Source: an uncultured Geobacteraceae bacterium
GTDB lineage: Bacteria > Desulfobacterota > Desulfuromonadia > Geobacterales > Pseudopelobacteraceae
DNA: 35,546 bases
Assembly: GCA_903930585.1 (NCBI GenBank)
Contig: CAIYZD010000083.1
Span: 1 to 35,546, forward strand
Reading direction: 5' to 3'
This document shows positions 1 to 35,546 of the stretch, piece by piece. Below the pieces are notes generated by a model. That model worked only from the letters and a program-made list of their open reading frames with translations. It had not been told where the DNA came from and searched no databases. Numbering within the stretch: position 1 is the first letter of the stretch; each line of letters starts with the position of its first letter. Made by a program: the position numbers and the translations under genes.

Positions 1-262
1 CGCCGCCGATTTCACCGACCTTGATGATTACAATTATTTCTATTTTTTCAGTCCGTTTCCCTTAACTGTTATGAGCGCTGTTATACGAAATATCTCTGTT
101 TCTTTAACAGCAAAACCCAGAAAAGCCGTAATCATTTATTTCAATCCTGAATTTCACGCTGCCGTTGTTACCGATTCACCTTTCGTCAAAGTGTCGGAAT
201 ATCACCATCACGAACTTGGTTATTATATCTATGCCAATAAAACGAGAGTCGCACCACCATGA
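1..262 (+). CDS. C-terminal end of a probable small SAM-dependent methyltransferase (partial)
   Basis: The frame is open from base 2 to the TGA at 260-262, so the gene starts outside the window and only about 86 residues are visible. The segment begins with D-L-D-D-Y and continues into an aromatic strand with a F-F-S-P-F-P turn, then a helix, then a strand with I-I-Y-F-N-P. This pattern resembles the second half of small class I methyltransferases, where an F-x-x-P-F motif follows strand 4. The SAM-binding glycine loop is not visible, so the assignment is an inference from the tail alone. The stop overlaps the start of the deacetylase gene by 4 bases (ATGA), which ties it to the glycan operon; it might modify a sugar or a protein. 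An internal ATG at 71 exists but is not the real start, because family-like sequence continues upstream of it. Confidence 0.5.
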   Translation, partial: AADFTDLDDYNYFYFFSPFPLTVMSAVIRNISVSLTAKPRKAVIIYFNPEFHAAVVTDSPFVKVSEYHHHELGYYIYANKTRVAPP

Positions 263-1251
263 AGGCTATCGCCCCCACATTCCGGAGAGCACTGCGAACG
301 GCGGTCTGCACACCCGTTAACCGTCTGCTCAACCTCGTTGACCCTCCCGTGGTGGTGCTTTTGTACCACCGCGTCACCACACTCATTTCCGACCCGGAAA
401 TGCTGGCCGTTTCACCGGACAATTTCCGGGCACAGATGCAACACCTGAAGGACAATTTCCCGATAGTCCGGTTTGAGGAGGATTGGGCAAAGGCGTCGAA
501 ACCCGCCGTGGCAATAACCTTTGATGACGGCTATGCCGACAATCTACTGGAAGCATTACCTATTCTTGAGGAAACGGGAGTACCGGCAACCTTCTTCATC
601 AGCACCGGAACAATCGGTACCGGGGCGGAATTCTGGTGGCACGAACTGGAACACATCCTCCTGGAGAAGCAAAGCCTCCCGTCCAGCTTTACCCTGAGTG
701 ACAAACGGTACGGAAGAACATGGTCAACCGCCACTGACCGGGAGAGACAGGAACTTTACAACAGCATCGTACGTCTGATGAACGCTGGTACTGCCGCACA
801 ACGGGATCTCTGGCTGATGCAACTGCACCGGTGGGCAGGGACGGAGACCACGCCCGTCAATATCCACCGGGCCATGACTGTCGAAGAATTACGCCTGCTT
901 GCCGAAAGCAGCCGTGTTACTATCGGAGCCCATACGGTGACGCACACCAGGCTCTCTTCTCTTACGGTTGAAGCACAACGGGAAGAAATGACCACATCCA
1001 GGCAACAGCTGGAAACATGGCTTGGACAAAAAATAACGGTTTTCTCCTACCCTTTCGGCCGCCGGGACGAATATACGAAGGAAAGCATCGCATTGTGCCG
1101 TGACGTTGGGTTCGTCAAGGCTGCTGCAAACTTCAATTTTCCCGGCCAGGCTCACCGTTGGACCGATCCGTACCAGATTCCGCGCCATCTGGTGCGTAAC
1201 TGGCCGGTTGAGATGTTCGCCACACAACTCCGCGGGTTCCTGACACGATGA
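259..1251 (+). CDS. Polysaccharide deacetylase family protein (NodB/CE4 domain)
   Basis: Predicted metal-dependent carbohydrate esterase of family 4, which removes N- or O-acetyl groups from a glycan. The 330-residue protein shows the family motifs in order: T-F-D-D-G-Y at about 87-93 (catalytic base and first metal ligand), H-T-V-T-H at 225-229 (the two metal-binding histidines) and S-Y-P-F-G at 263-267 (motif 3). The N-terminal L-L-Y-H-R-V at about 34-39 is typical of deacetylases found in capsule and exopolysaccharide clusters. No convincing signal peptide is seen, so it may act in the cytoplasm on lipid-linked intermediates. Start and stop both overlap the neighbouring genes by 4 bases (ATGA), indicating translational coupling. 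The family assignment is strong; the substrate is unknown. Confidence 0.9.
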   Translation: MKAIAPTFRRALRTAVCTPVNRLLNLVDPPVVVLLYHRVTTLISDPEMLAVSPDNFRAQMQHLKDNFPIVRFEEDWAKASKPAVAITFDDGYADNLLEALPILEETGVPATFFISTGTIGTGAEFWWHELEHILLEKQSLPSSFTLSDKRYGRTWSTATDRERQELYNSIVRLMNAGTAAQRDLWLMQLHRWAGTETTPVNIHRAMTVEELRLLAESSRVTIGAHTVTHTRLSSLTVEAQREEMTTSRQQLETWLGQKITVFSYPFGRRDEYTKESIALCRDVGFVKAAANFNFPGQAHRWTDPYQIPRHLVRNWPVEMFATQLRGFLTR

Positions 1252-2492
1252 AGATACTGTATCTGAACGGCGCCGATATCGAGGGAGGGGCTGCGCAAGC
1301 AGCCACCCGCCTGCTGCAGGGCGTCCATGCACGAGGCGCCGACGCCCGGCTCTCCGTGCAGAGGAAATATGGCGACGCCTCCATGGTTGATGGTCCCTGT
1401 TCACTGTTCGGGAAAGCATTCGGTTTTGCACGACCGACCATTGAACAACTCCTGTCAGGCCTCACCCCGGGAAAAATGATCGGCCCTTTTTGTGCCGCCT
1501 TTCTTCCGGATGGCCTGTTGGCACACGTAGCAGACAGAGCGCCGGACATCCTCCACCTCCACTGGGTAGCCCGGATGATGCGTCTTGAATCGCTACGCCG
1601 CGTTTCCGTACCGATTGTCTGGACTCTGCACGACTCCTGGGCCTTTACCGGCGGCTGCTACATCCCCGGCTCCTGCACCCGCTACCGGGAATCGTGCGGG
1701 GCATGCCCGGTTCTCGGTTCAAGCCGGGAGGAGGATTTGTCCAACTGGATATGGCGGAGAAAAAAAAAGGCCTGGCACGGCCTGAATCTGACGATAATCG
1801 CTCCAAGCAACTGGATGGCCACGTGTGCACGGGCAAGCTCGCTTTTTCATAAGACCCGCATTGAAGTGATTCCCAACGGTATCGATGTGCAGAGTTACAA
1901 ACCGATTGAAAAACATGCCGCCCGTGAACGCTTCTCATTGCCCCATGACAAAAAGCTGATTCTGTTCGGTGCGGCGTCAGTCACGCGGGACCGGAACAAG
2001 GGATTTCACCTCCTTACGGAGGCACTGCGGGAGCTGGCCGCAACGCCGAAAAATGGTCCGGTTGAGCTGATCGTCTTTGGTTCAGCTGAGCAGGACAAAC
2101 TTTCAAGCCTCGGCTTCAAGGCCCATTATCTCGGCTGGCAATCAGGCGATGCGACCCTTGCTCACCTCTACTCGGCGGCGGACGTTTTTGTATTGCCCTC
2201 CATCCAGGAAAGTCTCGGGTATACCGTTATGGAGGCAATGGCATGCGGCACGCCATGCGTTGCCTTTGATCAGGGGGGTGTTCCCGACCTGATCGACCAT
2301 CGGCAGAACGGCTACCTGTCACAACCGTACGAGACCTCCGATCTGGCCCGCGGAATAGCCTGGATCTTGGAGGATGAACATCGTTGGCAGGAGTTATCCC
2401 GTAATGCCCGCCGGAAAATCGAACATGTGTATGCCATAGAGAATGTGGCGAACCGGCATCTTGAACTTTATCGCGAACTGGCAGCTCTATGA
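1248..2492 (+). CDS. Glycosyltransferase family 4 (WcaC-like)
   Basis: A 414-residue GT-B fold, retaining-type glycosyltransferase, probably cytoplasmic and acting on a nucleotide-sugar donor. The N terminus carries an E-G-G-A-A-Q-A loop, as in GT4 enzymes of colanic-acid type clusters. An L-H-D-S-W motif is followed by a cysteine-rich stretch (G-G-C-Y, G-S-C, C-G-A-C-P) around residues 128-157, which is characteristic of the WcaC-like subgroup. The C-terminal donor domain contains V-L-P-S-I-Q-E-S-L-G-Y-T-V-M-E-A-M-A-C-G, the E-x7-E motif at about residues 320-330, followed by a V-P-D-L-I loop. ATGA overlaps on both sides place it in the middle of a coupled operon with the deacetylase upstream and a GT2 downstream. 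The sugar specificity cannot be read from the sequence. Confidence 0.9.
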   Translation: MKILYLNGADIEGGAAQAATRLLQGVHARGADARLSVQRKYGDASMVDGPCSLFGKAFGFARPTIEQLLSGLTPGKMIGPFCAAFLPDGLLAHVADRAPDILHLHWVARMMRLESLRRVSVPIVWTLHDSWAFTGGCYIPGSCTRYRESCGACPVLGSSREEDLSNWIWRRKKKAWHGLNLTIIAPSNWMATCARASSLFHKTRIEVIPNGIDVQSYKPIEKHAARERFSLPHDKKLILFGAASVTRDRNKGFHLLTEALRELAATPKNGPVELIVFGSAEQDKLSSLGFKAHYLGWQSGDATLAHLYSAADVFVLPSIQESLGYTVMEAMACGTPCVAFDQGGVPDLIDHRQNGYLSQPYETSDLARGIAWILEDEHRWQELSRNARRKIEHVYAIENVANRHLELYRELAAL

Positions 2493-3472
2493 AAATCCCT
2501 ACAATTTCCATAGTCACTCCCTCCTTCAATCAAGGGGTGTTCCTGGCCGAGACGATCGAAAGTGTTATCAGCCAGGCCGGTAATTTTATAATCGATTACA
2601 TTATTGTTGACGGAGCATCATCGGACAATTCCGTCGATATCATAAAATATTATGATGCGTTGTTGAGAACGGGAGAGCGGGCGTTTGCCTGTCGAGGTAT
2701 AACATTCCGATGGATGAGCGAAAAGGACCAGGGGCAGACCGATGCCCTGGCAAAAGGGTTCCGAATGGCGGAAGGGGAGATATGCGCCTGGCTCAACTCC
2801 GACGACACCTACCTGCCGGGAACATTACAGACCGTTGCCGCCTTTTTTTGCGACTATCCGGAAACCGGGCTGTTGTATGGCAAAGCCCATTATTGCGATG
2901 CAGCCGGCGCCATCATCGGCAGATACCGCACGGAAGAATTCAACTACGGCAAACTGGCCTGGTTCAATTTCATCTGTCAGTCGTCCACCTTTTTCCGGAA
3001 AGAAGTCTTCGACTCGGTTGGTGGACTGGACGACACACTCCATTTTGCCATGGATTTCGACCTTTGGCTCAGGATCGGAAATCGCTTCACATGCCGCTAT
3101 CTCCCCGAGTTTCTTTCAAAATACCGTCTTCATGAGTCGTCAAAGACCATTCTTGACAAGAGCCTCTATCGCAACAGTGAAGAGGCGCTCCGGCTGGCCG
3201 TGCACTATTTTGACTGGGCGCCGCTGACCAGAATCGTCACGTCATGCAGCATCTATTGCCGGGAACGATTGCCACCATTTCTTGCGCGGAGAAAACCGAT
3301 TGTTATTCTTGCAACCGTAATCTGCTCGGTGTGCCGTTCGCTTTGGATGAACCGGGGTTTTCGGAAGAAGGATCTGGAGTTGTTGAATGGAGAACACTTT
3401 CGAAAACTGTTCAAGAGCCGGATTGAGATCATGACGGGAAAACAATCCATAGATAAAGAGACCACGTCATGA
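2489..3472 (+). CDS. Glycosyltransferase family 2 (WcaA-like)
   Basis: A 327-residue inverting GT-A fold glycosyltransferase. Near the N terminus S-I-V-T-P-S-F-N-Q-G is the first strand and nucleotide-binding loop, I-I-V-D-G-A-S-S-D-N-S is the first acidic motif, and W-L-N-S-D-D-T-Y at about 101-108 contains the DXD-like metal site. The E-K-D-Q-G-Q-T-D-A motif between them is typical of a GT2 subgroup common in O-antigen and exopolysaccharide clusters. A conserved M-D-F-D-L-W-L-R motif near residue 190 supplies the likely catalytic aspartate region. The C-terminal 80 residues contain hydrophobic and basic stretches that could associate with the membrane. It is coupled by ATGA overlaps to the GT4 genes before and after it. 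The sugar is unknown. Confidence 0.9.
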   Translation: MKIPTISIVTPSFNQGVFLAETIESVISQAGNFIIDYIIVDGASSDNSVDIIKYYDALLRTGERAFACRGITFRWMSEKDQGQTDALAKGFRMAEGEICAWLNSDDTYLPGTLQTVAAFFCDYPETGLLYGKAHYCDAAGAIIGRYRTEEFNYGKLAWFNFICQSSTFFRKEVFDSVGGLDDTLHFAMDFDLWLRIGNRFTCRYLPEFLSKYRLHESSKTILDKSLYRNSEEALRLAVHYFDWAPLTRIVTSCSIYCRERLPPFLARRKPIVILATVICSVCRSLWMNRGFRKKDLELLNGEHFRKLFKSRIEIMTGKQSIDKETTS

Positions 3473-4575
3473 GAATTTGCCTGGTCGCCCCAATCCCCCC
3501 ATTTCGGGGGGGAATAGCGAAATACTGTTATTCTCTGGCAAAAGAGCTCGATAAAAGACACGATTTATTGCTCCTGAGCTACAAAAGGCAGTATCCGGAG
3601 CTGTTATTCGGCAAGAAAAGCCAGATTGACGTTCAAATTTCAAAAGATACGGTAGTAAAAGAATTTCATACCATTACGTACGATATTGATTCGGTCAGTA
3701 TTTACTCCTGGTTTAAAACAGCAAAAACCATTTCCGCATTCAAACCTGACATTGTAGTTCTGCCATGGTGGGTGACTTACTGGGCCCCTCTGTACTTCTA
3801 TCTGCTCTCTGCGTTGAGAAGAGACGGCATCAGGGTCGTTTTTATCTGCATAAATGTATTTGAGCATGAAACGAACCGATTGAAAAACATTTTGACAAAA
3901 CTCCTTCTCGGAACCGTTGATTCATTTATTGTTCATTCCGAACAGGAAAAGAGTGTACTTCTAAAAATCGCACCCAGGGCTGAAGTCAAAAAGCACCTTC
4001 TCCCCCTATTTGAGTATGATGTGAAGGTAGATGCAAGAGATGACACTGCCATGCACCTTCTCTTTTTTGGTTTTGTCCGGCCTTACAAAGGACTCGATAT
4101 CCTTCTTGAAGCTCTTGCCATCCTGAAACACCATGATATTACGCTCAAAATAGTTGGCGAATTCTGGCACGATAAAGACCACTATGTTGAGCTCATCGAC
4201 AAGCTCCACATTTCCTCACATATCGAAATCATCGATACATATGTTCCTGACAACGAGATGAGCCAGTATTTTTCCTGGGCTGATCTGGTCGTGCTTCCCT
4301 ACAGACAGTCCATAACTTCAGGCGTTATTGCGACTGCATACGGGTTCAGAAAACCTGTTCTCGCTACAAACGTCGGGGGGTTTTATGAGGTCATTCAGGA
4401 TGGCTGCACCGGCAAGATTGTCGCGCAAAACAACCCACAAACTCTTGCCGACGGAATACTCTGGTTTTTGGCCAATAAACAGATCAACTTCTCAGATAAC
4501 ATTTCAACATTTGCATCTCAAAACATGTCATGGAGTTCTCTGGTGGATACGATAGAGGAGTTTAACGAACGATAG
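3469..4575 (+). CDS. Glycosyltransferase family 4
   Basis: A 368-residue GT-B protein and the last gene of the left operon. The N-terminal loop P-P-F-R-G-G-I-A-K-Y is the acceptor/phosphate loop seen in many GT4 enzymes. F-G-F-V-R-P-Y-K-G-L-D starts the C-terminal Rossmann half at about residue 198, and W-A-D-L-V-V-L-P-Y-R precedes the donor site. The usual E-x7-E pair is not present; the stretch reads R-Q-S-I-T-S-G-V-I-A-T-A-Y-G, a variant in which the first glutamate is replaced. The start is the ATGA overlap with the preceding GT2 stop. Just inside the gene (3494-3513) a run of C and a run of G form a 7-bp inverted repeat, explained by codons for the P-I-P-P-F-R-G-G loop. The gene ends at a hairpin that begins 2 bases before its TAG. 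Confidence 0.88.
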   Translation: MRICLVAPIPPFRGGIAKYCYSLAKELDKRHDLLLLSYKRQYPELLFGKKSQIDVQISKDTVVKEFHTITYDIDSVSIYSWFKTAKTISAFKPDIVVLPWWVTYWAPLYFYLLSALRRDGIRVVFICINVFEHETNRLKNILTKLLLGTVDSFIVHSEQEKSVLLKIAPRAEVKKHLLPLFEYDVKVDARDDTAMHLLFFGFVRPYKGLDILLEALAILKHHDITLKIVGEFWHDKDHYVELIDKLHISSHIEIIDTYVPDNEMSQYFSWADLVVLPYRQSITSGVIATAYGFRKPVLATNVGGFYEVIQDGCTGKIVAQNNPQTLADGILWFLANKQINFSDNISTFASQNMSWSSLVDTIEEFNER

Positions 4576-4597
4576 CCGGGAATTTGTCCCGGCTATC
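4571..4597. terminator. Perfect 10-bp hairpin between convergent genes
   Basis: GATAGCCGGG at 4571-4580 and its exact reverse complement at 4588-4597 enclose a 7-base loop. The left arm contains the TAG stop of the GT4 gene (4573-4575). There is no T-run on the + side. The position, between a + strand operon and a - strand gene only 50 bases away, suits a shared transcription end or an RNA 3'-end stabiliser. Without a U-tract it may not be a classical intrinsic terminator. Confidence 0.6.
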
Positions 4598-4624
4598 GGA
4601 CAGGCACACATTTCAAACTGCAAC

Positions 4625-5104
4625 TCAGATGTTTCCGAGTTTATATTTCGTTACCAGTTCATATTCCCTGAAATACATGGGGGATTGATATGGGATGTCC
4701 TGCCATGACTTGTTGAGCTCTGCGCCCATATCTTTATCCGTACATACAACTTTATTATCTTTGTTATAGTTCCTCTTGGCAACGGTTCTGAATTTGCCGT
4801 TTTGGATTTCGAAATCCAGCTGATGATGAGTAACATCCCCCATGCTTGATATATTTTTCTGGCATACCGGAAACTGAAGGAGATGCTTTGTATAGCTTTT
4901 TGATCCAAAACTCGTCAAAACAAATTTCTCCGTCCAGTGTAAAATTTTATCGCGGACTTTGACGCTTTTTGAGTCATAGAAGTTCGAATCCAGATTCTTA
5001 TTCGGAATATCCGCATTATTTTTGATCCAATCAGCAGCATGACAATTAAGGGCCCCTGCCAAGAGCATGCTTAACATTCCAATTAAAAACACCTTTTGCT
5101 TCAT
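4625..5104 (-). CDS. Small secreted protein, possibly surface-adhesin E-like
   Basis: A 159-residue protein with a clear signal peptide: M-K-Q-K, a hydrophobic core and a probable cleavage after C-H-A-A at about residues 22-25. The mature part is small and rich in Lys, Asn and Tyr, with two cysteines (V-C-Q-K near 79-82, V-V-C-T near 119-122) that could form a disulfide in the periplasm. The order of features (W near the start, F-Y-D-S-K-S, W-T-E-K, a cysteine region, then W-Q-D-I-P-Y-Q-S-P near the end) resembles the Adhesin_E family of small surface proteins, but the match is by eye. AAGGAG lies 7 bases before the ATG. It stands alone on the minus strand between two + strand glycan blocks. 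Its function is unknown and may be unrelated to the glycan genes. Confidence 0.75.
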   Translation of the reverse strand: MKQKVFLIGMLSMLLAGALNCHAADWIKNNADIPNKNLDSNFYDSKSVKVRDKILHWTEKFVLTSFGSKSYTKHLLQFPVCQKNISSMGDVTHHQLDFEIQNGKFRTVAKRNYNKDNKVVCTDKDMGAELNKSWQDIPYQSPMYFREYELVTKYKLGNI

Positions 5105-5225
5105 TATTAACTCCTTGTGACATTATTCAATGTATTTTTGTGGGGAGATATAGCACAAATCAGATCGCCGATAAAGCGTTTTTCTGCAATGCCCTGAGCA
5201 GCGGATGCTGTCCAGGAGTACAAAA

Positions 5226-5254
5226 TTGACTATTTTGCGTCAAGATGCTACTTT
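5226..5254 (+). promoter_or_regulatory. Possible sigma-70 type promoter for the DUF2142-like gene
   Basis: TTGACT at 5226-5231 (5 of 6 to the -35 consensus) is followed after 17 bases by TACTTT at 5249-5254, a weak -10. It would place the transcript start near 5261, upstream of the GTG at 5287 but downstream of the ATG at 5245, so it favours the later start. The evidence is sequence resemblance only. Confidence 0.3.
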
Positions 5255-5286
5255 TGCACTTATTATTTATTTCAAAGGCAAGCATA

Positions 5287-6807
5287 GTGTCCCCAGAAAC
5301 AATAACGGAAGAGAAACAACAGGGCTTCAAACATATCGTGACAACAACGCCGGATACCGGGGGAAATGGTTTTATTTCAGCACCTTTCCTGATCCGGTCA
5401 ACATGGCTTCTCATGGCTTATTTTGGCGTCCGGATGATTTTTCTGGCCTTGAATGTCGCTTCGTTCGTACCACCTGACGAGGTTACGCACGCAGGACTTT
5501 GCAAAATCTTTTCCCAGGTAGTTTTGCTTCCGGAAAATTCGCCTGCAACGTACGAGTTCGGTCTGGTCACCAACACCGCCTGGCTTTATTATTGGATTAT
5601 GGGCAAACTGCTCTATCTCAATGTTTTCGGCATCTCCGACCTGATCTACCTCCGACTTTTCAACATTCCACTGGCCTTTGGAACAATTTTTTTTGTCCGG
5701 CGCACGCTACTCCTCCTGACCCATGACCGGCTTGCCGATCTTCTGCTGCTGGTCGCCATGACCAATACCGCCATGTTCACATTTCTGTCAGCTTCAGTCT
5801 CCTATGACAACCTGGTAAATCTCCTGGCAGCCATGGCAATCTATTATCTACTGGCATTTTTCACCAATCGCTCCGGCACCATGCTTGCCGCTGCAATACT
5901 GTGTCAACTTGCGGGAAGTCTGACAAAAGTCACTTTCCTGCCGCTGGTTCTGGCGCTGAATCTGTTGCTGTTTATGCACGAATTCAGAAGAGTGGCCATC
6001 TTCCCCGCCACATTGAAGACGTATTTTCTGACGTCAGGATTTAAAGAGCGGCTGCTGGCCTTGATGATTGTCATCGCATTGGCCTTCAACCTCCATCTGT
6101 ACGCCGGTAACTATCTCCACTTCGAGACTCTCACCCCCTCAATGTCGGACGTTTTTCCGGCAAACATTGCAACCCAGTACCGTATTGTCGCGCGCGAGAC
6201 TGTTTTCAGGGAGTACAGCGAAGGCCGGATTTCATATATGGATGCACTTGTGATGACCGGAGAAATAAAGCATCCCGGAGATAAGGCCGATACATTCTAT
6301 CTATTGATGAACTATGAAAACCTGAAGAGGAATCCCCGGCTCTGGATGGGACCGTTATCTTATGCCAAAGTCTGGTTCGAACAGATGATGTCCACCACTT
6401 TCGGGATTAAAGGGCACCTGCCGATGTATAAAAACGCCCGCGACCTCATTCCGATCTACCTGATGGTATCGCTCTCATTATTTGGGTTTTTCTTGCGCTG
6501 GCGACCGCGGGACTCGGGATGGCTTCCCCCCTGTCTGGGAGCAATTGCGCTGTTCTATGCAGGGTTCCTTATGTACAAGATAAACTACAGCGCGTATCTT
6601 TACTATGGCACCCCGGGAATAACGCTGCAGGGGCGCTACCTGTTCCCCGTAATAGGCCCTGTTTATATCCTTGCCTGCTATTACCTGCTGAATCTTTTTC
6701 GCGCTGATTACATTCGATATTCTTTGGCTCTGGCAACGGCCCTGGTGTTCATATCGTACGATTTCCCCTGGTTTCTCATGCACGCCACCCCGGAATGGTA
6801 TAGATAG
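5287..6807 (+). CDS. DUF2142-like multi-spanning membrane protein (GT-C type)
   Basis: An integral membrane protein of about 506 residues from the GTG at 5287. The frame is also open from an ATG at 5245, but no ribosome site precedes that one, while AAAGG precedes the GTG. After the first membrane segment comes P-P-D-E-V-T-H at about 62-68. This acidic pair in the first outside loop is the hallmark of DUF2142 and other GT-C proteins, which transfer sugars from polyprenyl-phosphate donors on the periplasmic face. S-Y-D-N-L-V-N-L-L and S-L-T-K-V-T-F-L-P are further family-like motifs. Many hydrophobic helices alternate with one large outside loop (around 290-380) rich in charged residues. It begins a new + strand block after a divergent small gene. 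A sugar-transferring role is inferred from family resemblance. Confidence 0.65.
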   Translation: MSPETITEEKQQGFKHIVTTTPDTGGNGFISAPFLIRSTWLLMAYFGVRMIFLALNVASFVPPDEVTHAGLCKIFSQVVLLPENSPATYEFGLVTNTAWLYYWIMGKLLYLNVFGISDLIYLRLFNIPLAFGTIFFVRRTLLLLTHDRLADLLLLVAMTNTAMFTFLSASVSYDNLVNLLAAMAIYYLLAFFTNRSGTMLAAAILCQLAGSLTKVTFLPLVLALNLLLFMHEFRRVAIFPATLKTYFLTSGFKERLLALMIVIALAFNLHLYAGNYLHFETLTPSMSDVFPANIATQYRIVARETVFREYSEGRISYMDALVMTGEIKHPGDKADTFYLLMNYENLKRNPRLWMGPLSYAKVWFEQMMSTTFGIKGHLPMYKNARDLIPIYLMVSLSLFGFFLRWRPRDSGWLPPCLGAIALFYAGFLMYKINYSAYLYYGTPGITLQGRYLFPVIGPVYILACYYLLNLFRADYIRYSLALATALVFISYDFPWFLMHATPEWYR

Positions 6808-6810
6808 ACT

Positions 6811-6895
6811 GATGAGGGATGAGGGATGAGGGATAAAAATAGCCATAATAAGGATTCCATGAGTTTTTCTCGTCCCTCATCTCTCATCTCTCATC
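6811..6895 (+). repeat. Tandem GATGAGG repeat and its inverted copy, forming a 23-bp RNA stem at a gene start
   Basis: Three 7-base GATGAGG units occupy 6811-6833, and 6873-6895 is their inverse. The arms are identical when reverse-complemented except at two positions, and both differences give G-U pairs in RNA, so the transcript can form an uninterrupted 23-bp stem with a 39-base loop. The left arm contains the ATG at 6826; the loop holds a second in-frame ATG at 6859 preceded by AAGGA. The right arm is translated as part of the N terminus. The layout could control which start is used, or could simply be a mobile intergenic repeat. Confidence 0.8.
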
Positions 6896-8502
6896 GTTTT
6901 TTTGCGAAGTGGCGGCTACCGCTGGCCCTGCTCCTGATTGCCGCAGTGACTGCCATAGTCTACCGGCCGGTGCTGCTGAACGGCTTTGTCGACTTTGATG
7001 ACGATGTGTATGTAACGATCAACCGTACGGTTCGCCAGGGCGTAACGTTAAACGGTTTCATCTGGTCCTTCACCACATTTTACGCAGCCAACTGGCATCC
7101 ACTCACCTGGCTTTCGCATATGCTTGACATTCAGCTGTTCAATCTGAACCCCGCAGGGCATCATGCCACCAGCCTGCTCCTCCACACCTTGAATTCGCTG
7201 CTGCTCTGCACTGTCCTGTACCGGTTGACCGGATTTATCGGCAGGAGCCTGTTCGTAGCATTGTTGTTTGCCCTCCACCCCCTCCATGTCGAGTCCGTTG
7301 CCTGGATTGCCGAGCGCAAGGACGTCCTCTCCACTCTGTTCTGGCTGCTTACCATATGGGCGTATACCGGTTACACAAAAAAGCCGTCTTTAAGGCGCTA
7401 CGTTCCGGTTGCCGTTTTTTTTATTCTGGGTCTTATGGCAAAGCAGATGTTGGTAACCCTTCCACTTACCCTGTTGCTGATTGATTTCTGGCCGTTGAAA
7501 CGTATGAGCTTACGCCGGGACGGGAGCAATTCCGACCGCACCAGCATCAAACAGCTGGTGGTGGAGAAGAGCCCTCTCCTGGCCCTGTCTGCGGTAGCAT
7601 CTCTTATCACCATCCGCGCTCAGGAATCAGCAGGAGCGGTTGTCCATGGTGACGGTCAGACCGCGCTGTTCTCTGCCGGAAATGCCGTGATCTCGTATGT
7701 AAAATATCTGCTGCTCATGCTCTGGCCGACAGATCTTGCCCTGTTCTACCCGTTCGAAGCATCGGGCGTCACAACGATCAAAGTTGCAGGAGCTGTTATT
7801 CTTCTTGCGGCCATAACCGCTCTGGTCGTAACACAGAGGTCAAAACGCCCGTACCTGCTTTTCGGCTGGTTCTGGTACCTGATTACCCTGTTACCGGTAA
7901 TCGGCTTTATTCGCATCGGAAGCCAGGCGCTAGCGGACCGCTATACCTATGTTCCGCTCACAGGGCTTTTTGTACTGATCGTCTGGGGAGGGTCGGAACT
8001 GGCAGATTCATGGTCTATGGGAAAACGGCTTATTACCGCTGGCGCTATCGTAGTCACGGTCATCCTGTCACTTCTTACCAGCAGCCAAATCCGCTACTGG
8101 CAAACCAGCTACGCTCTGTTTGACCATGCGCTGGCAGTAGTAGAACGGAACTGGCTGGCGCATAACAACATGGGCATACTGCTTTCACAGCATAACCGCA
8201 ATGATGAGGCCCTATTCCACTTTAAGGAATCGGTGCGGATCAATCCGAAGGGGGGAGAGGGTTTCAGGAATCTTGGCAACTCCCTCCAGATGGCCGGGAA
8301 CAACGTTGGCGCAATTGAGGCGTTCCGCCGAGCGGTCTGGCTCAACCCGAATGATGCGGAAAGCCATTTCCGCCTCGGCTACGCCTATCTGTTGGGCGGA
8401 AACAACGAACTTGCCTATCAGGAGTACCGCCAACTGCTCCCGCTGGATGCGATAAATGCCCGTTCACTGCTTGATTCAATTCAAGCACGTACAAAAAGAT
8501 AA
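6826..8502 (+). CDS. GT-C-like membrane protein with C-terminal TPR repeats (1 of 3)
   Basis: A 558-residue membrane protein. After a first transmembrane helix comes F-V-D-F-D-D-D-V-Y-V, an acidic first loop as in GT-C glycosyltransferases. Two further motifs, H-P-L-H-V-E-S-V-A-W-I-A-E-R and A-D-R-Y-T-Y-V-P, recur in the two paralogues at 8532 and 30915. About ten hydrophobic helices are followed by three TPR units at about residues 442-541. The architecture is that of the bacterial relatives of eukaryotic TMTC proteins, some of which are O-mannosyltransferases; the bacterial function is not established. Two starts are possible: the ATG at 6826 inside the GATGAGG repeat (GAGG 8 bases upstream) or the ATG at 6859 (AAGGA 4 bases upstream). 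It follows the DUF2142-like gene by 18 bases. Confidence 0.82.
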   Translation: MRDKNSHNKDSMSFSRPSSLISHRFFAKWRLPLALLLIAAVTAIVYRPVLLNGFVDFDDDVYVTINRTVRQGVTLNGFIWSFTTFYAANWHPLTWLSHMLDIQLFNLNPAGHHATSLLLHTLNSLLLCTVLYRLTGFIGRSLFVALLFALHPLHVESVAWIAERKDVLSTLFWLLTIWAYTGYTKKPSLRRYVPVAVFFILGLMAKQMLVTLPLTLLLIDFWPLKRMSLRRDGSNSDRTSIKQLVVEKSPLLALSAVASLITIRAQESAGAVVHGDGQTALFSAGNAVISYVKYLLLMLWPTDLALFYPFEASGVTTIKVAGAVILLAAITALVVTQRSKRPYLLFGWFWYLITLLPVIGFIRIGSQALADRYTYVPLTGLFVLIVWGGSELADSWSMGKRLITAGAIVVTVILSLLTSSQIRYWQTSYALFDHALAVVERNWLAHNNMGILLSQHNRNDEALFHFKESVRINPKGGEGFRNLGNSLQMAGNNVGAIEAFRRAVWLNPNDAESHFRLGYAYLLGGNNELAYQEYRQLLPLDAINARSLLDSIQARTKR

Positions 8503-8531
8503 CATTTACAACCTGGCGGCAGGAACCTGAC

Positions 8532-10463
8532 ATGGACATTTTTTGCAGACGATCCGCACATGTTTTACTCATTTCAATTCTAGGCGTACTTATCTACCTG
8601 AACACACTGGATGCGCCGTTTTTTTTCGATGACTTCACCAGTCTGGTGGAAATCCCCATCATAAAAAGTCTTTCTTATTTTACACATCCGGACTCCGCCA
8701 AAATGTACGGCGCATATGGCGGATTTATATCACGCTACGTCGGCTATCTTACCTTCGCACTCAACTATCATTATCACGGTTATAACGTAGCCGGGTATCA
8801 TCTGGTAAACATCGCGATACACCTGATGGCAGCACTGTTGGTCTATCGGCTGGTAATCCTCACGTTCAAAAGTGCTTCCTTCTCCGAACATACTGACATG
8901 ACCTGCAGCCGCACAGGATTTATCGCGCTGTTCGCAGCGCTGTTGTTCGTCGTCCACCCACTCCAGACACAGGCCGTCACGTATATTGTGCAGCGTTTAG
9001 CCTCGCTTTCAGCAATGTTCTACCTCCTTTCCATCACCAGTTACATGCAGGCACGGCTCGGTAGCCGCGGGCAGCATACTCGCCTGGTAACCGGCGCGTG
9101 GTTTGCCGCCTCAATCTGTTCGTTTTTTCTCGCCATAAAGACCAAGCAGACTGCATACACTCTCCCTCTGGCCATAGTTATGTACGAACTGTTATTTTTC
9201 AATAGCGTTCTGAAAAAGAATCTGAGAAAAATCATGCTCACAGCCCTTGGATTTCTGGGCACAGCAGGCGCGGGTATCATCTGGTGGTCACTGTTACCGG
9301 GGCGCTCAATCGCAGAGGTGCTGAACCGGCTCGACAAGGCGTCACGGCTTCAGACCGATATGTCGCGGTGGGATTATCTGGCGACACAGTTTCGGGTCAT
9401 GGTTACCTATCTCAGACTTGTACTGTTTCCCGTGGGACAGAACGTTGACTACGACTATCCGGTCTCTCACAGTTTTTTCTCCATCGAAGTACTGCTGTCG
9501 GCACTGCTGCTCTGTTCTCTGATCGGTTGTGCAGCCTATTGTCTGTACCGCGCCCGCCATGCAGAAATGTCACATGACGATTCACAAGCCCAGCTCACGG
9601 TAATCGCCTTCGGGATATTCTGGTTTTTTATTACGCATTCGATCGAGTCCGGAATAATTCCCATTGTCGACGTCATTTTCGAGCACAGGATGTATCTCCC
9701 GTCGGCAGGGCTATTTATGGCAATCGCGGCTGCGGTTTCCCTGGCGGGAGGGAGAGGAACCAGGCTTCCCGGATGGCCTCGGGGACCGGTTCTGGCAGCT
9801 CTGGCCGGAGTGATTATTCTTCTATCCGGAACGACCGTTATGAGAAATCAGCTCTGGAGAAATGAAGCGGGGCTCTGGGAGGATACGGTCAGAAAAAGTC
9901 CGAAGAAGGGACGTACATATCTCAATCTCGGCAGCGCCAGGGAAAGGGGTGGCGATATTGCCGGCGCTGAAGCGGCGTATCTCATTGCAAGCGATCTTGA
10001 GCCGGGTCAGGCATTCTCATCCCTCAATCTTGGACGAATATATATCCAGACGGGACGTCTGGACGACGCTCTGAAGCAGTTCAGAATCGCCCTGACAGTG
10101 GATCCGAACATGGCTGAGGTCTACAATAATATCGGAAAGATTTATGAATTGAAACAACAGTACGAAATGGCGCTCACCGAGTATCGCCATGCAATTGGAA
10201 TCAAACCGTATATGGAAGCTGCCCACAGTAATATCGGATATATATTCGCATTACAGAAGCGCTATGATGAAGCGTTGAAAGAGTATGACCGTGCGATCGC
10301 CTGCGATCCTGACTATGACACAGCGTATTTCAACCGGGGGATGACGCTGCTGGCAACCGGAAAACGGTCTGAAGCGCTCGACGATTTTCGCCGGGCCCTG
10401 CAGATCAACCCCGCAAATTCCGAAGCGGCAGCAGAGCTGCAACGGGCGGGCATCATACGTTGA
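8532..10463 (+). CDS. GT-C-like membrane protein with C-terminal TPR repeats (2 of 3)
   Basis: A 643-residue paralogue of the preceding gene. The first outside loop reads F-F-F-D-D-F-T-S-L-V, again with the acidic pair. The second motif is H-P-L-Q-T-Q-A-V-T-Y-I-V-Q-R and the third is E-H-R-M-Y-L-P. Hydrophobic helices fill roughly residues 10-435. Five consecutive TPR units then run from about 460 to 630 with the usual small/large residue spacing and proline at the repeat ends. The TPR part may lie in the periplasm or cytoplasm; topology cannot be settled by eye. AGGAA lies 7 bases upstream of the ATG. It ends 24 bases before a convergent minus-strand gene, with no clear terminator between them. 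The arrangement next to its paralogue suggests tandem duplication with divergence. Confidence 0.85.
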   Translation: MDIFCRRSAHVLLISILGVLIYLNTLDAPFFFDDFTSLVEIPIIKSLSYFTHPDSAKMYGAYGGFISRYVGYLTFALNYHYHGYNVAGYHLVNIAIHLMAALLVYRLVILTFKSASFSEHTDMTCSRTGFIALFAALLFVVHPLQTQAVTYIVQRLASLSAMFYLLSITSYMQARLGSRGQHTRLVTGAWFAASICSFFLAIKTKQTAYTLPLAIVMYELLFFNSVLKKNLRKIMLTALGFLGTAGAGIIWWSLLPGRSIAEVLNRLDKASRLQTDMSRWDYLATQFRVMVTYLRLVLFPVGQNVDYDYPVSHSFFSIEVLLSALLLCSLIGCAAYCLYRARHAEMSHDDSQAQLTVIAFGIFWFFITHSIESGIIPIVDVIFEHRMYLPSAGLFMAIAAAVSLAGGRGTRLPGWPRGPVLAALAGVIILLSGTTVMRNQLWRNEAGLWEDTVRKSPKKGRTYLNLGSARERGGDIAGAEAAYLIASDLEPGQAFSSLNLGRIYIQTGRLDDALKQFRIALTVDPNMAEVYNNIGKIYELKQQYEMALTEYRHAIGIKPYMEAAHSNIGYIFALQKRYDEALKEYDRAIACDPDYDTAYFNRGMTLLATGKRSEALDDFRRALQINPANSEAAAELQRAGIIR

Positions 10464-10487
10464 CGGCGCGCAACCGGCGGCGAGGAA

Positions 10488-10859
10488 TCATGCTTTTGTA
10501 TCCGTCTCCCGGCGCTTTTTGTCCGTATCCTCCAGTGCCTTCTTCAACAGCGCAATTTCCTGGGTAAGCTTGTGATTACTCTCGGAGAGACGGGAGATAG
10601 AGGTGCCATAGCCGATATTGACCAGCAGCAGAAAGAGCAGACCAAGCAAAAAGAGCAGAGATGGCGGATAATAAATACCGACTGCAATGGCAACGGTTTC
10701 CAGCACATGCCGGGAAACCGACAAACCGATAATGACAATACTGGTGCAGAGCCAGAGCAATGAATATTTTTCCCGGAGCCGTCCCTCTCGAATGAGCCAG
10801 ATGACAAGGATAAATATGGAACTGCTTAAAAGGATGGATACAACTCTGGTGATATCCAC
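10488..10859 (-). CDS. DUF2304 family small membrane protein
   Basis: A 123-residue protein with three hydrophobic helices (about 5-22, 34-52 and 66-85) and a charged, helical C-terminal tail (about 90-120) rich in Glu, Lys and Asp. The order of helices, the K-Y-S-L-L-W-L motif after the first helix and the S-x-L-x-x-x-x-x-x-L-x-Q-E-I-A-L-L motif in the tail match the DUF2304 family. In many bacteria members sit directly beside a GT2 polyprenyl-phosphate glycosyltransferase, as here: the GT2 stop is 3 bases before this gene's GTG start, with a purine-rich ribosome site (GGAAAGAAG) inside the end of the GT2 gene. The two are almost certainly co-transcribed. The molecular role is unknown; a membrane partner of the GT2 is an inference from the pairing. 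Confidence 0.85.
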   Translation of the reverse strand: MDITRVVSILLSSSIFILVIWLIREGRLREKYSLLWLCTSIVIIGLSVSRHVLETVAIAVGIYYPPSLLFLLGLLFLLLVNIGYGTSISRLSESNHKLTQEIALLKKALEDTDKKRRETDTKA

Positions 10860-10862
10860 GGC

Positions 10863-11564
10863 CTAAACTTCTTTCCAGGTAATTTTCTTGCGCATGGCTT
10901 CAACGCACATCGCAAGGGAAACCTTAAGCATGTAGTAAGCCGACTTTCGCCGGTTGATGGATGAGTGCCCCGATTGCCTCTGGCGCATGACAACCGGGAC
11001 TTCGACAATGGTCAGACCGTTGCGGGAGGCAGTGACGATTGACTCCACTTCCGGGTAATCATCCGGATATGACAGTGAAAACAGTTTGATTGCGGCAGGA
11101 CCGTAACAGCGAAAACCGGCAGTCGGATCGGCAACCCGCTCACCGGTCAGAAAACGGATTAAAAAACAGAACAACACGCTCCCCATCTTCCGGAATATGC
11201 CGCACTTGTACCCTTCCGGGAGGGTTCTGACCCCAATCACCAGATCAGCCGCCCCGCGCTCAACCTGCGCAACGATCTTTTCAATCTGGTCGGCTCTGTG
11301 TTGGCCATCTCCGTCAAACTGAATGGCGTAGTGGTATCCGTTGCGCAAGGCGTAAAGCAGACCAGTCTGGACCGTGCCACCGATTCCAAGATTACAGGGG
11401 TGGCTGACGCAGGCAACGCCGAGTTGCCTGGCAATTTCTTCGGTAGCGTCTTTCGAACCGTCGTTGACCACAAGGACATCACCGGCAAACTGCCGCAGAT
11501 CGTCCAGAACGAAGGGAAGATTCGCCTCTTCGTTGTATGCCGGTACAATAACAAGTGCTTTCAC
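10863..11564 (-). CDS. GT2 family, polyprenyl-phosphate sugar synthase-like (DPM1 type)
   Basis: A 233-residue GT-A glycosyltransferase. The motifs are I-V-P-A-Y-N-E-E at about 5-12, V-V-N-D-G-S-K-D-A-T at 32-41, the D-G-D-G-Q-H metal site at about 84-89, and D-P-T-A-G-F-R-C-Y near 145-153. These are the features of dolichol/undecaprenyl-phosphate sugar synthases, which move a sugar from a nucleotide donor to polyprenyl phosphate on the cytoplasmic face. It lacks the C-terminal transmembrane pair of ArnC/GtrB; the following DUF2304 membrane protein may supply the membrane partner. The start is a GTG. The product could feed one of the GT-C membrane enzymes in the window, which is inference. 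The gene is divergent from the GT2 at 11675. Confidence 0.88.
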   Translation of the reverse strand: MKALVIVPAYNEEANLPFVLDDLRQFAGDVLVVNDGSKDATEEIARQLGVACVSHPCNLGIGGTVQTGLLYALRNGYHYAIQFDGDGQHRADQIEKIVAQVERGAADLVIGVRTLPEGYKCGIFRKMGSVLFCFLIRFLTGERVADPTAGFRCYGPAAIKLFSLSYPDDYPEVESIVTASRNGLTIVEVPVVMRQRQSGHSSINRRKSAYYMLKVSLAMCVEAMRKKITWKEV

Positions 11565-11674
11565 ACAATATCCACGCTATAACGTATTTAATTGATGGAA
11601 TTTAGATGATTTCAGCGTATTTAGCAACACCTATACCATGACGTATGAAATTTGGATGCAACGGTGAGTTTATA

Positions 11675-12697
11675 GTGCGCACCTCAATAATTATCACAAA
11701 CTGGAACGGCAGGCGCCATTTGCCGGATTGCCTCGAAAGTATTGAACAGCAGACCGATACGGATTTCGAGGTCATTCTGGTGGATAACGGTTCAACCGAC
11801 GGGTCCATCGAGTATATCCGCACGCGGCATCCCTGGGTAAAACTGGTCTGCCTGCCAGAAAACAGGGGCTTTGCCGCCGGCAACAACATCGGCCTTGAGC
11901 ATGCTTCCGGCACCTTCATTGTCACTCTCAATAACGATACCTGTGCCGAGCCTGACTGGCTGGCGGAACTGATCTCAGCAGCGGAAGCCCACCCCAGGGC
12001 AGGAATGGTTTCCAGCCGTATCTGCACCTCCGATGATCGCGACCGGATCGACTCAATTGGTCTCAAAGTCTGCCGGGACGGAATGTCACGGGGTGCGTAC
12101 CGGTTGCAAAGCTTTGCAGCGCTCTCTCTTGAACGCGTCACCCCAATATTGGCCACCTCCGCCTGCGTAGGTCTCTACCGCAGATCCATGCTGGATGAAA
12201 CCGGTTTTTTCGACGAAGATTTTTTTGCCTACTGCGAAGACACCGATCTCGGATTGCGCGGACGTCTGGCCGGTTGGGATGCGGTGCTGGCCCGAGACGC
12301 CGTCGTCCGGCACAAGTACTCGCAGACCGCCGGAACCTTTTCCCCATTCAAACTCTATCTGGTGGAGAGAAACCACTACTGGGTGGCGCTCAAAACATTT
12401 CCCCGCACATGGCTTCTGCTCCTACCGTTCTTTACCGTTGCCCGTTTCCTGATCCAGGCAGCTGTCGTCCTCGGTGGCAAAGGGGCAGGAGGAGAACTTC
12501 TCGCCAGCGGTTCGCGCAGGCAGTGCATCTACGCACTCGCACGAGGCATCCGTGACGCAGCAGCAGCTATCCCTGGGATGCTGCACAAACGGTCCGCCAT
12601 CATGCGTACGCGCAAATTGTCAAACAGAGAATTTACCGCCCTGCTGAAAAAATACCGTCTGAGCTTCAGCGAATTACTGGACACCGGAGCCCGGTAA
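11675..12697 (+). CDS. Glycosyltransferase family 2 (WbbL/rhamnosyltransferase-like)
   Basis: A GT-A inverting glycosyltransferase of 340 residues from the GTG at 11675. An in-frame ATG at 11645 would add 10 residues, but no ribosome site precedes it, whereas GGTGAG lies 6 bases before the GTG. The protein then opens directly with the fold's first strand, S-I-I-I-T-N-W-N-G. V-D-N-G-S-T-D-G-S and F-A-A-G-N-N-I-G are nucleotide-binding motifs, L-N-N-D-T is the metal site, and Y-C-E-D-T-D-L-G-L-R is the catalytic-base region. This set is typical of the rhamnosyltransferase-like WbbL group, although the sugar cannot be decided. A hydrophobic stretch near residue 245-260 may anchor it to the membrane. 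It is the first gene of the central + strand block. Confidence 0.88.
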   Translation: MRTSIIITNWNGRRHLPDCLESIEQQTDTDFEVILVDNGSTDGSIEYIRTRHPWVKLVCLPENRGFAAGNNIGLEHASGTFIVTLNNDTCAEPDWLAELISAAEAHPRAGMVSSRICTSDDRDRIDSIGLKVCRDGMSRGAYRLQSFAALSLERVTPILATSACVGLYRRSMLDETGFFDEDFFAYCEDTDLGLRGRLAGWDAVLARDAVVRHKYSQTAGTFSPFKLYLVERNHYWVALKTFPRTWLLLLPFFTVARFLIQAAVVLGGKGAGGELLASGSRRQCIYALARGIRDAAAAIPGMLHKRSAIMRTRKLSNREFTALLKKYRLSFSELLDTGAR

Positions 12698-12733
12698 CGC
12701 TTCAGAAAGGGCCGTATCTCCATGAGAAAAGCA

Positions 12734-12762
12734 TTGTTTCCCTGAGGCAACTGTCATATTAT
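12734..12762 (+). promoter_or_regulatory. Probable sigma-70 promoter upstream of wzm
   Basis: TTGTTT at 12734-12739 and TATTAT at 12757-12762 (5 of 6 to the -10 consensus) are separated by exactly 17 bases, in the 110-base gap before the permease gene. The expected start of transcription is about 12769, roughly 40 bases upstream of the ATG at 12808. Confidence 0.45.
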
Positions 12763-12807
12763 CAAAAATTGATTCACCAGACTGGTACGTATCGAGGTTT
12801 TTGATTC

Positions 12808-13617
12808 ATGCAAAGCATCAGGATGTTTATCAACTTCATCACGGAACTTTGCGCTCGCCGGAACGTCATCATAGAGCTGACCAAACGGGACTTCAAATCC
12901 GGGTATCTCGGCTCCTACCTGGGCATTCTTTGGGCCTTTCTGTTTCCGCTGGCACTAACCGGTATTTTCTGGTTTGTTTTCCAGGTCGGCTTTAACTCCA
13001 AGCCGGTAGCACAGCATCCGTATATCCTCTGGCTGGTCTGCGGCATGTTTCCCTGGTTTTTCTTCAGTGACTGCATTATCAACGGCACCAACTCCATTTT
13101 ACAAAACTCTTTCATTGTGAAAAAGGTCGCCTTCAGCATCGGCATTCTCCCCATCGTTAAGATCCTTTCAGCCTTCATTATCCACTGTTTCTTCATCGGT
13201 CTCATTTTCTCCATGTTTCTAATCTACGGATTCAGTTTTGACATCTATGTATTGCAGATTGCCTATTATCTTTTCTGCTCCATCGTTCTGCTTGTCGGCA
13301 TTACCTGGCTCAGCTCGTCCGTGGTGATCTTCTTTCGCGATCTTAATCCTCTAATTACCATCATTCTCCAGATGGGGTTCTACCTCACTCCGATCTTCTG
13401 GGACCTCAAAATACTTCCACCCGCCTACCATTTCCTTTTGAAGTTCAATCCTGCCTTCTACATCATTCAAGGATATCGGGAAAGCTTCATTTACAAAATG
13501 TGGTTCTGGGAGCACTGGGGGATGACCCTCTGGTTCTGGGGTATAACCGGTTTTACTCTGGTAGCCGGTGCAGTGGTATTTCGCAGGCTTCGGCCGCATT
13601 TCGCAGATGTTCTCTAA
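12808..13617 (+). CDS. wzm: ABC-2 type polysaccharide export permease
   Basis: A 269-residue membrane protein forming the channel subunit of a polysaccharide ABC exporter in the inner membrane. The N terminus has an amphipathic stretch followed by K-R-D-F-K-S-G-Y-L-G-S-Y-L-G-I-L-W-A-F-L, the interface/first-helix motif of Wzm/TagG-type permeases. About six hydrophobic helices follow. F-R-D-L-N-P-L-I-T-I-I-L-Q and Y-L-T-P-I-F-W, followed by F-N-P-A, are the characteristic C-terminal helix motifs. The length is typical for the family (about 260-275). A GAGG lies 10 bases upstream of the ATG. Its partner ATPase is not adjacent: an acyltransferase gene sits between them. It would export an undecaprenol-linked glycan made in the cytoplasm. 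Confidence 0.92.
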   Translation: MQSIRMFINFITELCARRNVIIELTKRDFKSGYLGSYLGILWAFLFPLALTGIFWFVFQVGFNSKPVAQHPYILWLVCGMFPWFFFSDCIINGTNSILQNSFIVKKVAFSIGILPIVKILSAFIIHCFFIGLIFSMFLIYGFSFDIYVLQIAYYLFCSIVLLVGITWLSSSVVIFFRDLNPLITIILQMGFYLTPIFWDLKILPPAYHFLLKFNPAFYIIQGYRESFIYKMWFWEHWGMTLWFWGITGFTLVAGAVVFRRLRPHFADVL

Positions 13618-13720
13618 AGCTGGGCACTGTCCGGCCAGAGAAAAATCGACGTTCCTGAGCATTCTAAACCGCAGATGGTGGTGCCAATGTATTTGACAAC
13701 TTTCCAGCAGGAGGATGCTT

Positions 13721-14806
13721 GTGACCCAAGCTGAACCTCGCGTGTTTGGACTCGACGTGTTGCGGGCCATGGCAATTATTCTGGTGCTCATATCCCATGG
13801 CAGACATTTCCTTGTCAATGACGTTCCGCTTGTAACTGTTTGTCGTATCGGTGGATTTTACGGCGTCGAACTTTTTTTTGTGTTGAGCGGCTTTCTGATT
13901 GGATCGATTCTGCTCAAACTTAACAAACGTCTGGAATCGCTCAATGGATTGCTCTATTTCTGGAAGCGGCGGTGGTATCGCACTCTCCCAAACTACTATC
14001 TGTTCCTGTTTGTAAGCAGCATAGTGTCCTTGCTGCTGTCAACAACACTGCCGAATTTTTTGGTGTTCCTGCCGTTTCTCCAAAATTTCGCGTGGGAGCA
14101 TCCAACGTTCTTCGCCGAGTCCTGGAGCTTGGCGGTAGAAGAGTGGTTTTATCTACTGTTCCCCATCGGATTATACTTTTCAGGTAAAACTAGTCTCGAT
14201 ATTCGACGCTCTTTTCTCTTGCTGAGTCTTGTATTCTTAATCGGACCGACGCTCCTGCGTTACATCCATGTACATGTTGAAAATCCGACCTGGGATCAGG
14301 GTGTACGCAAGATCATGGTCTTGAGGCTGGACGCCATCATGTTTGGTATGCTTGCAGCGTGGGTCAAACGTGAATGGCCCACAATATGGCCAAATATTGC
14401 CAAGCCCCTGCTCATCCCGGGGCTGATTCTGATCGGTTGGGCCTCCTGGCTTTTTTTGGGTAGTTCTCTTGATCAAAGTATTTTCTGTCGAGTATGGCTT
14501 TTCACCATTGTTTCTTTTGGTTTTGTCTGTTTTATCCCGTATTGCGATCTGTGGACGGTGAGCAGAGAATCTTTTGCAACAGCGGTATTCAGAAATTTGG
14601 CTCTTTGGTCGTACTCACTCTATCTATCCAATAGTACTATTTTTTATATGATTAACAGATATGTAACGCAGGGACGTCTTGAAATGAGATACATGTCCTA
14701 TACGTTGTTCTTCATCATTTCATTAGCTCTCTCCGCGCTCTGTTATCGCTATTTTGAAAAGCCGGTGATGGATCGACGTGATCGATTATCCGAGATTCAC
14801 TCTTGA
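13721..14806 (+). CDS. Acyltransferase 3 family membrane protein (OafA/YrhL-like)
   Basis: A 361-residue membrane acyltransferase, expected to add an acetyl or similar group to sugars of the exported glycan. The start is chosen at the GTG at 13721: GGAGG at 13710-13714 lies 6 bases before it, while the ATG at 13715 directly touches that ribosome site and is not usable. The N terminus has the family signature G-L-D-V-L-R-A-M-A-I with Arg15 and His26, then G-V-E-L-F-F-V-L-S-G-F-L-I at 48-60. S-W-S-L-A-V-E-E-W-F-Y-L near residue 133 is the second conserved motif. About ten hydrophobic helices are present, ending in F-E-K-P. It separates wzm from wzt and looks AT-richer than its neighbours by eye, so it may be a later insertion that decorates the glycan. 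Confidence 0.9.
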   Translation: MTQAEPRVFGLDVLRAMAIILVLISHGRHFLVNDVPLVTVCRIGGFYGVELFFVLSGFLIGSILLKLNKRLESLNGLLYFWKRRWYRTLPNYYLFLFVSSIVSLLLSTTLPNFLVFLPFLQNFAWEHPTFFAESWSLAVEEWFYLLFPIGLYFSGKTSLDIRRSFLLLSLVFLIGPTLLRYIHVHVENPTWDQGVRKIMVLRLDAIMFGMLAAWVKREWPTIWPNIAKPLLIPGLILIGWASWLFLGSSLDQSIFCRVWLFTIVSFGFVCFIPYCDLWTVSRESFATAVFRNLALWSYSLYLSNSTIFYMINRYVTQGRLEMRYMSYTLFFIISLALSALCYRYFEKPVMDRRDRLSEIHS

Positions 14807-14831
14807 TAAAAGCCCTGCCTGGGGAGAGAAC

Positions 14832-14840
14832 TGATATAAT
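14832..14840 (+). promoter_or_regulatory. Extended -10 element upstream of wzt
   Basis: TGATATAAT is a perfect TGn plus TATAAT extended -10 box, which can work without a good -35 element. It lies just after the acyltransferase stop (14804-14806) and would start transcription near 14847, about 47 bases before the ATG at 14894. TTGATA at 14803-14808 is too far away (26 bases) to be a -35. Confidence 0.45.
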
Positions 14841-14893
14841 TTACAAACGGGTTACGACGAAGTCTCATAATTTACTTGAATGGACAGGCGGAT

Positions 14894-16162
14894 ATGGCAG
14901 AAGATGTCGCAATTAGCATTCAAAACTTAACCAAGATCTACAAACTCTACGACTCCCCCACAGATCGGCTGAAGGAGGCGCTTAGCCCGTTTCGCAAGAA
15001 ATACCACCGAGATTTCTTTGCTCTGAACGATATCAGTTTTGAGGTAACAAGGGGGGAAACTGTCGGCATAATCGGTCGGAATGGTGCCGGAAAATCGACA
15101 CTTCTGAAGATAATCACCGGAGTTATTGCTTCAAGCAGCGGAAATGTCCGTGTTAATGGCAAAATTTCAGCCCTGCTGGAACTGGGCGCAGGTTTCAATC
15201 CCGATATCAGTGGTCTGGAAAATGTTTTTTTTAACTGCACCCTTATGGGCTTCAGCAAGGAAGAAATCGACGCAAAGCTTGACGAAATCATAGAATTTGC
15301 CGACATAGGTGAATTCATCCACCAGCCGGTTAAGACCTATTCAAGCGGTATGGTTTCCCGGCTTGCTTTCGCCGTTGCCATCAGTGTCGATCCGGAAATC
15401 CTCATCGTTGACGAGGCCCTCGCAGTTGGCGATGTTGCCTTCCAGTACAAATGCTACCAGCGGATGTGGCAAATGAAGGCTAACGGCGCGACTCTCATCC
15501 TTGTGACTCATTCAACCCAACATATTCTCGAACAGTGCGACAAGGCCGTTCTGCTGTGCAGCGGAAGGCTCGTCTGCCAGGATAGCAACGTAGAAGAGGT
15601 GGTCACGCGGTATGAAAAGCTTATACGTAACGTTGATGATGCAAGTGGTATCAACATTGATATGGCTGGCCGGGAGTTGATCGAAGAAGACTTCTCCAGA
15701 GTAGCCAACAGGGAGATCGGTGAGCAGCGATTCGGCTCAGGGCGGGCCATTCTCAAAAATATCACTGTCACGAACAGACTAGAATCCGAGGAAAACAGTC
15801 CCGTCCTCCGTAGTGGAAGAAAGATGTATATAAAATTTCTCATATACTCCCGTGAAGAGATCGAAAATATTGCCCTTGGAGTTTCTCTGAGACGGAGGGA
15901 TAGCTCCGACATCTGGGGAGATAACAATATTTACGCCGATCACCCATTGATGTTGAAAAAGGGCATAAACCGTATTTGTTACGAGACAACCCTCAATATA
16001 GTATCAGGTGAATATCTTTTGTTATGCGGGCTTGCCGCCTTCAGAGGCAACGAACGTGAGGAGCTTGATCAGAGGTGGCCGGTGAGAATAGTAAAGGTTG
16101 CCAGTGACAGGGAATCTGTTGGTTTTATCTACAGCCCTATCAAAGTACTATCTTGCAATTAA
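14894..16162 (+). CDS. wzt: Polysaccharide ABC exporter ATPase with C-terminal substrate-recognition-type domain
   Basis: The 422-residue cytoplasmic ATPase subunit. From the ATG at 14894: Walker A G-R-N-G-A-G-K-S-T at 61-69, signature Y-S-S-G-M-V-S-R-L at 149-157, Walker B I-L-I-V-D-E at 169-174, and switch histidine T-H at 205-206. The D-S-P near residue 21 and H-R-D-F-F-A-L-N-D region near 38-46 are typical of Wzt/TagH proteins. About 140 residues after position 280 form a separate beta-rich region, as in Wzt proteins whose carbohydrate-binding module recognises the capped non-reducing end of the O-polysaccharide (E. coli O9a, Klebsiella O12). A TTG at 14876 is in frame, but AGGCGG just before the ATG favours the ATG. 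The next gene follows after 9 bases. Confidence 0.93.
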   Translation: MAEDVAISIQNLTKIYKLYDSPTDRLKEALSPFRKKYHRDFFALNDISFEVTRGETVGIIGRNGAGKSTLLKIITGVIASSSGNVRVNGKISALLELGAGFNPDISGLENVFFNCTLMGFSKEEIDAKLDEIIEFADIGEFIHQPVKTYSSGMVSRLAFAVAISVDPEILIVDEALAVGDVAFQYKCYQRMWQMKANGATLILVTHSTQHILEQCDKAVLLCSGRLVCQDSNVEEVVTRYEKLIRNVDDASGINIDMAGRELIEEDFSRVANREIGEQRFGSGRAILKNITVTNRLESEENSPVLRSGRKMYIKFLIYSREEIENIALGVSLRRRDSSDIWGDNNIYADHPLMLKKGINRICYETTLNIVSGEYLLLCGLAAFRGNEREELDQRWPVRIVKVASDRESVGFIYSPIKVLSCN

Positions 16163-16171
16163 GGAACTATA

Positions 16172-19100
16172 ATGCTTATCTCTTTTCTTTATCCCTTTCG
16201 AATTCGAGAAGTCAAGGCACCTTTCCTGTGGGTATTCTACAAGCAACTTGCCCACTTCAAACCAAACGAAATAACATATATTGCCAATGACGATTATTTT
16301 GTCGATCCAACAGAATTCCGCGACCGCTGGGAGATAACACCTGCGTCACAAGCTCATCTTGGATACTGCCTTCCTACGGCAACAGATCTTTCTGCCATCA
16401 ACAAACGCATCATTAATAATTCAGTATTTGACGCACTTAGTAAAAAATTCCCCTCATCAAACGGCGCATGGAAATCACTTATTACTGAGCGGTATGAGCC
16501 ACTTGAACAGGTTCTTGATGTGCTATTCTCCGAAATTACAGCCAAACACTCAGTTGAGGCAGTTCTTGCCTGGTGCAACTGCAGAAGCCTCTCGGAGGTA
16601 TCCAGGAAGTACGGTTTCAAGATAATCCACAATGAATTGGGACCAACGAGAAGACCTCATTACATCCAAACCGCCTATTTTGACTTCTCCGGTGTCAATG
16701 GCAACACCGATGCGCATACACGTTACCTTAAGTTCAGCAGTGAGGTTGCGTCACATCCCGTAGATACGTTGCCAAAGAAGGGACTTCTCTACCTGTTGAC
16801 CAATGAGAAGTACCTCCCTTGCATCCCAACTGACGTATCCGCCCGGAGCTACGATATCGGCCTCGCCCTCCAGATCGAGGACGACTCAAACGTGCTTGCC
16901 TACTCCAATGGCCACGACAATTTTGACCTGATCAATTGCGCCCGCAAGGTGTTCGGGCGGGAGGACATCTTAATCCGCAGGCATCCCAGTGGTCATCTGG
17001 AGTACAAAGAAACCTTGGGAGTGATCGACGATTCTCCTCAGCTGTTTGATTTTTTACATAAGTGTCGTCGAATAGCGACTATCAACTCCAGTGTCGGTTT
17101 CGAGTCTATCCTGTTTGACAAGATTACCTATATTCTCGGAGATAGCCCCTTTGCCTTTATGGCCTATAATCGCCTTGACACTGGACAGGAAGTGTCTGCT
17201 ATTGCCGATGACCATCTGGCTATCAACTTTATTGTCTTTGGATACCTCATTCCCTACGACCTTCTTTTTACTCCCGAGTACTATCGTTGGCGTCTGGGGG
17301 ATAGAACCGAAAGAGAAATTTACGAATACCACTTTAACTATTATCTCTCCAAAGAGTTGACGAGCCCTGATCTTTTTTCGAGCTTAAGCGGCAAAGATTT
17401 ATTTGTCATCACTGTTGAAAACAAGGTTCGTAATCTCGGCAAGGAAGTAGAAAATCTCGCTTTGCAACTTTCAGAATGCCAGGCGCTGAATGAAACCAGT
17501 TCTCACAATATACTGGAATTGGAAGAAATTGTCGCTGCACTGCCCCAACATCAACTTGAGCAGTCTCGTTTTCAGGAAGAAGCCGATAAGCTGGCAATAC
17601 AATTTGAGGAGCAGGGCCGGGAATTATCTCTTGTCACCAATCGGCTTCAGCAAAAGGAAAATGACCTGGTGGACCGGGACGAGAAGATCAGACACCTCGA
17701 AGAGAAACTTGCCCTTCAGCAGCACAACACCCAGCCGGCCTTGAACGATCTGCTATCTTTGTATAACCTTTTGCAGCAACACACAAACACATTAGGGCGT
17801 TATTCCGCGTACACCCAAAAACTTCAGGAAATAATTGCGCAGGAAAAATATTCTCTACTATCGCCGTTAATGAGGCTTTTCTTCAATATATTCCACAACA
17901 CTATTGAGCATTTTCCGCAACAGGTGAAGAACAAACTTGCCGCTTTTGACCAGAAAATGTGGAAAAAGCACCATCAGCCAGTGGAGATTAGTCCACCGCC
18001 CCTGGATTCAAGCACCGATACCATCAAGATAAATACGAATCTTGCGAAAATGTTAGGTAGTAGAAATGAAGGGTTCGATGTCGTTGTTTTCCCTGTCATT
18101 GATTGGCATTTCCGCTTCCAGAGGCCACAGCATCTTGCAAAACACCCGGCGGCAGTCGGGCACCGAGTGTTCTATCTCACCACCGAATTCACACACGACT
18201 TCCAGAGTCTCGGCTTTAAGATAGCTGAGACACCCGAGAAAAATGTCTTTATAATCCAACTGGTCTGCCCGCTCCCCCACCCGAATATTTACCGCGACCT
18301 TCTTGCCGATACCCAGCGAGAAGCACTCCTCTCGTCTCTCAAACAACTGCGTGAGCGTTTTGAGATCAAGCAACTGGTATCTCTCGTGGACCTCCCCTTC
18401 TGGCGACCGGTTCTTGAGGCGTTACCCGACAACATTATTGTCTACGACTGCATGGACTACCACGCCGGTTTTTCTACCAACACAGATGAGATGCTGCGCG
18501 AGGAAAACCTGTTGCTGCATTGCGCAAACCTTGTCGTTACAACGTCACAGAGACTATCCGAACTTGTTGCGCAGGAGGTACCCAACGTCCTGATACGTAA
18601 TGGCGCGGAAGTTTCCTTTTTCGCCAACAGGCCAAAGGTATTGTCATACATATCAGATCGTCCCGTCGTCGGCTACATCGGCGCCATTTCCAACTGGTAC
18701 GACATCGACCTCGTAATTACTGCTGCGACAGCATACCCGGAATGGGACTTCGTCCTGATTGGCTCAACGTGGGGATGCGATCTAAAAACAGCAGAGTTGC
18801 TCCCGAATATCAAGTTTCTCGGAGAAAAACCCTATGCCGACCTACCGGGGTATCTGCATGCCTTCGACGTCTGCATTATCCCGTTCCTCCTGACCGAACT
18901 CACCCTCTGCACCAACCCGGTAAAGGTCTATGAATATCTGAGTGCAGGCAAACCGGTGGTGGCGACGGCCATGCCGGAGTTGCAACTGATTCGGGAGTAC
19001 GTACATATTGCAGAAACCACAGAAGATTTTGTTGAGAAGCTAAAGATTGCAATCGGCGAAAGCACTGACCAGGAATTGGCCGGACTGCGCTCGAAATGGG

Positions 19101-19189
19101 CACAACAACATGACTGGCAATCCCGTGCAGAAAATCTTCACAAAAATATCATGATGCTACTGGACAGTAACGATAGCAAATACGATTAA
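16172..19189 (+). CDS. Multidomain glycosyltransferase: GT99-like (beta-Kdo) domain, coiled coil, GT-B domain
   Basis: A 1005-residue cytoplasmic protein in three parts. Residues 1-400 begin Y-P-F-R-I-R-E-V-K-A-P-F and contain H-N-E-L-G-P (Glu155), L-Q-I-E-D-D-S-N (Asp237/238), R-R-H-P-S-G (His271) and T-I-N-S-S-V-G-F-E-S. This resembles the N-terminal GT99 domain of WbbB, a retaining beta-Kdo transferase that caps O-antigen. Residues about 415-525 form a heptad-like, Glu/Gln/Leu-rich coiled coil. Residues 635-1005 are a GT-B (GT4-like) domain with D-W-H-F-R-F-Q-R-P-Q, R-N-G-A-E, G-Y-I-G-A-I and Y-E-Y-L-S-A-G-K-P. AAGGA lies 6 bases before the ATG. It directly follows wzt, which fits a role in chain termination. 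The GT99 call is from remembered motifs and needs structural confirmation. Confidence 0.75.
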   Translation: MLISFLYPFRIREVKAPFLWVFYKQLAHFKPNEITYIANDDYFVDPTEFRDRWEITPASQAHLGYCLPTATDLSAINKRIINNSVFDALSKKFPSSNGAWKSLITERYEPLEQVLDVLFSEITAKHSVEAVLAWCNCRSLSEVSRKYGFKIIHNELGPTRRPHYIQTAYFDFSGVNGNTDAHTRYLKFSSEVASHPVDTLPKKGLLYLLTNEKYLPCIPTDVSARSYDIGLALQIEDDSNVLAYSNGHDNFDLINCARKVFGREDILIRRHPSGHLEYKETLGVIDDSPQLFDFLHKCRRIATINSSVGFESILFDKITYILGDSPFAFMAYNRLDTGQEVSAIADDHLAINFIVFGYLIPYDLLFTPEYYRWRLGDRTEREIYEYHFNYYLSKELTSPDLFSSLSGKDLFVITVENKVRNLGKEVENLALQLSECQALNETSSHNILELEEIVAALPQHQLEQSRFQEEADKLAIQFEEQGRELSLVTNRLQQKENDLVDRDEKIRHLEEKLALQQHNTQPALNDLLSLYNLLQQHTNTLGRYSAYTQKLQEIIAQEKYSLLSPLMRLFFNIFHNTIEHFPQQVKNKLAAFDQKMWKKHHQPVEISPPPLDSSTDTIKINTNLAKMLGSRNEGFDVVVFPVIDWHFRFQRPQHLAKHPAAVGHRVFYLTTEFTHDFQSLGFKIAETPEKNVFIIQLVCPLPHPNIYRDLLADTQREALLSSLKQLRERFEIKQLVSLVDLPFWRPVLEALPDNIIVYDCMDYHAGFSTNTDEMLREENLLLHCANLVVTTSQRLSELVAQEVPNVLIRNGAEVSFFANRPKVLSYISDRPVVGYIGAISNWYDIDLVITAATAYPEWDFVLIGSTWGCDLKTAELLPNIKFLGEKPYADLPGYLHAFDVCIIPFLLTELTLCTNPVKVYEYLSAGKPVVATAMPELQLIREYVHIAETTEDFVEKLKIAIGESTDQELAGLRSKWAQQHDWQSRAENLHKNIMMLLDSNDSKYD

Positions 19190-19210
19190 ATCCCGTTCTG
19201 GAGTCGGTAA

Positions 19211-21520
19211 ATGCACAAAGTTGCGATTATAACACTTTCGTTCAATTGTCTTGAAGACACGACTAAACCATGCCTTGAAAGCATTTTTTCCTGCAAAAAT
19301 GAGACTCCGTTCATCGTCGTCGTTGTGGACAATCTCTCGACTGATGGTACTCGCGAATACCTGATTGAAGAAGAGAAGAAACATGACAATCTTCGCGTAA
19401 TACTAAATGATCGGAATACCGGTTATGCCGCAGGCAACAACATCGGCATCGGGGCAGCGGAAGCGGAATATTATATACTGCTGAACAATGATACTATTGT
19501 AACCGATTACTGGATCGACTATTTTGTGCGATTTTTCTCCGAGCATCCCGAAACCGGGATGCTCGGACCTGTGACCAACTCAGTCGGAAACGAGCAACTT
19601 ATACACATTGAATCAACGAAAGAAGCTGAGATCATTCACAAGGGTCTGGAATGGGCGGCAACATGTAAAACTGATTACTTTTACACGAAAATGCTCGGTT
19701 TCTTTTGTGTTGCAATAAAAAAAGAAGTAATTGATACGGTCGGATTGTTGGAAGAAGCCTTCGGTATCGGCATGTTCGAGGATGATGACTATTGTTTGAG
19801 GGTGCGGGAAAAAGGGTATAACCTTGCGTGTCTTGAAGATATTTTTATTTTTCATAAAGGCAATTTCACTTTCAAGAATACAATTGCCGATTACAATGAC
19901 CTATTCTACATCAACCTTCGAAAGTTTGAGGAAAAGCACCATACAAAATGGCGTACCGGATGCAGTACCCCGCCATTCCTCGATTTATTTGATTCATATA
20001 TGGCAAATAGCTCTGGAAAGGTAGATAAGGCCCTTTACAAGATCAAGAACAAGTTGCAAGTAATGAGACGTTTTGATTATCCAAGGTTCAATCTTGAATA
20101 TCTTGTCTCCCACCAACAGGAGCAGATCAGTAAACTGGAAGAAAAGACAGCGCGTGCCGACAAAAGCTTCCATGAATCGACAGCGGAGGATATTTACGTT
20201 AACCTGCAGATAGCGGAAAATGAACTCAAAAGCATCCACTCTTCCTTAACGTGGCGGCTGGCGAAGCGCCTGCATCGCATTATCGACAAGCTCCCCATCA
20301 CCCGTCCAGCCTATAATTTCTTACATTCTCGTCTCCATTCTAAAGCTGGCTTTGTTTCCACGACAACACCTTCTAACCCGGCCGAGATTGCCATTACCGA
20401 ATCAGCAGTCGTCAATACCCCACTGGAGTATTTGCGACAAAATCCCCAGATACCGATTGTCGTTTTCCCACCGCTATTTGACTGGGATGTTCCTCTCTTT
20501 CAGAGGCCACAGCAGATCGCGATGAGCCTTGCTAAAAATGGCTTATATTATTTTTACTGCACACCTAATGCAAAATACGATAGCGTTGAGGGGTTTACTC
20601 CTATTTCAAGCAAAGGGTTTCTTACCAACAAGTTCGAAGAAATCATCACGCTTCCAAACCGGAAAGTTATTCACCTGATTTCAACCGACAACAGCAAGAG
20701 TCGCAGTTACGTCGAAGAGGAGTTACGAAAAGGCAACCTGATCCTCTATGAATACATTGACGAAATACATGAGAAGATATCAGGAATTGCCATTCCGCAA
20801 AGCACGATTGAAATGCATGAGTACATATTACGGAGTGAACAATGCACCGTCATCGCAACGGCGGATAAACTCTACAAGGATGTGCTGGAATATCGAAGCG
20901 GGAATTGTGCCCTGGTCACCAACGGTGTTGATTACGACCATTTTTCCCGACAATTTACGGGAGAAGACATTCCAAATGAGATAAAACATATCGTTGCCAG
21001 AAAAAAGCCGATAATCGGCTATTTCGGGGCATTTGCCTCCTGGTTCGACTTTGATGCAGTTGCTTCTTTGGCAAAAACACAACCCGATTACGAGATTCTT
21101 CTGATAGGATGGAACTATCAGGATTTATTTGATGTGTCGGAAATACAAAAACTGCCCAATGTCACCGTGATCGGACCTATTCCCTATAAAGAGTTGCCGA
21201 GATATGCCTTCTGGTTTGATGTGTCCACCATTCCATTCATCATAAACGAGATTACCGAATCAACATCACCTATCAAGCTGTTTGAGTACATGGCACTTGG
21301 GAAACCTATTGTAACCACTGACTTACCAGAATGCCGACGCTATAAATCGGTACTTATTGCGAAAGACCATTCTGATTTTATTGTTAAAATCAGAATGGCC
21401 ATTGATCTTAAGTTTGATTTGTCTTATAAGATGTTGCTCGAAAGAGAAGCGTCCGAAAATACTTGGGATAGCAAAGCAAAAATTATTTATAATTTAATCC
21501 ACTCCAACCTGGCACGCTAA
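19211..21520 (+). CDS. Bifunctional glycosyltransferase: GT2 domain, helical linker, GT-B domain
   Basis: A 769-residue protein. Residues 1-255 are a GT2 domain: I-I-T-L-S-F-N, V-V-D-N-L-S-T-D-G-T, Y-A-A-G-N-N-I-G, L-L-N-N-D-T and M-F-E-D-D-D-Y-C-L-R. Residues about 300-390 form a charged helical linker with S-S-L-T-W-R-L near 338. Residues 414-769 are a GT-B domain clearly paralogous to the C terminus of the preceding protein, with shared F-Q-R-P-Q, T-N-G-V-D, G-Y-F-G-A-F-A-S-W, I-P-F-I and F-E-Y-M-A-L-G-K-P. Such two-enzyme proteins often add alternating residues of a repeat unit. GGAG lies 7 bases before the ATG, 21 bases after the upstream stop. Two perfect hairpins lie inside the gene (19539-19566 and 21367-21398). 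Substrates are unknown. Confidence 0.88.
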   Translation: MHKVAIITLSFNCLEDTTKPCLESIFSCKNETPFIVVVVDNLSTDGTREYLIEEEKKHDNLRVILNDRNTGYAAGNNIGIGAAEAEYYILLNNDTIVTDYWIDYFVRFFSEHPETGMLGPVTNSVGNEQLIHIESTKEAEIIHKGLEWAATCKTDYFYTKMLGFFCVAIKKEVIDTVGLLEEAFGIGMFEDDDYCLRVREKGYNLACLEDIFIFHKGNFTFKNTIADYNDLFYINLRKFEEKHHTKWRTGCSTPPFLDLFDSYMANSSGKVDKALYKIKNKLQVMRRFDYPRFNLEYLVSHQQEQISKLEEKTARADKSFHESTAEDIYVNLQIAENELKSIHSSLTWRLAKRLHRIIDKLPITRPAYNFLHSRLHSKAGFVSTTTPSNPAEIAITESAVVNTPLEYLRQNPQIPIVVFPPLFDWDVPLFQRPQQIAMSLAKNGLYYFYCTPNAKYDSVEGFTPISSKGFLTNKFEEIITLPNRKVIHLISTDNSKSRSYVEEELRKGNLILYEYIDEIHEKISGIAIPQSTIEMHEYILRSEQCTVIATADKLYKDVLEYRSGNCALVTNGVDYDHFSRQFTGEDIPNEIKHIVARKKPIIGYFGAFASWFDFDAVASLAKTQPDYEILLIGWNYQDLFDVSEIQKLPNVTVIGPIPYKELPRYAFWFDVSTIPFIINEITESTSPIKLFEYMALGKPIVTTDLPECRRYKSVLIAKDHSDFIVKIRMAIDLKFDLSYKMLLEREASENTWDSKAKIIYNLIHSNLAR
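19539..19566. repeat. Perfect 12-bp inverted repeat inside a coding region
   Basis: CCGAGCATCCCG at 19539-19550 is followed by the loop AAAC and its exact reverse complement at 19555-19566. It codes for part of the GT2 domain (E-H-P-E-T-G-M-L-G). The stem is GC-rich and would be very stable in the mRNA. No T-run follows, so it is not a typical terminator. Confidence 0.85.
21367..21398. repeat. Perfect 14-bp inverted repeat inside a coding region
   Basis: A 14-base arm at 21367-21380 and its exact reverse complement at 21385-21398 enclose the loop TTGT. It lies in the last part of the GT2/GT-B gene, coding for D-H-S-D-F-I-V-K-I-R-M. It is about 120 bases before the stop codon and has no T-run after it. 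Its role, if any, is unknown. Confidence 0.85.
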
Positions 21521-21553
21521 AGAATTTGAAACCGAATTTATGAAAAACTAATA

Positions 21554-22681
21554 ATGAACAACATAAAAATACTATCCGTAATAGGAACCCGCCCGGAAGC
21601 AATCAAGATGGCTCCGGTTATTCTTGAGCTAAAAAAGTTGAGCAACGCCGATGTTCGAACTATTGCTACAGCCCAGCACCGGGAGATGCTCGACCAGGTC
21701 GTAAATCTGTTCGGAATCATTCCCGAGTACGACCTGAATCTTATGCAGCCTGGGCAGGATCTGACGGATATTACCGCCAGCGTTTTACTTGGCATGCGTG
21801 GAGTGTTACGGGAATGGCGACCGGATTGGGTGTTGGTTCATGGCGATACGACGACCACCTTTGCCGCTGCCCTAGCCGCCTACTATGAAAAAATTCCGGT
21901 CGGTCATATTGAAGCGGGACTGCGGACCGGTAACATTTATTCCCCTTGGCCGGAAGAGATGAACCGCCGCCTCGCCGGAGCAATTACCACCCTCCACTTT
22001 GCGCCCACAGGGAGGGCACAAGAAAACCTTCTCCGGGAGGGGGTTGCTTCCGAACGGATACATGTCACTGGCAACACGGTCATCGACGCCCTCTATGATG
22101 TCGTTGCGCGGATCAAAGCCAGTGCCACGCTTACGGCCTCTTTGGCAAAACAGTTTGATTACCTCGATCAAAACAGGAAATTGATCCTTGTCACCGGCCA
22201 CCGGCGCGAGAACTTTGGGGAAGGCTTCGAGAGAATCTGCCACGCGTTGAAAACCCTGAGCGAACTTGATGACGTCCAGATCCTGTACCCTGTACACCTG
22301 AACCCCCATGTGCAGGAACCGGTACGGCGGATTCTGGGCGGCTTGTCGAACATCCATCTGATCGAGCCGCTGGACTATCTCCCTTTCGTTTACCTGATGG
22401 ACTGTTCATATCTGATTATTACCGATTCTGGCGGCGTACAGGAAGAAGCGCCAGCCTTAGGGAAGCCGGTGCTGGTCATGCGGGATACAACCGAACGCCC
22501 CGAGGCGGTCGATGCCGGAACGGTTAAACTGGTAGGAACTGACGTAACACGCATTGTGAGTGAAGCAAACATCCTCTTGAACAATTCTGCCGAATATGAC
22601 AGTATGTCCCGGATTCATAATCCCTATGGTGACGGTCTGGCAGCGAAACGGATTGTCAAGGTTCTGCTGTCTTCTTGTTGA
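21554..22681 (+). CDS. wecB: UDP-N-acetylglucosamine 2-epimerase (non-hydrolysing)
   Basis: A 375-residue cytoplasmic enzyme that interconverts UDP-GlcNAc and UDP-ManNAc, giving a ManNAc-type precursor for surface glycans. Family landmarks in order: [11 protein letters not shown] at about 11-21, A-Q-H-R-E-M, H-G-D-T-T-T-T near 96-102, [22 protein letters not shown] near 216-223, and D-S-G-G-V-Q-E-E-A near 294-302, followed by R-D-T-T-E-R-P-E-A. The length matches the family. The ATG at 21554 has no strong ribosome site. No UDP-ManNAc dehydrogenase (wecC) is visible here, so whether ManNAc or ManNAcA is used cannot be decided. It follows the large glycosyltransferases by 33 bases in the same direction. 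Confidence 0.95.
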
Positions 22682-22769
22682 TAAAAATTAATGTGCGCGG
22701 GTATCTAATGAGTGCAAGCGTCAACTACGCTAAAAAAAAACACAGCACAATTAAAGAGGAGGTTCACAC

Positions 22770-23213
22770 ATGAAGTTAGGGAAAGTTGTTCAGTTAATCG
22801 TATGCGTTGTCGCAGCCGGAGTTATGGTTAGCGGTTGCAAAAATAAGGAAGAAGCACCGCCGGCACCGGCTCAACAGGCTCAGCCCGCCCCTTCTGCCCA
22901 ACCGGCACCTGCAGCACAGAGCGGAGCTTTGTTCATCGTAAAGTTCGGCCCGGAATCTACCACTGCAGGACAAGTCTTTAACGCACAGCCGAGCGGTGAG
23001 AGCGCCCTTTGGGTAACCGCAGAAAATATTCCGACCAAAACTGTCATTGTCTTCAACAACACCAACCTTAAAAGCTTCGTCGGCAAAGATGGAAAGCTCA
23101 TCACCGCCATTGTGCCGAAAAATATGTATGAAAAACCAGGCAGTTACCCTCTATTTCTGCTCGATACAGAGACAAATGCTAAATCTAATGAAGTGGTTTT
23201 TTCTGTAAAATAA
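22770..23213 (+). CDS. Small lipoprotein with a Pro/Ala-rich linker
   Basis: A 147-residue predicted lipoprotein. The signal ends in a lipobox V-S-G-C with the lipidated cysteine at residue 23, followed by K-N-K-E-E. Next is a linker of alternating Ala, Pro and Gln from about 28 to 50. A globular, beta-rich domain of about 95 residues follows, ending in P-G-S-Y-P-L-F-L-L-D-T and N-E-V-V-F-S-V-K, a pattern like small Ig-like (IPT/TIG) domains. AGGAGG lies 8 bases before the ATG, an excellent ribosome site, and a strong intrinsic terminator follows. The position at the end of the exporter block suggests a cell-envelope role, but no specific function is recognised. The residue after Cys is Lys, so outer-membrane sorting is likely though not certain. 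Confidence 0.85.
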   Translation: MKLGKVVQLIVCVVAAGVMVSGCKNKEEAPPAPAQQAQPAPSAQPAPAAQSGALFIVKFGPESTTAGQVFNAQPSGESALWVTAENIPTKTVIVFNNTNLKSFVGKDGKLITAIVPKNMYEKPGSYPLFLLDTETNAKSNEVVFSVK

Positions 23214-23239
23214 GTACAAACGTACCGCAGCTCGTTACT

Positions 23240-23277
23240 ACCCCTCTTTGCCACTACCGGGAAGAGGGGTGTTTTTT
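23240..23277 (+). terminator. Intrinsic terminator after the lipoprotein gene
   Basis: ACCCCTCTT at 23240-23248 pairs perfectly with AAGAGGGGT at 23262-23270, with a 13-base loop, and GTTTTTT follows at 23271-23277. The position is 27 bases after the lipoprotein stop. It closes the central block and separates it from the GT2-GT4 gene at 23343. Confidence 0.88.
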
Positions 23278-23342
23278 GCGTAGATTAGTGTTTGCACTAC
23301 TTGGCACCGGCTGTTCACATTTCACAAATATCAAGGTACGAC

Positions 23343-25451
23343 GTGGCACTGCTAACACACCTGATACGCACTCCCGTGACGGTACTGCGGGCAATTAACC
23401 TCAACACGCTTCAGCTTGCCTGGAATTACCTGAAAGTGGGGAATTTCGAGGAACTGGCCAGGGGGGTCTGCTATTTTTTAGGCCGCACCTCTCCTGTCAC
23501 GAAGTTCCGCCCAATTATTCTACACGGCTCCATCGCATCTGACACCCCCATACTGTTTCCTATCCACACCATACCCCTTGTCTCGATAATTATTCCGGTC
23601 CACAATCAATGGAATTTCACCCATTCCTGTCTTGCCTCAATTGTCCGGCACAGCGGCAACATCCCCTATGAGGTGATCATTGCGGATGACGTTTCAAGCG
23701 ACCGGACAGCCTGTATTGATACACTCGATTTCAATATCAAGGTAGTAACAAACAAATCGAATCTCGGTTTCCTCCGCAATTGCAACAACGCTGCCACAAT
23801 CGCTCAGGGGAAATACCTCCTTTTTCTCAACAACGATACCAACGTCCAACCCGGCTGGCTTACCCCGCTTGTAACAGTCATGGAAGCCGATCCGACCGTA
23901 GGTATCACCGGGGCAAAATTAGTCTATCCGGACGGAATGCTCCAGGAAGCGGGCGGGATCATCTGGAATGACGCTTCGGGATGGAACTTCGGATGGCAGG
24001 ATGACCCGGAGAAGCCGGAATATAATTATGTGAAGGATGTCGATTACGTTTCCGGCGCAGCTCTGATGGTACGCCGTGAGTTATGGGAGAAGGCGTCTGG
24101 ATTTGATGCGCAGTTCGCACCGGCCTACTACGAGGACACCGACCTGGCTTTCCGCGCCAGAGCGCTCGGCTGGCGAGTGGTCTATCAGCCCCGGTCGGTA
24201 GTGGTTCACTTTGAAGGAGTTTCCCACGGCAAAGACATTACCAGGGGAATCAAAAACTATCAGGAGAGGAACCGGGCACTGTTCCTGGAACGCTGGAGCG
24301 ACGTGCTCAGGCGGGACCATTTCCCCAACGCTCATACTGTGTTCCGGGCACGTGACCGGAGCCGTTTCAAGAAGTCAATTCTCGTTATCGACCATTATGT
24401 TCCCATGCACGACCGGGACGCCGGCTCCTTTTTCATGTTCAGTCTGCTCCGCGCTCTGGTAACACTCGGCTATCGTATAACCTTCTGGCCGGAAAACCTC
24501 TACCGACACGAGCCATACTGCACCGAGCTTCAGCAATTGGGGGTTGAGGTTATGTATGGTCAACGCAGCTTTGATAAATTTCTCATAGAAAACGGCGCCA
24601 ATTTTGATGCCGCCTTCCTCACCCGCAACCACATTGCCATACATTTTATTGATGCAGTTCGCCGTCATATTCGAAAGGTGATCTATCATGACCCTGATCT
24701 GGAGTTCCTACGGGAAGAACGGAGGATAGCACTGGAGGGGGGAACACTGGAGAGCCTGGCAACAATAAAGGAACGGGAGCTGTACCTGTTCCGGAACTGT
24801 GATGTTATCGGCATTCACAGCCCGGTAGAAAGGGAGATCATCCGTACGGAGTTGCCGGGAGCACACGTTGAAGTAATCCCCCTGCCTGTTCACGACATCG
24901 TTGCCACGACAACACCTTATGCGCAAAGAGAGGGACTCCTCTTCATCGGCGGGACCCATCCCCCCAACTCGGATGCCCTTTCATGGTTCATTCGGGACGT
25001 TTTTCCCCTCGTGCGCCGGACGCTGCCAGCGGTCATACTGACGGTAGCCGGCGAGGTGACCAGGGACAAGATCAAAGGGCTTGATCTCACTAATATTGTT
25101 TTCAGCGGCTATATTCCGGATCTCCTCCCCTGTTATGAAAAAGCGCGGATATTCATCGCTCCGCTCCGCTACGGCGCAGGAATCAAAGGAAAAATCCTTG
25201 AAGCCATGAGCTACGGTCTGCCGATAGTAACGACCGCTGTCGGTGCCGAGGGAATCGGGCTTGGTGATGGTGAAGATGCGCTGATCGCTACCGACCGGGA
25301 TGCGTTTGCCCAAGCCGTGACAGACCTGTATGGCGACGAACAGCTGTGGGAGAAGCTTCGCCGCAACGCATATGCCATTGTTAATGCGAACTTTTCCCAA
25401 GAGATATTCAGACGAAGGGTGGGGAAAGTCATGGAGGAGCTGTTGACTTGA
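23343..25451 (+). CDS. Bifunctional GT2-GT4 glycosyltransferase
   Basis: About 702 residues from the GTG at 23343, which has AAGG 6 bases upstream; a TTG at 23292 is in frame but lies too near the terminator and lacks a ribosome site. A short N-terminal region is followed by a GT2 domain (about 78-320) with S-I-I-I-P-V-H-N-Q, I-A-D-D-V-S-S-D, F-L-N-N-D-T and Y-E-D-T-D-L-A-F-R. A GT4 domain (about 340-700) begins I-L-V-I-D-H-Y-V-P and contains H-D-P-D-L, F-I-G-G-T-H-P-P-N and A-P-L-R-Y-G-A-G-I-K-G-K-I-L-E-A-M-S-Y-G. This GT2-GT4 fusion is common in surface-glycan and protein-glycosylation loci. It overlaps the next gene by 4 bases (TTGA). The sugars are unknown. Confidence 0.9.
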   Translation: MALLTHLIRTPVTVLRAINLNTLQLAWNYLKVGNFEELARGVCYFLGRTSPVTKFRPIILHGSIASDTPILFPIHTIPLVSIIIPVHNQWNFTHSCLASIVRHSGNIPYEVIIADDVSSDRTACIDTLDFNIKVVTNKSNLGFLRNCNNAATIAQGKYLLFLNNDTNVQPGWLTPLVTVMEADPTVGITGAKLVYPDGMLQEAGGIIWNDASGWNFGWQDDPEKPEYNYVKDVDYVSGAALMVRRELWEKASGFDAQFAPAYYEDTDLAFRARALGWRVVYQPRSVVVHFEGVSHGKDITRGIKNYQERNRALFLERWSDVLRRDHFPNAHTVFRARDRSRFKKSILVIDHYVPMHDRDAGSFFMFSLLRALVTLGYRITFWPENLYRHEPYCTELQQLGVEVMYGQRSFDKFLIENGANFDAAFLTRNHIAIHFIDAVRRHIRKVIYHDPDLEFLREERRIALEGGTLESLATIKERELYLFRNCDVIGIHSPVEREIIRTELPGAHVEVIPLPVHDIVATTTPYAQREGLLFIGGTHPPNSDALSWFIRDVFPLVRRTLPAVILTVAGEVTRDKIKGLDLTNIVFSGYIPDLLPCYEKARIFIAPLRYGAGIKGKILEAMSYGLPIVTTAVGAEGIGLGDGEDALIATDRDAFAQAVTDLYGDEQLWEKLRRNAYAIVNANFSQEIFRRRVGKVMEELLT

Positions 25452-27130
25452 GTCATCGTGACTGCTCGAAAAAGCCGGAAGAGGCCGTCTCTCCAACAGC
25501 TTCCGATTCCCCGTTCCTGATCCTGCTCGTTACCGTGTCGGCACTGCTCACGTTTTTATATTTTGCTTCTCGAAACCTGCACTCACCCGGATTGTATTAT
25601 GATGAGTGCATCTTTGTTAATGCCGCGCTTGGTGGCATCAACGATGATTTCATTTATCTTCGGCTGTTCAATGTCCCGGTAATGATCATGCCGTATATAG
25701 GCGCATTGAAGTCATTCATGTATGCTCCCCTCTTTTCGCTCTTCGGCGTGACTCCCGAAAGCATCCGTCTGCCGGTCATCCTCCTCTCCGCAGGAACCGT
25801 CAGCATCTCTTTCCTGCTGGCCGGCCGACTGTTCGGCACACAACTCGCACTGCTCTTTCTCGTACTTATGGCGACCGATCCCGCCTTTATCTTTAACATC
25901 AGGCTCGATTCCGGACCGGTTGCCCTGATGCTTTTTTTCAAGATGGCTGCCCTCTACAGTTTTTTTGCCCTGCTGGATTCGAAGGCCACGCGCCATGCCT
26001 GGTTTCTCGTCGCGGCTCTGGCGCTCGGACTCTACGACAAACTCAATTTTATCTGGTTTGTCATCGCGCTGGGGGGAGCAGCACTCTGCTGCTTCGGATC
26101 GGAACTTAAAGGACTTTACCACTGCATGAAACGGCAACTGCTTCCCCCGTTGATTCTTTTCGTCATCGTGTTCTTCATGGCAGCAGCAACCAGTCTCAAC
26201 CTGCTGCTTGGTTTTCATGGAACCATGCCGGACCGGACCCTGTTGGAAAAGGGTCTCTTTGTCATCAATCTCTACAAAGGAACCATGAACGGCTCGGCTA
26301 TCTACAATTTTGTCAGTGGTGGCTCTCTGACCGCACCAAGCTGGGTAAACTATCTCCTGATTCCGCTCCCGATCGCTCTGCTTGCTTTTACCATGGCACG
26401 TAACCGTACGTCAGCCCTGCTTACCTGCCACCAGCGCCGGGTACCCTGGTTTTTTCTTCTTGCGGCTCTGCTTATCTTTATTCAGATTGTAGTAACAAGA
26501 GAGGTTGGCGGCGCACACCATCTTATGATGCTGTATCCGTTCCACCACCTGCTGGTCATTTCTATATTCTCATCGCTCCTCCCTTTGTGCGGAGGGGTAC
26601 GTCGTAAACTGCTCTTTTCCTGCGGAGCAGTTGCAATAGTGAGCATTACCTATTCCCAGCTGAAGACAGACGATGCGTACGCATCGGTTTTTGCCGGCAA
26701 ATCCACCTTTAGCACGAGATGGGATCCGCACATTTATGCCCTTGCCGATTACCTGAAGAACTCTCCGGCAGACGTCGTTGTTTCTACGGATTGGGGAATC
26801 CATGTGCAACTATTCTGCCTTGCAGACCGGCAAAGCCGGTTGAGCTACCTTGATGCCTGGCCTGCATTCAAAGAGCTGGCAAAGTACCCTGCCGACCGCC
26901 AACAATGGTTTTATGAAAACCTCTTCAAAAACAGGCGGGTCCTGGTTATCACTCACACGCAAAACGCCGAAGTCACGGCGGGTACACGGGCAAACTTCGC
27001 GGCCTTCGCCGGCAGCTACTGCAAACATGTCACGCTGGAAAACGTATTTCGTAACAACGTGGGCGAAGGACTCTATGAAGTATATCTAGTAGATGATATG
27101 ATTCCGGAAAGACAAGGGTCCGCTCCATGA
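25448..27130 (+). CDS. GT39-like (PMT/ArnT-type) membrane glycosyltransferase
   Basis: A 560-residue inner-membrane protein. After the first helix the outside loop has G-L-Y-Y-D-E-C (Asp52-Glu53), the acidic pair expected in GT-C enzymes that use polyprenyl-phosphate sugars. I-R-L-D-S-G-P near residue 155 is a second polar motif between helices, as in the PMT_2 family. Roughly ten helices follow, and a soluble C-terminal region of about 130 residues begins near 430. The start is a TTG at 25448 that shares bases with the TGA of the preceding gene; GGAGGAG is 8 bases upstream, so this rare start is well supported. The following DPM1-like GT2 overlaps it by ATGA, suggesting a donor-maker/donor-user pair. 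Acceptor and sugar are unknown. Confidence 0.82.
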
Positions 27131-27816
27131 AATTATCCGTCATAATCCCCTGCTACAACGAACAATCCACCATACGGCACATCATCGATGCCGTCACCGC
27201 CTCCCCGGTAGCGGCTCTGGAAATTATCATTGTCGATGATTACTCCACCGACGGTACCCGTGAGATCCTTCGTTCGGAGCTCGCCGACCGCGTAAACGCG
27301 GTAATCTATCACGAACGCAACTGCGGCAAGGGTGCGGCGCTGCGGACCGGTATTGCTGCGGCTACGGGAGATTACGTTATCATCCAGGACGCCGACCTTG
27401 AGTATAATCCGCAAGAGTATCCGCTTCTTTTGGAGCCGCTGTTAAACGGGAAAGCCGACGTCGTTTTCGGTTCACGGTTCATGGGTGGAAAGCCGCACCG
27501 TGTCCTGTACTTTTGGCACAGCCTGGGAAACCGTTTTCTCACCACGCTTTCCAACATGTTTACCGACCTCAACCTGACCGACATGGAAACCTGTTACAAA
27601 ATGTTTCGGCGAGATATCATTCAATCGATCCCGATTGAGGAGAACCGCTTTGGCTTTGAGCCGGAAATTACCGCCAAGATTGCCAGGAAACGGTGCAAGA
27701 TCTATGAAGTTGGTATCTCCTATAGCGGACGAACCTATCAGGAAGGGAAAAAGATCGGCTGGAAAGACGGTTTCCGTGCAATCTATTGCATCCTCAAATA
27801 CAATCTGTTTCGTTAG
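27127..27816 (+). CDS. GT2 family, dolichol/polyprenyl-phosphate sugar synthase-like (DPM1 type)
   Basis: A 229-residue GT-A enzyme. V-I-I-P-C-Y-N-E-Q starts the fold, [10 protein letters not shown] at about 36-45 binds the nucleotide, [13 protein letters not shown] near 89-101 is the metal/catalytic motif of DPM1-type enzymes, and G-S-R-F-M-G-G near 118-124 is also characteristic. [10 protein letters not shown] near 174-183 and [12 protein letters not shown] near 203-214 are strongly conserved in this subgroup. There is no transmembrane C terminus. It would load a sugar on polyprenyl phosphate at the cytoplasmic face. The ATGA overlap with the GT39-like gene implies the lipid-linked sugar is made for that enzyme, which is inference from context. 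Confidence 0.92.
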
Positions 27817-27902
27817 AAAAATGGAGTTTTGGAGACGAGGATAAACGTGCGCCCACAGAATGTACACCCATATGCGGCCTTTCTCGGAGGGCTGGTATTT
27901 GT

Positions 27903-29074
27903 ATGAAAATCCTCTTCGTCTCTCTGTTTCTCCCGATGGAGAAGTCCTATCACGCCGGGGGGAGATACGTGTTCGAACTGCTGCGCCAGCTGTCGCAACA
28001 CCACGAAATTCACCTTGCCACCCGGCTTCAGGAGGACGAATTTCCCTCTCTGGATGTACTGGGCCCCTTCTGCCGAAAAATCCACCCGTATACCTACCCG
28101 GAAAAAAAACAGCGCGGACTTTTTGATCAGCTCGCGCTCGTGAGAAACTATCTTGGTTTCAGCCATTTTGCCGACCGGTTGATCCGCTCGGAAAAGTACG
28201 ATCTGGTACAAGTGGAATGGGTGGAAACCGCTCTTCTGATCCGTAAGGGACGGACACCACTGGTGCTGGATGCCCATGATGTCATTACCAAACCTGCCGA
28301 ACGGCTCGCCCTGCAGAAAACCGGCCTTGCCGGATTCGCAGCACGTATGAGTTTCAAGATGATACGTTCCGTGGAACGTCATATCATGGGCCGTTTCGCC
28401 ACGGTAATCACCATGTCCGATTTTGACCGGAACTACCTTCTCCGCATGATACGGAGCAGAAGGTCAGAACGGTTTCAATTCCGGCCGGGCTTGACATAAC
28501 CGGCAGACATTTTGAGCGGGAGGCTCATTCGATCCTGTTTTTTGCTTCATACCGCTACCGGCCGGCAAATGTTGCAGCCGCGCTCTGGTTTTACCGCCAG
28601 GTTTTCCCCCTGGTGCGGAAAAAAATACCCGACGTCCGCTTCATCATTGCCGGATACGGCCCCCCCGACAGCTTGACGGAGCTTGCCGCAGCAGATCCCG
28701 CAGTCCGGGTGACCGGATTTGTCGATGATCCGGAAGAGTATTATAAGCGTGCCGCCCTGTTCGTAGCGCCAATCCTGACCGGCGGTGGAATTATCGTCAA
28801 GGTGCTCGATGCCTTGGCAGCAGGTACTCCGGTTGTAACAACCAGTTACGGGAATGAGGGTATTGGTGCGATTCCGGGGAGAGACCTGATTGTTGCGGAT
28901 GATCCCGGCACGTTTGCCGAAGCCGTGGTCAGCATTATGAAGGACACCGAATTAGCCGGACGATTATCCATCAACAGCCGGGATTTTGTTGCCCGGCACT
29001 TCAGTCTTTCATCGGCAGTAGAGCGGCTTGAAACCATTTACCGGGATGCCGTGCCGGGTCAGCGTGATAAATAA
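27903..29074 (+). pseudogene. GT4 glycosyltransferase broken by a one-base frameshift
   Basis: The first part (27903-28499) reads as the N-terminal half of a GT4: M-K-I-L-F-V-S-L-F, G-G-R-Y-V-F-E-L, D-A-H-D-V and I-T-M-S-D-F-D. The second part lies in the next frame and continues with K-V-R-T-V-S-I-P-A-G-L-D, F-F-A-S-Y-R-Y-R-P-A-N, G-F-V-D-D-P-E-E-Y and A-P-I-L-T-G-G-G-I-I-V-K-V-L-D-A-L-A-A-G-T-P. The switch falls at 28452-28453: reading ATA CGG instead of ATA NCG GAG CAG shows a single missing base. With that base restored the protein would be 390 residues, the normal GT4 length. GGAGG lies 12 bases before the ATG, rather far. No slippery sequence is seen, so a mutation or a sequencing error is more likely than recoding. 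Confidence 0.85.
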
Positions 29075-29088
29075 ACGGAGTAAAACCC

Positions 29089-30888
29089 ATGAATGAGAGC
29101 CCACACGAATCCGGGCATGCGCCGGCATATCGCATCACCACCGTACTCCTTTCGGTCCTCCTGGCAATGGTCTCTCTACTCTATATCGTCTGCCTGTTCA
29201 AACACATCAGCTATCCGCTTATGTGGGCCGATGAGAGCATGACCGCCGTTGGAGCGCAGCGCGTATTGGAGTATGGTTACCCCAAGGTCCACGATGGCAG
29301 AAACGTCTTCTACGATCTCCGGCATACCGACATGACCCTCGGAATCGACGCGTCAACCGATGCATATATCGGCGGGGCAGGCTGGTCTCCCTACTATTTC
29401 ACGGCCCCGTTTGTCGTTCTATCCCGGCTTGCTTCGGATCTCTACCTCAAGACTGCCATACTCAGGGTTCCGTTTGCCCTAATGGGAGTTGCCGGTCTGT
29501 TGCTGCTGCTCCGGACCGGACTCCGAACATTCGAAAAGCGATTGAGCAGCCTCGCCCTGGCCTTGCTGTTCGTCGTGCTGGAGCTTCCAAGCGTGACCCT
29601 CATGCTGCATCTGCGGGAAGTCCGGTACTATTCGCTCCAGCTGCTCTGCACCGCAGTGGCCCTCACGGTCTTTGCAGCATATCATCTGCACGCCTCGATC
29701 AGGTACCGCAGCTACGCCGTAGCAGTTATCGCTCTTATTCCGCTCCTGTTTCTCACCTTTTATCCCGCCGCTGCAGCCTTCTGTATGGCTGTCTGTCTCT
29801 ATGCAGGGGGAGACTGGGTGGTTGCTGCACTCAACAAACGGTTTGAAGGCATTCCGCTCAACCGGCACTGGGCCTCATTCCCATTCAAGACGGTCTTGCC
29901 CGTTTTCGCCTCACTGGCACTGCTGATTCCCATGGCATGGTTCTTCAAGACACTCTCCATTTCACAACAACTGGATGAGTTTTACGGATACACCATCTCC
30001 ACCTTCCTCGAACATCTCGCGGTATTGTTGGGATATTTCATGCGGTACGACATCCTGCTCTTTGCGATTGCCGCAAAGAGCATCCTGATCACGCTCCGGG
30101 AAAGGGTGAAAAACGATGTTGCGCTGCTCCCCCCCTTCAGGCTGTCTCTGTTTCTCTCCCTCTACGCCATTTTGCATGCATTGCTTGTCTGTAAAATTCC
30201 GAACGAGTTCTTTATCCGTTATTTCATCACCTTGCAGCCGATACTGGTGTTAACCTTTGCCATCGATCTGCTGATTATTGCCCGGCTTTCGTTTGGGATG
30301 CGGACACGACAGAGAATTGCGTCTCTCGCAGTAGTTGCGACGCTCACCGCCGGGAGTGCCGGATGGGCGTTTTTCCAGAACCGGCAGTTTATCAGCGGGC
30401 GTCTGTACGAGATCAGCCACCAGTACCGGGGGGTACTCGACTTCGTCATACCCTACATCCAGAAGCGGTTCAAACGTCCCGACCAGCTGGTAATCGCAAC
30501 AAACTACGAAGAGACGTCATACATCTTCTATCTGAACTGCAAAGTTATTATCGGATTCGTCAATCCCGACCTGGAACCGGACCGGCTGGAACAGCCGGAC
30601 TGCATCATGTACCGGACCTTCTGGAAAAACAGTGATATTGCTCCCCTGTTTGACCGTCTCCGCAAACAGGCAAATTATGAAAAGGTGCAATTTCCGGTGC
30701 GAGACTACGGCTTCAACAACATCCCGGAGACGGAACACTGGACCCCAAGAACCGGTTGGAGTGGGAATCTGCACCTCTTCCGCACCACCTATGCCACCGA
30801 CCCGAAAGAACAGTCGACTCTTTACATTCGTAGCGGCAGCGCCACTACCGGATCATCTGTACCGGCGAACAGGCGAGAAACGCCATAA
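29089..30888 (+). CDS. Large GT-C-like membrane protein
   Basis: A 599-residue inner-membrane protein. One helix (about 19-38) is followed by an outside loop with M-W-A-D-E-S (Asp48-Glu49), the acidic pair of GT-C enzymes, and then a long polar segment with a further acidic and tyrosine-rich part (F-Y-D-L-R-H-T-D). L-R-E-V-R-Y-Y-S near residue 175 is another polar motif between helices, resembling the P-M-T family's R/Y-containing loop. About ten helices are followed by a soluble domain from about 430 to 599, probably periplasmic. CGGAG lies 8 bases before the ATG, and the start is 14 bases after the broken GT4 gene. It ends 26 bases before a convergent gene, without an evident terminator. 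Family and sugar are not recognised beyond GT-C resemblance. Confidence 0.72.
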   Translation: MNESPHESGHAPAYRITTVLLSVLLAMVSLLYIVCLFKHISYPLMWADESMTAVGAQRVLEYGYPKVHDGRNVFYDLRHTDMTLGIDASTDAYIGGAGWSPYYFTAPFVVLSRLASDLYLKTAILRVPFALMGVAGLLLLLRTGLRTFEKRLSSLALALLFVVLELPSVTLMLHLREVRYYSLQLLCTAVALTVFAAYHLHASIRYRSYAVAVIALIPLLFLTFYPAAAAFCMAVCLYAGGDWVVAALNKRFEGIPLNRHWASFPFKTVLPVFASLALLIPMAWFFKTLSISQQLDEFYGYTISTFLEHLAVLLGYFMRYDILLFAIAAKSILITLRERVKNDVALLPPFRLSLFLSLYAILHALLVCKIPNEFFIRYFITLQPILVLTFAIDLLIIARLSFGMRTRQRIASLAVVATLTAGSAGWAFFQNRQFISGRLYEISHQYRGVLDFVIPYIQKRFKRPDQLVIATNYEETSYIFYLNCKVIIGFVNPDLEPDRLEQPDCIMYRTFWKNSDIAPLFDRLRKQANYEKVQFPVRDYGFNNIPETEHWTPRTGWSGNLHLFRTTYATDPKEQSTLYIRSGSATTGSSVPANRRETP

Positions 30889-30914
30889 CGCGGAAGTTGC
30901 GGCAGGAATTGACG

Positions 30915-32798
30915 CTACAGATCGCCACCGCCTGTCTGACGTGGAGATGTTACATGTCCTTTTTTCTTCGCTCCCGATTCAGCGTCCCTGAACCTGGCCA
31001 TTTCAACTTCAGATTCTGCCAGCTGTCCCCGCATCTTGTACAGTTCCGACAAATTGTAATGTGCGGATGCATTGAGCGGGTCAAGCACCAGCGCCTTGCT
31101 CAAATACCGTATTGCTTCGGCACTGTTCCCCTGTCCCGCCCGAATACTCCCCATATCAACAAGGGCCGGGATAAAGGCGGGGTTTATCCGTAAAGCCTGC
31201 CATAAATAGATCTCCGCAATTACAAATTGCCGCTGTGACATAAGGGTTTCACCCGCCCGGCAGAGTGCAAACGTCCTGTCTCGCACTATTTGTTCGATAT
31301 CAAGCCCCATTTTAATTATTTTTTCCCTATATGCCTCCGCCTGCTCAGTATTCCCTTTCTGTTCGCATATCATCAAAAGAAGAAGATACGGCTCAGGGTT
31401 CAAAGGATTCTCGTCCCGTACCCGAAGTAACGTTTTTTCAGCCTGTTCAAGTCTGTTTTCCTTCCAGAAAAGAGAGGCATCAGCGATCAGATATTTTACC
31501 GGAATATCCGGTTTGGAATCGGCAGCTTCAAGAATTTCCAATGCAAGAGGAATATTACCCGTTTTGTAGTATGACAGCCCGAGATTTTTAAAACCGACAA
31601 ACGAACCGGGAGAATCTTTCGTCATACGGGTAAAAAACGCGATATCATCTTTCCAGATGCTGTTTCGACTAAAATCGATAGCAGAATACAAAACACCGAT
31701 GGCCACGACTCCGGCAATCATACTCCTTCCGTTTAATCTATCGACAATTGATGCCAGACAGAGAGCAAAACCCATTAATGAAAAATAGGCATACCGGTCA
31801 GCCATCACGGTAGTTGTATGAAGCGGGATAATATTGATAACCGGAAGGAGAAACAGAAGAAACCAGCCGACTGAGAACAGGAGTTCATCACGCTTTCTGA
31901 ATATACCAACGATACCCAGCGTAACCACCGCAACAACGGAACAGAGTACCGTGGAAACCATGCCGGATTGAACGCTGTATAACACTTTCAGCTGCAGCGG
32001 AGCTATCATATTCAACGCATACCGCACCACCAGATACGGTGCCTTCAACGCATCGTCGAGGCTGATCTCTGCAAGAAAATTTGCTTTTTGCACCGCAATC
32101 GATCGAAGGACCAGATATATGGCAACCGAAATCAGGTAGGGAATATAACTGCCAAAACGAATCTTTTCCCGGCGAATCCGACAATCATACAAAAGAAACA
32201 TTACCGGCAGTAACAAGGCAAATTCCTTTGAAAAGATTGCGAACGTAAAGCCGGCAACTGCCGGAACATGCTTTTTCTTGATGTAGCAGAGCAGCGACAG
32301 CAGGCCAAAGCAGGCGGAAAGCAGGGTATTCCTGCCACCGGAGAGAAAATTGACGGTTTCTCCGGTCAGCGGGTGCAGCGCAAACACCACGGCAGCGGTA
32401 AATGCCAGCCGTTCCTTGTTGAACAGCGCCGCAACAACACGGTAGAAGAGCAGAACTGCCATGATGTGGAGTATCAGATTAGTGAGGTGGAAACCGGCCG
32501 GATTAACTCCCCAGACAGAACGGTCCAGTGCAAAAGAAATATACGTTACCGGGCGATAGTACCCGGTCGTCTCCTCGATCGTGTCTTCGGAAAGAAAGAA
32601 TCGGGGGATGTTCCCAATCTTTTCTATGAGCGGGTTATTGACGATAATAAACGTATCGTCCCAGACAAAACCATTTTTAAGTGTGGTGCCGTACACCGCC
32701 ACTACAATCAGCACAATAAATCCAAGCCGGAATATGAGGCGTTTTTGTGAGTCGATCATGAACGGATTTACCCCGTACAACAGTAGACATCTTTTCAA
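30915..32798 (-). CDS. GT-C-like membrane protein with C-terminal TPR repeats (3 of 3)
   Basis: A third relative of the two TPR proteins at 6826 and 8532. The first outside loop reads F-V-W-D-D-T-F-I-I-V, the second motif H-P-L-T-G-E-T-V-N-F-L and the third M-A-D-R-Y-A-Y. The membrane part covers about residues 20-390, and roughly six TPR-like units fill about 399-600, the longest TPR tail of the three. The C-terminal 25 residues are basic and Ser/Gly-rich. The 627-residue frame begins at a TTG (32798), 7 bases after the upstream stop; an ATG at 32759 would give 614 residues starting M-I-D-S-Q-K-R, just before the first helix. Neither has a strong ribosome site. It is the last gene of a minus-strand operon. 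Confidence 0.82.
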   Translation of the reverse strand: MKRCLLLYGVNPFMIDSQKRLIFRLGFIVLIVVAVYGTTLKNGFVWDDTFIIVNNPLIEKIGNIPRFFLSEDTIEETTGYYRPVTYISFALDRSVWGVNPAGFHLTNLILHIMAVLLFYRVVAALFNKERLAFTAAVVFALHPLTGETVNFLSGGRNTLLSACFGLLSLLCYIKKKHVPAVAGFTFAIFSKEFALLLPVMFLLYDCRIRREKIRFGSYIPYLISVAIYLVLRSIAVQKANFLAEISLDDALKAPYLVVRYALNMIAPLQLKVLYSVQSGMVSTVLCSVVAVVTLGIVGIFRKRDELLFSVGWFLLFLLPVINIIPLHTTTVMADRYAYFSLMGFALCLASIVDRLNGRSMIAGVVAIGVLYSAIDFSRNSIWKDDIAFFTRMTKDSPGSFVGFKNLGLSYYKTGNIPLALEILEAADSKPDIPVKYLIADASLFWKENRLEQAEKTLLRVRDENPLNPEPYLLLLMICEQKGNTEQAEAYREKIIKMGLDIEQIVRDRTFALCRAGETLMSQRQFVIAEIYLWQALRINPAFIPALVDMGSIRAGQGNSAEAIRYLSKALVLDPLNASAHYNLSELYKMRGQLAESEVEMARFRDAESGAKKKGHVTSPRQTGGGDL

Positions 32799-32805
32799 GA
32801 TGAGA

Positions 32806-34437
32806 CTACATGGTTCCTTTTCGCTTTAAGACACAAAGAAACGTGTCGGAAACCGGCCGGTAGGTTCGGGCGCTTTCGCCCCATATATACCGTGTCGTGT
32901 CAGCATCGATAATGTCGGTTATGCCAACCAGATCGTACTGCTCAGCAGCATATTTTTCCCCCCAGTCAATAATCGTGTGAGAAACAAAGGGTGGAATACC
33001 CCATGATGACGGCGTATTCACCATGACAACATATTTCGGCTTTACCATTTCAATCTCGCGTATCAGCTCCAACTGCATCTGTTCCGCGTAGCGCTGTTTC
33101 TCCATCAGTCCGTACATATAAATGTGCCTGGTCGCCGAACGCCTGTCGGCATAGAAAAAGAGTTCCGGTTCGGACCCTAACACCGCTATCCGGTCTCCGG
33201 CATCGGTGCGTTCCCTGATATATCTGGCAACCTGCACCATCTCGGGAAATGGGTTCAGACCATAATTTGTGCGAGTCACCTGCTGAGGTTCAAGGACAAA
33301 ATAATACCCCTTCTCCTGGTAGATACCGTACGCTACGGCAATTACGAGCAGCAGAGATGAGAGGGATTGTTGGACGTAGCCCGACTGTAATGACGTGAGG
33401 GCATGCTCTGCCGAACGTGCCGCAGCACCCGCCATCAGTGCCACTGCCGGCAGCAGCATGACGAAATAGTGCTCCCGGAAATAGAATCCGGGACATGTTG
33501 AAAGGAGAGAGAAGAAAAACAGGGAAACAATAAAGAATCTGTTCGTTTTTCCGCTCTGCTTTGAGAAGAGGGCAGCCATTCCAGCTCCGGCAAGAAGCCA
33601 GAACGGCATCTGCGGAGTGACAATGCGTTTAATGGTTATGACAAAATAATGGATCCCCTGCTCGAACGTCAGTTCGGATACATATTCCCTGGCGTATGTT
33701 ACGGTCCAGAACCAGAATTCACCAAATGCCCCGGCCTTGAATACGTAGAGAGCAACAAGAGCATAGGGGATCATCACTGCTGTCGAAAATAGGAAGCACG
33801 CCATTATCAGCCTGGTTAGACCGCCGTCCGCTTTTTTCCACTCGTTCCGCACAAGGTAAAGAAAAGCGGACCCGATCAGCAACACGGCGTGCTGCTTCAT
33901 GATAAATGCCAGTCCGAAACAGATTCCACCGGCAAACAGAACGAACAGACTGTTTTTACTCACATAACGCAAAAGCAGCAGGAAACCGGCCAGGGAAAAC
34001 AATACTACGAAGTGTGTTGCGTGGGCATAAACTCCGTCCACCGATTGGCTGAGTGACAGGACCGCATACGTTGCACATGAAATGACGGCAGCATTCACGT
34101 CAAGTACCCGGCGGGCAAGAACAAACACCAGAAAGACACAGATGCCGTTTACGACCAGCAGCCCCATGTGAATACCCGTAATCGTCTGCCCGAAACAGAG
34201 TATTGACAGCGCATACATGAAGCTGACACCGGGAAGTTTCATCGTATAGGCACTGGCGTATGGGGAGAGACCTTTAAGCAACAATTGCCCCATGTAGGCA
34301 TATTCCCCTTCGTCACGCTCCATCGGAGCTTGCAGAAGGCGTATGCGAACAAATAACACCATGCCAAGAATCATGGCCAGCAGTATGTACGGCACGTACT
34401 TTGCCGGGGAACCGGATCCGCTGGTGCTCTTTTCCAT
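32806..34437 (-). CDS. GT39-like (PMT_2/ArnT-type) membrane glycosyltransferase
   Basis: A 543-residue inner-membrane protein with the clearest GT-C signature in the window: after helix 1 the loop is P-M-E-R-D-E-G-E-Y-A-Y at about 38-48, where D-E is the catalytic-type acidic pair, followed by Y-T-M-K-L-P-G, the usual second loop motif. Roughly ten helices follow, and the last 150 residues form a soluble domain with V-L-G-S-E-P-E-L-F-F-Y-A-D-R-R near residue 415, a motif common in this family. Such enzymes transfer a sugar from polyprenyl phosphate to a lipid, glycan or protein on the periplasmic side. GGAGAGG overlaps the end of the upstream gene, and the ATG is 10 bases after its stop, so the two are one operon. 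Confidence 0.87.
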   Translation of the reverse strand: MEKSTSGSGSPAKYVPYILLAMILGMVLFVRIRLLQAPMERDEGEYAYMGQLLLKGLSPYASAYTMKLPGVSFMYALSILCFGQTITGIHMGLLVVNGICVFLVFVLARRVLDVNAAVISCATYAVLSLSQSVDGVYAHATHFVVLFSLAGFLLLLRYVSKNSLFVLFAGGICFGLAFIMKQHAVLLIGSAFLYLVRNEWKKADGGLTRLIMACFLFSTAVMIPYALVALYVFKAGAFGEFWFWTVTYAREYVSELTFEQGIHYFVITIKRIVTPQMPFWLLAGAGMAALFSKQSGKTNRFFIVSLFFFSLLSTCPGFYFREHYFVMLLPAVALMAGAAARSAEHALTSLQSGYVQQSLSSLLLVIAVAYGIYQEKGYYFVLEPQQVTRTNYGLNPFPEMVQVARYIRERTDAGDRIAVLGSEPELFFYADRRSATRHIYMYGLMEKQRYAEQMQLELIREIEMVKPKYVVMVNTPSSWGIPPFVSHTIIDWGEKYAAEQYDLVGITDIIDADTTRYIWGESARTYRPVSDTFLCVLKRKGTM

Positions 34438-34447
34438 AAAGTGTGGT

Positions 34448-35546
34448 TTACCTCTCCTTCACATCAATCATATCGAGCATTTCATGAAATACCCCGGCAT
34501 GTTTTCTCGCTCCCCCTTCGGCAAAAGAATAAACGGTTGTACCATCCTGATCAAATCTGAACAATATTCCCCGACGGGGAAACAAAAGCCGTATCGGCAC
34601 CCAGAGAGCTCCCGCAGCACAAAAAAAGATTGCCGCCCACCATATAAAAAGCACACCATTATCCTCAATGAAATCGGTAACCACAAGACGCCTGACATCG
34701 GGGATCTCCAGACGAAAACCATCGCGAACAAAAGAGCCGCCCCCCGAAACAGTTTCGGCAAAGAGAACCTCTTTCTCTTTGAGAAGCTTGAACCGCAGGG
34801 TAACTACACCCGACATATAGGAAATATACCGTTCAATGCCATTTTCCGGTTCCGGTATGCTGAAAACGATCCGATACGGGGAGCCGGGAATTACCACATT
34901 CTCCTCTTTGCCCGGGGGATAGACGTTCAGGGAGTTAAGTGTCTCATAACCTGCCGGCATGTCAGGAGCGGTGAAACGCAGGTGAAGAGCGAGCCCCAGA
35001 TAGCGCGGATAGACGAAAGCCCCACCGAACCGTGATGGCGGATAGATGCCAAACCGTCTTTTTCCGGAAGTGGAGCCTGTCGGAGTGACCTCCATGGTCA
35101 GAGTCTTTTTTAATATCGGACCGTTTGCGTTCGCCAGCGTAATCCGCTCCACCAGGCCATTACTTCCGTCGGGAGCCTTGAGAGGTTCACCTTCAACGAC
35201 CATCTGCCTGTATGCGTTCCGGGATGTGGTAGTAACAAGAATGCCGGTAAAGAGACAAAAGGTTCCGGAGAGAAACAGAAGACGAGCGGGAAAGTTGCTG
35301 ATTCCACGCCATGCGGCAATAACGTTTCCCGAGCGGACCATTTTGTACCCCACGGCAGCAAAACGGTTCTCCATATCCGCATGAGCGGCTGAAGCGGAGA
35401 GTTCAACCACTTCGTCAAACATCTTTGACACGCCTTCCTTTGTTTTTCCGGACATCGCCCGCCGCATTTTACGAAACCTGACCGTTTCCCCCACAAGACG
35501 TAAGGCTCTGTTCAAAGGAATAAGCGCAAGAAGGGCCGCCAGAATC
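34448..35546 (-). CDS. ResB-like or unknown membrane protein (5' end outside the window)
   Basis: The frame stays open to the window edge; the codons beyond a TTG at 35513-35515 encode a hydrophobic stretch (I-L-A-A-L-L-A-L-I-P-L), so the true start is off the window and the TTG is not the start. About 365 residues are visible. Layout: an end of a helix, a basic loop with coiled charged residues, a helix near visible residues 85-100, a large soluble domain of about 200 residues (mostly beta), a helix near 305-325 and a basic tail. A helix, then a V-E-G-E motif, then a beta domain closed by a final helix resembles ResB of cytochrome c biogenesis, but the match is weak. It leads the minus-strand operon with the GT39-like and TPR genes. 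Function uncertain. Confidence 0.6.
   Translation of the reverse strand, partial: ILAALLALIPLNRALRLVGETVRFRKMRRAMSGKTKEGVSKMFDEVVELSASAAHADMENRFAAVGYKMVRSGNVIAAWRGISNFPARLLFLSGTFCLFTGILVTTTSRNAYRQMVVEGEPLKAPDGSNGLVERITLANANGPILKKTLTMEVTPTGSTSGKRRFGIYPPSRFGGAFVYPRYLGLALHLRFTAPDMPAGYETLNSLNVYPPGKEENVVIPGSPYRIVFSIPEPENGIERYISYMSGVVTLRFKLLKEKEVLFAETVSGGGSFVRDGFRLEIPDVRRLVVTDFIEDNGVLFIWWAAIFFCAAGALWVPIRLLFPRRGILFRFDQDGTTVYSFAEGGARKHAGVFHEMLDMIDVKER

Follow-up and report, generated by a model that had tools for sequence, protein, structure and literature searches.

The locus

The window, which is the whole stretch of 35,546 nucleotides analysed here, comes from an uncultured Geobacteraceae bacterium and encodes on its forward strand both subunits of a polysaccharide ABC exporter, followed by a large fusion protein and further glycan genes. 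The features on which the argument rests are as follows.

12808..13617 (+): Wzm, membrane subunit of the polysaccharide ABC exporter (PF01061, E=4.7e-11; 41% identity to its counterpart in the L002 GT99 locus)
13715..14806 (+): membrane acyltransferase, Acyl_transf_3 (PF01757, E=4.3e-19; a 35% identical homologue adjoins Wzm in L002)
14894..16162 (+): Wzt, ATPase subunit with a C-terminal carbohydrate-binding domain (PF00005, E=3.7e-24; PF14524, E=5.3e-11)
15659..16159 (+): Wzt carbohydrate-binding domain of the O12 (Kdo-reading) type (5hno, E=1.2e-35; 43-70% identity to the Wzt tails of four GT99 loci)
16172..19189 (+): 1005-residue fusion protein, GT99 - helical spacer - GT4 (Pfam, PDB, AlphaFold)
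16172..17359 (+): predicted retaining beta-Kdo transferase domain of family GT99, residues 1-396 (profile, alignment to WbbB, catalytic residues, fold)
17384..17779 (+): predicted helical spacer, residues 405-536, probable coiled coil (low-confidence AlphaFold helices, with a break near Pro458)
17849..17974 (+): candidate membrane-docking helices, residues 560-601 (low-confidence AlphaFold helices 560-575 and 583-601; docking putative)
18062..19186 (+): GT4-type GT-B domain, residues 631-1005 (PF13692, E=3e-12; relatives in L053, L017, L018 and L019)
19211..21520 (+): next gene, GT2 (residues 1-260) - linker - second GT4 (PF00535, E=1.7e-18; PF13692, E=9e-10)
21554..22681 (+): WecB, UDP-GlcNAc 2-epimerase, for UDP-ManNAc supply (PF02350, E=2.4e-123)

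The open reading frame of the fusion begins 9 bases 3' of the stop codon of Wzt, itself read from ATG at 14894 to 16162 with an in-frame TTG at 14876, and the gaps between the consecutive genes for Wzt, the fusion, the GT2-GT4 protein and WecB are 9, 21 and 33 bases. This arrangement, with a Wzt that carries an extra C-terminal domain directly upstream, is that of the original prediction made from the letters alone. At least three other glycosyltransferase genes lie nearby in the window (starts at 11645, 23292 and 27127), the Acyl_transf_3 protein may O-acylate the glycan, and kdsB was found over the cut-off by profile search in the same genome (E=2.7e-67).

The GT99 domain and the spacer

Residues 1-396 are a GT99 domain, for which Kdo transfer itself is predicted from sequence and model. 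They match PF21912 with E=4.1e-52 (177 bits against a cut-off of 27), and a sequence search of the PDB aligned residues 3-392 with the GT99 chains of WbbB (8cse/5fa0) at E=3.7e-73, in keeping with the WbbB-like domain of about 400 residues that had been proposed for the N-terminus. The motifs named in that proposal are real, with HNELGP at residue 153, ALQIEDDSN at 232, RRHPSG at 269 and the last, TINSSVGFE, starting at 303. E155, D238 and H271 align with the base E158, the nucleophile D232 and the acid H265 of WbbB, and Q234-D238, with the nucleophile Asp in a QxxxD motif, aligns with Q228-D232. All four residues (E155, Q234, D238, H271) are invariant across an alignment of seven GT99 sequences, with several donor-site positions conserved besides the catalytic ones. 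Structural comparison with GT99, set beforehand as the check that could refute the assignment, agreed with it: the AlphaFold model matches 5fa1 with a TM score of 0.86 by target length (Foldseek, E=2e-32) and shares the displaced, reduced N-terminal Rossmann fold. KpsC was the next fold match after WbbB; no KpsC chain was present among the PDB sequence matches of residues 1-400.

The domain is followed by two predicted helices (407-454 and 464-536, pLDDT mostly below 55), with prolines at positions 458 and 522. An order of GT99, coiled coil and GT-B domain had been anticipated, of which the order GT99 - helical spacer - GT4 held, while the coiled coil itself is weakly supported. Pfam coiled-coil families matched below cut-off (Rod_CreS, E=0.02; ADIP, E=0.19), and a crude heptad scorer gave a best value of 0.65, no more than shuffled sequence reached (over 100 shufflings of the protein the maxima had a median of 0.55 and a 95th percentile of 0.725). 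Natural GT99 proteins have spacers of about 450 residues in G860 (locus L064), where the protein is proline-free between residues 406 and 860, of about 130 in the window protein and of about 100, judged by eye, in L002. The strict pattern for a SWKITxPLR-like motif at the spacer end matched L053 and L064 only, among 15 sources, so no claim is made on it.

The GT4 domain and its GT2 partner

The C-terminal domain is GT4-like, as had been predicted, with PF13692 matching residues 830-956 (E=3e-12) and PF00534 and PF13524 likewise over cut-off. A pLDDT below 50 over residues 593-822 leaves the domain's first half without a usable model; the lower-ranked Foldseek matches of the model, listed without residue ranges, included PimA, PglA, HepE and BshA, and a PDB sequence search with the domain returned one weak match (6kih, E=0.009).

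The closest relatives of the GT4 domain are found in L053 (64% identity), L017 (49%), L018 (44%) and L019 (37%), and a related GT2 follows in each of the five loci that carry the closest GT4s, the window included, within one protein in L017, L018 and L019 and as the adjacent gene in L053 and the window (21-base gap). The GT2 of the next gene is 60% identical to that of L053 and 36-37% identical to those of L017-L019, with wecB nearby in four of the five loci (window, L053, L017, L019). Since its usual GT2 partner is encoded by the next gene, the GT4 domain is, from these sequence relationships, probably only half of a polymerase, the other half being that GT2. The original suggestion that chain extension could be joined in the same protein is corrected in that the putative extension module is probably one half, with the GT2 partner encoded next door. 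An association with capped export is not obligatory for the GT4 domain, because more distant relatives (about 31%) are often stand-alone reading frames of 380-450 residues (by eye), because in L054 and L055 a distant relative is fused to a UDP-galactopyranose-mutase-like part without a GT2 (by eye), and because neither Wzt nor wecB is annotated within 6 kb on either side of the GT4+GT2 pair in L018, from the Gram-positive Paenibacillus.

A different role for the GT4 domain, rated as unlikely, would leave the logic of cap and export intact and have it add an adaptor or side-chain sugar, the chain being extended by other glycosyltransferases of the window (a GT2 at 11645-12697 and a GT2-GT4 protein at 23292-25451), with the glycosyltransferase gene at 27127 as a further candidate polymerase. 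The presence of these enzymes and the occurrence of distant GT4 relatives alone or with other partners are in keeping with such a role, as are the GT99 proteins of L002 and G860, which contain no GT4 at all, so that GT4 is dispensable for GT99 systems. It is at odds with the presence of a related GT2 after the GT4 in every one of the closest loci (fused in three, adjacent in two) and with L019, in which the GT4+GT2 pair stands behind a terminator-type methyltransferase beside ABC permease and ATPase genes. The polymerase role is preferred.

The Wzt tail

By its sequence the Wzt tail is of the O12 type, and binding of a Kdo cap is predicted for it. Compared with solved Wzt carbohydrate-binding modules, as had been suggested, it matched best 5hno, which we take to be the O12 Wzt carbohydrate-binding domain, with E=1.2e-35 against 2e-7 for the next solved Wzt tails; 5hno is also matched by the Wzt tail of the O12-like L008 locus (E=4e-67). 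All four GT99 loci in which a Wzt was seen have tails matching that of the window (L064 70%, L002 52%, L006 48%, L008 43%). The tail of the methyltransferase-headed L019 locus, where no GT99 was seen, gave no real match (E=5.2) and that of L017, likewise with no GT99 seen, 20% identity (E=2e-6 in a two-sequence comparison). The Wzt ATPase halves of all six compared loci are 48-83% identical. Among PDB entries, the tail of L017 matched those of Aquifex Wzt (1e-9) and not 5hno, and the L019 tail found no Wzt tail.

These comparisons bear on whether GT99 instead places Kdo inside the repeat unit, with the fusion being a Kdo-containing polymerase comparable to KrkA of E. coli K13, which is improbable. 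Kdo transferase modules fused to a polymerising glycosyltransferase are known for repeat units from the available portions of PMC12887879 and PMC13171606, KrkA itself being a GT140 module fused to a ribofuranosyltransferase (PMC12887879, in part). However, a GT99 with a spacer and a Wzt bearing an O12-type reader is the capping arrangement, the Wzt tail changes along with the head across the small set of loci compared, and the same portion of PMC12887879 reports negligible sequence similarity between KrkA and the GT99 of WbbB. GT107 (KpsC) and GT140 (KrkA) carry out retaining beta-Kdo transfer, as predicted for the GT99 of the window, and are, as far as that source describes them, distant kin of GT99 with linker or repeat-unit roles. 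Kdo as a terminal cap is the reading carried forward.

Distribution of the fusion and its parts

In a survey of 277 genomes of the class, GT99 was found in two and the closest type of GT4 in two, both together in the genome of the window only. GT99 occurred in one of 58 relatives, namely the genome of the window, in three of 395 genomes of the phylum (the same genome, plus two others with weak hits over part of the domain at E=4e-4 and 1e-3), in one of 397 genomes of the phylum of L002 (the genome of L002 itself), in 20 of 72,556 plasmid records and at one locus in a collection of genome contigs, where the search patterns came from one sequence and were hence insensitive. Four of the 20 plasmid records were examined (H1, H17, H18, H20), the other 16 comprising 14 from E. 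coli, one from Klebsiella and one from Rhizobium; for GT4 the relatives examined were the best three of 156 plasmid records and three of 31 genomes. Several GT4 matches outside those examined bear the annotation UDP-galactopyranose mutase. A 16S gene was looked for in the genome of the window and not found; its RpoB gave 55-59% to the 15 plasmid-collection records listed out of 66 with a match, and PDB matches were of no help in placing the host.

The GT99 proteins of L002, L006, L007, L008, L009, L015, L020, L057, L058, L059, L060 and L064 included no further GT99-GT4 fusion; in this list the entries from L015 to L060 come from phages or IMG/VR, and L058-L060 are nearly one and the same protein. 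Nor did the literature titles and abstracts searched describe a GT99 fused to a GT4; the 'GT99' of PMC11794262 is the name of a turtle, unrelated to the enzyme family. The GT99 protein of L007 (Rhizobium) has 386 residues with no spacer and no Wzt seen among its neighbours, and so GT99 is not always part of a capping and export system. In L009, a Clostridia plasmid, a GT99-like protein carries Asp in place of the catalytic Glu, Ile in place of the Asp and Val in place of the His, and an adjacent reading frame looks, by eye, like a CMP-sugar synthetase.

The fusion could be an artefact of assembly that joins two loci of related organisms sharing a metagenome bin, since the genome consists of 854 contigs with 5.3% contamination, the relatives of the head (G860) and of the tail (G049) belong to different species with both parts in only one of the 277 genomes, and GC content steps near residue 630 from 0.41-0.46 to 0.51. 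There is little chance of this, given that a single open frame of 1005 codons spans the junction with no tandem repeat there, the GT2 partner lies 21 bases downstream, and comparable GT99 and methyltransferase fusions are present in complete plasmid records (L008, L019). Least probable of all, a donor other than Kdo, that is another CMP-activated 2-keto sugar acid, would fit the drift seen in the catalytic positions and synthetase-like neighbour of L009 and a second kdsB-model match below the cut-off on contig C133 (E=5e-4), but catalytic and several donor-site positions are kept, kdsB is present and no CMP-sugar synthetase family appeared for 24 window proteins among the matches listed.

Comparison with known systems

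The joining of termination, ruler and extension in one protein, originally thought unfamiliar, is already achieved by WbbB of serotype O12, as described in the available part of PMC11231755, and the protein of the window is thus a variant on a known design; what is new is the kind of extension module, of GT4 type, behind GT99. WbbB of Raoultella terrigena and Klebsiella O12 is built as GT99 - coiled coil - GT102 - GT103, sharing with the window an N-terminal GT99 terminator, a helical spacer and a C-terminal module with a putative polymerising role. The O12-like locus L008 (Citrobacter), which comprises rfbBADC, a GT2, an ABC permease, an ABC ATPase and a GT99-headed glycosyltransferase, also shares the O12-type Wzt immediately upstream. 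Unlike WbbB, the window protein ends in a GT4 and its partner GT2 is a separate gene. Residues 626-1005 gave no BLAST match to the WbbB of L008 at E<=1e-3, setting the protein apart from GT102/GT103 fusions, and orthology to WbbB was rejected on this ground. The neighbouring GT2 is 23% identical to the GT2-like region of WbbB, and the C-terminal GT-B part of WbbB matches the same Pfam families as the GT4 domain, below cut-off only.

Terminators of the WbdD type, with a methyltransferase or kinase-methyltransferase head and a coiled-coil ruler, likewise combine a terminator head, a helical spacer and a cap-reading Wzt (cap reading being predicted here) and differ in head chemistry and, in the portions of PMC11231755 and PMC3482155 available, in having no fused polymerase. 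ORF6 of K. pneumoniae O7, a methyltransferase-kinase - coiled coil - two GT2 protein, unites a terminator with part of the polymerase and leaves the remaining glycosyltransferase to a separate gene, as here (PMC11231755, in part), with a methylphosphate cap and GT2 modules in place of Kdo and GT4. The Paraburkholderia fungorum plasmid L019 encodes methyltransferase - spacer - GT4 - GT2, resembling the window in its GT4 (37%) and GT2 (36%) behind a terminator-type head and in its ABC permease, ABC ATPase and wecB genes, and differing in the methyltransferase head, the GT2 in the same protein and a Wzt tail unmatched to that of the window.

Proposed mechanism and module exchange

With a probability of about 0.7, judged from sequence and models, the locus would encode a protein in which a beta-Kdo terminator with its ruler is linked to one half of a GT4+GT2 polymerase, and a Wzt to match. 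Its product would be a surface polysaccharide dependent on the ABC exporter and capped with beta-Kdo at the non-reducing end. The fusion's GT4 and the GT2 encoded directly downstream may together extend an undecaprenyl-linked chain, which is likely to include ManNAc because wecB lies in the locus, until its end is long enough to pass the helical spacer, the putative ruler, and reach the distal GT99. There a single Kdo would be added from CMP-Kdo, supplied through kdsB of the same genome, by double displacement with D238 as nucleophile, E155 as base and H271 as acid, stopping chain growth; the Wzt tail would then bind the Kdo cap and license export via Wzm-Wzt.

How the fusion arose is a more tentative matter. 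The head and its reader resemble the G860 type (GT99 61%, Wzt tail 70%) and the remainder the G049 type (GT4 64%, GT2 60%, wecB 74%), and a natural head swap across the spacer, joining a GT99 terminator and its matching Wzt to a GT4+GT2+wecB cassette, is a possibility standing just short of even odds. Were it correct, terminator and reader would be exchanged together in the evolution of ABC-exported glycans, by recombination within the spacer, and a given chain could receive a different cap while keeping its polymerase. The data suggest that the Kdo terminator of O12 is a portable module, since what precedes a related GT4+GT2 pair varies between GT99, a methyltransferase, another GT4 and nothing at all, and the reader domain of Wzt, across the few loci compared, changes with the terminator. 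The rule that terminator and reader travel together while the polymerase is exchangeable is thereby made testable, and the widely differing spacer lengths of natural GT99 proteins (about 450, 130 and 100 residues) provide a ready series for the ruler model.

Genomic setting of the locus

The source genome is a 5.9-Mb draft in 854 contigs, 93% complete and 5.3% contaminated. The + strand gene order is GT2, Wzm, a membrane acyltransferase, Wzt, the 1005-residue protein, a GT2-GT4 protein and WecB, with gaps of 9 bases between the wzt and 1005-residue genes, 21 bases between the latter and the GT2 gene and 33 bases between the GT2 gene and wecB. GC content is 0.43-0.48 in 2-kb windows with starts from 13001 to 20001 and 0.49-0.55 in most others, with low values also at 3-7 kb and 31-33 kb. 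An acyltransferase adjoining Wzm, 35% identical to the window copy, is also present in L002, another GT99 locus. Elsewhere in the window, two separate ORFs (27786-28499 and 28613-29074) encode the N- and C-terminal parts of one GT4, a split or broken gene, and three ORFs had no match at E<=0.001: 5245-6807 (520 residues; NCBIfam scan), 22770-23213 (147 residues) and 29089-30888 (599 residues; both Pfam scan). RpoB of this genome (L014, 1-4494) is unusually long (~1490 residues); the best 15 plasmid-collection records among the matches listed are 55-59% identical to it.

The GT99 head and its probable reader

PF21912 matches residues 5-179 of the 1005-residue protein (E=4.1e-52; Pfam) and the solved WbbB GT99 chains align with residues 3-392 (E=3.7e-73). 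In that alignment, where WbbB chain numbering was judged from the D232N sequence to be the published residue number + 1, R12, E155, R160, Q234, D238 and H271 correspond to WbbB R12, E158, R163, Q228, D232 and H265, to which the roles of base, nucleophile and acid, or a place in the active site, are assigned in PMC9587256. Five of these (E155, R160, Q234, D238 and H271) are invariant in a 7-sequence GT99 alignment. The AlphaFold model, built with 9 aligned sequences, has pLDDT mostly of 70-90 across residues 1-394, and in Foldseek ranks 1-14 were all WbbB GT99 chains (TM 0.83-0.86 by target length, E 2e-32 to 1e-29) with KpsC the next match at E=2e-6. Every GT99 property tested was found in the 1005-residue protein.

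The Wzt residues beyond the ATPase match 5hno, presumably the O12 Wzt domain, at E=1.2e-35, but Aquifex Wzt tails at only 2e-7 (PDB search). The Wzt tail of L008, an O12-like Citrobacter plasmid locus (rfbBADC, GT2, ABC permease, ABC ATPase, GT99-headed protein), matches 5hno at E=4e-67. The window tail matches those from all four GT99 loci in which Wzt was seen (70, 52, 48 and 43% identity), while of the tails from two loci where no GT99 was seen one gave no real match (E=5.2) and the other was 20% identical (E=2e-6 with just two sequences compared); across the six Wzt proteins, identity between the ATPase halves is 48-83%. In PDB searches the Azospirillum (L017) tail found Aquifex tails at 1e-9 with 5hno absent, and the Paraburkholderia fungorum (L019) tail found no Wzt tail. 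Within this small sample of six, sequence comparison indicates that the reader goes with the terminator.

GT99 is not always part of a capped-export setting: the Rhizobium (L007) protein ends right after the domain with no Wzt seen among the neighbouring genes, and phages also carry GT99.

GT99 proteins on phage and IMG/VR contigs
L015, 5490-6653, and L058, L059, L060, 8001-9143: stand-alone GT99 homologues, IMG/VR contigs, 380-387 residues
L020, 7923-9380: Agrobacterium phage Rivra GT99, 485 residues, PF21912 E=2e-23
L057, 7947-9509: IMG/VR contig GT99, 520 residues

The four stand-alone proteins are ~32% identical to the window domain with E/D/H motifs retained, and each is preceded by a 576-578-residue protein, HAD-like by eye (no Pfam match for that of L015); phage-structural-like ORFs lie near those of L015, L059 and L060 (by eye). 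They look like phage-borne Kdo-transferase-like enzymes. The L020 and L057 domains bear a charged, helical-looking tail, the former annotated as a glycosyltransferase and adjoining a methyltransferase, the latter near an acyltransferase-like ORF, and surface-glycan modification by phage is possible. In the GT99-like protein of a Clostridia plasmid (L009, 7899-9782), which adjoins an ORF resembling a CMP-sugar synthetase (by eye), Asp, Ile and Val replace the catalytic Glu, Asp and His; it is possibly a relative with another donor or none. In Aeromonas caviae (L006, 10001-14954) a transposase-like ORF (by eye) comes after a 459-residue GT99 protein and before a GT2-GT protein, an order that looks like an insertion between parts that WbbB has fused.

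The GT4 tail, its probable GT2 partner and the possible origin of the fusion

Residues 626-1005 share 64% identity with the C-terminal end of a GT4-spacer-GT4 protein (L053, domains assigned by eye) of G049, a genome of the same order as the window's, 49% and 44% with the GT4-GT2 proteins of Azospirillum and Paenibacillus (L018), 37% with a methyltransferase-spacer-GT4-GT2 protein of Paraburkholderia, and only 28.5% with the GT4 of the next window gene. The GT2 domain encoded by that gene shares 60% identity with its counterpart behind the L053 GT4 and 36-37% with those of L017-L019; the other GT2s compared reached at most 28.4%, save one 59-residue match of 42%. WecB was found in the window, L053, L017 and L019; the 6-kb flanks of L018 have no annotated wecB. 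The closest GT4s are accompanied by one GT2 type in 5/5 loci, the pattern expected of a two-enzyme polymerase, suggesting that GT4 and GT2 form one. Against this, GT4s at ~31% identity are often stand-alone ORFs, and distant relatives in L054 and L055 are fused to a UDP-galactopyranose-mutase-like part and lack a GT2; many lower-ranked plasmid matches are annotated glf.

A search of 277 genomes from the class found PF21912 in the window's genome and G860 only, and the GT4 (E<=1e-50) in the window's genome and G049 only, such that the window's genome alone has both. Its head and reader are G860-like; the tail, GT2 and wecB (74%) are G049-like. GC shifts near residue 630, from 0.41 for residues 531-630 to 0.51 for 631-1005, and is back to 0.42 in the following GT2 gene. 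The G049 contig begins within its GT4-spacer-GT4 gene. This chimeric picture could stem from recombination within the spacer or from assembly error; recombination is the likelier, given the 1005-codon open frame, the continuation of the operon and the presence of comparable fusions in complete plasmid records.

The spacer

Helices are predicted with low confidence at residues 407-454 and 464-536 (AlphaFold). The heptad score of the protein was no better than that of shuffled sequence and matches to Pfam coiled-coil families were all under cut-off, so that the spacer is only probably a coiled coil. In G860 (L064) the GT99, 61% identical to that of the window, precedes a proline-free spacer (residues 406 to 860) containing a 117-bp unit twice in tandem; this protein (1286-3913), with a spacer of ~450 residues, is an extreme candidate ruler. 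The spacer of the Paraburkholderia protein (L019, 6405-9878) carries a 138-bp unit repeated 3.1 times, suggesting rulers that change length through tandem duplication. No tandem repeat of either kind was found in the window.

Comparison with WbbB and a proposed mechanism

WbbB already joins termination, spacer and polymerase, and the flexible distribution of polymerase modules is stressed in a published account (PMC11231755). The C-terminal module of the 1005-residue protein is different, and it is therefore not a WbbB; no description of a GT99-GT4 fusion was found in the literature searched, mostly at title and abstract level. By analogy to WbbB and WbdD, as portrayed in two papers (PMC11231755; PMC3482155), polymerase modules, here the fused GT4 and the next-gene GT2, would lengthen a lipid-linked chain at the membrane end, and the terminator, at the spacer's other end, would act only on chains long enough to reach it. 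The genome has kdsB (E=2.7e-67), so CMP-Kdo can be made. The membrane acyltransferase may acylate the glycan. GT99 would cap the chain with beta-Kdo, the cap would be read by Wzt, and Wzm-Wzt would carry out export.
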